Assembly (NCBI RefSeq): GCF_000003815.2
Contig: NC_049994.1
Location: 16,685,280-16,749,279 of the forward strand
Reading direction: 5' to 3'
From: Branchiostoma floridae
Taxonomy: Eukaryota > Chordata > Leptocardii > Amphioxiformes > Branchiostomatidae
Length of the DNA: 64,000 bases
Part shown: positions 1 through 64,000 of the stretch, piece by piece
Numbering within the stretch: the first letter of the stretch is position 1
How the letters are laid out: each line of letters opens with the position of its first letter
The notes under the pieces: generated by a model
Databases searched by the model: none
What the model saw: only the letters and a program-made list of their open reading frames with translations
What the model was told of the DNA's origin: nothing
Translations under genes and position numbers: made by a program

Positions 1-540
1 TTATTACAGAGAAAAAGTTTTTTTGTGCGAAAACCCACGTCCTAACATATTTTGCCATGTCGTCGTGAGCGCTAAAGGCGCAAGCCGTCGCAAGGGAGGT
101 CCGGAGAAACTTCATTTTCTGCATTCTAGGAGTACTTTTTGCCCGAAACAAGCTAAGTTTGACTCTAAAATCTGTATGAGTTATTACGTTTTTGAGGGCG
201 ACGCTTCCGCAACATATTTTACCATGTCCAGCGCCGAAGGCCGGGAGGCTCGGAGAAATTTTGAAATCTGGACCCTTTGAAACACCATTTCCTGCATTTT
301 TAGGGGTTCTATCTGGCATTTTAAAAACGTGTTACGAAGAATTGCTTAGTAACGCTTAACGGCGAATTCGGTATAACAAATAACGATTAACGTTGAATTA
401 AAACGACCAATAACGCTTCACGAAGAATATACCGATAACGATTAACGTTGAATTAGAGCGGGTCGGTAACGATTAACGGTGAATTAAAATGGCTCGTAAC
501 GCTTAACGGAAAAAGGCATGCAGACCCTCAGAAGTCATAT
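1..540. repeat. Short imperfect repeats with TTAACGNTGAATTA motif
   Basis: No gene is seen. Positions about 330-520 carry several spaced copies of a motif like taacgattaacggtgaatta. A related stretch ending in gcatgcagaccctc (about 517-530) reappears in inverted orientation near 19045-19085. This suggests two remnants of one dispersed element. Function is unknown. Confidence 0.45.
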
Positions 541-1254
541 TGGGTGTACAGTACATCTAGATTCTTCATGCTTAGATATAATATAGTGTCATGAACAGTT
601 TTTGGTTGTAGACATTTCTAGAGTCCCACAGAGACAGAAGCCAGTGCCCAGTATTTACATGTCAACACAGATTGGGAGGAAGCTGAAACATAATCAGGAT
701 GGAGGAAGGAGATGTGGGATTAGGGCTGTATAACTTTAGCAGGATTAAGTCTCCTTAGACTGTGCAGACGGCAATGTCAGGAAGTTTTGTACCACCAGCA
801 CACGTCTTGGAAATTAAGAAGCATGCTTTTTGCCAGCCTGATATCTTCAGCATTGTTGGAAAGGCCGTACCAATTTATTTCCTTGCTTCTCATGCAAATG
901 TCTGACAGAAAACTTGACTTTGACCAACCAAAATGAAACAACCAAGACGCAGACTGTCTCCTCTGTTTTATGTTGATTTAAAAGCACTTTCTTTTATCTG
1001 TGCACCAGCAATTCGTAATTCACAAAAAAACATACATCCAGGTTCTTGAATATTTCTAACTTAAACTTTAGGAAGAGGTAAATACAGTATCAAAACTGGC
1101 TGAAAACAGAGGGACGGCTCATAAAAAACTTTAACTCTGTTTTTGACTTTTATGTTCAATTTCTAGTTCAGCATTTAGTTCTTTTGAACAACCAACAAAT
1201 CAAATTGATACCTAAGCTAAACATAAGGTCAGCACAACATAGTTTTATACTGAT
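541..1254. other. Unannotated stretch, no gene seen
   Basis: AT-rich sequence without a convincing open frame, splice-bounded exon or recognisable repeat, lying between the short repeats at the window start and the 86-bp minisatellite. Confidence 0.4.
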
Positions 1255-2756
1255 AACCCAGAAAAACACACAGTCATGGTCCTCTCCTGTACTTGGCCTT
1301 GTCGTTAACCATAGTGTTAAACACAGATCTACATTTTGTAGATAACCCAGAGAAACACGCAGTGGTCCTCCCCTGTACTTCGCCTTGTCGTTAACCATAG
1401 TGTTAGACACAGATCTACATTTTGTAGATAACCCAGAGAAACACGCAGTGGTCCTCCCCTGTACTTGGCCTTGTCGTCATTTTGTAGATAACCCAGAGAA
1501 ACACGCAGTGGTCCTCCCCTGTACTTGGCCTTGTCGTTAACCATAGTGTTAGACACAGATCTACATTTTGAAGACAACCCACAAAAACACGCAGTGGTCC
1601 TCCCCTGTACTTGGCCTTGTCGTTAACCATAGTGTTAGACACAGATCTACATTTTGAAGACAACCCACAAAAACACGCAGTGGTCCTCCCCTGTACTTGG
1701 CCTTGTCGTTAACCATAGTGTTAAACACAGATCTACATTTTGTAGATAACCCAGAGAAACACGCAGTGGTCCTCCCCTGTAACCATGGTGTTAAACACAG
1801 ATCTACATTTTGTAGATAACCCAGAGAAACACGCAGTGGTCCTCCCCTGTAACCATGGTGTTAAACACAGATCTACATTTTGTAGATAACCCAGAGAAAC
1901 ACGCAGTGGTCCTCCCCTGTACTTGACCTTGTCGTTAACCATAGTGTTAGACACAGATCTACATTTTGTAGATAACCCAGAGAAACACGCAGTGGTCCTC
2001 CCCTGTACTTGGCCTTGTCGTTAACCATAGTGTTAAACACAGATCTACATTTTGTAGATAACCCAGAGAAACACGCAGTGGTCCTCCCCTGTACTTGGCC
2101 TTGTCGTTAACCATAGTGTTAGACACAGATCTACATTTTGTAGATAACCCAGAAAAACACACAGTGGTCCTCTCCTGTACTTGGCCTTGTCGTCATTTTG
2201 TAGATAACCCAGAGAAACACACAGTGGTCCTCCCCTGTACTTGGCCTTGTCGTTAACCATAGTGTTAGACACAGATCTACATTTTGAAGACAACCCACAA
2301 AAACACGCAGTGGTCCTCCCCTGTACTTGGCCTTGTTGTTAACCATAGTGTTAAACACAGATCTACATTTTGTAGATAACCCAGAGAAACACGCAGTGGT
2401 CCTCCCCTGTACTTCGCCTTGTCGTTAACCATAGTGTTAGACACAGATCTACATTTTGTAGATAACCCAGAAAAACATGCAGTGGTCCTCCCCTGTACTT
2501 GGCCTTGTCTTAACCATAGTGTTAAACACAGATCTACATTTTGTAGATAACCCAGAGAAACAGGCAGTGGTCCTCCCCTGCACTTGGTCTTGTGTTAACC
2601 ATTATGATAGTGTTAAACACAGATCTACATTTTGAAGATAACCCAGAGAAACACGCAGTGGTCCTCCCCTGTAACCATGGTGTTAAACACAGATCTACAT
2701 TTTGTAGATAACCCAGAGAAACACGCAGTGGTCCTCCCCTGTACTTGGCCTTGTCG
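1255..2756. repeat. 86-bp minisatellite array
   Basis: About 18 head-to-tail units, period 86 bp where complete (for example the step from 1337 to 1423). Each has acccagagaaacacgcagtg, a gtcctcccctgtacttggcc segment, and a segment containing cacagatctacattttg. Shortened units are interspersed: some lack the acttggcc part, some retain only the end carrying cattttgtagata. Units are nearly identical, so the array is young. The 86-bp period is not a multiple of three, and the minus-strand open frames here are by-products of the repeat. Confidence 0.93.
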
Positions 2757-2880
2757 CTGACCCCTCACGGTTCCCAAACACAGACATGGCGTCTGGCTGC
2801 AGACCACAACCAGATGTCAGGGAAGGCTTCTGTTGGAGCGGGGATGACAGACAACCGGCAGACGCGGGAACGACAACGTC
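2757..2880. other. Junction between the two tandem arrays
   Basis: Short single-copy stretch between the 86-bp array and the diverged array of about 150 bp. No gene or splice-bounded exon was recognised. Confidence 0.3.
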
Positions 2881-5335
2881 AAACTTACCGCTGCACGCAA
2901 AGTCACGACAACACGCTTGGTCTCTGACTTCAAGTTCAGACCAACAAGCTCAATATCATGAAGGGTGCTTCCTATTTCATGAAGCCATCAAGATATTTTG
3001 GCAAGCAAAAGTTTTGTCAGAAATTCATTGTCAAACCTGCCACTGCACACAAATTCAAGACAACATGCTTGGTCTCTGACTTCCAGTTCAGATCATCAAA
3101 TTCAACATTACCAAGGGCTATTTCTTTTAGGTGAAGAAATCACTATGTCTTGGCAGACTGAATCACCAGTAGTCATTGTCAAACCTCCTACTGCACGCAA
3201 AGTTATTGCAACATGCTTGGTCTTTGACTTCAAGTTCAAACCTAGGAGGTCGACATCACCTTGGGCTATTCCTTTCACATGAAGCAATCAAGATATTTTG
3301 GCAAACTAAAAATTGGGCAGGCCCTCATGGTCAAACCTACATTTGTACGTGTATGACTGCACGCAAAGCCAAGACATTTCGTCTCTGACTTCAAGTTCAG
3401 ACCAACAAGTTCGACATCATCAAGGGCTGTTCCTTACGTAAAGCAATCAAGATGTTTTGGCAACCTGAAATTTTGTTTGATCAAGAGCTCTTGGTCAAAC
3501 CTACCGCTGCATGCAAAGTCACAACAACATGCTTGGTCTCTGACTTCAACTTCACACCAACAAGCTTCAACAACACCAAGGGCTATTTCTTTTGCAATCA
3601 TGAAGTTTTGACAAACTGTATTAGTCATTGTGTAACCTTTGGAAGACCAAATGCAAATCTTTAAAGCTCTGGAATCAAGTTCATAATCAAATACTGGATA
3701 CTACTACTCACACCAACAAGTTCAACATTACCAAGGCCAATTCTTTCTAGTAGACTACATACTTTTTTTATTAAGGTAATCAAGATGTTTTGGAAAACTG
3801 AAATTTTGACAAGAGTTCATGGTCAAACCTATGACTGCATGCAAAGTAAAGACAAGATGTTTGATTTCTGACATCACGTTGAAACCAACAACTTTCCCAA
3901 GGGCTATTTCTTTTACGTTATGCGATCAAGATATTTTGGCAAACCAAAAATTTGGCAAGACATCATTGTCAAACCCATGACTGCACGCAAAGTCATGTCA
4001 GGATGTTTGATTTCTGAGTTCAAGTTCAAACCAACAACTTCAACATCATGAAGCTTAGTTTCTCTTATGTGAGGCAGTGAAGAAGTTTTGGCAAACTGAA
4101 TTTGTCAATGTCAAATCTTTGCATGACCAAATGCAAATTATCAAACTTGACTTCAAGTTCATGCCAACAAGTTCAACATCAACAAGACCTTTTCCTTTTA
4201 CATCATGCAATCAAGATATTTTGGCAAAGCAAAAATTTGGCAAGAGCTCATGGTCAAACCTATGACTGAAGGCAAAGTTATGACTAGATGTTTGATGATT
4301 TCTGGCTTCAAGTTCAAACCAGCAAGTTCAACATCATGAAGCTATTTCTCTTACGTGAGGCAATCATGAAATTTTGGCAAACTGAATTGGTTATTGTCAA
4401 ACATTTGCATGACCAAATCCAAATCATTAATGCTTTGACTTCAAGTTTATCATCATCAAGGCCTATTCCTCTTGCATCATATAATCAAGATGTTTTGGCA
4501 AACCAAAAATTTGGCAGGAACTCAGGGTCAAACCTATGACTGCACACAAAGTCGTGACAAGAGGCCTTATTTCTGATGTCAAGTTCAAACCAACAAGTTC
4601 AATTACAACATGAAGCTATTTCTTCTACGTGAGGCAATAACAAACTTTTGGCAAACTGAATTGGTCATTGTCAAACCTTTGCAAGACCAAACGCACATTA
4701 TCAAAGCTTGACTTCAATTTTAAGTTAAGACCAACAAACTCAACATCAACCAAGGCCTCCTGCCTCCTAAGGCAATCAAGATGTTTTGGCAAACTAAAAC
4801 TTTGGCAAGAACGCATTGTCAAACCCATGACTACACACAAAGTCAAGACGCTTGGTGATTTCTGACTTCAAGTTCAGAGCAGCAAATTCAACATCATCCA
4901 AGGCCCATTCCTTTTAGATGAAGGCTGAGGCAATCAAGATGTTTTGGCAATCTGAAATTTTGGCAGGAACTCATAGCTAAACCACTAACATAAACCACCA
5001 AGCTTTGTCACCACAAGTGAGCTGGTCTCTGACTTCAAGTTCAAACGACCAAGTTCAACAAAGCAAAGCGTTCTTCCTTTTACAAGGGCAAGCCAAGAAA
5101 TTTTGGCAAGCTGAACTTCTTTGGCAAACTCTTTTTCAAACCTCTAACTGCATGCAAAGCTCTGGAACCTTTGCAATATGCATGACAAGTGGCTTGGTGA
5201 GTTAGGAAGTTTTAGCAAATTGAACTTTTAGCAGACTCCTTGTTAAAATTACAACTGCACGCAAAGCTAGATAGTAGATTGGTCACAATAACTGGTTAGG
5301 TCTCTGATTTTTACATCCCTCTTCAACTTAGAGAA
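2880..5335. repeat. Diverged satellite with a unit of about 150 bp
   Basis: Repeated degenerate blocks: cttggtctctgacttcaagt, then caacaagttcaacatcat, then gcaatcaagatgttttggca, then ggtcaaacctatgactgcac and gcaaagtcatgac. The first blocks recur near 2912, 3066, 3212, 3376 and 3530, a period of roughly 146-165 bp. Copies are heavily diverged and some are internally deleted, so this array is older than the adjoining 86-bp array. Confidence 0.88.
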
Positions 5336-6690
5336 CTGGGCTAGTAGCATTGCATGAAACAAGCACTTTTCAGAAAAACATTAATTTTAAATTACAAAAC
5401 ATGTCATTATGTCTTCAATATTGTGTTTCATGGCAGTTGGCAGTAATAACTCTGGAATTCTACAGTGTAAACAAGTATGGGGTCTGCATGGGGGGGTCCT
5501 AACTGTGCTTTATGCTAAATTCCGGAGGTCCGCCTAGATATTACACTATATTCAAAAGGACAATGAATTACAGTATCAACACAAAATTTGCCTCTTCGCT
5601 ATAAGGTCTCATTGATGAGTTTCTTCTTCCCATAGACTTCTATGTTATAATTCGTGGTTTAAATGGGCGCTTTCATAATGAAGCTACGTGAAATTTCAGC
5701 AGATTTTTCATTCTATGTCGAGCACATTTGCCCTATATGGTGGGAAAAAATTGCCAACGTAAACTATACGTAGGAACTTTTTTTATAGCAATGACAAACT
5801 ACGATCAGTCAATCCCCACAAAAGGCACTTTTTCGCTGCTGGTGTACAACCGCACCACTCAGAACCCATGACTGTGTACCTCCGACCTAGCATGCGGCTG
5901 CAAAACTTTACCTGCTAATTTCTTCAGTTACAAACAAGCTTTCACCAATTCAACTTTTGAGATCAGTTCCACTGGCTAAAAGGGAATTTCTCACCGCTAA
6001 AAACACGCGTCCGTGCAGCCGTTTATTTTTTGGCTCGGATCTCTTTTAGGGTACCCACTCGGAGTAATACATGAATGAGACCTTAAGTCACGAGGATAAA
6101 AGGATAAATCAGTTTTCCCGCACATTATGGGAATCTAAAATAGCCTGCCTATGCCTTATGGAAAAGGGAATGCAGACCCCAATTATGGAGACCACAAACC
6201 ACATCAGTGTCAGCACCTGCACTAATGAATATGGCCATAACGAAGCGTGGTCTCAAATGTCCCCATTTGGTGTATACCAACAACAGTGGTTACAGCTAAG
6301 GCCAGTAAGGGCATTAAAAGACCCTACTCTTATGTTGTAATCAGCAAGCACTTTTAAGTGTACGAAGACACATCATCACTTGAAGAAAACCTTATGACAA
6401 TCCCAGTTCTACCTACCTACCTAGTCCCTTGATCTCCAGTCAACTTTCAATTGTCCCCAGGCCCGTCTTTCCCTTGTCAGAGTTAGCCTTTGATTAAAAA
6501 ATGTAATGCTAACCTGGAAAAGTAACAATTTACAAACAACGCCTGAAAAGCTGATCCATGCCATGCAATTAGTAGTCATTTTTTTAAAAATCTGGATATA
6601 CCAATCCACCTTTTTTACCCATCCCTATGAGAAAACTTCCATCCCAGGATGGAGGGATGGGTCCTGGAGACAACCCTACTTTCGACTATT
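5336..6690. other. Unannotated stretch, no gene seen
   Basis: No exon, tRNA or known repeat could be recognised. Two pieces carry gcagaccc-type motifs (about 5485 and 6172) resembling the dispersed repeat at the window start. Open frames are short, with no family resemblance. Confidence 0.35.
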
Positions 6691-6928
6691 AAGCCTGGGT
6701 ACCATCCTATTTCTACCCGGAAACCTTGCACTTGCTACCTTAAAAATATTTTTTAGGGCAGCGAGTGCAAGGAGCCCCCGTAGAAATTCATACGTTAACG
6801 TGGTCCGGGATCCGAGACAGAACAACAGAGAAGTGATATGTATAGTGTATAATGAATGTCAGAGCTAGAAGCGACTGTATATAGTATATGATGAACGCCG
6901 GAGCGAACTATTTTCTGTATGGTGCCCA
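6691..6928. mobile_element. Foldback element, CCTGGGTACCAT termini (copy 1)
   Basis: Starts with aagcctgggtaccatcc and ends with a related inverted end, tggtgcccaggct. The right part holds gaagcgactgtatatagtat and gagcgaactattttc. The same termini and internal motif occur at 26329-26512 and 37441-37832. No transposase frame, so it is read as a non-autonomous inverted-repeat element. Confidence 0.6.
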
Positions 6929-7196
6929 GGCTACATCAGAACTGCTACCCTAACTGTGATTGTCCGACATACAAAAGACTCAATCAGCCTTGCTGTCCGA
7001 CCCCCTATAGAGAAAACCACTGTCCCAAACGTAATGGCTCAAACACCAGACCAATGCATCAAGAGTCTTCCCAAACAATAAACCGTGCTGTCAGGCTCTG
7101 GTGCCAAGGTATATTAGGGAGGTATTTTAAATGCTGGGCCGTTTGTTTGGGGACTAGTTTGGCATGCTTGAAGGAGTGATGCTGTACAGACGGTTG

Positions 7197-7880
7197 GTGT
7201 ATGCAATTTAGTGGCTCAGGATTCTAAAGTATTGGGCCTAGGATTAGGGAAAAAACTGTTGTTTCTTGTTTCAGTCCTGAAGAAATTAGGGTCAGTACCT
7301 TAGGTCCTCCTGTGCCGTGAGGCACATTGGGCAGCAAGTTATTTCCACCGTCCTCTGTAACGAACTGTAGGTAGGGATTATCTTCTTAAATTTCTTTCTT
7401 AGACTAAATTGGCGCAAACTTAAGTGATACAATACAGTTTAACAAAGTAGAACTGAAATGTATGAGGATGCTTAATATACTAAACTTTTTTAAACGTTTT
7501 TTCAGTCGTTTTTATCGGGCTTTCAATTTTTTTATTTTATCTTGTTGTATCAAAACCAGTTTGGCTGGCGGACTTCAAGAATAATGACAAAATAGAAAGC
7601 TCGATAAAAACGACTAAAAAAAACGTTTAAAAAAACGCCGGAGCCTAACCTCTGCTTGGAGAGTAGTATGCAATATAGTGGCTCAGGATTCCAAAGTATT
7701 AGGCCTAGAAAAAAAATGTTGTGTTCCCTGTCTCAGTCCTTAAAAGTTGAGATCGGTAGGTAGGGATTATCTTTTTTAATTTCTCTTTTTGGCTAAATTG
7801 GCCAAAACTAAAGTGATACAATACAGTTTAACAAAGTAGGACGGAAATGCATGCGGATACTTTCAAACTTTAATTCTGTG
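7197..7880. repeat. Two direct repeats flanking a foldback element
   Basis: Sequence from 7197 to about 7480, starting gtatgcaatttagtggctca and including taagtgatacaatacagttt, is repeated with divergence at 7668-7870. Between the copies lies an inverted-repeat element at about 7484-7667. Its arms are cagtcgtttttatcgggctt and the matching ataaaaacgactaaaaaaaa. It ends in gcctaacctctgcttggaga, the terminus of the family also found at 51668, 54240, 55424 and 63325; the matching left terminus is missing. The arrangement suggests a segmental duplication that clipped the element. Confidence 0.65.
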
Positions 7881-7917
7881 CTTATTGGTTACAAATCTGT
7901 GGATACATTTATCCTTC

Positions 7918-7992
7918 ATTTTTGAATCAATCAATCAATCAATCAATGACCTTTATTTAGCCTGGAATGGATAGGCTGAATAAAAATTCTCA
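7918..7992 (-). mobile_element. LINE 3' tail fragment
   Basis: On the minus strand this reads as a short 3' end with aaataaagg followed by a tetranucleotide tail (attg)n, typical of CR1/L2-like non-LTR retrotransposon ends. No coding part remains. Confidence 0.45.
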
Positions 7993-8619
7993 CTGGAAGA
8001 GGTAAGTCCAAGATGCAATATGGTTTTCAAGGAAGAACTAAACAGTCCTTCAAACTTTTCTTTGTAGTTAATTGTACAATGTTCCACAGTATGCAACACC
8101 TTCCTATGCAAATAAAACTATTAACGTTACTAACATTAGTGTTGAAAAATACCCATTTGATTTTAACATTTAATGTTAGTGGTATTTCAGAAAAAGAAAA
8201 AAGAGGAAGATTTAATACATGCAAAAGAAAGCAATTTGCCAGTGTACAGTTTGATATACTAATGTTGCTTTGTTGATTATTACTGTATACATTTTAGTAC
8301 AACCAAAACACACTGCTTATTCATCCAACAGTAACCCTTTTGTGTTTGCTCCCTATAGTCCAGTTGACCAACTGGGGAGAGAGCGTGAAATCACTTAAAG
8401 AAACAAAACCTTAAAGGTCATGCCCTACTGTCTTACACATTGGGGTTTCCACACACAAATGTGTTAACAGTCTTGGTCACAGCTTTTAAAATCATTACAG
8501 AAAGACATAAAGTGACAAAGTGTGAACTTTAGGAAAGGACGGTGGCGAAAAGACAACATGAAAACAGATACTTGGCTAGGATTATCTTACAATCTTTCAC
8601 AATTGTAACAATTTCTTAC

Positions 8620-8692
8620 CTCATATCCTTTCAGATTCCGACAGTAAGCAGCTAAAGTCCTAACATGTCTCAAGAAATCCTCAGCTTTTTTC
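8620..8692 (-). CDS. Candidate orphan coding exon
   Basis: On the minus strand a plausible acceptor (gcacttag) opens an in-frame run KKAEDFLRHVRTLAAYCRNL followed by KGYE, closed by a good donor, gtaaga. The peptide looks helical and coding-like and the donor is close to consensus. No neighbouring exon with matching phase was found on either side and no family was recognised. It could be an exon of a gene with large introns, a relic, or chance. Confidence 0.25.
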
Positions 8693-9965
8693 CTAAGTGC
8701 CAGTACTAAGAGAATTACTAGTATTTCCAGTGACAAAAGACAAGACAGTATGGTACTTTACGCAACTCAATCCCCCTGTAATCCCCATAGCGGCACCCAC
8801 AGCGGCACCCAACCGTGAGGTACCGAGAAAGGGAACATCACGATTTTCAACACCACCAAAATTGTCTCTTTCTATTATTGTACCAATTAACAACAAAGGA
8901 TTGCCCTTCCAAAAGAGCTAAGGAGCTTTATCTGTAATATTTTCGGTAAAATATGTAAAGGAAGATGAGAGACACGGAAAAGAAAGTGTCCAAACTATTA
9001 GTGTGGAACCGTTAATGTTTTTCTTTCCAGTTGACAGAAGACTAGTCGTCTTCGACTTACGTTACAAGTTGCGAAGATTCTTTTCTCCTCTTCTCAAGCT
9101 AGAAGTCTTACCAAAACCAACAATCTATAAGATAAAACTACGTCCAACTAGAGATTTAGAACTCTTTAGTCGGGTCGAATCCCTGGCACTTTAAATCTTA
9201 ATTGAAAACAGTCCGGCGGTAACTTTATTTTGACAGTTCTGGCCGCCTGCCTACCAGGAAAGCGATATCAACTCCTGATGGAGGCGGAGAATGATTTTGG
9301 TCCCTCACTAAGAACAAACTCCCCACGCAAAAAGGACTCGCTTGCGATAAAACACTGGTAGTTCAAAGCTGCAACTGCAAGAGAGGAATGGGTTTATACT
9401 TACAGACACGTGGATAGCACACTCCCACACAAAAGAGCGGATATTTTGGGGGTGTTGAGGCCGGAGTGTACTGTACCGACTGTTTCCTCTTCGCTCTGTT
9501 GATGTTTGGATGATTGACGCGGGGCCTAACACGGTACCAAGGCGGCCCTGGCACAACTTCAAAACTGTGCCTGACGCACTTTTCCCTTTAAGTGTCCATC
9601 TCCTTTCTGATTTTATCTCGATAATGATCATTTCTGTCAAGAAAAAGCGATTATACGCTTCATATGAATGGAAAGTACGTCATTTGTCGGTGACCTTTCG
9701 CTGTTCGAATCGACTCAATGTCAAATGATCTCAAATAGTTTTGGCAACTGCCTAGCCTGGGCGGAAACAACTTGTAACGTATGTCAATCAAATAGGAAAT
9801 ACTCCTACAAAATTAAATTAAGTGAGTTATTACGGTAGTCTTGTTGACTCAAGGTATTGTTCACGAAAGACCACAGAAAATGTGAATGAGAATAGGGGAA
9901 ATGAAAGAATGTGAACAACCTTAATTAAGCATTTATAAAGTAATGTCTTTGTCTGCCCAGGTGAT
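8693..9965. other. Unannotated stretch, no gene seen
   Basis: Short open frames on both strands show no recognisable domain and no matching splice sites. No repeat family was recognised here. Confidence 0.3.
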
Positions 9966-10158
9966 GATCATTTAACTCCAAGCAAATCCTACGGTAGCAT
10001 ATGCATAAGTTAGTATCAATAGGTGGCAGTGGAGTGAAGCCGGCCTAGGAATGTGTATGCTGCCGGCTCCGGTGCCCGTCTGACTCCCTTTGGCGACTCC
10101 TTTGCCATCTTTGATACTATTTTATGGCACCGCAGGAGACTTGGAAATTGATGATCAT
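9966..10158. mobile_element. MITE, CTCCAAGCAGATCC family (copy 1)
   Basis: Element of about 170 bp with ends aactccaagcaaatcctacg and a related inverted right end (caggagacttgg), containing gtgaagccggc. It is flanked on both sides by gatgatcat (within the longer shared gatgatcatttaact), which reads as a target-site duplication of at least 9 bp. Relatives lie at 51077-51262 and 62375-62518. Confidence 0.8.
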
Positions 10159-10159
10159 T

Positions 10160-11400
10160 TAACTTCAAATATAACTTTTTTTCAAAATTATTTTGACTAC
10201 TTTCAAATATCCAGCATGTGCTGGGATATCAAAAGTTAGTGGTTTGGATTCTCAAAATTCTCGAAAATGATTTCATCACTAACGTTTCGGGATTGAAAGA
10301 AATGGTAACGTTAGAAATTAGCCAAATGTTGAGAATAAATTTCCAGAGGAGTGGTTGGGAATCGTAAATTATTTGGCTGAGTACATCACTCGCTTTTTCT
10401 TCTTTTCTTTTCTTTTCTTTTCAAGTTTTCTGAGGAGAACACAAGTTTCACATTGCGTGCACTGCTTGTTCTTTCCGCAATGTGGCGATGTTGCAAAGCA
10501 ACAAACTTCGGACCTTCTCGAGTGAAGGGCTGGGCTCACAGGCTAGCACTCTGGGCTGGATTCATAAGGTTGACTAACCGTCATGAGTTTGACACATTCA
10601 TCCCTTCTACATCAAGAAAACGAACTAAATGTTCCTGTAGTCATATAACGTTACTACACTGTGTAGAATCTGTAACGTTATACTATTCGATGCAAGATTG
10701 TCTCCAGGACCCGTTCCTCTAATCATTCCTCCGTCCTGGGACAAAAATTTGCTATAAAGCTAATCTTACGAGACTGACTGAATGCTTGCTACATACTTGG
10801 ACATTCTATTCGCAAACAAACAAACAAACAGACAGACAGAAAAACAAACAAACAGACAAACGCTGATGGAAACATTACATCTTCAGCAGAGAAGAACATG
10901 ATTAGGTGGGCCATAGCCTGATTAAATCTCGCTTATAGCAGCCCGCCCAGCATCCGCCGGCCTCCGCGGGGAGGGGGCCAGCTACAGCCCCGGACAGCAG
11001 AGTTTGTGTTAGGTGGGCCAATGACCTCGGCTATGATGCAACCGGCGTCAGCCTTCAGCCAGGTAACATCTAATTACTCCATGTTGGAAGGTACAATCGC
11101 GGACCTTGGAGGACACAATAGCGACACCAGTTATCTCATCAGATCACTCAGTTAACTCAGTTAAACGGCCGGCCCTGAAAACATGTATTTACGCATGTAT
11201 TACTTCACGCACTCTTTTACTTAAGTGTTAAGAGAAACGCCTGGCCTTTGCTGAAAGAGATTCAGTTTGCGTCTAAGTAACGATCAACACTTTCCATTCT
11301 GACGTCTGAGTTCAGTACGTATTTTAAAGCCTTTATAGGTGTACAAAAATACTTTTTTTCTGTTAGATCAGGTTAAAAATGGGGTGCAGGATATCTTGAG
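10160..11400. other. Non-coding stretch with simple repeats
   Basis: Holds a pyrimidine tract (ttcttttctttt, about 10392-10424), a (caaa/caga) tract at about 10817-10860 and a GC-rich patch near 10943-11010. No exon was identified. Confidence 0.4.
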
Positions 11401-11437
11401 TTCAAACGGCTGTGTTGTGAGTGCATTTGAGGCCATG

Positions 11438-11445
11438 TGACGTCA
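11438..11445. promoter_or_regulatory. Candidate CRE (TGACGTCA)
   Basis: Perfect palindromic cAMP-response-element core about 90 bp upstream of a good splice donor (acaag then gtatgt at 11535) that could end a non-coding first exon of the gene starting at 11948. A single 8-bp match is weak evidence; it is noted for its position. Confidence 0.25.
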
Positions 11446-11941
11446 TCTCTATTAAGCCGATCAACCAGTTTTTGAGGCAACTCCTGTGATACACAAAGCC
11501 CTTTCTAAATCCACGGAAAGTGCGACCTGACAAGGTATGTATCTGTTTATTTTCAACAAGAAACACACAAAAAGTTTTAATTGTGGAAACATTGGACGGG
11601 GACAAAACGTTTGGAAAAAAATCAAGATTGTTACGCTTTGGTGCGCCTGCGTAACTTCAGTAACGTTAAATTTATCATTATTTTGTTTGGCAGCTGGCCG
11701 AATTACATTTCGTCAGCTTTTTTCGTATGATTAAAACTGTTTACAACTTTGGCTGTCTTGTTTATGAATGAAGACTTATGCCTTTTTTGTACATTTTTGC
11801 CCCATTTGGCTAAGTACAACCACAAGAAGATATTTTATAGCTCATATCAATTAGTTGATATGACTCGTGTATGGATTCAGGCTCTTTTAGCTTTTCTGTA
11901 TAATATTCTTCTTTAACATCGGTTGGTATATTTTCGTACAG

Positions 11942-14900
11942 ATCAAGATGAAGCCAACGAAGACCGTACCCACACCGATACTGCCCAACATTGAGGACTG
12001 TCAGTGGTCCCCGAGTGTAGCGCACCTCTTCCAGCGCCACTACATTCTGCAAACACCCATGTACTACATACGGTGGATCTATGCTGTCGTCTACTCCCTG
12101 TACCTACTGTTCGTGCTGAGAGCTCCCACCGACGCGGACATCGTTCGCCTTGTGGAGAACACAAGCCTGTGTATGCTGGTTCGTCCCGCAAAGAACGGCA
12201 GGTCGGGTGGATATCTTTTCTTTTTAGGAACTTGTACTTTTTTTATTGTTCGATATACCAAAGAGCTTCCATGAAAGCTCCTTGGATGTACAGTCAAACC
12301 TGTATTAGGGGCCACCTCTACAGAGGGGCCACCTGTCCATAGTGGCCACTTTTTGTCGGTCCCTTGGGTATTTTATCTACAAGTTGCCACCTCTATACAG
12401 AGGCCACCTGTCTATAGTGGCCAAATTTGTCCGGTCCCTTGAGTGGCCGCTATAGACAGGTTTGACTGTACAGTCAAACCTGTATTAGGGGCCACCTCTA
12501 CAGAGGGGCCACCTGTCCATAGTGGCCACTTTTTGTCGGTCCCTTGGGTATTTTATCTACAAGTTGCCACCTCTATACAGAGGCCACCTGTCTATAGTGG
12601 CCAAATTTGTCCGGTCCCTTGAGTGGCCGCTATAGACAGGTTTGACTGTACACGACATCTGCAGTCAATGCACTGTGACATAACGTTTAACTAAAACATA
12701 ACAAAAGGTGACATTTTCAAGCAAATTCGGCAGGTCGGACTTATTCGTTCGGCTGGCAATTACAGGCACCCAAGGCCGCCCAACTAGCCGAGGCTATTAT
12801 AAAGGACTGGCCTTGGGAAGAAATACAGTATACAATGAATAGCATGTCTAGTTTGTTTTGTTTGTTTGAACCTTTATTTATTCATGAAAGCTCAAATCGG
12901 CCTGCAGGCCAATAATACATACAATAATAATACATTGTCTAGTACAATAATACATACAAATTCACACAAAGTATGATACAAGCTACTTTACATTTTACTT
13001 TATTCTTTTTTATTGTCCGATATACACGTCATCTGCAGTCAATGTATTGTGACATAACGTTTAACTTTAACAGGACAGACGAGTACGAGATGACGGTTGA
13101 CGACTGCAAGCTGCGCGCCTCTGGCGGTTATCACCTGAAGCACATGTCGATGCTGTACAAGAAAGGGGAAGACGCCGTCCAGATTTTGCGTTTCACTCGC
13201 AACGGAGTCAACCTTAGCAACAGATCTCAGATATTTTCTACATTATACTTTTACGGAACTCTCTCGTCCCATGTCAAGTGTCATCTCTTCTCCAATAGCC
13301 TGGTCCGACACATCGTGGACAGGGATTTAAAGATTCTCCAAGAGTCGACCTACACGTCAATTCCCTTACATTACGGGCTCTTACATTCGTCCATCAGTGC
13401 CCTACAAAGTGAGGGGAACGTGTCGAGGTTTCTCGGGTACGGAGGGGTCGGCATCAGGGAGAGCCTTATGGAAGAGAGCAGGAATATGCGCGCATGGGAG
13501 GGGCACCAGTCCGGCCGCCGCTGGGACTTACTGGGACAGGAGAGTCTACTCTACAAACTCTTCCGGTTAGTACAAACGTTTATGTCATCCCTGGACCATT
13601 CTCCTACGCAGAGACATCCAACGGCGCCAGCAAACCGCCTCTTGTCTGTACTCTGCTATCTCAACCGTCACCATCAGTTCCTGTGGGTGTCGCCACAAAC
13701 CAGCTGTCAGCCAATCAGAAAATAGGCCTTTCAGTTTTCAAAAGGGATCTCGCATAAGTAGGGGCGACTTATGAATAATATTGTCTATCTATGTCGAGGT
13801 GCATTTCGAATCTGTTCGGCAGTAATAAAATGTTACGATAACTAGTCGCCTCAATATCTGCTTGAACTTTGATACTCTTTTTTTCCTCCATTCGCTTACG
13901 TCATCAGGTCCAGACAAGCACTACGTGACGTCATGAGGCGCCACGGGGTCGATCAGAAGTTGTTGGAGGCGCTTTTCAACCACATCGTCGTCCACGCTAT
14001 GGACCATTATGGCTGCGATAAGTCTTCCAACCTAAGGTGAATCCTCTATCCTATCCTCCCTCGAGCTCTCTCTCCCTCCTTCCATCCACTCACTCACTCA
14101 CTCACTCAGTCACTCACTCACTCACTCACTCTCACTCACTCATTCATTCACTTATTTGCTCCCGCTCATTCACTTACTCGCTCACTCATTTGCTCACTCA
14201 CTCACTCATTCAGTCACCCATTCACTTGCTCGCTCACTCATTCACTCACACACACACTCACTCTCACACACTCACTCACTCTCACTCATTCATTCACTTA
14301 TTCGCTCACTCGCACACTCATTCACTTACCCGCTCGCTCATTCACTCACTCATTCACTCACCCATTCACTTAATCGCTCACTCACTCACAAACTCACTCA
14401 CTCATTCTCTCACTCATTGTCATTCACTCACTCATTCACACACACTCACTCACTCACTCTCATTCACTCACTCTCACTCATTCACTCACTCATTCATTCA
14501 CTCACTCGCTCACTCACACACTCACACACACACTCACTCATTCACTCTCACTCAAAAATTTGGGTAAGTCCTAGATTTGTGCTGAAAATAACCGTTCAAC
14601 TTTGCTTCATGAATGATATACATGTACATGTATATGCAAAGTAGCCTCCATAGCAGACCCTCTGGGGTCTTTTTTGACAGAAGTGTATTATGAGCCCAAA
14701 ATGTCCCCAGTGAGCCTGCTATGGAGGCTATCTGGCAAGTTTGTATACCTTCACATCCATGCTTCCCTCAGGTTTTCCCTCCACCCCTGGCATGTGGGAT
14801 GCAGCACCCACCAGGCCTTCAACACTAACATGTTCCGGGTCCTGATCGTCCGGCCCAACCTCAACCCACTCGCACCCAACACTCTCCGCTCCATCAACAA

Positions 14901-14985
14901 GCCGTTCTACCGGGACTTGTACCGGGAACTGAAGATCATACACCCCCAAGTGGCGGAGGAAGCGACTGCTAGTGTCATGTACTAG
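11942..14985 (+). CDS. Unrecognised four-coding-exon gene
   Basis: Coding exons: 11942-12202 (ATG at 11948), 13069-13567, 13909-14037 and 14770-14985 (stop TAG). All junctions are phase 2: ggcag then gtcggg; aacag then GACAG; ttccg then gttagt; catcag then GTCC; ctaag then gtgaat; cctcag then GTTT. Phase continuity over three introns is the main support. The first donor (gtcggg) is weak. The protein is about 360 residues. It has a short hydrophobic run (YAVVYSLYLLFVL) near residues 47-59, a basic central region, and a C-terminal block with NTLRSINKPFYRDLYRELKI. No family is recognised. A non-coding first exon ending at 11534 is plausible because an acceptor (cgtacag) lies six bases before the ATG. 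Intron 1 holds transposons; intron 3 holds a large CACT microsatellite. Confidence 0.65.
12290..12651. mobile_element. Two tandem CAGTCAAACCTG elements, 180-bp period
   Basis: Two copies in direct tandem, apparently identical over the whole 180-bp period, each with inverted termini cagtcaaacctgt and acaggtttgactg and internal ggccac repeats. Each is bounded by TA and the middle TA is shared. This fits a TA-targeting (Tc1/mariner-like) non-autonomous element duplicated once in tandem. They sit in intron 1 of the unrecognised gene. Family members also lie at 31922-32316 and 40728-42850. Confidence 0.85.
12655..13067. repeat. Intron segment duplicated around a LINE tail
   Basis: The 40-base stretch beginning catctgcagtcaatg and ending gacataacgtttaact occurs at about 12655-12693 and again at about 13027-13066, directly before the exon 2 acceptor. 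Between them lies a LINE-like 3' tail (about 12853-12975) with tttgaacctttatttattca and ggcctgcaggcc. The duplication brackets the insertion and keeps the acceptor side intact. Confidence 0.55.
14075..14560. repeat. CACT/CATT microsatellite
   Basis: About 490 bp of cact/catt tetranucleotides with occasional ca dinucleotide runs, in intron 3 of the unrecognised gene, starting about 40 bp after the donor. It creates long open frames rich in His, Ser, Leu and Thr that are not coding. Confidence 0.95.
14642..14731. mobile_element. Small foldback, TAGCCTCCATAGCAG ends
   Basis: Perfect inverted ends tagcctccatagcag and ctgctatggaggcta around a core of about 60 bp containing ctctggggtcttttttgac and tattatgagc. 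A related right end and core lie at about 62155-62333. No coding capacity. Confidence 0.75.
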
Positions 14986-15044
14986 CTATAACTCAGACTT
15001 CCGATGTTCCGAATATAATTTCATCAGATTGGTAAACCGTAACA

Positions 15045-15254
15045 TAGTAAATGTATGTAAGTTCGCGGGGATTTAATTTCGCGGTAGCGAGAAAAAGGAC
15101 TTTTCGTGGTGGATTTAAGTTCGCGGTAACGCCATAGACTGCAATCTAATATCATAATAGAAAAATGTTCGCGGTGGTTTTAAATTCGCGGTGAAGTGGT
15201 CACCGCGAAAACCGCGAACAATAATCCACCGCGAAAATTTCTGCATTTACAGTA
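15045..15254. mobile_element. TA-flanked palindromic MITE, CGCGGTGG family (copy 1)
   Basis: Palindromic element of about 210 bp built from aagttcgcggggatttaa, atgttcgcggtggttttaa and ccaccgcgaa blocks and ending gcatttacag then ta. Six members are in the window (15045, 32483, 38109, 52262, 60113, 61363), most with termini ctgtaaatgc flanked by TA, as expected for Tc1/mariner-type targeting. Confidence 0.8.
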
Positions 15255-15461
15255 TTAGTGTTTCGTACAATACCAAAGTCGATTCTAAAGTCAAACAAGA
15301 AGATGTGAAAGAACAAAAATAAAGAATCTACTGTTCGGTACATTATATTCTGTGTGTTTAGTCATTTGTTCAACCTTCCTGGCCACTTAGGTTTCTTAAC
15401 AGACTACTAACAGAAGCAACTTTCTGATGCGCACACTCGCATCAGTTTTGGAGTTCCCACA

Positions 15462-15560
15462 CACACTCCGTTCCATCAACAAGCCGTTCTACCAGCACCT
15501 GTACCGGGAGCTGAAGATCATACACCCCCAAGTGGTGGAGGAAGCGACTGCTAGTGTCAT
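15462..15560 (+). pseudogene. Partial duplicate of the unrecognised gene's last exon
   Basis: Encodes TLRSINKPFYQHLYRELKII and then HPQVVEEATASVM, nearly the same as the C-terminus encoded at 14881-14985, with R-D to Q-H and A to V changes. The stop codon is lost and the frame runs into sequence resembling a LINE 3' tail (aagaactttattgcgcaacg). It may be a decayed tandem copy or, less likely, an alternative last exon. Confidence 0.65.
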
Positions 15561-16430
15561 GAAGAAGAACTTTATTGCGCAACGATCGTACACGGTACAA
15601 TGTATGGCAAAAAAAAGAAGAAACAAACTTATCATCCTTATTACTAAAACAAGTATCAAACTTAGTACATATGCAGATTATGAATATAGAATGAAATAAT
15701 TTGCATCCTAATTTCTAGAACAATAAGAGCTAGCCTAAATCATTGATACTGTATTACAATCGAGTGGGGCTAATTATGAGTTTCGGCATTTTTTCTTATG
15801 ACAAAGCAGTCTTTTATATATTCGCCTATTTTAGCATTGTGGGAGTTATTTCATCTGAATATATAATCAATTCTGTCTGTATCATTGAGTCTCTTAAAAT
15901 CTGTTGTATTTGATTCGAGGAATGTGAATAACTCATTACGTGAAACATTGTAATGTATAAAATGTTCTTTAATCACAACAAAGGATTTGGTTCTTCTTCG
16001 CACTGTAGACTAAAAGTAAAAACAATGCACGCGCTGATGGCAGTCATAAACGTTACATGCTATGGTCTCATATGGAGATTTGTGCAGCACTCTTTAACTC
16101 CCCAAAGCTTATATTATGGCGTGAATAGCCATTCCAGTTTAACTGAAATACCTTTCACCGTAAGGTTATATGTTAAAGTTTTGATCCATGGATTTATTCA
16201 GGCATTCAGCACAGTACAGTGGGAGCATGCGGTCTGTTAATGTATCCCTGTTTCTTAGTTTGGTTATTTGCCTGTATCTTACAACAGGTCTTAGTCAGTG
16301 TCATTGACGAAAGACACTGGATACTGTCTGAAACCTCTGACCGCTTCCAAAATCATATCCAGTCGCTGAAATGACTATATTATTATTATTTGGCGTATCT
16401 TATCACCTGGATGCCCAACATTCATCGACG
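15561..16430. other. Non-coding stretch with LINE-like tail
   Basis: The first 50 bases look like the minus-strand 3' end of a non-LTR element. The remainder is AT-rich with no supported exon. Confidence 0.35.
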
Positions 16431-16435
16431 TAACG

Positions 16436-16858
16436 CCGGTTCACCTTAATCCGGGGGTAACCTATATTCGTTGTCTGTAAGAAAAAACGTATTTAGGGAT
16501 ATGAAGTCGACGGACGGTGGTTTCAAATCGGAACATTTTGAAAATATTGAAAATTTAAAAACACTGCACTGTCAGCAGACTTAATAGTCCTAAATGTGCT
16601 GTTTTGAAAGACAACGAATAAAGGTTACCCCACGGATAAAGGTGAACGAGCGTAGGTCACCTTTATCCGTGGGGTAACCTATATCCGTTGTACTTAAAAA
16701 TAGGGTATTTGGGGATCGTCAAGTCGAAAGATGGTAGTTTCACACTGCAATATTTTGAAAATATTTCCATTTGAAACCCACGTCCGTTAACCTGAAACTC
16801 CTAGATACAATTTTTTTTAATGCAACGGATATGGGTTACACCACGGTTAAAGGTGACC
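16436..16858. mobile_element. Two adjacent foldbacks, CACCTTTATCCGTGGGG family
   Basis: Two neighbouring elements of about 205 bp (about 16436-16650 and 16654-16856). Each has ends like tcacctttatccgtggggta and the inverse taccccacggataaaggtga, with internal gtttcaaactgcaatatttt motifs. The family recurs at 24435-25396 (split by an insertion) and 56811-57016. Confidence 0.8.
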
Positions 16859-16904
16859 AAACGGTATGCCTGTTTCATTTTTTTAATTCTGCAAAATTCT
16901 GAAA

Positions 16905-16935
16905 ACCAAGAAATTAAATTGGTGTGGCCGTGATA
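16905..16935. mobile_element. Solo end of a TE terminal repeat
   Basis: Contains aaattaaattggtgtggcc preceded by gaaaaccaag, matching the right terminal repeat of the inner element at 41228-42462. No partner end was found nearby. Confidence 0.5.
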
Positions 16936-17635
16936 CGACATATTTGTCCATACCAACGATTACAACCTACTTAAGAGCACATCAAATAAAGCGAGCCAAC
17001 CCGAACAAAAGCGCGCCCTAATGACCGTATGATATGTCATCATACACTGTGTGCCTTCATCAAATATTTAACAGCCATCTGGTCCTGTACTAGCCGTGGG
17101 GCGACGCGTGTGTTATTATATCCCTTTGTTGTCTCCGGTAAAGCGATACAGTAAATGTTATCCATTATACCGAAAGGTCACACATTTGTTAGCTTCAGTT
17201 CAATACATGTATCAACTTTTAAAAGCTCTCAAAGACTTTGTGTGCTTGCCATTTGTCTTTATTCTGTTCGCTCTATTTACTGTTATACAATTTATGATGG
17301 AATCTTTATTTGGAACTTCGTGCTCGATGGCTGTCTGCAAGGGTAGATACAGACACAATAACATAGGAAGGTGAAAACGTCTGTTCTATCTGCTTGATCT
17401 ATTTGACGCTGCCATTGATGAAAAATGGCCAGAAACGCATGAAAAGAATATTGTTGTATTTGCATGCGTGAAAATTCTTTGATGATAATGGGAATAGTAG
17501 ACAGGTAGATTTGTCAACATAGCCCCGGATGCCACTAGTAGATCAGTCTCCTTTTGTGTAACGTTGGAAAATAAACCTGCGTTTGTTATAAATGAACCTG
17601 TAGGTAATTGATGAATCTCCTTTGACTCTGCTGCA

Positions 17636-17862
17636 ATTTTTCACGCATTCTACAAACAGGTTCTTCGGGATGCTACTGTAGGTCATGGTGAAAGAAGGCC
17701 ATATGGAACTACCTTGAACTTCATGAGATCCATTTTTTTCATACACATTCTGCAAACGATTTCTTCAGACTGCTACTGTAGGTCGTTGTAAGTAAAGCCA
17801 TGGAACTACCTTTACATTAAAGTTATGGGAAACATATTTTCATACCGTCCTTGTGGTTTTAT
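17636..17862. repeat. Two tandem units of about 115 bp
   Basis: Two successive diverged copies, each with gcattctacaaac-like, ttcttcgggatgctactgta-like and ggtcatggtgaaagaaggcc-like blocks. Copy two begins near 17740. No coding sense is evident. Confidence 0.6.
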
Positions 17863-18700
17863 CCCTGTTTTTTTACATTTATTTTATATGCAACACATAT
17901 ACCACGGATTCAAAGCAAAAGTACAATACAATTATCAAACTGAAGAAAAAGAATAGAAATGATACCAGCCAACAAACGCAACAGTAACACATGAAAAAAA
18001 AATCAATAGTGACAGCAATTAGATAACTTAATACAAACAGATAATGAGAAAAGATGATTAACCTAATGCCAGTCTCACACAATAATTGAAATAAAGGAAC
18101 TTCAAACAAACCCTTTTTTATTACACATAGAACCCCGGGTGCGAGTTTGCACAAGGGTTTGCACAAGCTGTCACATGTGTTGACTCAGTTATTTTAGATG
18201 TAGAATTAGACGTCCAGTGTAAGGCAAGGTAAGGCATTTCTAAACTTATTTGTTGTTTCTCGAATTCAGAGAATAATTGTCGGCTGGAAGATAAAAAGAA
18301 AAATTTTGGATAAATAAGATACGCCAACTGGATATGGTACGTAAAAAAAGCGTATAAATCATCTTATAACTCAAGCACTGGATATAATTTTGGAAAAGGT
18401 TATCTGAATCATCTGATCGTTTCCAAAATCATATCAAGTTACTTGAGGATCTGCTTTTTGGAGTCTGGTTGTTGAATGAGACCTCCTTTGTTGAATACAC
18501 ACACCGATTACATTGTTCCCTGCTGTAGCGTGTGCACAAAATTGTGTGGCCCGGGGGTAGAGAAGCGAAGATGAGCGCCGCCTGATGCACCATTTTCGAT
18601 TTTGTGCGGGAAGAACTCAATGTTTTCAGGGTGACCTCTTTTTTTATTGGAAACTTAAAAGATTGAGTGGCGTCCTCGGTGATAGGATTAGTCTATCTCT
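17863..18700. other. Unannotated stretch up to the assembly gap
   Basis: AT-rich; open frames on the minus strand are hydrophobic low-complexity runs. No splice-bounded exon or known repeat is seen. Confidence 0.35.
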
Positions 18701-18800
18701 NNNNNNNNNNNNNNNNNNNNNNNNNNNNNNNNNNNNNNNNNNNNNNNNNNNNNNNNNNNNNNNNNNNNNNNNNNNNNNNNNNNNNNNNNNNNNNNNNNNN
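18701..18800. other. Assembly gap (100 N)
   Basis: One hundred N bases, the usual placeholder for a gap of unknown length between contigs. Order and distance across it should not be trusted. Confidence 1.
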
Positions 18801-20985
18801 AGTAGCCCATGGACTCCGCCCAGTCAGGGGAGCGATACCCACCTGCCTGGCCTGAATCTACGTGTTACGGCGTCATAACCAACGTGGAACGGGGCCTTCT
18901 GATTGGTCCGCGGCGCCTGGCTATATGATAATACAGTATACAAATACTAACCCATCATTAAGCATAACACGCCTATCAACGATTAATCTATGGTTGTAAA
19001 AGGGACCCAAGAACAGCTTCGCCAGAAACATGCATGCTATGTACCGGAGGGTCTGCATGCCTATTTTCGTGAAGTGTAGCGAACTATCATAACCCACTGT
19101 TAATCGTAGCCGGTCCGCTCTAATTCACCGTTAAGTGTTGTGAGCATTAGTATATCATTTGTCAAGCTCCATGAACACAGATGAATACCCCAGTAAACTC
19201 GATGCCAAACATCTCGTACTCCACAATAACGAGTCAATTTACCGTTAAGCGTAGCAAGAAAGCCCCCATGCAGAGCCTCTCTACGCACGCACACCTGTGG
19301 ATTTGTACGGTTTACCGGCGGAGGACATTTTGTGAGTTTGAAACGTGCATATAAGAACATCGTTGCCACTCATATGGCGTTTGCAATTTCGCAATGTCTT
19401 AACGCGTTTCGTTGCCTCAGTCTTTTCAAGAAGGGTGTGACAGAACCAACAGCCTACAAGGATCTAAGACACTCTTCCCCATAACCAGGCAGGTGAATCT
19501 TTCAGCAGGACCATTCCGTGAGCACCTCTGGTTTGCGATCGTCCCGATCGTGCGATGTTTATGACTTGGCCCTTGCGGAGGACGGATACATACATCTGTC
19601 CAGAAGCCAGCAAGATGCTACAAGAAACATAGAGTGATCTTAAGACGTAAAGAAGATCACAAACGGACTGTGCAGCAGACGAACTGTACCACAAAGGGTC
19701 TGTATGTGGTTCTTATTCCCGGATACTCGGTCTAACAAAAGAGAGACCGACTCTTGGAGTCAGACAGTGTGTTGACAGACAAGAAAACGATGCGGCTAGT
19801 ATGACATGCTTCGTAGGTAGGTGGATTTAACAGATATCGTTAGAACAAGCAAAGTCCCTTTTTTGATATCTATCTATTTCGTCGTTGTGTAGGTCATACT
19901 GTATAGCCAGTTATTGGTTCAGGGTATTTGTGAGAACAATGCATAGCCCCTCTTTTTCATATTAATCAATTTCGGCGTTGTTCGGGTCATATCATGTGGT
20001 CAGCTTTTTGGTCAGCATAATTGTGAAGAAAAAAAGCTTAGTCTCTCTTTTTGATTAATCAATTTCTTCGCCATTCTGGGCATATTTGTAAAAACAATGT
20101 ATAGTCCTTCGACTTCTTTTTCATATCAATTTACTAGTATGCTGTCGCTATTCGGGTCTTTAGATCAGCTATTTGTTCGACATTTTTGCCTGAACACGCA
20201 AAAACATCGTTTCTTTGAAACGGCCAGAAGCAGAAATATTACAGTTAACCTTAATCACACATCGGTCTATATATCACATGCTCACTTCTAAGAGGTTTTT
20301 ATTGCCCTTTGTTATTGCGTTAGGCCTTTAAAAGGAAAGGGTGGGAGTTATTTTTATCGAGTTGACGCACCGTTGTGTCGGTGGACTTTACGCCGCGTAA
20401 ACCGATCATACTTATATGGAAAACTACGAAAGCAGGTTTAGTACGGGCTCGTCTTTGATACCGTTACATAACGGAAATGATCCAGGTTATACTTCCGACG
20501 TCTTTCCGCCGAATTTCAAAATCGTGGGAGTCGATTTGTTGTCTCGTCTGAAATTCTAGTATTCTACCCTATCATATTGGACAAGGATTTGTGACCTACG
20601 CTAAACATCGGTAGATCTATAATACGAAATCGTGTAGAGATCGAGGGAGCACCAGTTGTATTGTTGATGGAAAAGTCATTTTAGAGCTCTTTCACTCGCC
20701 ATGCTGTGTGACGACCCTCTTTAAGCCTACGAGAATGCTGAACAACAAACGCACTAGACAACAGAACGGCTGCAAGCGCACAGTACAGGTGAAGCTAGCT
20801 TAAGAGTAACGCCTTCGATGGCGGCTGAAAAAGCAAACGCTTATCTCATAATAACTGCGACCTTTCTGTTTGTTTCTCAAAGGTAGGAAACGCGTCGGTG
20901 GGGATGTGGAGGGCTCGTCATGTGTTACCGGATCTGCGTTGAAATATCACACCGGAAGGCTATATTCTACGTTGGTCCATGTGTA
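18801..20985. other. Unannotated stretch upstream of the Kv gene
   Basis: Positions about 19040-19280 contain the inverted relative of the repeat at the window start (ggagggtctgcatgcc, taccgttaagcgtagc). A minus-strand open frame at 19464-19694 has no recognised domain. Otherwise nothing was identified; a promoter for the Kv gene may lie here but no clear motif is visible. Confidence 0.35.
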
Positions 20986-21690
20986 ACGTTAACTTCTTGA
21001 TACAGACGCATGCAGGTGGATACGTATTGTATATGGACCCATACTGGTGAACACAAACTGTATACGGACGTATACAGGTGAATAGAAACTGTATACGGAC
21101 CAATACAGGTGAATACCTCGTGTGTTCGTGGGTATGGACTCATATAGGTGAGTACCAACTGTATACTGGAGCATACAAGTGACGGCAAACTGTATTCAGG
21201 TGAATACAAACTGTATACGGACCAAAACAGTTGAATACCCCCGCGCGTACCTGTGTGTATGGAATCATACAGGTGAGTACCAACTGTATACGGACTCATA
21301 CAGGTGAATACCTTGTGTATACGGATGAATGCATGCGCAGGTGAATACAAACGGTATACGGACCCATACAGGCGAATACCTTGTGTTTTACGGACGCATA
21401 CAAGTGAATACAAACTGTATACGAACTAATACAGGTGAATACCTCGTGTGTACGTGTGTACCGACTCATACAGGTGAGTACCAACTGCACGTGTGTACGG
21501 ACGCATCATCGGCAAGTGGATACATTCAGTATACGGAACCACACAAGCAGAGCGCATCGTCTCGAAGCCATATAAGAGGATATATTCATGCTCTGTATAC
21601 GGATTTACACGTCAAGTGGATACGGTCTATATACAGAGAAGACACCCTTACACTTACACACGTAAACGTATAAGGTGCCTTATACGGGTA
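20986..21690. repeat. Minisatellite directly upstream of the Kv start codon
   Basis: Many imperfect units (about 30-45 bp) of acaggtgaatacaaactgta followed by tacggacccat, with gtgtgtacgtgtgta insertions, ending about 25 bp before the ATG at 21713. It must lie in the 5' UTR or core promoter of the channel gene. Open frames on both strands reflect the repeat. Confidence 0.88.
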
Positions 21691-21712
21691 TATTCCAACT
21701 TGAGGGAGGACC

Positions 21713-21874
21713 ATGTTGTCTCGCGGACAGGGAGCTTCACGAAGCGGAGCCGCCAGCAGGGCTCGGCGGAGGTGGAGGGAGGACAACCCGCCGGCCCCGC
21801 GGAGGAGCGCCCTGGACGGGCCCGTACAGAAGGTGGTGATCAACGTGAGCGGACTCAGGTTCGTGGAGGACAGT

Positions 21875-21929
<55 letters not shown>

Positions 21930-24900
21930 TGTGTGTGTGTGTGATTGTGATTGTGTGTGTGTGTGTGTATGTGTGTGATTGTGTTTGAGAGAGTGAGTGT
22001 GTGTGTGTTTGTGTGTGATTGTGTGTGCGCGCGCGCGTGTGTGTGTGTGCGTGGTTGTGTGTGTGCGTGTATGCGTATGTGTGTGTGTGTGTATGTGTGT
22101 GTGTGGGGTTCTTTATTTAACGAGCTCGAGATGTGACTCTCCTCAACAACGCAGTTGTGGGGTCGGGTCGTTTGGCGTCCTGGGTTCAAATCTTGTCATG
22201 CTACAGATCATGCGTTCTTGGAAAGGGCACTACATTCCTCACTCCACCCAGGTGTAAAACAGGTACCTGAATTCGGTTGGGGTCTGTCCCTATGGTCTCA
22301 AAAAGGCTATAGAACTACATTTACATTTACCAACAACGCTAACTACAAGACCACGTCTTACTCTGTTTCTCCCTAGGTTTGTGACGACCATGGCCACACT
22401 GGAGACCTACCCAGATAGTCTACTGGGGGACGGCCGCAGGAGAAAGTGGTACTTCGATCCCAACAAGAATGAATACTTCTTTGACAGGTATGGGACACAT
22501 CAATCAGAAGTTATAATGCAATTGCAAGTACGTGGTGGAAACGTAGAAGACATACATGTGACGATAAACAGTTATATAAACAATATTCTACTCTAATACT
22601 TATGAATTCGTCGTTCGATAAGTTTATTCCACGACAAGTAAGGGTCAGATGAACTCAGTTGGCCTACATGTGTAAGTCCTGGAATCAGTCTGACATCCAG
22701 GCTATAGAACGGGTACCTTTAGGTGGTTAGCCTGGCTGTTATTTTTAATCACTTTATTCGAATTTTTAGATCAGTAGTTCATTGATTGCTTCACTAATGT
22801 AGACACATTGTGGGCCTATGAAAATTGAAAATTCTTGGCGCAGCCGTGTCGTAATACCCCTGTCACATTATCCACGATCGTCGGGCGTATCGATGGAAGA
22901 TCGGCCATATTTAAGATCGACAGAGGGTTGCGCGTATTTTTCACCTGAAAACCGCCCCTACCACATATAAGCCATACTTTGTACCGTGCACAATTGTTGT
23001 GCAATGAAGTTATTAGTATAAGCGAGGCTCGGGCGATTGCCGCAGAATCGTCGTCCCATCGATTTTCGCCAAGTGTCACGGGAGTATAAAAAAGATAAAA
23101 ATCCACAACGCGCAGAACACTTTGCTTCAGGTGGTTAACCTGGCTGGCATTTTCAAGGATTTTATAAGATACACCAGTAGTTCATTGACCTCAATGTACA
23201 CAATGGTAAAATGTCACACTAGTCAGCTGTAGCATGTAAGGGTCAGATTCTCTCTGGCCCTTTGTCCTGCACGTGTTTGTGTGAGACAGTAAGTTTACAT
23301 TGCAGACCGCACCTGCATAATTTATGAGGACAGAATTGGGTCCACTAAGAGAAAATTGGATGTTGCTCCACCATTGTACTGACGGGTAATTAGAAGGATA
23401 AACCACAACATTCGACGCGCCTCATGCATAATTTATCACAAAATGATTGCACACCACTTACGATAATACCTGATGTCAGATGATAACTCTAGAAATGGAC
23501 ACATGTCACTCTAACATGTACCCATAGCAAAGTCACACTTCCATGAATATCAACATTTCCCTGTTATCACACTTTAAAAATCACAATAAACAGAGTTGGC
23601 CGGCCAGAGGAATTATTTCCGCTGGCCCGCCGACTCCCCTAGCGCACTATTGACTATTGACTCTATTTGTCTAATTTCTACTATTAGACCACCGATCCGC
23701 TGAGCTTGGTTTTCACTCAAATTGCCAATACTGGCTGCATTGATAAGGTGAATTATAAGACCACGTTGCCACCCTAATCGAAGCTATGTACATGTACTCA
23801 CTTAAAGTGAGTAAAAAGGCGTGAAGTGCTGGTTCCAAGGGTACAACATTGAGGTCTGTTTGGGATTCGAAAACCCATAACCTTTAGATTCTAAGGCAAC
23901 AAACTTAACCATAACACAACATTGCCACATTCCCCAGACACCGCCCCAGTTTTGAGGCGATCCTGCAGTACTACCAGACGGGCGGGATGCTACAGAGGCC
24001 CGAGGAGGTTCCCGCTGAGGTGTTCCTGGACGAGCTGGAGTTTTACGATGTTGGAGAAGAAACTTTGAGAAGGTGAACTATGATCTTTTTCATTCATTCA
24101 TTCATTCAATTACCACGTGTAAAGAAATGTAATGAAATCAAATGATTTACCAGGCTAGTGAAGTTTTCTTGTCACACAACCAGTTCTATCTCATCTCTCA
24201 CCTGCGTACCTCCATTAGCTTCTCGTCGCTATATCTAACCGAAGTAGGTGGCGCTTTTGGAGCGAGGACACAATCCAAAACATGGCTGTTTGTATCCCCT
24301 CTCGTCCTCATCGAAACACATGTACAAGCAGGTGGGAGACATAACTGGCTGTGAAAAAGTATACTCCAATATCCTACATGTATATCCTACCAACCTGATA
24401 AAATCATTTTCGGAAGCAGGGCAAATGACTAACGTTAGTTCACCTTTATCCGTGGGGTAACCTATATCCGTTGTATTGAGAACAGGATATCAAGGGATAT
24501 CAAGTCCGACGGAATATGGTTTTTGTATTTCACGTATCTTCACAATATTGTAGTTTGAGACCACCGTCCGTCGATTTATTTATTTATTTATTTATTTGGA
24601 TTCTCCACACTGGAGGGTATGGCGGAACAGGTGTCAAAAGACACCTTTTCGAAGCCGCCATACCTTAAACATAACAATGATACATCAAATCATAATATAC
24701 ATAAAATACAAGAACAGATATCATAATCAATGTAACGTTCAAATCAAGATAAATCAACTTAACAACACACATACATTATTGAGTCCAAATCTATGAAATA
24801 GATATACATGTAGTCATAATATAGGGCAAAATTATCGTGGCCTTGTGGCAATGCAAGAGGCGCAACAGCATGCTAGTGACCATGTGCAAGCCTGCTCTAG

Positions 24901-27900
24901 CTTGAAGTTTTGTCGGAATCGGTTTTGCATAAATGTAGATAGTTTTCGTTTAAAGGCAGACACGTCGGACGGGCTTGTGTCTGATGCCCCCAGCCCTTTG
25001 GTTTCAACGGGAAGTTTGTTCCAAATTGTGATAAGTCGTGGTGTAAATGAGGAGGCAAATGAAGAAGATCTTACTCTCTGAGGGACTAACATGTGTGCCC
25101 TTAAACTACGTGGCGTTCTTGTAGGGAATGCAGCTAACCTCGCTAGAACTGAATCATATACCTTTGCAAGGGACTTAACGAATACCACAACATCAGACAT
25201 CTCTCTTTGGTAAGACAGTGGTAACAAGCCTAGTCTAGATAGTCTAGACTTGTAGTCCAGGTGTTCAGCGGAGGGCCCGAGGATGTATTTCGTTGCCCTT
25301 CGCTGTACACACAGATTTGCATGACATCCCCAAATATCCCTGTTTATAGATACACCGGATAAAGGTTACCCTGCGGATAAAGGTGACCTAGCGTTAATAG
25401 ATTGACCGTTTTTCCTCCCCAGGTACCGAGAAGAGGAGGGGATGGAGCTGCCCCCTCCTGACGTCCTGCCGCCGCCGGAAGACGAGAGGCTGAAGAAAAT
25501 CTGGCTCCTCTTCAACGAACCGAAGTCGTCAATCCTGGCCAAGATCGTTACAAGTGCGTTTAATTCGTCTACCATATTCAATATGATACAGATGCAATAG
25601 AGCTGTATGGTTTATCTTCTTCATATGTGTATTCCTGTATGTTCGTTTGTTTGTTTCGCATAACCGGTTAACCGTCTGCAGGCAGTTTTGGCGACGCCTC
25701 AGGGGCGAGCCAAATGGTACATCATAGTGTTCAGTCTGCAAGAATTCTAGGAATTGTACAAGCCTTTGTCCACAGGAATGCTGGTCCATAAGAATATTTG
25801 GAATTCCAGTCAGGGAGGCAGGGCTGCTGGAGTCCAAATTCTCCTCAAACTCAGAACATTTTGAGAACTTTAAGTCAACACGTTAACAATGCCTGCAAGG
25901 TCACCTTTTCGCTTTTCTTCTGCTCCAGCCATCTGTGTGATAATGATACTGATGAGCGTGGTGGTGACGTGTATGGAGACTGTACCGGAAGTGCAGGAGT
26001 GGCTGCACACCCCCGCCACAGGCAGCAATGAGACAGGCCCACTTCCGGTGACGCGGAACCCGTTCTTCGTGGCGGAGACCATCTACGTGGCCTGGTTCAC
26101 TCTGGAGCTGGTTTTAGGTATGACGCAATACTTTGCACCCACGTGATCATGACGAAAGCACTATCCACCATGTTTGATGGTTAAACCTACCCACACACCA
26201 AATATTGATGCAATGTATTAGGCTTTCTCCAGTTATGTTGTCCATCCAAAAACATACACATACACAAACACACTCATTGGCAAAGGTAAAAGCTACAATA
26301 TAACAATGAATATTGTTGAACAATGAGTCTTGGGTACCATTCGGGTAGTAGTTGGCTCCTATGTTTGTTTGCTTCTGCTACTCGTCCAAAATTTGTACAA
26401 TTCCAGACGTTAGAAATGTCAAGGTTGGCAGATGGCACAACAGAGAAGCGACTGTATATATTGTATAATAAACGCTAGAGCGAACTACTTTCCGGATGGT
26501 ACCCAGGCTGATTTGACTCAGGACTTTCCGAAAACAGATACGCAGGAATTGATTCTATTGAATAGTAATTCTTGATCAGAACCAATCAATCCTTCATTGA
26601 TATCTAACCTCCGTCGACGATTTTGATGTCTTGTCTTGTGCCCCTAGGGTTCGTGTCCTGCGCGGACCGGTGCAGGTTCGTGAAGGATTACGTCAACGTT
26701 TTGGACTTCATCGGGATCGCGCTATACTTCGTTGAGCTGGGGCTCGAAATGAGGCGAGTCTTTATAGCCGTTCGTTTAGACCCTTTGTTGCTTATTGGGT
26801 GGGTTGATTACTCTTTCTTCGCAGAGTAGTCTTAGCCTCTACCAGGCTCCACATGTCGCTGGAAAATGATAGAAATTGGCCGAATATAGCTAGCTATAGC
26901 CAGGGGAGTGAGCTAGTCGCAAAATACTAATCTGGCATGCTATGTGTCTATATTTTCCCAAATTCTCCTATGTTTTCGGCGACCTGTGGGCTAAGAACTC
27001 CATACGGACCTCATGAATATATACTCGCGTGTGAATCTTCCTTTAAACACCCGTCTAGTGGAGAGAGGCCATAAAAACATTGATTTTAAAATCCATCTAA
27101 CTTTCTTTCCACTGCCGTCCATACATTCAGCTCTAACCTCCCCACGGATCAAATAAACCGCATCGTGAACGCCATGTGGATAGCGCGCCTGGTCCGGATG
27201 TTGCGGATCGTCAAAGTCACCAAGTACTCGGGGGACATGCAGCTTTTCTGGAAAGCAATGGTAGGTCTACCACACTACTGTGTAGGTGCGCACCTAGCAG
27301 TTTATGGCGTTCTTGCAGGTGTTGTAAGCTGCGTTGCTGTCCATGGTGCTGATTGTCAATATTCGGGGTGGTTATGCATGTGTAAGTCATCAGGTACTCC
27401 GGCGACATGCAGCTCTTCTTGAAGGCAATGGTAGGTCTACCAAACTACTGCGTAGGTGCGCCCCTAGCGGTTTACGGCGTTCTTGCAGGTGTCGTAAGCT
27501 GCGTTGCTGTCCATGGTGCTGATTGTCAGTATTCGGGGTGGTTATGCATGTGTAAGTCACCAGGTACTCAGGGGACATGCAGCTCTTCTGGAAAGCAATG
27601 GTAGGTCTATCACTGTGTAGGTGCGCACCTAGCGGTTCATGTCGTTCCTGCAGGTGTCGTAAGCTGCGTTGCTGTCCGTGCTGCTGATTGTCAGTATTCG
27701 GGGTGGTTATGCATGTGTAAGTCACCAGGTACTCAGGGGACATGCAGCTCTTTTGGAAAGCAATGGTAGGTCTACAACACCACTGTGTAGGTGCGGCCCT
27801 AGCGGTTTATGGCGTTCTTGCAGGTGGCGTAAGCTGCGTTGCTGTCCATGGTGCTGATTGTCAGTATTCGGGTGGTTATGCATGTGTAAGTCACCAGGTA

Positions 27901-29542
27901 CTCAGGGGATATGCAACTCTTTTGGAAAGCAATGGTAGGTCTACAACACCACTGTGTAGGTGCGCCCCTAGCGGTTTATGCCGTTCTTGCAGATGGCGTA
28001 AGCTGCGTTGCTGTCCAAGGTACTGATTGGCATTAGTCGGGTTGCTATTATGCTATGCATTTCTACCACTGTGTAGAAATGCGGTTTATCTCGTTCCTAC
28101 GGGTGGCACAAGCTGCGTTGCTGTCCATGGTTCTGATTAGTAATAGTCGCGTGGTTATACATTTCTACCGCTGTTTAGGTGCGCACCTAGCGGTTTACCT
28201 CGTTCCTGCAGGTGAAGCAAGCTGTGTTACTGTCCATGGTGCTGATTAGTAATAGTCGGGTGGTTATGCATTTCTACCACTGCATAGGTGCGCACCTAGC
28301 GGTTTCTGTCGTTGCTACAGGAGCTGTCCAAGGTGCTGATTGGTATAGCCGCCACATTGCTTCGTAATGCAATGAGACAATGAGTAACGTATAAGATTAA
28401 GAACAATGATACACAAAATTGCGCATTGCATCATCGTAGGTTAGTAACTGAGGCCGTCTCCCTGTACCTGAAGGTTGGGAGTTCAAATGCCGGTGATTGC
28501 TGTTCACCGGCACCTGATATTCACACTGCTGTAAAATGCACTTCTCACAACAGGATTCATTTATACCCTGTTCATTGTACACGTAACTAGGCGAGGTAGG
28601 GGATTTCTCCAGGTACATCGAACCTGTAAATACTGTACATAGCGTCTGCCTCCTCTGTCACGACCGGCAAAAGGTAGATGCTCATGCTTTGATAATAGTT
28701 CACTTCATTTTTCTTTATTTTTCCCCAGACCAACAGTATGACTGCCATCATCCTATTCTTCTTCATGACAATTGCGTTGATGTTGTTGTTCTCCTGTGTG
28801 GTATTAATTACTGCACGGAAATATGTGGTGTAATATCTCCGGTACAATGAATATCTATACACCGTACAAATAGCATCTCTCCTTCATATTGTGATCGGCA
28901 GAAGACAGATCTTCACGCTTCAATGATAGTTCACTTTCAATTTTTCTTTGTTGTTTTTCCCAAGACCAACAGCATAACGGCCATCATTCTGTTCTTCTTC
29001 ATGACAACTGCATTGATAGCATTCATATTGATCGGCGGAAGACGGATCTTCATGCTTCAATGTGAGTTCACTTTCATGATCAGTTTTTCTTTGTCCTTTC
29101 CCAGACCAACAGCATGACGGCCATCATCCTGTTCTTCTTCATGACGACCGTGCTGATGCTGCTCTTCTCCTGCGTGGTTTACTACACGGAGATTGACGAC
29201 CCGGACACCAAATTCACCAGCATCCCAGAAACCTTCTGGTGGGCCATCGTGACCATGATCAACATCGGGTACGGCGACTACTACCCGCGCACTATTGTAG
29301 GGAAGATCGTCGGTTCCGTCGCCGCTATAGCCGGTATCGTAGCCCTCTGTTTGGGGATACCCGAGTTTATGGAGTGTTATATTCACCTGTACGAGGCCGC
29401 CAGGTATCACAAGAGGTACTCGCAACGGAAGAACTTTGACATGGCCTCGTCCAAGTTCGGCGCGATAGGAAGTTCGAAGTCGCGCCGTCGCAACTTGAGC
29501 AGGAACAGGGACAAGAACAGGACGTTTAAACTGGTTCTCTGA
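21713..29542 (+). CDS. Kv1 (Shaker)-type voltage-gated K+ channel, divergent
   Basis: Eight coding exons: 21713-21858, 22377-22487, 23938-24072, 25423-25553, 25929-26117, 26648-26753, 27131-27260 and 29105-29542. Phases match at all junctions; the product is about 461 residues. Domains in order: T1 (VVINVSGLRF, NEYFFDRHRPSFEAILQYYQ), S1, S1-S2 loop with N-E-T glycosylation site, S2 (conserved ETIYVAWFTLE), S3 (NVLDFIG), S4 (ARLVRMLRIVKVTKY), S5, pore helix with NIGYGDYYP, S6. Tetrameric plasma-membrane K+ channel by family. Oddities: first S4 charge replaced by Trp; filter Thr of TVGYG replaced by Asn; S6 PVP replaced by G-I-P-E; basic tail ending KLVL. Intron 6 uses a GC donor (gag then gcgagt). 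Vertebrate Kv1 coding regions are usually intronless. The Shaker class is clear; conduction is uncertain. Confidence 0.9.
21876..22112. repeat. TG dinucleotide microsatellite
   Basis: About 235 bp of mostly (tg)n with gtgattgtg and gcgcgcgcg interruptions, starting 18 bp after the Kv exon 1 donor. Its frames are simple-sequence artefacts. Confidence 0.95.
22125..22262 (+). mobile_element. tRNA-derived SINE-like fragment
   Basis: Contains a B-box-like gggttcaaatcttg followed by ttggaaagggcactac, an arrangement shared with the piece at 33690-33830 (gggttcaaatcccg, then aaaaggcactttac). Lies in Kv intron 1. Confidence 0.5.
22848..23095. mobile_element. Foldback, ACCCCTGTCACA ends
   Basis: Imperfect inverted repeat with outer ends taatacccctgtcacattat and aagtgtcacgggagtata and internal inverted blocks (atcgatggaagatcg, cccatcgattttcg). 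No coding capacity; in Kv intron 2. Confidence 0.55.
24435..25398. mobile_element. Foldback element split by a LINE insertion
   Basis: Left part 24435-24573 (tcacctttatccgtggggta with gtttgagaccaccgtccgtc) and right end 25355-25396 (ggataaaggttaccctgcgg) belong to the family also at 16436-16858 and 56811-57016. About 780 bp of truncated LINE separates them, so the LINE is the younger insertion. In Kv intron 3. Confidence 0.8.
24832..25227 (-). pseudogene. 5'-truncated non-LTR retrotransposon, RT C-terminus
   Basis: Minus-strand frame of 131 residues typical of the region after reverse transcriptase in CR1/L2/Jockey-like LINEs: LPLSYQREMSDVVVFVKSLA near the start, then SSFASSFTPRLITIWNKLPV. 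The element runs from about 25353 to a 3' tail of aaat repeats (tttatttatttatttattt on the plus strand at 24574-24597). Everything upstream of the RT tail is missing, as expected for an aborted reverse-transcription insertion. Confidence 0.75.
26329..26512. mobile_element. Foldback element, CCTGGGTACCAT termini (copy 2)
   Basis: Left end cttgggtaccattcgggtag, right end ctttccggatggtacccagg, with gaagcgactgtatatattgt inside. Same family as 6691-6928 and 37441-37832. In Kv intron 5. Confidence 0.7.
27391..28335 (+). pseudogene. Tandem copies of the Kv S4-S5 exon edge
   Basis: Starting inside intron 7, a unit of about 165-170 bp repeats the 3' end of exon 7 with its donor: tactcaggggacatgcagct, cttctggaaagcaatg, then gtaggtctac. 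Copies of the ggacatgcagct block are near 27402, 27577, 27740 and 27908, matching the true exon at 27235. Later units (28050-28335) keep only the intronic part. Units include gctgcgttgctgtccatggt and a usable-looking acceptor (caccag). Each copy retains an intact donor. Coding function of the copies is not supported. Confidence 0.85.
28430..28575 (+). mobile_element. tRNA-derived SINE-like fragment
   Basis: Holds an A-box-like ttagtaactgaggccgt and a B-box-like gggagttcaaatgcc, followed by ttgctgttcaccggcacctg. In Kv intron 7. Too diverged to be a functional tRNA gene. Confidence 0.4.
28729..28833 (+). pseudogene. Decoy copy 1 of the Kv S5 exon start
   Basis: An intact acceptor (tttttccccag) opens TNSMTAIILFFFMTIALMLL, almost the same as the true S5 start at 29105, then diverges and stops at TAA 28831. 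The frame keeps the phase 0 used by exon 7, so splicing here would give a channel ending within S5. Upstream intron sequence is duplicated with it. Confidence 0.8.
28965..29104 (+). pseudogene. Decoy copy 2 of the Kv S5 exon start
   Basis: Acceptor-like cccaag then TNSITAIILFFFMTTALIAF, a second duplicate of the true exon start. It diverges at once into intronic sequence (ttcatgcttcaatg) that leads into the real acceptor at 29104. Spacing to copy 1 is 236 bp and to the true exon 140 bp. Confidence 0.78.
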
Positions 29543-29883
29543 GGACAAGAAACCAAAGATCTCATACTACTAATAGTACTGTCAGTCAGTCCATAGACTA
29601 TGACAAAGACTGTGCAAGAAACAATGAGAAAAAATAACAAGAAAACATGCTCAGCAAAACTTCATATACCTCCTTGAAGTAGTTTTAGTTTTTTTCGAAT
29701 CTGTTGTTTTACTCTTAATTGTGAATTTCTCGCTGATTCTTAAGCCCTTTTCCCACTTAAGGCTACAAAAGTTGAAATCTGTGTGGACAGTTTTGTATTC
29801 TACAAATTGCCTTTAAGTTATATTAATCAATGCAAAAGCAATAGATATGGGTTTGATGTGATGCATATAGTTGTACAGAGTTA

Positions 29884-29889
29884 AATAAA
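29884..29889 (+). terminator. Candidate polyadenylation signal (AATAAA)
   Basis: First AATAAA after the Kv stop codon, 342 bp downstream; another overlaps about 29966-29972. Position is suitable for 3' end formation but not proven. Confidence 0.35.
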
Positions 29890-30390
29890 GCAAACAGTGG
29901 AAAAGAAAGTGTATACAGCTAATTATATGTGACTGTACAATTGTAGAAAAACACAACATTTGGTGAATAAAATAAGGTTATATAAGATATGCAAATATAC
30001 TGGCATCTCAATAACAAAGACAATAAATGTATATCAGTCTTGTCTGTATGTTTATTTGTATTAAGATATAAGTTGTAAATTGGATAATACATTGTATATT
30101 CACTGAAAAAAGGACACAAAAATTACAGATTATTAGAGCACAGAATTTTCTCTGTATACGTATAATATTCATATGTTATTATTATATAATAAGCATACTC
30201 TTCAATTTAACATGTAATAGAGCATTTGTGGGAATTACGGAATAGCTGCCTATTAGTTAGCTTTCTAGCAATTTTGCTTACCTAAATACCATATGATAAT
30301 ATATAGCTTTTATGTACAACATGAGATAGGATGATCCCAACAGAAAGGAACTACACTATTTACATGCTAGTATCACATTTTTGAAAGCAC
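29890..30390. other. AT-rich spacer
   Basis: Very AT-rich, several AATAAA motifs, no exon or repeat recognised. Probably 3' UTR or intergenic. Confidence 0.35.
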
Positions 30391-30391
30391 A

Positions 30392-30719
30392 ACAGGGCTC
30401 TAGCCAGCTCGAAATTCTTTTCCGTCAGCTAATTCCATTGTCGCAAAAACCGCGACAATTAAGTTAGAAAGACGGAACTGAGACCTTGAAAAACGGGTTT
30501 TTAATGAGATTATCATATGCAAAAGGGCACCGACACACACAGTCAACAATCATAACAATAACAAAACAAACAGTGTGTGGCTTTCTGACGTGGACAGCGT
30601 CCCCAAGCCGCCAGTAGCTTCCACCAAGAATTTTTGTCCGTCAAGGTTGACGGATTGGTTTAAAAAAATTTCCGTCACACGCAGCAAATTTCCAAAAACG
30701 GATGCTGGCTAGAGCCCTG
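30392..30719. mobile_element. hAT-like MITE, CAGGGCTCTAGCCAGC ends
   Basis: Perfect inverted termini cagggctctagccagc and gctggctagagccctg about 328 bp apart, with internal related blocks (ttccgtcagctaat, ttgtccgtcaaggttgacgg). CAGGG termini are typical of hAT elements. No clean 8-bp target duplication could be confirmed (aagcacaa against cagcagaa). Confidence 0.75.
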
Positions 30720-30883
30720 CAGCAGAAACAACTCATCCTTTTTTGGTTTGAATTACAACATGCCAAGTTTCAATACAAATAAGGTATTGCATCTCACATT
30801 ACCCAGATGTCTCATCTTCATCCACAAAATTCTTAGCTTTCTGCTTCTGTCCACAAAGTTGACATTTGGCATCATCATCATCA

Positions 30884-31024
30884 TTATCCGGGCGTGCTGG
30901 TTGCACGGATGGCCATGACTCTCTCCCTCCATCCTTCCCTATCCTCCATAGCCTTGGGTAGATCTTCAGCCGAGCAGCCAGAATCATCACAAAGTTGATG
31001 TAGATATGTTTTGCGTGGTCGACA
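30884..31024 (-). pseudogene. 5'-truncated LINE, extreme C-terminus of ORF2
   Basis: Minus-strand frame CRPRKTYLHQLCDDSGCSAE followed by DLPKAMEDREGWRERVMAIR and stop TAA at 30884. The layout (cysteine motif, short linker, DR-x-x-WR-x-x-V, stop) matches the carboxyl end of several invertebrate non-LTR retrotransposon polyproteins. Only this end survives. Confidence 0.7.
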
Positions 31025-31920
31025 TTTGGCAGCATTTTTTGTAAATAATATGGTAATATGCAAAAATATTGTGGGTATTGAGATTGAGTTGGCGAATCAA
31101 CTAATGATACATGACATTGTTTGTACTTTGTCAAAAAATGATAAATTGAAGAAAAAAAAGAAGAGCACTGTAGCACAAAGTGTAACATATGCATAATGAA
31201 TACTCACAAAGTATCTAACAAATATTACTGCGATGGTTATAGATTAAGTTTAGTATCTGTGTTGATCTAATTTTATGATATATATACATTACATCCTAGG
31301 CAATTTTCAACAAGTTTTTACAGCAGTTGGTAATATGTTCACTTTTAACCAAACAACTCCCTCATATTGTATCATTACAGTTTAACTCTTAACACTAAGT
31401 CAATTTCTTCATTCACTGTTCCAATAACAAGTTTGTTACACTCTTCCAATAACCAAAAGAAATATTTGTTTCTTTTCTGTTTCATGTAAACTTCTTTTGT
31501 GACTTATAGTAACAGCTCTATGCTATTCACAAAACAAAAGGGGTTTCCATATTTTCAAGACAAGAAATATTTTGTCCAAATCTTTTTTCTTAAATAAGTT
31601 TTCAGACATAGAAGCAAAAGTTGGTTGTCCAGTAACTTGTTGCACTGTGCAGCCAAGTATGCATGTACAACCAAGTTATAGCCACTTCACTCCAGAACGT
31701 TGAAACCAACAGTTACCAACATGGTATGTAAGAATCAAACTGCCTTTCATATGACCTACAACAAAACAGCTTTGCATGTTGAAAACAAATATTATACACT
31801 TAACCTTTCTACTGCTGCCAAATTGCATTCATAATATAAAGATTTTCTTAACCAAAAAAACCCTACCTCAGCAGGAAAATGTTAACATTATCAATATGAT
31901 ACATTTACATTTAAAGGAAC
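31025..31920. other. AT-rich spacer, no gene seen
   Basis: No exon, RNA gene or recognised repeat; low-complexity aaaaaag runs near 31150. Confidence 0.35.
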
Positions 31921-31921
31921 T

Positions 31922-32316
31922 ACAGTCAAAACTGCCAAAGTGACCACCTCTACATAAAGACCACCTGGCCAATGTGACCACTTTTTGGTCCTTTAGACAT
32001 TTTTCCCAATAAGGCCTACGTCATATTTCCAAACCAGGGCCTGGGAGCTTTTGGGAACAAAAATTGTGATAAAAAAACCCCACCAAACTACACCAGACAT
32101 GAAGAGAATAGTCAAGGGTATTATTTGTGTATATGTTTATGTATACATTTCTATTTTTTGCTTTCACAAACAGCCCAACCAGGCCTTGGCTTGTAAATGT
32201 GTCGTTAGCCTTACACAAGCATAAATAAAGAATCCCATCTTTAGTGACCACCTGTCCATAAAGACCAGATTTTGTCAGTCCCCTGAGTGGTCTTCTTGGG
32301 CAGTTTTGACTGTATA
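31922..32316. mobile_element. CAGTCAAAAC element carrying an insertion
   Basis: TA-flanked inverted ends cagtcaaaactgcc and gggcagttttgactg, with ccaaagtgaccacctctaca near the left end and tgaccacctgtccataaaga near the right. About 230 bp of unrelated sequence (about 32010-32240) lies in the middle, making it longer than the 180-bp members at 12290. Confidence 0.7.
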
Positions 32317-32368
32317 AAACAGGAAAGAAATGTTCAATATCTAGAACGTGTCTGAACGTGACGTTTTC

Positions 32369-35300
32369 CTAGAAGTCCCATTCTTCTTCATCCTTCAGAT
32401 CCAGCTCCTCTATCTTAGCAATGTTGTTCTCTATACTCCCATCCGCATCTGTTGGGAGAACAATGCATTCAATTTATTCTAGTACTGTAAATGCAGAAAT
32501 GTACGCGGTGGATTCATGTTTGCGGTTTTTGCATCGGCCATTTCACCGCGAATTTAAAACCACCGCAAACATTTTTCCAGGGCATTGAGATACTACATTG
32601 CACGGTGCTACCACGAAATTAAAACCACCGCGAAAAGTCCTTTTTCCCGCTACCGCGAAATTAAATCCCCGCGAATTTAAATGCATGTACAGTATCTCAA
32701 AGCTTTTTTCAAATACACCCAGATGCATGGAGCATGGCAGCCAGGCCTAATTATTATTGATATTCCATGTGTATCTGGCTTGGAACTGAACTGAACACTT
32801 TGACAACAAAGATTTGCAATCTACCTGGGGTTTGTATGATTATTGCATTCTTAAATCAAAGACAATAATGTTTTGTCTCATTTCATACAACAAAGTTTAC
32901 TACTTGAGCAGCTTCCAAGATGTTCTCTGTCTCTTTTTCCACTTGGCAGATCTTGAGTAGAAGTTCTTTTGTCTTGAATATCACACAAGACGCAGTTATA
33001 AGCAGGCCCCCTGCCCCAGTCTAATGTGCTGTGTTGTCCACAAAAACCTTGGTTGGTATGTGTATTTTACAGCAGTCAGGCTTTTAGCTAGGATTTTATA
33101 ATAGGGAGTCCAAACTTATTGGTGAGTCGCGGTAAGTGACTATTGTAGGGGGGTCTGGGGGCATCCACCTTCCATGGTGCAGAGTTTTTGATGATTTTAA
33201 GTTAAAACAGTGCATTCTAAGGTATCTCAAGAGGCAAAAATACTGTTACAGAGGTCACAGTAGAAGACTGTGACCACAGATGACCTGGTAGCATCCCTGG
33301 TCAATCAGAATTTCATGCTTGTTAGAGGATTTTCTCCCCAGTATAGGGCGTCCAGGGGCATCAAATTTCTTGTTATTCTAAGAAAAGTGCGTCCAGATGA
33401 CGCGGTGACGCATGCCTGGCTAAAAGCCTGACAGCAGTTAATCTTCTTGAATAAAACATTTACAGCCATTACTAACATTGTCAAGTGACAATACGATGAC
33501 ATACAGAAGGAACAATCCATACCTTTAGGCCAGTGGGGGGTCTCTGTCAGCGGTTTGATGGGGTGCAGCAACTCAATCAGGTTCTCTGCCGATTTTCTTC
33601 TCACCTGAAACCAAGGGAAACACCAACATATAAACATGGGACCCAGGTTGACTCTAGGGCCTTAAGCTTGGCCATTCCAACTTTACGGGCCACAGAACTG
33701 TGCAAGCACTTGTGGTGTTGGTGTGCCAAACATGTAATGGCAGGGTGTTTGGGTCCTGGGTTCAAATCCCGACATATCCCGTTGACGTTGTGCCCTAGGA
33801 AAAGGCACTTTACATAACTTTCCTATCATTTGTAAGAAATTTTGTATTTGGTATGATACAGTGACTCAGGAATTGAACCCCAACCCTACTGCATGTAAAG
33901 AGAGCACTCTGTCTACCAGCTATTGGACAATGTGAAAACCTGAACCTGTTTGAAGAAGGAGTGTGTGATGAGCTGACTAGCCGTGGGTCTGTCCGCTGGG
34001 TCTCTCTGCAGACACAGGAACACAGGAAACACCCACACCATTATTTATTACTAACTAAGACAACATAAAACCTGTACCTGTTTGAAGAAAGAGTGTGTGA
34101 GGAGCTGACTAGCCGTGGGTCTCTTTACAGACACAGGAACACAAACTCGTGAAACTGTGGAGAGAAGACCCCACGCCTGTACCCACTAACTTAAAGACAA
34201 CATAAAAACCTGTACCTGTTTGAAGAAAGAGTGTGTGAGGAGCTGACTAGCCGTGGGTCTGTCCGCAGGTTCTCTCTGCAGACACAGGAACACAAACTCA
34301 TGGAACTGTGGAGAGAAGACCCCACACCTCTACAGTATGTACCCACTAAGACAACAACATAAAAAGCTGTACCTGTTTGAAGAAGGAGTGTGTGAGGAGC
34401 TGACTAGCCGTGGGTCTATCTGCAGGTTCTCTCTGGAGACACAGGAACACAAACTCATGGAACTGCGGAGAGAAGACCCCACACCTGTACACACTTACTT
34501 AAAGACAACATAAAAACCTGTACCTGTTTGAAGAAGGAGTGTGTGAGGAGCTGACTAGCCGTGGGTCTGTCCGCAGGTTCTCTCTGGAGACACAGGAACA
34601 CAAACTCGTGAAACTGCGGAGAGAAGACCCGTTGGTACGGCAACTGTTCGCTGCGCATCATGCTCGACGTAGCCATGCTGCCGCCTATCCCAGAATCCCC
34701 TCCTGCACTGGTCAGGGCGTCGTCGTCTACGTTGGGTAGCGTGGTGGCGTCGAGGAGTCGAGGCATCGTCCCGTTTAGCTTTTCCAGCAACATCTGGGAA
34801 AATACAGGTAAAGGTTGGTTGTACCCCTTTCCACTGAGTGACCAAAGATTTCACAGATCTCTCAGCGGATTTCATAGAAGGAATTTCTTTACGCTTTGTT
34901 TGTTTTAAATCATACTTTTACATAAAAGCATAATTCGATATAGGTTTGGTGCCCATCTCTGTCCTCTTAGCCCTTCACTTGGGCAACACACATATTTGCA
35001 AGCACAGATTATGCTGCAGCAGGGGGCTAGTTTATTAGTGGTGTTGTGTTCAACTTCTTGTAACTTCTAAGTGTTAACTAAAGTAGAAAACAAGTGTGTG
35101 TCATTTCCTGTATCTGTATCTGTATCTATATAGCCGGTATAACCACCCTTCAGCGTAACAGCGTAACACCTTCTACTCAGCTTCTAACAATTTTGCAGTT
35201 AGTCAAAGCTACACATCTTAAGTTAGATCAATTCTTATTTCTAATGTTGAAGGAAAGTTGGAACTTTACTTTACCTGAGTTGCAGGCATGTCAGAAAACG

Positions 35301-38300
35301 GCACGATGCCATTGGCCAGCTCACAAGCTGTGATGCCCAAGCTGTAGATGTCTGTGGACGTGTCGTAGCCAATCAGGTTCTGAAAAACAAGTAGAAAAAT
35401 GAATAGGTATACACGTATTTATTTTGAACAGACACGTGTTGGCACATAATGTTTGTATCAATTCTGTTTTATCTTTAAAACTGACCTCAGACTAATAAGT
35501 ATGACATTTCATTAGTTATAAGTGCAATGCATCTTTGCTACGGCTTGCATACTTTACCCTTACTTGTCTTAATGAGTGCACTGGTTTCCTTACAATTTGC
35601 AGAGGTCTTATACTTGAAGGTAATGTCTGTATCTGTATCTGTATCTATATAGCCGGTATAACCGCCGTTCGGCGTAACACACCAGCTTCGCAGGCACGCG
35701 GCGCGGCAGCAGCTGATTGTCTGAAGCTCCCTTTATGCCAGCATAAAAAATCTAAAGCAAAATTACATTATCATGTACTATCCATATTCATGTGATGCCT
35801 CTGATTGAAGCTTCAACCCAATATTGGTGTATTATTTGCATTTCAGCCCCCCCCCCTCTCCAACCTTACCAACAACAAGCTTTATTGACACAACAAAAAG
35901 TACCTGTTCCAGTAGTTCAGGACTGAACCAGGGCAGTGTACTGATGCTGTTACAGTGGTACTCATGTAGCGATCCCACTCTCTCCCATCTACAGTACCCC
36001 CCTCCTTCTACAGTACCTCCCTCCATCTACAGTACCCTCTCCATCTACAGTACCCCTTCCATCTACAGTACCCCCCTCCCATCTACAGTACCCCCTCCAT
36101 CTACAGTACCCCCCTCCCCACCTTACCTGTTCCAGTAGTTCAGGACTGAACCAGGGCAGTGTGTTGATACTGTTACAGTGGTACTCATGTAGCGATCCCA
36201 CCCTCTCCCATCTACAGTACCCCCCTCCCATCTACAGTACCCCCCCTCCATCTACAGTACCCCCCCTCCCATCTACAGTACCCCCCTCCCCAGCTTACCT
36301 GTTCCAGTAGTTCAGGACTGAACCAGGGCAGTGTGTTGATACTGTTACAGTGGTACTCATGTAGCGATCCCACCCTCTCCCATCTACAGTACCCCCCTCC
36401 CATCTACAGTACCCCCCCTCCATCTACAGTACCCCCCCTCCCATCTACAGTACCCCCCTCCCCACCTTACCTGTTCCAGTAGTTCAGGACTGAACCAGGG
36501 CAGTGTGTTGATACTGTTACAGTGGTACTCATGTAGCGATCCCACCCTCTCCCATCTACAGCACCATACTGATGGAGTGTCTGAGTCCTGTCAGACACAC
36601 CTGGCCTCGCTCCGAGATCAGAATATGGGTCCCCTTCACACTTCTGAAGAAAGGGACAAAATGTGGTGGAATAGGCATGAAATACTGCGTAAAAATGTAA
36701 AAATAAAGGCCTTGTAATTAATTTCCTTCCTCAGGCACTTTTCCATTGCATGCTGCTAACAACTGTTGGCATTTTCATTGCATTGGTACTAGTATTGTTT
36801 CAAACATGAATGCAAAGACACTGTAAAGTCTTGTCATGCATTTTAATTGCTGCAAACATTTTAAAAAAGCACAGTAGATTTGTAGTATACAGCAGTTCTG
36901 TCTCCAAACCTAGGACCTGTCCCTCTGTTCTGGGAAGGAACTTTGCTTGTTGGGACAGAAAAAAAATTAAATCAACCTGTCCCAAAATACTGAGCTTCAT
37001 TGCATGATAATTGATGAAAAAGTATTTCCATGATATTAAAATGACGGATGTAACAAAACAAATTATAACATGGGCTTCCAAACAATGAGAGGGTGTGAAA
37101 GAATTAAAAGCTGGAGACAGTCCTGGTACAAAGACACAGATCTAGAGTTTCTAAGTGACAGTGACTAACCTATGTACATATCCCATCTTGTGTATATAGT
37201 CCAGTGCCAACAGCACATCTCTCAGTATACAGGCGATGGTTGTCTCTCCCAGGCCGTCCGTAAAGTGGGAGTTGATCAAATCACGACACGAACCTAAAAC
37301 ACACATATAAAACACATTTAATTTGTGCATGCACAATTACATGTACATGTATGTTGTACTATTGAAAACGGAAAAGCCAGGCCTCTTTTTTGACATGTAT
37401 GTGGCATACAGGTCTAATGAAACACAATCATAAAGTATAGCTTGGGTGCCATCTAGAAAGTAGTTCGTTCCGACATTTATTATACACTATATACAGTCAC
37501 TTCTCTGCTATTCTGTCTGGGAACTTGGACATCTCTAACACCAGAAAATTTCAATTCTTGTCCATATTTTGGGTGCTGATTGGTCCTATCTGGGTATTGG
37601 TTCGCTCATATGTTTGTTTCGGCTACCCAGGAAACTTGATAACTGATTCCTATTATCAAACCTGGTGTTTGAATGCCTGTTTGAATGAGCAGTCAAGAAC
37701 CCATTCCTTAATTTCTCATTCATAAGTGACGTCACCTCCAAAAGGGTTGAATATATGTCATGTACAGTTCCCCAGAAGGGTGGCAGAAGCAAATATAGGA
37801 GCAAACCACTACCTGGATGGTACCCAGGCTTCATAAGGTATAGGTATTTGAAATAACTAGTAAAAAGTAGTTGTGACTGTCATGCATTAGGCATAACGCA
37901 CCAGTTTCGTGCAGTATACACAACTGTGCCTGCGTAACTCAGACTGTAAGGTCCACTGATCCACTCACACAAGGATGTGCCTACTTTTTTCAATAAGTAT
38001 GGTGGGATCCTCAACTTTACTCATGGTATGATTAGCTGCAAGTACTGGGCCTCCAGCTTTACATCCCACCTGTTTGTCTATTTTGACTGAGTGACTTAAG
38101 TTAGGAAATACTGTAAATACATTTAAGTTTGCGTGGATTTAATTTTGCGGTAGCGGCAATAAGGACTTTTCGCGGTGGTTTTAAGTTTGCGGTAACACCA
38201 TAGACTGCAGTCTAATACCATAATAGAAAAATGTTCACAGCGGTTTTAAGTTCGCGGTGAAGTGGTCATTGAGAAAACCGTGAATATTAATCCACCGCAA

Positions 38301-41300
38301 ACATTTCTGCATTTACAGTAGCCTTTCCAAAAGACACAGCATCCATCAGGATTCAAAGCCAACAACTCTGACCACAAGACTACCTTGCGAGTGAACTTTC
38401 TTTGAAACCAGATCTGCGTAATACATGAATCCAATACAAACACCTGCTATTCATGGAGAATAAAAGCCTGAAATGTAAGATGCCTAACATGATCTGTTTG
38501 GAAAACAAAATGGCGGCCGCACACTTGAGTCTGGCAGAGGGTATCCGTGAAGAACTGACCTGCAGCATCTGCCTGGAGCTGTTCACCAGGCCCAAGGTGC
38601 TGCCATGTGGACACACCTTCTGTCAGGACTGTCTACAGGACCTTGCAAGCAGGCAAGTGCCTTTACAGTGCCCGTGCTGTCGTCGGCAGGTAAGGCTGCC
38701 ACCCCATGGCCAGGGGGTCGCAGGTTTGCCAGACAGTCATATCATAGCCAATATGTGTGGGAGACTCAGACAGCAGACTTCACTGTCGGGGGAAACAAGG
38801 GAACAACCCCAGTCTGGAAACAGGTGCAGCTTTCACCCATCCACGGTGCTCAAACTATACTGTAAACAATGTCAGGTTCCAGTTTGTGAACAGTGTTTAG
38901 AAGAGGCTCATGATGATCATCGAACAACAACCATCAAAAAAGCTGCACAGCAAAGGATTTCAACAGTCCAGACCTTGATGAAGGAAGGGAGAAACATTAT
39001 GGAAAGTTACTTAAGCTTTCTCAGAAGTCTGAGGGAAGAAGAGAAAGCCCTGAATGAAACAAAACGGCAGACAGACAACAGCATCATTCAAGCTTACAAC
39101 CAAATGATGCAGAAACTCACAGACAGAAAAAATCACCTCTTGTCTGAAACAGGAGGAAAACACAAGAAAAACTTGGACAGAATACAGACTGAAAAGGACA
39201 GAGTGTTGCTTGATGTCAATGAACTGTTTGCTGCCTGTGATCGAGCAGAACAAGAACTGCAGCAGGGATGGGTTGAGTTTCTGAGTCAGCAAACCACTTT
39301 GACAGAGGTGGTAGGAAAGTACAGAAGAAAAGCAGCACCAACTCCTGTACAAACCCAGCCTGCTGTCTTTCGGCCCACAGACACCCCAGTACCAGTATTG
39401 GGACATGTGGAGGTCCAGTCTCTCCCAATGACACCAATCCCATCAGCACCTGAACCAATCCCATCAGCACCTGCACCAATCCTTGCAGCACCCGCACCGA
39501 TCCCAGTAGCACCTGCATCTAGTAATGATGCAGTAGGGTACAGAGGCCATCACCATGGTAACCAAAGTCAAGGTGGGCATCAGCCTCAGAAGGTGACATT
39601 TGGAGGACTGGGATCAGGACCAGGACAATTCGATTGTCCACGTGGTGTTACTGTTTCAGATAAAGGGGAGATGTTTGTAGCAGACTGTGGGAACCAGAGA
39701 ATCCAAGTCTTCACCCTGCAGGGAACATATGTCAGACAGGTCCCAACATTCATGTCAGGTAAAGAGAAGATATACCCACATGATGTGACCATGGATGGAG
39801 AGGGGAACCTGTGGATGGTGGGAATTATTGACATTAACAATGATGAATTTGCGGTGCAGTACAACAGACAGGGCGAGGTGCTGAGGAAGTTTCACCTTGA
39901 GAAGACAGGGTGGAGCAGAGGAGTTTCCGTGGACACCAGGAGGAACCACATCCTCATCACACAAACCACAGGAGACTGGTCCCACCCACATGGTATAGTT
40001 TTGGTATTCAGGCCAGATGGGACACTTGTGAGAACTGTGGGTAAGCAGCAGGGGATGGAGTACCCATGGTACATCACTGTGAGTGGGGAAGGGAACATTC
40101 TTGTTTCTGACTGGGACAATCACCGTGTCTATGTGTTCAATGAGGATGGAAAGTTTCTGTTCAAGTTTGGATTTGAGGGAAGTGCTGAAGGTCAGCTGTA
40201 CAATCCCCAAGGCATCTGTACAGACAGGGCAGGTAACATCATCGTGGCAGACAGTGGAAACAGGCGTGTGGAAATGTTTGACAAGAAAGGAAAATTCCTC
40301 AAACACATCACTTCAGATATGAAGAAGCCACTGGCTGTATCCATGGCAACACAGGGGCAGCTGGTCGTAATTGATATCCAAGAGAACATAGTAAACATAT
40401 TTCAGAACATCTGAGTGAGGTAACAATCAAACTTAACGCTCTGTAAACTTACGTTGACGTACAAACTTAAACATTGTAATGAAAGAAATTACAGTTTATA
40501 GAGGCAAAGATAACAATTTACTATCATGTACAGTCTTTAAAAATAAAATAAGAATTAGCAGTTTTGATTAAGTAACCAACTTGATTAACTGATTAGTTTT
40601 GGTTAAGATTTGATCCTAAAAACCACTGTAATCCTAAATTATATATACAATACAGATGAATATTGTGTACTGTATCTTTCCAAGGAATAAAGAATGTTTT
40701 TAAATCATAAAGATACATGGACTGTATACAGTCAAACCTGTCTATAGCGGCCACTTAAGGGACTGGTCAAAATTGGCCACTATAGAGAGGTGGCCACTAT
40801 AGAGAATATGCTAATTAATTGACCACAAGCAATAAGTTACACATGGTTTTAGTACCTACTGATCTTTATTCACACAATACAGTACTGTACATGTACTGCA
40901 ATGATTTTTACACTATATGTATTAAGAAAACAAAAGCTATAAAAAGTCTTAAATGTTCTACAGTTGATATTGTCTGAAGAGACTGGTATCGTCATATTTC
41001 TTTGATCTTTCGTCTTGTATCCTTTGATACTTCGCCGTCCGTGTGTTCCCTCCTGCGTTCACACGTCAGGTTCGCCCATTATGCTAATGTGGTACTCACA
41101 AGAAAAGTCTCGTCATTTTAGGCTTATCTCTTAATAAATGTAAGAATAAAATCCACTATAGTCTGAAGTTAATATCATTTTGTGTTTGCAACAATTCATT
41201 TAGAAAGTTTTTGTGATGAAAATCAACCTAAGGCCATACCAATTTAATTTGTTGGTTCTCGGATTTTTTCCTAAAAAAATTGAAGCGACAGGGCGAAAAA

Positions 41301-44300
41301 AAAAAAAAAAAAAACTTGCAACAAGTCTGGGTTCAGGTCCAGGCTGGTTAGTCCAGACCTGAACTCATGGTATACGTGTGATAGAAATAGTTAATCAGTT
41401 AAAATTACATGCAAAATTGCATGTTGGCATAAATTTGTACAATATACATTAAATTATGTACAGTTGCTACAGTAAACAGAAATGTTCACAAAACATCTCA
41501 AATAGACCAATATAGTATTTTTACAGAGATGCAACGACAACAACAAACATTATTTAAGTTTGCCTCTAGAAATAAAATACCATCGCTGGAAGACTTATTT
41601 GCTCTCTGAGTTGATAAGAATCTGTCTATCCAAGGCTCTAATTACATTTCATGGTCAACTGGTGCAAATTGGAAAAAAAATTACAAATACTTCCACTCCC
41701 CCCAAAATACATGAACAAGCCAAAGTACTGAACTACATGTTGCATAAAACCATAGGTTTATTCTCTCTTTTTGTTACATGTACAATTATTTGTTGACAAA
41801 AAATTAAGATGCAGTTTGATTAAACTTCCTTAGAAAAACCTTAATGTTACATGCAAATCACTGAAATCAGCACTGAAATGGTACACCATGTACTATCTAG
41901 CCAAATCTGCAGTTCCATTAGAAACAGCGTGGGGGCGCTTTTTTGACTTACAGAAGAAGAAAGATGGCCGCCCGAGATTTTCCGACTTCATTTTCATCTC
42001 CATTTGGAAGACTTTGAGCATTTCAGGCATATCAAAACATGTTGGCTATGGAGGTACAAGAGTGAAAAAGTATTGGTGATTTATTGAGTTGTTTGTTTGG
42101 GTGCCGATTTCTGTGTTTCAATTGAAAATTTGCATGTGAAAGTGTGTGTGAGAGAGAGCACATGCTCAGCCGAACTTCTGGTTCTGCTACGTTATGTTAT
42201 GCCCATGTGTATCTCATTTACGATGATTTCTTTGTTCCTAAATATACTTTGCAACAAAAAAGATATGAATCAATTGGTAGCAAAGGACTTGGGGGTGAGA
42301 AAAAGTAAATGCACTGGTACTTTCCAGACGTTCTGTTTCTCTAACGGAACCAAAGTTTTGCAGCACGATTACTGAATGGAATTTTTTTTTTTTTTTTGAA
42401 ATTGGGAAAATTAGAAGCGGCGATTCCGAGAACCAACGAATTAAATTGGTGTGGCCTAAGCGATAGTGTATTAGCAATTTACCTCCGTAATATTGGTGTC
42501 GTCTATTAACCTTATATGACCTCGTTTGTCGGCGGGTATGGGTAGCGCCAGTTTACGAAGTTTTGTTTTGAAAATAAATCAAAGAGGTTTTAAATCCGGC
42601 GTAGGGTGACGATACGGCAGCTGTATATGGCCTAACGCGTGCCAAAACATAGATCAGCGGTCCACGTGGCCGTAATCGGCAGTGTTTTTGTACCTGCGGG
42701 ACCGGAAATCGTGTGGCCGTGGCCGCGTTGGACAGGTGGCCGCTAAGCCTATTTCTTAATCATTACGAATCCAAGGGACCAACAAAAAGTGGCCACTATG
42801 GGCAGGTGGCCGTTATGCAAAGGTGGCCGCTAATACAGGTTTGACTGTAACAGTATATCTCAGTAAAAGATTTGTACTTTCAACAAAAGTCTAAGAAATT
42901 TAGCTTTGAGAGCCTCTATCAATTTTTTACCCAAATATGAGTTTAGAAACCTCATATCTTTGTGAAATATACCAATTTTGTAAATAACGTCCTTATCCAC
43001 ATAATATAAGCAATTTTAAGCATGTATACCTTTAACAAACAAACAAAAGTATAGAATTTCCACCACTAACCACTTGCAATGACCCTGTCACATGTAAGTC
43101 CACTACCTATTTTGAAAGGCCAGTTGAGAAACCTTACCTGTGTAATACATGCAGCCAATAAAAACACCTGCCATTCAAGGAGAACAAAGGCCTGAAACTT
43201 AAGATGGTTGACGTGATCAGCTTGCACAACAACATGGCGGCTGCACACTTGAGTCTGGGGGAGGAAATATGTGAAGAACTGTCCTGCAGTATCTGCCTGG
43301 AGCTGTTCACCAGGCCCAAGGTGCTGCCCTGTCAGCACACCTTCTGCCAGGACTGTCTACAGCACCATGCAGGGTGGGGGGTCCCCCTACAGTGTCCTAT
43401 ATGTCGCAGGAAAATCAGGCTGCCACCTCAGGGGGTCGCAGGTTTGCCGGACAGCTACATTGTGGCTCATTTATGTGAGAGACTCCAACAGCAAGCTACA
43501 CTGTCAGAGGAAACAACGGAAGAACCCCAGTCTGGAAACAGGTGCAGCTCTCACCCCTCTGAAGAGTTCAAAGTGTACTGTAAGCAATGTCAGATTCCAA
43601 TTTGTGAACAGTGTTTGGAAGAAGCCCACAATGGCCATGGCACAACAACCATCAAAAAGGCTGCACAGGAAAGAAGAGATGAAGCTAAAGCCTTGATCGC
43701 TGAGGGGAGGGACATTTTGGAAGGTTACTGCAGCTTCATCAGAGGTCTGAGAGAAACAGAGAAAACTTTACATGAAGAGAAACAGCAGACAGACAACAGA
43801 ATCATTCAGGCTTGCAACACACTCTTGTCTGAAGTGGAACACAACCATCGTAAGAACTTGGAGAGAGTACACAACAAAAGAGAAAGTGTGTTGGCAGATG
43901 TCAACGAACTGTCTGCTGCCTGTGATCGAGCAGAGCAAGAAATGGAGAAGAGAGAGGATCACTTTCTTAGTCAGGAAAGTAACTTGACTGAGGTGGTAGG
44001 AAAGTACAGAGGAAAAGCAGCACCGACTCCCGTACAAACCCAGCCTGCTGTCTTTCAGCCAGTGTTGGGACATGTGACGGTCCAGTTTCTCCCATCTGCA
44101 CCAATCCCAGCAGCACATGCACCAATCCCAGCAGCTCATGCAGCAGGGGGCACAGGTCATCACCATGGTAACCAAAGACGAGAGGAGCACCGGGATCAGA
44201 GGGTGACATTTGGAGGAGAGGGATCAGGAATAGGGCAGTTTGACTACCCGGCTGGGCTGACTGTATCAGATGAAGGGGATATCTTTGTAACAGACAGAGG

Positions 44301-47300
44301 GAACCAGAGAGTCCAAGTCTTCACCCTGCAGGGAACGTTTGTGAGAGAGTTCCCAACAGTGGTGCCAGGTGGACAGAAGATTGATCCACAAGACTTAGCC
44401 ACGGATGGGGAGGGGAACCTGTGGGTGGTGGGGAGGGCAGAGAATGATGAGTTTGCTGTGCAGTACACCAAACAGGGTAGGGTGCTGAGGAAGTTTGACC
44501 TACAGTACACCATGCGGTGGAGAGGAGTTGCCATGGACACCAGGAGGAACCACATCCTCATCACACAAACCACAGGAGACTGGCCCAAGAGACACGGTGA
44601 AATACAGGTGTTCTGGCCCGACGGCACACTTGTGAGAACTGTGGGTCAGCAGCAGGGGATGGAGTATCCTTGTTACATCACTGTGGACGGGGAAGGGAAC
44701 ATTCTCGTGTCCGATTGTGAGAACCACCACGTCTACATCTACAGTGAGGAGGGCAAGTTTCTATTCAAGTTTGGAGGTGAGGGAAATGATGAGGGTCAGC
44801 TGAAGGGACCCCACGGCATCTGTACCGACGGGCGCGGGAACATCGTTGTGGCGGACATGTTCAACAGCCGCGTGGAGATGTTTGACAAGACAGGCAGATT
44901 CCTCAAGCACATCACCGCCGACCAATGGGGGCCTGAAGCCGTTGCCATGGCAACACAGGGGAAGCTGGTGGTGACTAATTATGCAAATGACACAGTCACC
45001 ATTTTTCCCAACTCCTGACTCCATGCAGGAATTGTAACATACTAGTTGTAGTATTTTTGCACTTTGCCAAAACAACATAATAACATCTATAATAACAGAA
45101 TTATTAAGGAATTATTATCAAAGACTTTTATTAGAATCTTTAAGAAAGAACTTGACAGAATTCTAGTATTTATGATTAAGGAATTTCAAAGACATATGAT
45201 TGTAATGTGTAAATGCAACCTTCAAAATAATTATTGGTTTACCGCAAGTCTGTTTACTTATTTACTTACTTTGGCCGAGCTCCCGCTCAAACTTTAAACA
45301 GACTTTAATTTAAGACTTTGGTGAACTTAAAGTCTGTTTTGCACTTACATAAACAATTGAAAAAGTTCTGTTTGTACAAACTGTGGTGTGATAGCAAAGT
45401 AACAACAGTGAACAACTCCTCCAAAATGTATACCTTAACCCACATGCACATAACAAAGACTTGTATGTATGTATGTACGTGCTGGCCCCATGTGAGATCG
45501 TTTGGTGCGATCGGCAGCACGTTGGTCTCAGGCCAAAGAGGTCCTGCGTTCAAATCCTGCCGTGTCACCAATCTTGTGCCAAAGACACAGCATTAAAACA
45601 AACAAAAAAATACAAAAAAAACAACAACAACTGACATACTAAAACACTGACTTCTAAATGGAGTACTAGTATATGACTTACCGAATGACATGAAAGGTGC
45701 CACTATCCAGAGCTCATTGCCACTGACAAAGGTGCAGTGATAGGGGAGGATGTGCCCATGATGGAACAGCCTGGTCATGTGGATCTCGTGCTGGTAGAAA
45801 CACAGGATGGGAATACATATCATGTATTATAATAAACTTGATATGTTATATACATGTCTGTTGTCTTATACCAGAAATTCCCTCAATGGCAAATGGACTT
45901 GCATGGGTTTTTTTACGTGCATACCAGGTGACCTACCAACTAAAACATTGAAATATTTCAGAACTGTAGAGGCATCCTCATTAGATGACTTTAAGATGTA
46001 CAACTGAAAGCTAGGTGACAGGTTGTTCAGTGCCGTGCTGCGTGCCTGTGAAGTTAGTGTGTTACACTGAAGGGTGGTTATACCAATTATGAAGATACAG
46101 ATATGGAAGCTGGTGCATTACACTGAAAGGCAGTTATACCCCATAAACAGCTACAGATACTTCAATCTATTTTCCCGGGAAGATAATTTCATTTTGTTAT
46201 CAACACCCTTATTAAAAAGTATTAGGTAATCAGACAAAGTACATATAAGCCAATACCTGCAGTCCGGTGTAGATGTCATAGTCCAGGCTGAAGTGGTCCA
46301 GGTTGGTCCTGCGGATGGACACGAAGGTGTCGGTGGGGCGGTGTTTGGCCAGGAACACGGACGTCGCACCCTTACAGGCCACCGCTGTCGTGGAAAGGAA
46401 CACAGCAATGTTTTGAGAAAGAAGTAAACAAAATATAAAAAAATGCTGAACTTTTCCACTCTTGTACTAGTTGTTGTTCTAAAGTGTGTATCAAAGCGGC
46501 TGTGATGAGAAATACAATTCAAACCATAAGTAGGTCTGGTGGCTTTTGAGACATGGTCGTATGCTGCAGCAAGCATCATACGAGAGAATTGTCACACGAG
46601 AATGTAACTGATGAACACACGTGAGAACTGACGACAGTGGTGGCGGCAGCAAACACATGCGAGATCACACAAGACTTTCCTGCCCAGTCACATGTGCGAA
46701 CTTGTGAGAGGGGAAGCCAGAACTCAGATCTCGATACGCCATCCGCCACCCCAACAACAGACTTTTGAATGAACTCTACTCATATCGTGACTGTTGTTAC
46801 CCTGGTCAGCATTTCGCTCTTTTAACTGTGAAGCTGTGTTCCTATTCAGGTCAGGAACTATCTAGTTTAAACTTATGCTGAACGAACTGCGAACATATTT
46901 TAATCTCCTCTCGAGGAGTGTATGCTCATTGTGCTTGTTCCACGTTGCACGATTATCCTTACTCGTTCACCATGTTTATCTTGTTACGTTTCCGCCTAGC
47001 TTCATTACTAGGCCATTGACATCTCGTGATGATACGCCTGAAACATTACTTTGGAACTGTGAATTAAAGATGTCAAGCGCCAAGAATCTACGCGTCTCAT
47101 TGAGTAGGGACAATTTTGTAGGAAGGACTAACCTTGCTGTAGGTCAGATTTCCCTCCAGTCTCTGACTGTCAGACAATCCGACTAACAGTTGGGCTGGTA
47201 CCTCAGTTTATAGTATATACAGAATACAATGGGTTTTACTTTATATAGAATATGTATACACATAATTTTCTATAAACATACCAATCCGAACTATGATATG

Positions 47301-49633
47301 GTAGTACTGGGGTTCATGTTGATATTCCGTCATGTTGCACCAGGGGCAGGAGGCAGGTATAACCTCAGATGGGGACAGGGCAGGGCTGGGGCTGGTGTGA
47401 TCTGACTCTGCCGGGGCCTGGAGAGAGAAAAAGAGAGGAGGCTGTAACAAACAGAGTTGGTGTCAGGAAGGGCATCTGGCCGTGAAACCCTGATTCAAAC
47501 CATTCAAGTTGATATGTTTTTGCCTGATCTCTTGGAGGTGAAAAATCAGACCTGAACTTATGTCTCTCAATGTCCTTGCAAGACGGGGAAAAACAGATGC
47601 TGATTTGGAGAGAGAAAAAGAGATGTTTTTTTTTCTTATCTGGTATTACATTTAAAGTAAGTCAATCAGAGATGGCAGACTTCACCCCTTACCAAATTAA
47701 TACTGATTTGCAACTATTCCAGTTCCATATACAATAAACACAACCATGTTTGGTAATGCTGCTTCACAACAATGCTACAATCACATACACACAAACATTG
47801 ACAAACAAACAGAAACAAAAATCAATCTATAAAACAATCAACCAATCAATCTCTGAAACAACCAATCAATCAATCAATCAGTTTATCAATCTAGCAAGCT
47901 AGCAATTAATCAAGTAATTAAATAAGTAATCAACCAATCAGCCAAACAATCCTTATTCATCAACAGGCAACAGAATACAGATGTTCAAAACTGAATTATC
48001 TTGGTTTTATGAATATTTGCAATATCCCCAAAACTGAACCATTCCATTTACTACAATGATACACAAATTAAATCATGTAGTAAGAATGCCAAATAGCAGC
48101 TACTCAAGCTAATATATAGTGACATAGTAACAACATTCACATGAAAGTTCATCTGTTCATTAATTCAGGCCTTAAGGTCATTTCAACTTGAGAAGGGTCA
48201 GTGGTAATAAGAACTTTTCTTTGTGTAGAATGTTTACTACTATATGATAACATTAATCACACAAGAAAATTTTATGATTACAAACACATGCCAGCAGATT
48301 ATCTTTTGTGATTACCATCAACAACAAGGCTCACTTGGACCAACAATAGAGCAGAGTTCAGGGATAAACAAGTCCACTAGCCCTATTGTCCAGGGCAAGT
48401 GAAAGTGCTGTTCGGGCAAGTGCATGTCCTACACCACTTGTCCGATCGGGCAAGTAAGATTTTTCCATTGATTTTAGTGCAATTTTGATATACAAATGTA
48501 CTTGTTACTTTTTACAGTAATGACATCAAGCAATTGTCTACAGAGAATTCCATTGCTGGAAGTGAAAATGCATATACTAGTAACAGTGACATTTGAATTT
48601 TGGGCAAGTGAAAAATTGGTTCGGGCAAGTACATTTTTTATGTGCTTGCCCGATAGGACAAGTGGATTTTAGAAAACTTGTTCAACCCTGGAGTTGTGTA
48701 GTAGCTTTTGGCTTCAAGACTGTAACATTTTCTTACGAGAAAAATTAGAAAAGGTATATAATACGTATTATCATGTAAGTATCTCTTAGAAAAACAATCC
48801 TTTACCAGAGGGATTGTGCTTGCAGACTGGATGGGTGAAGCCTGGACGGTGTCCGGTGGTGAGATCCCAACTCGTGCTCTGGAGACACACGAACACTGAA
48901 CACAGAAATACATGTTATGTTCTACTACTAGGGAAGTTTATTCTAGTAATGCAGAAAAAGAGTGATCGTTTCACCCCGATGCTGATTCTTTTCTGAATAA
49001 ACGAAATAAACGAAAAAGTAATCTCTGTATCTTGTCTAGTTGTAGAGATAGGGTTGGATTTGAGTATACCTGGATGTCTAACCTTCATAAATACAACAGG
49101 CACAAATAGTTAGACTATAATAAGCTCAACTCTTTCTCATTTCAAAACTTGATTCGACGTGTAGAAAAAGTAGTACCATCTTAGTGCATAACCTTGTTTG
49201 CACACTATCTGTATCTGTTTCTCTATAGCCAGTATAACCACCCTTTGGCGTAACACACAAAGATAACAGTTGTTCTATTCTCCTGTCAACATTTACACCT
49301 AGTCAACGAAGACATTGGAATATGTACAGAAGCAATTAGAACGCCCCCCCCCCCCCCATCTTATTTAGCAAGGCATTTAATTTTAAAATTCTGATGGTAT
49401 AATAAAACGCCTGAAACTTTAATCACTCGTTCCTTAGCGTAGGGACACTTCACAAGGTAGAAATACGTCTAATAAGATTCCTAGACGCAGATTTTCAACC
49501 AGAATATGAAACCTAGAAGTTTATAATTCATCTAACGTCGTGCTGATTCGTAAAAAATTATGATTTCCTGGATCCACGCCCCCCTCCCCACATGTTTAGG
49601 ACGAGAAAACACCGCACTTACCAACACTGACAT
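32369..49633 (-). CDS. STRAD: STRAD pseudokinase (STE20-related adaptor)
   Basis: Eleven coding exons in minus order: 49633-49622, 48895-48806, 47417-47282, 46384-46257, 45790-45682, 37293-37170, 36643-36471, 35379-35275, 34793-34524, 33604-33523 and 32448-32369. Start is ATG-TCA-GTG-TTG directly before a gtaagt donor. Family hallmarks: VAIK lysine changed (FVSIRRTNL), [33 protein letters not shown] without a catalytic Asp, TGLRHS in place of [50 protein letters not shown], and the C-terminal EEEWDF equivalent to the WEF motif that binds MO25/CAB39. STRAD is catalytically dead and activates LKB1 in a cytosolic LKB1-STRAD-MO25 complex. Exon 7 as assembled has one extra base and an in-frame TAG (36556-36570). 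Exons 7 and 9 have tandem partial copies downstream. Intron 5 holds two TRIM genes. Confidence 0.92.
32483..32694. mobile_element. TA-flanked palindromic MITE, CGCGGTGG family (copy 2)
   Basis: Begins ctgtaaatgcagaaatgtac and ends gaatttaaatgcatgtacag, TA on both sides, with ccgcgaatttaaaaccaccg inside. In STRAD's last intron, 35 bp from the last exon. Confidence 0.82.
33690..33832 (+). mobile_element. tRNA-derived SINE-like fragment
   Basis: B-box-like gggttcaaatcccg followed by gttgtgccctaggaaaaggc and actttac, an arrangement also seen at 22125. In a STRAD intron. Confidence 0.55.
33850..33938 (-). mobile_element. tRNA-like fragment, opposite orientation
   Basis: On the minus strand it reads atagctggtagacagagtgc (A-box-like) then ggggttcaattcctgagtca (B-box-like). 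Spacing resembles a tRNA but no clean acceptor stem pairs, so it is taken as a tRNA-derived repeat rather than a gene. Confidence 0.4.
33945..34515 (-). pseudogene. Four extra partial copies of STRAD exon 9
   Basis: Units of about 130-160 bp repeat the 3' end of exon 9 and its donor; the copies end near 33948, 34078, 34217 and 34376, the true exon at 34524. On the minus strand each encodes all or part of [20 protein letters not shown] and [10 protein letters not shown] and then a gta donor (gaacctg in the most distal copy gives gttcag). The exon's own ttctctccacag looks like an acceptor. The segment from it to the donor is 90 nt, so a spliced copy could stay in frame. Proximal copies are nearly identical to the true exon. 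Confidence 0.88.
35096..35165. repeat. Dispersed repeat, GCCGGTATAACCNCC family (copy 1)
   Basis: tgtatctgtatctatatagc followed by cggtataaccacccttcagc, then gtaac. Relatives are at 35619-35715, about 46060-46145 (opposite sense, gttataccccat) and 49207-49258. Likely a short interspersed element. Confidence 0.55.
35619..35715. repeat. Dispersed repeat, GCCGGTATAACCNCC family (copy 2)
   Basis: Longest copy: gtatctgtatctgtatctat, agccggtataaccgccgttc, then cagcttcgcaggcacgcggc and gcggcagcagctg. In a STRAD intron. Confidence 0.55.
35903..36470 (-). pseudogene. Three extra partial copies of STRAD exon 7
   Basis: The last 85 nt of exon 7, encoding [20 protein letters not shown] and FSPELLEQ, plus its donor, recur with 3' ends at 35903, 36127 and 36299 (true exon 36471). 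They are linked by a minisatellite of ccatctacagtaccccc. Copies at 36127 and 36299 appear identical to the true exon in this part; the 35903 copy differs at one residue (SISTLPW) and has donor gtactt. None has the THILIS-encoding 5' part. The minisatellite contains many ctgtag sites that could act as acceptors. Confidence 0.88.
36644..37169. other. STRAD intron 6, no features
   Basis: AT-rich intron between STRAD exons 6 and 7; it ends in a good acceptor (ctttcttcag on the minus strand). No repeat recognised. Confidence 0.5.
37441..37832. mobile_element. Foldback element, CCTGGGTACCAT termini (copy 3)
   Basis: Left end cttgggtgccatctagaaag, right end ctacctggatggtacccagg; internal tatacactatatacagtcac and ctgattcctattatc. 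At about 390 bp it is the longest member and seems to contain additional inserted sequence. In STRAD intron 5. Confidence 0.65.
38109..38322. mobile_element. TA-flanked palindromic MITE, CGCGGTGG family (copy 3)
   Basis: Starts ctgtaaatacatttaagttt, ends acatttctgcatttacag, TA on both sides. It lies 190 bp upstream of the first TRIM gene. Confidence 0.82.
38510..40414 (+). CDS. TRIM-NHL protein (RING, B-box, coiled coil, NHL), copy 1
   Basis: Intronless frame of 634 residues from the MAAAHLSL start; an upstream in-frame ATG at 38453 would add 19 residues. The 38510 start is preferred because the second copy also has MAAAHLSL in an ATGGCGGC context. RING: C18, C21, C33, H35, C38, C41, C54, C57. 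B-box 2 at about 106-137 (CSFHP to AHDDH). Coiled coil about 150-275. A Pro-Ala repeat ([16 protein letters not shown]) at about 315-340. NHL beta-propeller from about 360 to the end ([20 protein letters not shown] and five similar blades). TRIM-NHL proteins are RING E3 ubiquitin ligases, several of which bind RNA or protein through the propeller. Nested antisense in STRAD intron 5. AATAAA occurs at about 40542. Confidence 0.95.
   Translation: MAAAHLSLAEGIREELTCSICLELFTRPKVLPCGHTFCQDCLQDLASRQVPLQCPCCRRQVRLPPHGQGVAGLPDSHIIANMCGRLRQQTSLSGETREQPQSGNRCSFHPSTVLKLYCKQCQVPVCEQCLEEAHDDHRTTTIKKAAQQRISTVQTLMKEGRNIMESYLSFLRSLREEEKALNETKRQTDNSIIQAYNQMMQKLTDRKNHLLSETGGKHKKNLDRIQTEKDRVLLDVNELFAACDRAEQELQQGWVEFLSQQTTLTEVVGKYRRKAAPTPVQTQPAVFRPTDTPVPVLGHVEVQSLPMTPIPSAPEPIPSAPAPILAAPAPIPVAPASSNDAVGYRGHHHGNQSQGGHQPQKVTFGGLGSGPGQFDCPRGVTVSDKGEMFVADCGNQRIQVFTLQGTYVRQVPTFMSGKEKIYPHDVTMDGEGNLWMVGIIDINNDEFAVQYNRQGEVLRKFHLEKTGWSRGVSVDTRRNHILITQTTGDWSHPHGIVLVFRPDGTLVRTVGKQQGMEYPWYITVSGEGNILVSDWDNHRVYVFNEDGKFLFKFGFEGSAEGQLYNPQGICTDRAGNIIVADSGNRRVEMFDKKGKFLKHITSDMKKPLAVSMATQGQLVVIDIQENIVNIFQNI
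40728..42850. mobile_element. Large element with CAGTCAAACCTG termini, nested insertion
   Basis: Outer ends cagtcaaacctgtctatagc at 40730 and the inverse acaggtttgactg at 42835-42847 have the TA-flanked termini of the 12290 family and ggccac subterminal repeats. They enclose about 2.1 kb instead of the usual 180 bp. A second inverted-repeat pair lies inside at 41228 and 42462. No transposase frame is apparent. Either two solo members bracket unrelated DNA or one member was expanded by insertion. It separates the two TRIM genes. Confidence 0.6.
41228..42462. mobile_element. Inner inverted-repeat element
   Basis: Ends of about 36 bp: taaggccataccaatttaat then ttgttggttctcgg on the left, and ccgagaaccaacgaattaaa then ttggtgtggccta on the right, with few mismatches. 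Poly-A (41299) and poly-T (42380) tracts sit just inside. A small palindrome (aggtccaggctggttagtcc) lies at about 41335-41365. The open frame at 41560-41796 has no known domain. A solo end of the same family is at 16905. Confidence 0.65.
43234..45018 (+). CDS. TRIM-NHL protein (RING, B-box, coiled coil, NHL), copy 2
   Basis: Intronless frame of 594 residues from MAAAHLSL; an ATG at 43204 would add 10. RING ligands sit at the same positions as copy 1 (C18, C21, C33, H35, C38, C41, C54, C57). B-box has CSSHP to AHNGH. The coiled coil is shorter, and the Pro-Ala linker is reduced to two PIPAAHA units. The propeller is well conserved ([23 protein letters not shown] replaced by CYI). Sequence before the ATG is also related to copy 1 (acctgccattcaaggagaac against acctgctattcatggagaat). 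The two genes therefore arose by duplication of a genomic segment rather than by two retroposition events. Also inside STRAD intron 5, antisense. Confidence 0.95.
   Translation: MAAAHLSLGEEICEELSCSICLELFTRPKVLPCQHTFCQDCLQHHAGWGVPLQCPICRRKIRLPPQGVAGLPDSYIVAHLCERLQQQATLSEETTEEPQSGNRCSSHPSEEFKVYCKQCQIPICEQCLEEAHNGHGTTTIKKAAQERRDEAKALIAEGRDILEGYCSFIRGLRETEKTLHEEKQQTDNRIIQACNTLLSEVEHNHRKNLERVHNKRESVLADVNELSAACDRAEQEMEKREDHFLSQESNLTEVVGKYRGKAAPTPVQTQPAVFQPVLGHVTVQFLPSAPIPAAHAPIPAAHAAGGTGHHHGNQRREEHRDQRVTFGGEGSGIGQFDYPAGLTVSDEGDIFVTDRGNQRVQVFTLQGTFVREFPTVVPGGQKIDPQDLATDGEGNLWVVGRAENDEFAVQYTKQGRVLRKFDLQYTMRWRGVAMDTRRNHILITQTTGDWPKRHGEIQVFWPDGTLVRTVGQQQGMEYPCYITVDGEGNILVSDCENHHVYIYSEEGKFLFKFGGEGNDEGQLKGPHGICTDGRGNIVVADMFNSRVEMFDKTGRFLKHITADQWGPEAVAMATQGKLVVTNYANDTVTIFPNS
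45019..45480. other. 3' flank of TRIM copy 2
   Basis: AT-rich, includes a small inverted stretch (aaactttaaacagactttaa, about 45290-45311). No gene recognised. Confidence 0.35.
45481..45600 (+). mobile_element. tRNA-derived SINE-like element
   Basis: A-box-like ttggtgcgatcggcagcacg and B-box-like tgcgttcaaatcctgccgtg, followed by a tail rich in aaaca (45594-45630), as in a tRNA-derived SINE. It lies close to STRAD exon 5. Confidence 0.6.
46385..47281. other. STRAD intron 3
   Basis: No repeat family or further exon recognised. The plus-strand open frame at 46875-47186 has no domain and no splice support. Confidence 0.4.
47790..47960. repeat. CAATCAAT-type simple repeat
   Basis: Interrupted runs of caatcaat, aacaaac and caaccaat in STRAD intron 2. 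Confidence 0.7.
48358..48690. mobile_element. hAT-like MITE, CAGGG termini, GGGCAAGTG repeats
   Basis: Left end cagggataaacaagtccact and right end aaacttgttcaaccctg are inverted relatives, with internal inverted gggcaagtg and cacttgtccga blocks. CAGGG ends suggest hAT; no target duplication was confirmed. In STRAD intron 2. Confidence 0.6.
48896..49621. other. STRAD intron 1
   Basis: Contains one dispersed-repeat copy (about 49207-49258, agccagtataaccacccttt) and a poly-C run at 49337-49351. No exon seen. Confidence 0.4.
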
Positions 49634-50172
49634 CGACTCTGGCGCCAACAAGGCGAGAAACTACTCCGTTTTTAAACAGATCTACTACCGGAGGGATGCT
49701 TGGGTGGAAAGACTGAAAAGGTTTTCAGCAATTTAGTAATGTTTGTGGGCAAAACTTCTCTTGTTCTATCCAGCCACCGCCATCTTGAAGTTTGGAGACG
49801 AGTCCATTATTGATTTGGGGGAATATCTGTTATCTATGCGGTGTAAGAAAAATGATTCAGTGACATTCTAGCTAAGCGAGACCAAAAAGGGTTACAACAA
49901 ATAATTTTAGTGACAATTGGTAGTGAATAAACTGGATGGATAGCTCTCGTTACGTTTGTATTCTTATTGCCGGTAAGAAAACAAAATCGTATATGCCAAA
50001 ACATTTCATACCAGTCGAAAAGAACCTCTAGCGAGATTATTACAAACTGCAGAAAAGTCTAGCAGGCGCAGTTCTAGAATGCTGGATTCTTAGGAACCGT
50101 TTCCAAGGTGTTTGTTCGAATGCAACACTTGTAATCAGGTTACAGAGTCCAGACAAGGAGAACTACGTCGCC
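49634..50172. promoter_or_regulatory. Candidate bidirectional promoter
   Basis: 539 bp separates the STRAD ATG (minus, 49633) from the ATG of the next gene (plus, 50173), a divergent pair. It contains ccgccatcttg at 49777-49787, a match to the YY1 consensus (CAAGATGGCGG on the STRAD strand) about 145 bp before the STRAD ATG, a common position near animal start sites. No TATA box is obvious. Shared regulation is inferred from layout only. Confidence 0.4.
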
Positions 50173-50696
50173 ATGGCCGGTCTTCTTGGCGTCGAAACGT
50201 AAGTAGCATCATTGAGAAAATAAATGTTCCCAAAGTTTTGAGAACTTTGATCAAGAAATAAGATGCCAAGGAATGTTTCTCTTTCAAAGTTCTTCTTCCT
50301 TTCCAGTCGATCTCGAGCTCAGATTGGGGACGTAACTATGACATTTTTTCGGTCGCTGAAATTGGATCATATGACTTTGCTACGTATACCACTCGCATAT
50401 TTAACTAAGCAAATATTGGCACCCTCTAACCTGCCTTTGAAAAGTGTGTTGGGTTCTTTAACGTGCAAGGGTTCTACACTGATCTTGTCGTTTGCTTCTT
50501 TTGCGTTGTTAGCTCAGAAAATGCCGCCCAACAGTCCATCTCGAGGCCTTCAATGGTCTCCAGGCAGAGCCGAGATGAACAGAGGAGTTCTCACAGGTCC
50601 AGGAAGAGAGGCGGGGCGTCCGGAATCAGCGGACTCTACAAGGACGACAAGGACATCGACGTCGACTCGGAGAAGGAACCCATTGCATGCTGCCCG
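50173..50696 (+). CDS. Start of an unrecognised gene (two exons seen)
   Basis: Exon 1 is 50173-50198, ATG in good context (gccATGGCC), encoding MAGLLGVE and ending before gtaagt. Exon 2 is 50513-50696, acceptor ttgttag, donor gtaggt. Phases join (AC plus C) to give about 70 residues: MAGLLGVETSENAAQQ, then a Ser/Arg-rich stretch (RSSHRSRKRGG), an acidic stretch (DDKDIDVDSEKE) and PIACCP. The adjacent cysteines could be lipidated. No domain or family is recognised. Later exons are uncertain; one candidate is at 51355-51514. Divergent from STRAD. Confidence 0.55.
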
Positions 50697-51076
50697 GTAG
50701 GTCAAACGTCTGGATATGAGACACATCTTATTTTGAAAATCGGGATCCGGAATTGTAAATTGCTGCATTTACAGCCGTAGGTGCTAGGTGACGCTCATGC
50801 GTCACTGATTCAAGAAGAACGCCAAGGAAAAGAACCATGTCAACTTGTCATACTAGTACTCAATCATGATATATAATGTAAAGTAGCAGTTTTCTTGAAG
50901 GCATTACCACTCCAAATTCGTCAAGCAAAATACCATAAATCATTTATGTTTTGCGGTAAGAAAACAACACCGGACATAGGATAACAACAAAAGTTACCAG
51001 AGAAAAGTTAATCTACAATCAGGTATGTAGGATACAGCTTGGGGTATTATTACCACATATTGTGCGTCGTGTTAGT
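50697..51076. other. Intron or intergenic stretch
   Basis: No exon recognised; AT-rich. If the gene at 50173 continues to 51514, an additional exon contributing two bases modulo three must be hidden here or in the element that follows. Confidence 0.3.
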
Positions 51077-51262
51077 GTAATCTCCAAGCAGATCCTACGG
51101 TAGCATATAAGATAGCATCAAAAGCTGCCAGAGGAGTGAAGCCGGCTTAGGAGTGTGTTTTGCTACATAGCAAATGTGCACCTCTTGGCTAACTGTACTC
51201 CTTGGCCAGTTTGGTACTACATTGTGTATCTTATGCCATTGCAGGATCTGCTTGGAGATTAA
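51077..51262. mobile_element. MITE, CTCCAAGCAGATCC family (copy 2)
   Basis: Ends taatctccaagcagatccta and caggatctgcttggagatta, flanked by gtgttagtg and atgttagtg (8 of 9 identical). Contains gagtgaagccggctt. Confidence 0.88.
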
Positions 51263-51354
51263 TGTTAGTGGGCAGTCTTTTAGCTGCCCACCCTCTTACA
51301 TCTGCTTAGAGATAAAAGAAAATCCCCATGACCGAAACAGAGGGTCTTTCTCAG

Positions 51355-51514
51355 CCCTGAGGCCGCGAGTGACCTCTCCAGGGACAAGCTGAAGGTCACA
51401 GGGGTCACTCGGGTTAAAAGGGAGCAAAGAACCAACACAAGTTCATCCGGAAAGCAGTACAGAACCGCCAGAAGGTCACAGAACTCCATCTTGGGTCAAT
51501 TGAATAAAGCCTAA
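51355..51514 (+). CDS. Candidate terminal exon
   Basis: Acceptor gggtctttctcag, then 52 open codons (EAASDLSRDKLKVTGVTRVK early, SGKQYRTARRSQNSILGQLN late) to TAA, with AATAAA overlapping the end. Composition is coding-like and GC content rises relative to the flanks. It begins in a phase that does not directly join the exon ending at 50696, so an intermediate exon would be needed. A chance frame cannot be excluded. Confidence 0.35.
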
Positions 51515-51667
51515 AGGCAAACTTTCAACATTGCCTTAACTTGAAAGTTCATCCCTGTTGCTATACGTCATTCTGAACATTATCATTTTGTTGCACTTTG
51601 GAACCAGAGAATGTGGCTATGTGCTTTGTATATAATCTTTGAATCCAAACCAAAAGCCCATTCATAG

Positions 51668-51853
51668 TACTCTCCCAAGCAGAGGTTCGGTCCAACTGTT
51701 TTTGATGTTCTTTTACTTAGCCGTTTTTGTCCGGCTTTCTATTTTGTGCCGCGGGGCGTGAAGAAAACGTTAACGGTACAAAATAGAAAGTCAGAAAGAA
51801 AACTAAACAACACGTCAAAAACAGTCGGAGCCGAACCTCTGCTTGGAGAGTAC
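51668..51853. mobile_element. MITE, TCTCCAAGCAGAGGTT family (copy 2)
   Basis: Ends tactctcccaagcagaggtt and aacctctgcttggagagta, flanked by cattcatag and cattcataa (8 of 9). Internal arms ccgtttttgtccggctttct and agaaagtcagaaag. Same family as 7484, 54240, 55424, 63028 and 63325. Confidence 0.88.
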
Positions 51854-52261
51854 ATTCATAATTTGTTTCATTCATAGTTTGTCTGCTTTTTTTTTATAAA
51901 TGTAGGGACTTTCTTCAACGACAATCGTATACGTAAGTAGCCCAGAAGTTTGGTTCCGATTACAACAAAGCACTTGGTTATTTGTCGGACGCCGCTTCGA
52001 ATTAGTCTTAATTGGGAGACGAGACTTTCTTTTATCTGAAGATTAAGACTAATCTTGGTTTAAAACCGAGCACGTGTCTTACAGATACACCAAGCTCAAC
52101 TGCACTGTACGTAATGAAGTCCACATTTTCGGAGTCGTCTCGGGTCAACATCCTCCAATTTCCGGACTTTCTCAAGATAGAAATCTAACTTTCAACACAA
52201 TCAATCCAAGAGCAAGGGTCACTTTAAAGACACATACAACACCACGGTATCTCCACTCTAC

Positions 52262-52455
52262 TTTCGCGGTGGTTTTATGTTCGGGGTTTCCGCAGTGGCC
52301 GCTTCACCGCGAACTTAAAACCACCGCGAACATTTTTCCATGGCAGCAAAATACTACAGTGCATGGCGCTACCACGAACTTAAAACCACCGCGAAAATGT
52401 CTTTTTCCGTTACCGCGAAATTAAAACCTCGCCAACTTAAATGCGTTTACTTACA
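52262..52455. mobile_element. Palindromic MITE, CGCGGTGG family (copy 4)
   Basis: tttcgcggtggttttatgtt, ccgcttcaccgcgaacttaa, accaccgcgaacatttttcc and accgcgaaattaaaacctcg, in the usual order; the outermost left end is degraded. Confidence 0.75.
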
Positions 52456-53480
52456 TATAAATACATATATGGAATCCGAAGGTCAATGGTAAAATCATAA
52501 TTCACATTAGCTCTGCAGCATCGGCTATGGCTAAATAGTTCTATTTATATACATAGAAATATCGTTTTATTCTATTCTAATCTATTCTATTTCTACTCAT
52601 CTGATGGGTTCATCAGTAAGATAATGTATTACCTTTAATGCGTCGATGAAGGTCACACACCTAGGTAATAAAATATTCCAAATAGCGACTGGATCCATAT
52701 GATTTTTGAAACGGTCGGACGTTTCAAGTTGCACCTGCTATCGTTCGTCAGTGACACTGATAATGGATCCGATGCTATCTGAAAATCATACCTGTTATTT
52801 GGCTATTGTGTATTCAGAAAGAATTTGACTGACAGAGAGAGAGATAGAATTCAGAAACACACTCCTGGCCACTGTGTAATTAACGACCAACCCCTTCAAC
52901 TTCCCAGAAGTGTGGCGCGTGATGTAAGCCGTGTTGTTCCGGAGAGGCATTGCCCCTGACGCGACCCTCTTGCAGAAGTTGTTTTAAACTCCGCGTTGTT
53001 CCGCCATTTTCCTTGGCGCCACACCGTCAAGGTTAACTACTACACCACTGCCAAGGCCGGCCTCTCTGTGCCGGGCCATTCTTCTTCCTCTGATCGGCCC
53101 CACATGTGTAGTGTGCAAACAGATGTAAGGGGTTCTTTCCGGTGTTTTACCTCCATGAAACATGGTAGTATGGAGGTATTGTTTTTTTGGTGTGTGTGTG
53201 CCTGTGAGTCTACAGGTGTGTGTGCGCGCGCGTGTTCCAGAACATTTTGGTTCAGCACAACCTAATTAGACCATCTGGATGGATTGTGACGATATTTGGT
53301 TTGTGGGTAAGTCTTAGGAATATAGAGGTCAAGGCCGAATATGTGCCTCCTGGCGGCTTTCCTTGGTACTGCAGCAGAACTTTCGGGTTTCGCATCTTTC
53401 GTTCCTATTTTCGGCGACATCTCCACTGCGAATTCATGACACTGTACAACAGCTTTCCGTTTACGGAAACACAAACTTAA
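52456..53480. other. Unannotated stretch, no gene seen
   Basis: Holds an imperfect inverted repeat around ggatccatatgatttttgaa (52692) and aatggatccgatgctatctg (52763), and a short gtgtgtgcgcgcgcg tract at about 53217. No exon supported. Confidence 0.35.
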
Positions 53481-54012
53481 TTTCCGTAGGCCTCAAGGAA
53501 CATGTGCGGTCTTCGCACGAGTTCCGCTGCTCCAGGAAACGGCGGTCCCTTGTCAGCAGATGGACCTGGTAGATAAATGTTTGCCTGTGAACTCCGCAAG
53601 ATTTACACGATTATTCGAGGGCTTATCTCAAAGCAGAGGCGATGATCAAGATAATCAAAGGGTTTACGTTTATCTCCAAACGAGATAACCAAATATAACA
53701 ATGGGATATAGGAGAATTCTTTTCCACAACCAGTAGGTACTTACTAACTTATCTTACGTTTCGATGTCTCTCAGACACCTTCTTCAGAGCTTCTGACTGG
53801 AGTTCTGCTTCTCGCCGCAATAACAATGTTTATTTGCAAAATCATGCACGGACAGTCTCAAAGTAAGAGTAAGAGTTGAGTAATGTAGTACATATCACTA
53901 ATCCCTAATCAACTATAAGGTGTTGTTAACGAACTGTCCCGCATTCTGCCTAATGAACGCTTTGTGATTTAAGTAAAAAGTAGTATTTCAGAGACCTAAA
54001 TGCATCATATAA

Positions 54013-54217
54013 AGTAGTCTCTACCAGACTCCGGATCGCTGGAAAAATCGTAGAAATGTAACAAATCAGAGGAGTAAGCCGGCCAGAGGAATATAACCGG
54101 CCAGAGAACAGCACGCGATCGTCGGAATCGCGTGCTGTTCCCTGGCCGGTTATATTCCTCTCTATTTGTTCCATTTCCACGATTTTCCAGCGATTCGGAG
54201 TCTGGTAGAGACTACAT
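54013..54217. mobile_element. Long near-perfect foldback (about 205 bp)
   Basis: Left arm agtctctaccagactccgga, then aatcgtagaaatg, ggaatataaccggccag and aacagcacgcgat. The right arm repeats these inverted: atcgcgtgctgttccctggc, cggttatattcctc, catttccacgattttccagc and tccgagtctggtagagact-type ends. The loop is only a few bases (cgtcgga). Related left ends occur at about 26833 and 23601. Confidence 0.88.
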
Positions 54218-54238
54218 ATAAAGCTCGATGAAACTGTG

Positions 54239-54377
54239 CTACTCTCCAAGCAGAGGTTAGGCTCCGGCTGTTTTTATCTCGCTTTCCATTTTGCACAGTT
54301 TTTCCTTCATGTCTCACGGCTGCATGCGGCCTAATAAAAACGCCAAAAAACAGCCGGAGCCTAACCTCTGCTTGGAA
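54239..54377. mobile_element. MITE, TCTCCAAGCAGAGGTT family (copy 3)
   Basis: Ends tactctccaagcagaggtta and gcctaacctctgcttgga; about 140 bp; the last bases of the right end are lost. Confidence 0.8.
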
Positions 54378-54512
54378 TTCAACACGTGCGGCCTTTGCAC
54401 TAGTTCCTGTCCTTCAGGAAACTCCAGCCCCTTGTCAGCAGATGGAGCTGGCAGATAAATGTTTGCCTGTGAGCGGGGACATGAACTCAGCAAGATTTAC
54501 ATGTTGATTACA

Positions 54513-55423
54513 CCCTGCCGAAAACAGCTTAGCGTGACAGACTGCAGGGTTTAAAGTCCCCTTCCGCTCGCTTTTGCTGAAAGACGGCCCGCAACTGCCC
54601 GGTACTAGAACAATGTGGGTTTGTGCCTAAAATAAAAAGCCGAATTGCTGGGAAACTGTTACGAAACTTTCACCAGATGAACCTGGCACGTTTAAAGGTA
54701 TCGAGAACAGCTTAGGCGGACTTTCTTTTCTTTTCATTCAATAAAATGTGGGCTATGCAAAGAAAACAAGTTTTTTTGCTTCAATTACCATGTTCGTGGC
54801 CTATAAAAGCTTACTAGATTGTAAACGTCGCATATAGAACAAAATGCTACATACACCAATACTATTTTATTGATGATTAATTCTGATATGGTAAATACAT
54901 GTACATTGATTTTACCTCTAGCATTTCATCATTCTGTAACATTTAACGTTACAGATGTAGTCGTGGCTGGCTAATAATAATGTAACACTTTATCTAGACT
55001 TCACGACATTCAAGGAATGTCAATACATTTTGTAGTTGCCTCTACAATGTTGAACCTCCTGTTATGTACACTTTACGATACATAGGAAATATGTACAATG
55101 GATTTTACAGACATGCTGTACTTGTACGACCGTATGAGGTAGTAGTTGATTACCTTAGCGGTGCCATAAGCAAGTATCAAAGCAATGTCCAACTGGCCAC
55201 CGTTAAATCTGTTTGGAGACTAGTAATTGATACACATTTGGACTTCAACGTGATTGACACAGGGTCTTCGTAGCTATGCACGGAAAAGTCCGCGTTGACC
55301 CGATGCATTACTTTTTAAGTAATCTTGTATCACAGCTGGTGTGGATAGCTTGTCAACTGTTTCTGCATCTGCCAATGTAATCTCTCTTTGAGAAGGAAGA
55401 GGCAGGGTGGCTTGGGTGTCAGG
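54513..55423. other. Unannotated stretch, no gene seen
   Basis: No supported exon or repeat. The open frame at 55064-55273 has no recognised domain. Confidence 0.3.
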
Positions 55424-55599
55424 TAATTTCCAAGCAGAGGTTTGGCTCCAGCTTTTTAGACGTGTTTTTAGACATATTTGTCGGGGTCCACTGTGGTCCT
55501 TAAGAAAACGGTACTGAATAGAAAGTACCGACCAATAGTAGCAATACCCCAATAGAAAAATAAAAAATAGCAAGAGCCGAAGCAATACTTGGAGAGTAA
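55424..55599. mobile_element. MITE, TCTCCAAGCAGAGGTT family (copy 4)
   Basis: Degraded ends taatttccaagcagaggttt and gccgaagcaatacttggaga; inner arms are partly lost. Confidence 0.65.
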
Positions 55600-56810
55600 C
55601 GGGCTTTAGATGCTAGCCACGGGCTTTAGATCCTAGCCCCTCTGTAAGGGAAGCGATCGAGAGAGTAATAGCAAAAAAAAAGAAGGGGGGGGGGGGCTGG
55701 AATACAGACTAGGAGCAGTGTACATACCACACCTAACAGCCAAACACGATTGGCAGGCGCCAAAACCATCCATCAAACCGGATAAACACCTGTCAAGCGA
55801 CATCGGCAGGTCAAATCCCTCAATCAAGGCCCCCTAACCCCTCCCATAGATAAGAAGTGACACCATTCACGTAGGGATAGCTTTGGCTGATAAGGTTCGC
55901 ACGTTTGGCACATACTGGGCGAAGATTCAGGTATTTTCTTCTGATATATTAGCCGATGTTATCTTTGTGGTTGGCCTTAAACATTCTCTAATAAAATTCC
56001 AAGTCTTCAGGCTAGTAAAGAGTTAACGTTAACGTTAGAGGCCTGTGAGTTTTAACTAGACGTTAGCCGGCTTGGATGCTGGCATTTTTGTCGTCTGCAA
56101 ACTTGGGTTTGTGTTGAAAGAAAATCGTTCTGTACCGAAGCCTCTGAAAGAAAGTTGCAACATTTCTTGACATCTAAATCCAAGAAATAAGGTATGGAAT
56201 TCATCTGATCTTCTTATCACAAACAATTAAATGTACCGTTAGTTCCCTATGGATTTATCTTGCTCGGTTGACCTACAATGTATACAAAATGTAACGTACC
56301 ACTGTGAACAAGTATAACGGCCTTGCTTTGAATGACAAATTGTTTGGCACAGGCAGCTCGTTGCTGACATCTGATGACTGTAAACTTGTTGTTCACATTC
56401 CCTGGCATTACTGAATTTGTAGTTCATTGCAGCATAAACAAAAACGTGTTTTCTACATTTCCGGTCATTACTGGGTTTGTAGCGTAAACATTTGGGGCCT
56501 TTGGAGTCAAAACAGAAAGGTCGTCACAGGCTTGGGAGTCTTCAACAAATACCAGTCAGTAGTCTGTCAAGAAGGGTGGATAGAGTAGATTAACTTCAAC
56601 TTGGAAGTGTCAGTCAAGACACAGGAACCAAACTCACACTCAGTGCGTCTGTGCAACTGTTTTAGCATGTCAACCGGAAACAGTAACATTGTTGAACACC
56701 AGATAATGCTATATGTAACTTTCACAATGATAATCAAAGTCATGGTCAAAATGATGTTGTATCCAGATGTGTATGGTTTTGTCGTTCAGTATCCTATCAT
56801 ACTGTAATGC
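55600..56810. other. Unannotated stretch, no gene seen
   Basis: Contains an A/G run at about 55674-55697 and several short open frames without support. No repeat family recognised. Confidence 0.3.
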
Positions 56811-57016
56811 TAGTTCACCTTTATTCGTGGGGTAACCCGTTATATCTGTTGTATTTAAAACTGGGGTATTTAGGGATATCAAGTTGATGGACGATGGTTT
56901 CAAACTGCAATATTTTGGAAAAAAAAGCAATTTGAAACTACTATCTGTCGATTTTCCAAAACACCTTGTTTTTAGGTACAACGGATATAGGTTACACTGC
57001 GAATAAAGCTGAACTA
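56811..57016. mobile_element. Foldback, CACCTTTATCCGTGGGG family (copy 4)
   Basis: Ends agttcacctttattcgtggg and actgcgaataaagctgaact; internal gtttcaaactgcaatatttt against caatttgaaactactatctg. It lies 120 bp past the ZBTB stop codon, possibly in its 3' UTR. Confidence 0.78.
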
Positions 57017-57138
57017 GCGTCATACATCTAGCGCTTAAGTCGTCTAACTTCATCAGTATCATTATTTGCAGGATGACGATATTTGCAGGATGACGATACA
57101 ATCTTGGTGAGCTTTCTCACATGCTTGAAGATTATGTG

Positions 57139-59214
57139 TTAGCTACTTGTATCAGTTGATATACAACTTGGTTCAGGCCATAGCGAACTTGGCTCCGTCG
57201 ACAAGCAAATTGGACCAATCGTGTCGCCTTCTGCTATCACAGTAACCGTGAATTCTTCCTCCTTTTCTTTAAACTTTAAGGAACGAGAAGAAGAGTTTGT
57301 GGCTTTTGAGTGTTTCTTCTGGTGGTGTTTGAGATGGGTTGTGTCGTGGAAACCCAGATTACAGACAGAGCAACGGTAAGGCATCAGACCCGTGTGTCTC
57401 CTCGTGTGTCGAATAAGGGTCGACTTTTGCTTAAAGTTTGCGTCACATTGGTTACACTTGTACGGTCTCTCTCCGGTATGGATACGCATGTGGTCTGCAA
57501 GGTGGTTGGAGTAACCAAACTTTGTTGAACAGATCGGACATTCATGCTTCTTTCCACCCTCGTGGTTGGCTAAGTGGGTTCGCAGTTTGCCACTAGTCTG
57601 TAGTTCTTCGCCACAGATGTTGCAGAGGTAGGGATCGTTCTTTAGTTTCCGGCGCCGCTTTCTTGGCACGTTGTTGTTCTGGTGCAAAACTGTCACCTCA
57701 TCTCTGCCTGTAACTGTGGAATCATTCTTTGATTTTCTGTCTTTCTTTTTTGTTGTGCAACTGTTTTTTCTTGCAGCTTTCCTCTTTGGCCTCACATTCT
57801 TTGGCAAATCAGTTTTTAGCCCTATCGAGGTTTCATTGTTGTCATCAGCTCCTAGTGTTTTGGGTTCACTTGGTCCATCCCCTACCAGCATAATTGTTGA
57901 ACTGTCCCTACTATCTACCTCTGCTGACTGTGATTGCTCCCCTGTAACATTATGGAACTTTCCCTGATGTTCAACTAGGACTTCTTGTGTTTCTGACAAG
58001 GGATCAGAAGCCTTACTGTGATCAAAAGTCACAGAAATCCCACTGATGGTTCCATCCTGTTCCTCAAGGTCTTCATTTTTGGTCCCTTTACACTGTTCTG
58101 AAGAATGGTAGTCTAAACCTCCTGCAGTACCAACATCCAACATAGGGGTCGTGCCACAGGTAGCACTCCCATCAGCTGTTGTGCTGTTAAACACTTGCTC
58201 AGAAGAGTTCACCTTTTCTTCTGCTGGTTCTTGCAACATGAAGTCCTTACTCTGAGCAGAACACTCCAGTACAGAGGCATCGGAAGTCTGTTCTAATGAA
58301 AGTACTGAACTGTCTTGTGTGCTCATACCAACAAACTGCCGGTGAGTATCCCTGTTTTGTGTCCCTTCCATTCTAGCTTCTCCTTCAAGAATATCCACTA
58401 CTTGCATTGCTCCACTAGAATGATCTACCTGTACCTGCTCAACTTTACCCTGATCGAGAACAACCACAGAGGGAAGACCATTGCAGTCCATGATAACTGA
58501 TGAATCGACCATCATCGAATTTTGCCCGTTATACGTTAGATCCAACGACAATACCTGAGCAAAGGCATCTGCTGTCATTTCGCTCATTTGAGCAGCCAGA
58601 ACTTCGTAACTGTTTCCTGAGAGAGATGACATTGTTTCTTCTTCAGTTCTAAACTCCTCGCCTGACTGTGTGCCTGAATCTGGGGACTGTGAGCGCAAAT
58701 CTTGTTGTAATCCTACTGTAGCACCCATGCTTTCATTGTACATGCCTTCCTGGTCCATACTGTCAGTTCTTGAATTGTAGCCCAGGCTGTTACTGTTGCT
58801 GTGCCTCCCATGCTGTGAAGAAAGCGTGGTATTGCTAAGAAACTTAGAGATATCGCTGAGGACGTTGAAAACTTGTAGGTAGCCTGCTGTACAGAACACT
58901 TCCATGACGTTTTCTTCCACCAGCTCGAGTTTTCCTGTGTACATGTACTCCAGAAGGGGGCCGATCCCTTTACACGTCACAGTCTTCAGTTTTACCTCCT
59001 TGTCCCGGCTTCCCGAACCGATGAACAGCGCGCGGAAGAACCCGGAATAGGCGGACAGAACGCACTTGTGAGCCCGCCATTCGCCGTCGGACAGCTTGAG
59101 GATGACGTCGTGTAGACGGCTGTCCTTCCGCAAGTCTTGGAGATGCTGTAAGAGCTGAGCAGCATGATTGGGGTACTCCTGGACGCTGTCGGCGTAGCCG
59201 GGAGGCAGTGCCAT
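57139..59214 (-). CDS. BTB/POZ C2H2 zinc-finger protein (ZBTB type)
   Basis: One uninterrupted coding exon of 691 codons. A BTB/POZ domain spans about residues 15-130 (DSRLHDVILKLSDGEWRAHK, LLEYMYTGKLELVEENVMEV). A long acidic Ser/Thr-rich linker follows, then basic nuclear-localisation-type patches (RPKRKAARKN, NVPRKRRRKLKN). Four C2H2 fingers lie near the C-terminus at about 525-637 (CNICGEELQTSGKLRTHLAN, HMRIHTGERPYKCNQC, HTRRHTGLMPYRC), with HTGERPYKC-like linkers. Family role: homo- or heterodimerising nuclear DNA-binding regulator. On the minus strand an acceptor (tctaccacag) lies 13 bases before the ATG (exon 5' end about 59227), so a non-coding upstream exon is expected. Which vertebrate ZBTB it corresponds to is not clear. 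Confidence 0.95.
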   Translation of the reverse strand: MALPPGYADSVQEYPNHAAQLLQHLQDLRKDSRLHDVILKLSDGEWRAHKCVLSAYSGFFRALFIGSGSRDKEVKLKTVTCKGIGPLLEYMYTGKLELVEENVMEVFCTAGYLQVFNVLSDISKFLSNTTLSSQHGRHSNSNSLGYNSRTDSMDQEGMYNESMGATVGLQQDLRSQSPDSGTQSGEEFRTEEETMSSLSGNSYEVLAAQMSEMTADAFAQVLSLDLTYNGQNSMMVDSSVIMDCNGLPSVVVLDQGKVEQVQVDHSSGAMQVVDILEGEARMEGTQNRDTHRQFVGMSTQDSSVLSLEQTSDASVLECSAQSKDFMLQEPAEEKVNSSEQVFNSTTADGSATCGTTPMLDVGTAGGLDYHSSEQCKGTKNEDLEEQDGTISGISVTFDHSKASDPLSETQEVLVEHQGKFHNVTGEQSQSAEVDSRDSSTIMLVGDGPSEPKTLGADDNNETSIGLKTDLPKNVRPKRKAARKNSCTTKKKDRKSKNDSTVTGRDEVTVLHQNNNVPRKRRRKLKNDPYLCNICGEELQTSGKLRTHLANHEGGKKHECPICSTKFGYSNHLADHMRIHTGERPYKCNQCDANFKQKSTLIRHTRRHTGLMPYRCSVCNLGFHDTTHLKHHQKKHSKATNSSSRSLKFKEKEEEFTVTVIAEGDTIGPICLSTEPSSLWPEPSCISTDTSS

Positions 59215-59227
59215 GGCGGACTAGGAC

Positions 59228-59494
59228 CTGTGGTAGACAAAGAGAGAAAATCTAATCAGGATTTTTTCACAGCATCATATGGGGAATCTTAGTGCAGTGA
59301 AGCCACATACATGTAGCTAGTGGCAAAGGTATGAGCATTCTAGGGTGGTCTGGGGCCATTCTTGACAAATACATACTTTTTTGTCCTGCCGTACAGCTTC
59401 ACTCAGGAGAAAATTAGTACCTAGCTCCAGTTAGGGATGTTAATTGGAGGTCCATGTTTGAGGAGGGTCACACCTTCAGCATGTTACAGACCTG
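59228..59494. other. Intron upstream of the ZBTB coding exon
   Basis: Sequence 5' of the ZBTB acceptor; no exon recognised. Contains tctggggccattcttgac, similar to the core of the 14642 foldback. Confidence 0.35.
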
Positions 59495-59590
59495 TGGCCA
59501 CACCTGGTGCAATTACTGTGGTATTGAGGTCACTATGTGGTACCTGGTTACCTCAATATGACAGTAATTGCCCAAGGTGTGGTCACTTGT
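59495..59590. mobile_element. Small foldback (about 37-bp arms)
   Basis: Arms gtggccacacctggtgcaat, tactgtggtattgaggt and the inverse acctcaatatgacagtaatt, gcccaaggtgtggtcac, with a loop of about 20 bp. In the likely 5' intron of the ZBTB gene. Confidence 0.7.
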
Positions 59591-60112
59591 AGGTGCTGTT
59601 TACAAGCTGCCTTACAGTCAGACCCTTGAGATTTGGCTTTAGCTCGGCCTATTGTAAGCTCCTCATTAGTCAGCCCCTGGCTGTGCAGAGAGAGTAGTCA
59701 CAGCCAAGTCCTACTAGTATTAGCCCAGTCCCCCATCCCCCAGTAATATGACCGCAAATGCCTCCTTTCTTCTCCTTCTCAAATAAAATGTTTACAGTAA
59801 AAGTAACAGTACCTGGGAACACTAGTTAAGGCTTACTCTGACACACGTGTGCTTGTTTAGTAGTAAGAAGGACCCCTCATTTTCTGGTCTATGAGTTACC
59901 TAACATGTAGTCTAAACAATACCTCACACAAAACCCTGATCATGCCACTCAAGAACTGTGGCAGGGTCTAGTCATTCAGCCTGGAATCTATCCCTACGTT
60001 CTGTCAGTAGTAGCCCTAATCTAGTACTTGTGCAGGGTTCTAGACAGGGTTTTATTTTAGTGTAATGCCACTAATGGCTATGATGAGGTAGGTAGGGAAG
60101 CAACGAATAAGA
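59591..60112. other. Unannotated stretch, no gene seen
   Basis: No exon or repeat recognised. Confidence 0.3.
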
Positions 60113-60329
60113 TACTGTAAATTCATTTAATTTTGCGGGGATTTAATTTCGCGGTAGCAGTAAAAGGGACTTTTCGCAGTGGATTTAAGTTCGCGGTACC
60201 ACCGCACCATAAACTGCAGTCTAATACCATAATAGAAAAATGTTTGCGGTGGTTTTAAGTTTGCGGTGAAATGGTCAGCACGAAAACCGCAAACATTAAT
60301 CCACCGCGAACATTTCTGCATTTACAGTA
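60113..60329. mobile_element. TA-flanked palindromic MITE, CGCGGTGG family (copy 5)
   Basis: Starts ctgtaaattcatttaatttt, ends catttctgcatttacag, TA on both sides; internal order as in copies 1 and 3. Confidence 0.82.
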
Positions 60330-61362
60330 GATGGTGTGAAAGGGGGGGGGAGGTCTTGGCCCTTTATTAATGGTGAGATTTTTAAAATGTAAGGCATGAA
60401 GTTTAATTGCATTCTAATGGTGCCTATGGGGTGACTAAATTATCCTTTTTTGACCACATTTAATTTGAAGGATTATTTGCCAATTTATATTTATTTATAG
60501 GGCGATACCAACATTTGATCTGACATTGTTACACAAGTAACTACTACTAGTTAATTGCCATTATGCAAGTTGAAAATAATTGCAATGATCCTCAATTTAG
60601 CAGCGTGGTGGTCACAAATAATAGTGTGAGACAGACTGTTACAGTGAGATGGACTATCTACAAAACAAAACTACAAAATGTAGAACCCTGCTGTAACTCA
60701 CAGGGAGAAAATAGGGATGAATTCTAGGCTACAGCTCATTAGCTTCAATTTGATACAGCCCAAGTCAGCGTTAATGGGGGTGGGAGATAGGAGGCTGATC
60801 CAAGAAGCTTTCTTCTTGAGCCTAGCTGGTCCTGAGCTAACAATATCAGTTATCTGTTTCTGAAATCCTGCACCACGATTCACAGAAAAGTTGAAGGCAG
60901 GCTGCTTGTGCCAGCTGAGATTTCAAGCAGACTAAAGGCTTGCATGTTCCGACAGTCCTAATTGTTCTGACTTCCCAAACTCCAACATTGGCGTGTTAGG
61001 ATTGTTAGAACAAAGGGTCATCAGAACATGGGACTATCTCCGCTTGCATGTATCTCTCCACCCAAAATTGTGTGAACTAATACCAAATATCGTCATTAAG
61101 TGATTAACTTTAAAAGCATCACAACCCTTCACCCCTATACAGTCTTACCCTCCAAGTTTACAGTGATACCTGCATGACAACCACCAGGCCAGGAGAGAAT
61201 GTCACAGATGCCCCAATCCCTGTCCTAGGACTGGGAACCGTTCCAGCACAAACTTGTGAGCCAGTAATCTGGTGTTTAGACACTGACCTCAATATCTCTT
61301 TCCCCTCAGGGCAAAACTCATGGACACACTTCAAGTGGAGAGCTTCCTTCTTGCACCTAGTC
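60330..61362. other. Unannotated stretch, no gene seen
   Basis: Contains a G run at about 60342-60351. No exon, RNA gene or repeat recognised. Confidence 0.3.
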
Positions 61363-61565
61363 TACTGTAAATGCAGAAATGTTTGCAGTAGTTTTATGTT
61401 TGCGGTTTTCGCGGTGGCCACTTCACCGCGAACTTACAACCACTGTGTACATTTTTCCATTTACACATTACAGTATGTGACTACAGATCACTACACCACC
61501 GCGAACACTTCATTTTCCTTGAAAGTAAATCCCCCCCCCCAAACTTATAAATGCATTCACAGTAC
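61363..61565. mobile_element. TA-flanked palindromic MITE, CGCGGTGG family (copy 6)
   Basis: Starts ctgtaaatgcagaaatgttt, ends aaatgcattcacag, TA on both sides; the inner part has decayed, with a poly-C run at 61532-61541. Confidence 0.75.
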
Positions 61566-62154
61566 TATGCCAGCTAACTTGACACAGATGTTGCAATACT
61601 GACACTACATTTGATTCTGCAAGAAAATTTAATTCTTACAGATGCCAAAGATGATATCATGCACATGGAGATGTCTTAGGTTATCGGAAGATGTTCCATG
61701 TAATTTTCTGTGTCATATTTTACTTTATGACCTTTATATATTTGGAGCACATTTTATAGGTATCTGCCAACAGGGTCAGACTGATACAGAGCCAGAAACC
61801 AGATGTCTAATTTGTTAAGACCAGTATAGCCAAATTGGTATGATAAATCTTTGTCTCTGGTTTGAATTATGAAGTAACCAACACCAATGAGCTACTGGTG
61901 TGATGTGAGATCGGATTTCATCTGTCACTTTATCATCAGTGGCTCTATTGTGATAGAAGGACCTGTGGGTTCAACCCCATTGTCAAAGGGAGATCAAATG
62001 GTAAAAAATGACAAAAACAAAGAAACATATTTATGTGCTTGGAGAAGTCCAGTTCTCCAAGCAGATGTTGGGGAGGCCATTAGGCCCATTTTACATTGAT
62101 TATGGTATTACCTTGATTATGGTTGTCTTTAGACACACAGGCACAAATTTAGTG
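61566..62154. other. Unannotated stretch, no gene seen
   Basis: No supported exon. A gtgggttcaaccccattg motif at about 61966 is a weak B-box-like match only. Confidence 0.3.
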
Positions 62155-62333
62155 GGCTACTAGGATACTCTGGGGCCTTTTTTGCTCAAAATACACTTTT
62201 CCTGGCCATCTAATTTTGTACTGGGGTTTGATTGTCGGCTGTCACTGATTACTGTCCCCTTTGGTTCCAATGGCGAGCAAAAGTATATTATGAGCAAAAA
62301 ATGGCCCTAGAGAGCCTGCTATGGAGGCTATGG
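62155..62333. mobile_element. Remnant related to the 14642 foldback
   Basis: Contains ctctggggccttttttgctc, tattatgagcaaaaaatggc and gagcctgctatggaggctat, matching the core and right end of the element at 14642-14731. The left end is diverged. Confidence 0.55.
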
Positions 62334-62374
62334 TGAGAACAAATTCTATTGGAAGGGGAACAACTACCTGCATC

Positions 62375-62518
62375 CTAATCTCCAAGCAGATCCTACAGTG
62401 CCATAAGATAGTATCAAAGCTGGCCAAGGAGTAGAGCCGGCCAAAGAGAGTCAAATGGGCATGGTGGGTTTGATACTACTAAGTATATTATGCCACCGTG
62501 GATCTGCATGGAGATTAC
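62375..62518. mobile_element. MITE, CTCCAAGCAGATCC family (copy 3)
   Basis: Ends taatctccaagcagatccta and gtggatctgcatggagatta, flanked by a perfect 9-bp duplication cctgcatcc. Contains gtagagccggccaaag. Confidence 0.9.
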
Positions 62519-62700
62519 CTGCATCCCAGCATTAATGGCCAGCCCAGGGTTGACACCAATATTAATGGGCAGCCCCTTGCATAGATCCCTGACAGTCTGT
62601 CATTAATGGACAGTCCCCTGTATACATTTCTGACAGTCTGTAATTAATGGTCAGTCCCCTGTATACATAGACAGAAGGCTGCAAATCCTCAGCCCTGACA
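62519..62700. repeat. Short tandem units with CATTAATGG
   Basis: Four imperfect units of about 40-55 bp with attaatgg, cagtcccctgtatacat and ctgacagtctg motifs. Confidence 0.5.
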
Positions 62701-63027
62701 TGTTTATTTTACCTGGTCCAGGCTAGAGCCAGTGTCAGCACCACCTCTCCCACCACTGACCTTGCCGTGACATATCCCTTACACAGCAAAAACTGGCAAA
62801 CCCCATTCCTAACATTGCTGGGGACAAGTACACACCACAGATACGTGTAGGAGATACCAGCAAGGACTTGGCTGTCACCACTTATATAGTCTGCCTGTTG
62901 TGTGGAAAAGCAAGGAGCTTTTATCATAAAAGGAAGGGTTTATATTCCAGGGAAGTGATAAACTTTTGGGGCTTCCTTAAAGTACCTGGAAATTTGGAGG
63001 AAACAAGACAAAACAAGACACAAACAT

Positions 63028-63131
63028 TTCAGTACAAAATAGAAAGCCAGACAAAAACGCCAAAAAGAAAACATAAAAAAACAGCTGGAGCCAAACCTCT
63101 GCTTGGAGAGTAGGAGGATGGTACCCAGGCT
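63028..63131. mobile_element. Right half of a TCTCCAAGCAGAGGTT MITE
   Basis: agtacaaaatagaaagccag, then acagctggagccaaacctct and gcttggagagta, followed directly by a solo gatggtacccaggcta end of the CCTGGGTACCAT family. The left half is missing. Confidence 0.65.
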
Positions 63132-63324
63132 AACCTTTTGGTTGCATGCACATCAAAATATTTATGGTGGAAATCTGGAGGAAACCCAGAATTGTTCCTC
63201 ATGTTACCAGAACTTCCTGTTTTTCTGTGCTGCCTGTTTGAAGATGGAGTTCTAAGATTTTTTATCCTTCTCCCTACTGATATAAAAGCTCCTTGCTGTT
63301 ACCAAGACAAATGTGTCACTCAAG

Positions 63325-63542
63325 GCTACTCTCCAAGCAGAGGTTAGGCTCCGACTGTTTTTTAAACGTTTTTTTAGTCATTTTTATTGGGCTTGCTATT
63401 TTGTCATTTTTCTTTAAGTACGCCAGCCAAACAGGTTTTGACACAGCAAGATATAAAAAAATAAAATAGAAAGCCTGATAAAAACGACTAAAAAAAACAT
63501 TAAAAAAACAGCCGGAGTCTAACCTCTGCTTGGAGAGTAACT
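63325..63542. mobile_element. MITE, TCTCCAAGCAGAGGTT family (best copy)
   Basis: Ends tactctccaagcagaggtta and aacctctgcttggagagta, about 214 bp apart, flanked by a perfect 9-bp duplication actcaaggc. Inner arms ttagtcatttttattgggct and gcctgataaaaacgactaaa. No coding capacity. Confidence 0.92.
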
Positions 63543-63764
63543 CAAGGCTACCTCAGCTTGGGGAAGGTTATAACACATTCTTTTATACATTTCAAAGGCC
63601 CTCAAATGACAAGGGAATAAAAACAAGGACATCAGCCCAGGGATACTAAATGAAAACTGCAAAGACTCCCAAGAAATTGCCCGAGTACAGTTCTATGCCC
63701 AAGTGGGCCTCATCAATGTATTTCTTTGGTTCTCATACTTCTTTGAACAATAGATCATGGACAT

Positions 63765-63962
63765 GCTATCATAGAACATTTTAATAAGAATGGAGAACAT
63801 TAGACCATGGAACACCAGAACTAGAACATTAGACCACAAAACATTAGAATGAAGAACATTAGACCGTGGAACATTAGACCATAGATCCTTAGAATGTAGA
63901 ACATTAGACCTTGGAATATTAGAACATAGAACATTAGACCATAGAACATTAGAATTAGGGAG
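63765..63962. repeat. Minisatellite with unit GAACATTAGACCATG
   Basis: About a dozen imperfect units (14-27 bp) of agaacattagaccatgg and gaacattagaatg. Confidence 0.85.
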
Positions 63963-64000
63963 TATCTAATTCATCCTCCTTTTGGAACAATGAAACTCAA

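What the first reader, a model, noticed from the sequence alone, without database searches (positions are those of the whole stretch)
27131..36643. Exon edges with their splice sites amplified in tandem at four places in two adjacent genes
The sequence shows four independent cases: Kv exon 7 (3' end plus donor, about five copies), Kv exon 8 (5' end plus acceptor, three copies), STRAD exon 9 (3' end plus donor, five copies) and STRAD exon 7 (3' end plus donor, four copies). In each the unit crosses an exon-intron border and keeps the splice site. Simple intronic minisatellites would not be expected to start at exon borders so often. Inference: a process that favours exon borders, or tolerance of extra splice sites, may be creating decoy or alternative exons here. 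An assembly artefact is possible for the most identical copies.
Basis: partly seen in the sequence, partly recalled or inferred. Interest (0 to 1): 0.72.

Follow-up and report, generated by a model that had tools for sequence, protein, structure and literature searches.

The report
Tandem-copied exon edges in amphioxus genes
In a lancelet genome, the ends of four exons, with their splice sites, are repeated in tandem inside two neighbouring genes; such repeats are already known in lancelets as 'mirages', but their spare exon pieces differ mostly in ways that leave the protein unaltered, as if the working exon kept renewing them.

Summary
A Kv-type channel gene and a STRAD pseudokinase gene carry four tandem arrays, each crossing an exon border: 5, 3, 5 and 4 copies including the real edge; 17 of 17 copies keep the GT or AG dinucleotide. 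The same 513-Mb genome holds arrays matching two published amphioxus globin 'mirages', so the species is taken to be Branchiostoma floridae and the arrays are new members of a known kind. New here: in 8 arrays (four of the window, two on a kinase exon, two globin), exon-derived differences are mostly synonymous (56:15; decoys alone 34:10; codon positions 7/8/55), while wrong frames and introns are not. Yet use of a decoy site would give a stop or frameshift in 15 of 15 sites tested. Best reading: harmless tandem duplications whose units are repeatedly re-seeded from expressed alleles by short-tract conversion or unequal exchange, so selection on the one expressed copy also shapes silent ones. 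A process favouring exon borders is suggested, not shown. The STRAD exon 36471-36643 has a net +1 frameshift at the array edge: conversion, damage or assembly error.

The parts
27131..27260 (+). Kv exon 7 (S4), expressed copy; duplicated edge 27216-27260 plus donor
   Evidence: exon model, array alignment
27386..27430 (+). array A decoy 2: exon 7 3' edge plus GT donor
27556..27600 (+). array A decoy 3
27721..27765 (+). array A decoy 4
27890..27934 (+). array A decoy 5 (most diverged intron part)
28041..28321 (+). units of about 109 bp continuing array A without the exon piece
   Evidence: TRF, sequence
29105..29542 (+). Kv exon 8 (S5-pore-S6), expressed copy with acceptor
28729..28803 (+). array B decoy 1: acceptor plus 5' part of exon 8 (S5); runs into a stop
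28965..29015 (+). array B decoy 2: acceptor plus 5' part of exon 8
34524..34793 (-).
34373..34477 (-). array C decoy 2; could act as a 90-nt in-frame mini-exon
34216..34320 (-). array C decoy 3; could act as a 90-nt in-frame mini-exon
34078..34169 (-). array C decoy 4 (13-nt deletion, stop)
33946..34023 (-). array C decoy 5 (truncated, most diverged)
36471..36643 (-).
36299..36379 (-). array D decoy 2
36127..36207 (-). array D decoy 3
35904..35984 (-). array D decoy 4 (most diverged)

Best explanation
These are amphioxus 'mirages': tandem duplications of roughly 130-240 bp whose two ends fell one in an exon and one in the neighbouring intron. Such a duplication leaves the whole exon intact at one end of the array, with extra partial copies in the intron, so it is harmless if the real splice site is used (geometry: shown; splicing: inferred from published cases). 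The units are not left to decay. They are repeatedly rewritten from expressed exon copies, including diverged alleles, by short gene-conversion tracts or unequal crossing-over. Only changes made since a unit's last passage through an expressed position escape selection, so the silent copies show mainly synonymous differences (pattern shown; process inferred).
For: Four arrays, each crossing one border, 17 of 17 copies with GT/AG. Arrays matching two published mirages in the same assembly: offset 157 at a 3' exon border as BflGb9, three repeats plus the real exon at a 5' border as BflGb6 haplotype 2. A kinase exon has mirages on both edges. Exon-derived columns in 8 arrays: S 56: N 15; decoy-only S 34: N 10; null N fraction 0.66-0.79; P at most 7e-15 and 4e-9 over the five settings tried. 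Codon positions 7/8/55; wrong frames 8:62 and 10:60; intron parts of two arrays, the same columns read in three frames each, 26:79. N/S rate ratio about 0.10-0.11. A single functional lineage leaving neutral snapshots (my bound, N fraction at least 0.56) is rejected, P 1.6e-9. The unit farthest from the real exon is the most diverged in 4 of 4 window arrays (intron parts of A, B and C; D by eye). The 4 array A decoys carry the Arg also found in a Kv paralog, while the expressed copy has Lys. B. floridae non-crossover conversion tracts are mostly under 200 bp, and heterozygosity is 3.2-4.2% in sequenced amphioxus species (abstracts and passages of PMC12500494 and PMC12862219).
Against: Synonymous divergence between copies (about 0.11-0.7, tiny site numbers) exceeds the published heterozygosity and, in array A, mostly the intron divergence of 0.06-0.15, so plain allele sampling is not enough; a long-lived pool of exchanging copies must be assumed. 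Array B (intron divergence 0.22-0.29) looks old, and its decoys may once have been functional. No transfer event, haplotype comparison or RNA was seen. Only 8 arrays; two were chosen because published and four because a reader flagged them; only the two on L031 came from a search that did not aim at mirages. A blind scan for period-3 differences found only 3 of the 8 known mirages.
Confidence: 0.6

Rival explanations
1. Ordinary one-off tandem duplications that decay neutrally; the exon pieces are dead on arrival.
For: Some decoys are damaged (C4 deletion and stop, C5 truncation, B1 stop). The class is known to be unstable (passages).
Against: Exon pieces differ mostly at synonymous sites even decoy against decoy (34:10, P 4e-9 or less), with clean wrong-frame and intron controls.
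Confidence: 0.08
2. The decoys are used: alternative, poison or mini-exons under their own selection (for example C2 and C3 as a 30-residue in-frame insert in STRAD, or B1 as an early-stop exon of Kv).
For: C2 and C3 are 90-nt, phase 0-0 pieces with a pyrimidine-rich acceptor and no amino-acid change against the expressed copy. B1 has a pyrimidine-rich acceptor, a conserved S5 reading and then a stop.
Against: Use of a decoy site alone gives a stop or frameshift in 15 of 15 sites tested. Array A decoys have an in-frame stop just upstream and no pyrimidine-rich acceptor (sequence). RT-PCR of globin genes is reported to suggest regular splicing (passage).
Confidence: 0.15
3. Assembly artefact: collapsed or expanded haplotypes at these loci.
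For: D1-D3 exon pieces are identical. The STRAD exon frame breaks exactly at the array edge.
Against: Intron parts differ between copies by 6-29% in A and B and by 6-50% in C. The published BflGb6 and BflGb9 structures are recovered at the published size and count. Only one full-length place in the genome for A and for D.
Confidence: 0.07
4. A mutational process targets exon borders (transcription- or splicing-linked breakage).
For: 4 of 4 contiguous arrays in the two genes cross a border, against about 0.15 per unit by chance; L031 has both edges of one exon duplicated.
Against: Post hoc choice of the window. Arrays elsewhere in the sample do not overlap the matched stretches, L031 apart. Among 142 myosin-head match rows I saw by eye no clear tandem repeat of a segment; a few neighbouring rows overlap by up to about 30 profile positions where a match runs on past stops. 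That test is insensitive: L031's decoys were not listed as rows.
Confidence: 0.1

Closest known systems
Amphioxus 'mirages' in Adh3, globins BflGb6 and BflGb9, TnC and PGBD5 (PMC3087553, PMC3902484; passages seen)
   Different: New genes (Kv, STRAD and a third kinase gene); four arrays in two adjacent genes; both edges of one exon in L031; no word beginning with 'synonymous' occurs in either main text
Intron gain by tandem genomic duplication (for example PMC4974935, title and start of abstract seen)
   Same: Tandem duplication that includes splice-site sequence inside a gene
   Different: Here the existing intron is kept and the copies stay intronic; no new intron is shown
Mutually exclusive or duplicated exons (general knowledge)
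   Same: Tandem copies of exon sequence with splice sites
   Different: Copies are partial (one border only) and mostly unusable in frame

Membership tests
amphioxus mirages | tandem repeat unit spans an exon-intron border and includes the splice site | tested here: met
   four arrays, 17 of 17 copies with GT or AG
amphioxus mirages | occurs in an amphioxus genome | tested here: met
   arrays with the published size, edge and count of BflGb6 and BflGb9 found in the same assembly; assembly size 513 Mb fits the B. floridae assembly (recalled)
amphioxus mirages | copy number varies between haplotypes or somatically | not testable with these tools
   one assembly only; reported for BflGb6 and Adh3 (passages)
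amphioxus mirages | normal mRNA is made despite the extra splice sites | not testable with these tools
   no RNA; decoy use would break the frame in 15 of 15 sites tested
intronic minisatellite | array lies wholly inside the intron | tested here: not met
   all four include about 45-105 nt of exon
mutually exclusive exons | each copy is a complete exon with both splice sites, usable in frame | tested here: not met
   copies carry one exon border; 15 of 15 single uses tested give a stop or frameshift; C2 and C3 are a possible exception
dispersed transposable element | similar copies elsewhere in the genome | tested here: not met
   one full-length place for A and one for D, plus three short partial hits for D; B and C not searched

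The most novel reading that the evidence does not exclude
Silent exon copies in mirage arrays and the expressed exon form one exchanging pool: conversion runs both ways, so selection on the single expressed copy polices copies that are never translated, and the copies in turn feed synonymous variants (and occasionally damage, such as the STRAD frame break) into the working exon. This would raise synonymous diversity at exon edges that carry arrays and make such edges conversion-driven hot spots.
Probability: 0.4. Interest if true: 0.72.

Novelty: new member of a known kind. Interest (0 to 1): 0.5.

Why it matters
Mirages were described as a peculiarity of amphioxus genes and a possible route to new introns. 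If silent copies are continually rewritten from expressed alleles, they are a natural, countable record of short gene-conversion tracts and of purifying selection acting through conversion on sequence that is never translated. B. floridae has pedigree and population sequence data in print (PMC12862219, PMC12500494) with which this could be tested directly, along with whether decoys ever become exons or introns.

Tried and rejected
Neutral decay (rejected by the codon-position pattern). Single-lineage snapshots of the working exon (bound rejected). Dispersed repeat for A and D. Old arrays shared with the Kv paralog: the paralog has the same exon order and one match each for exons 7 and 8, and the tandem-repeat rows seen there hold no unit above 47 bp, though that output was cut.

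A blind scan for period-3 differences in 28 arrays was too weak: of the 8 known mirages, 3 reached 5/100 shuffles or fewer (C, L031d, L079), D had no stretch to score, and A, B, L031a and L083 did not stand out (11 to 66 of 100); of the 20 arrays without a known exon none reached 5/100 (L003 came closest, 7/100). Rates from match rows of family searches were dropped as insensitive. A survey of chaperonin exons (PF00118) did not complete.

Rows dropped before the S:N count: array B beyond codon 17 (B2 homology ends; the further B1 codons hold more synonymous changes), unaligned unit edges, the codons of the oldest L083 copy after its indel, the codon after the L083 piece, and the first two codons of the L079 piece, one of which holds an amino-acid change. 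Columns with gaps were counted on the remaining copies. Of the two changes that make the stop in C4, the script scored one as synonymous.
Full report
WHAT IS THERE. The window holds two adjacent genes. On the plus strand lies a Kv-type potassium channel with eight exons from 21713 to 29542 (with exon 6 taken to end at 26753 so that the frame runs on; the protein so joined matches Pfam BTB_2 and Ion_trans). On the minus strand lies a STRAD pseudokinase, of which eight exons from 46385 to 32369 were traced (best PDB match STRAD alpha, E 1.7e-110); its first exon or exons were not sought. Four arrays cross exon borders: A, Kv exon 7 donor, 5 copies; B, Kv exon 8 acceptor, 3 copies; C, STRAD exon 34793-34524 donor, 5 copies; D, STRAD exon 36643-36471 donor, 4 copies. 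Copies start about 45-105 nt inside the exon, not at the border. 17 of 17 copies keep GT or AG.

WHICH GENOME. The window is C16:16685280-16749279 of a 513,431,437-base assembly. A globin search gave nine exon matches; stretches around all nine were fetched. One (L079) has a tandem repeat with offset 157 at the 3' border of the exon, and another (L083) has repeats spaced 154, 158 and 158 bp at the 5' border, three copies plus the real exon. These are the edge, size and count that PMC3087553 gives for BflGb9 (157 bp) and for BflGb6 haplotype 2 (three repeats) of Branchiostoma floridae (passages). So the genome is taken to be B. floridae, and the window arrays belong to the published class of 'mirages'. 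The same class is reported for Adh3, TnC and PGBD5 (passages). The original Adh3 paper was not seen. Of the other seven globin loci, two have local arrays that contain little or no exon (L078, L082) and five gave no repeat.

ANOTHER CASE. Sixty-nine loci that had come with family and protein searches (241 kb, some overlapping) were scanned for contiguous tandem arrays. In one of them, a kinase exon (L031), both edges are duplicated: three acceptor copies (acceptors ending at 1201, 1348 and 1500) and three donor-edge copies (by eye in the sequence). The other arrays in those loci did not overlap the matched stretch; one (L046) lies close to its exon but is a short-unit repeat in the intron. Other exons in those loci were not annotated.

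THE NEW PATTERN. In-frame exon pieces of 8 arrays (A-D, two of L031, two globin) were aligned codon by codon. Variable columns: synonymous 56, amino-acid changing 15; between decoys alone 34 and 10. By array, S:N is A 8:3, B 8:3, C 9:3, D 3:1, L031 4:0 and 5:0, L079 9:2, L083 10:3. The decoy-only count has nothing from L079 (one decoy) or the L031 acceptor array (identical decoys). By codon position the variable columns are 7, 8 and 55; shifting the frame gives 8:62 and 10:60; the intron parts of A and L083, the same columns read in three frames, give 26:79 pooled. The expected share of amino-acid changes is 0.66-0.79 depending on transition and CpG weights; C>T mutation at CpG in this species is only about twofold raised (PMC12862219, passage). 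The N/S rate ratio is about 0.10-0.11.

WHAT IT MEANS. A decoy that decays neutrally should show mostly amino-acid changes. Even if all differences between decoy and expressed exon were shared equally between a constrained and a free lineage, the share of changing columns should be at least about 0.56 (my bound); 15 of 71 is far below (P 1.6e-9). Either the decoys are translated, or their sequence comes recently from expressed exons of diverged alleles. Translation is unlikely as a general answer: use of a decoy site alone gives a stop or frameshift in 15 of 15 sites tested, the 13 of the window and the 2 acceptors of L031 (for D the frame downstream of the break was used; the L031 donor and the globin decoys were not tested), and array A decoys have no plausible acceptor. 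Re-seeding by short-tract conversion or unequal exchange fits the reported biology: heterozygosity 3.2-4.2% in sequenced amphioxus species, non-crossover conversion tracts mostly under 200 bp, about 10,000 paternal and 5,800 maternal events in a B. floridae family with 104 offspring (abstract and passages of PMC12500494). It also fits the gradient: the unit farthest from the real exon is the most diverged in 4 of 4 window arrays (intron parts of A, B and C, with B close to a tie; D by eye), as PMC3087553 noted for globin array ends (passage). By exon piece alone, A2 rather than A5 has the most amino-acid changes. The 4 array A decoys share Arg with a Kv paralog (C16:7743399 region) where the expressed exon has Lys, so the expressed copy is probably the one that changed.

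WHAT DOES NOT FIT WELL. Synonymous divergence between copies (about 0.11-0.7 on 8-23 sites) is above the published heterozygosity and, in A, mostly above intron divergence (0.06-0.15). A pool of several exchanging positions would hold more diversity than one locus, which may explain part of this (inference). Array B is older, with intron divergence 0.22-0.29, and its decoys may have been functional for some time. Only the two L031 arrays came from a search not aimed at mirages. A blind period-3 scan recovered 3 of the 8 known mirages and none of 20 arrays without a known exon.

STRAD EXON. The traced STRAD exons join in phase except 36643-36471, which has one nucleotide too many and an in-frame TAG just where the array unit begins; with an X put for the broken codon, the human protein aligns without a gap across the place. 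The sequence there matches the array units. This is either conversion from the array into the working exon, a real damaged allele, or an assembly or polishing error; it cannot be decided here.

EXON-BORDER PREFERENCE. In the two genes a random unit crosses one border with p 0.14-0.17, and 4 of 4 contiguous long-unit arrays do. Because the window was picked for this, the nominal 5e-4 is not a test. A genome-wide count is needed.

NOVELTY. The arrays are new members of a known kind. Searches of the held paper library for amphioxus with mirage, minisatellite, tandem repeat and exon-border terms listed two papers that I recognised as being on the class, and neither main text holds a word beginning with 'synonymous'. 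The coding signature in the silent copies therefore appears unreported as far as those searches go; most subscription papers are not held.

Noticed in passing
36471-36643 (-): STRAD exon has a net +1 frameshift and in-frame TAG at the proximal edge of array D; the other traced STRAD exons are in phase.
   Followed up: partly
L031:1180-1560 and 1820-2380: A kinase exon elsewhere in the genome has both its 5' and 3' edges, with splice sites, duplicated in tandem.
   Followed up: yes
38429-40414 and 43162-45018 (+): Two long open frames with RING, B-box and NHL matches (TRIM-NHL type) lie on the opposite strand inside one long STRAD intron.
   Followed up: no
26754-26759 (+): Kv exon 6 appears to use a GC donor (GCGAGT); inferred from the reading frame.
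   Followed up: no
28041-28321: Array A continues as units of about 109 bp that lack the exon piece: either exon pieces were lost, or an older intronic repeat later captured the exon edge.
   Followed up: no
1252-5159: Two large tandem arrays (86-bp and about 152-bp units) of unknown context upstream; no Pfam match in the one reading tested.
   Followed up: partly
21877-22105: A long GT repeat begins 19 nt downstream of the end of Kv exon 1.
   Followed up: no
34216-34477 (-): STRAD decoys C2 and C3 could be spliced as symmetric 90-nt exons encoding an unchanged 30-residue repeat; the acceptor is made of coding sequence.
   Followed up: partly
L082:880-1101: A third globin locus has a 116-bp duplication starting near the donor with almost no exon sequence.
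   Followed up: no
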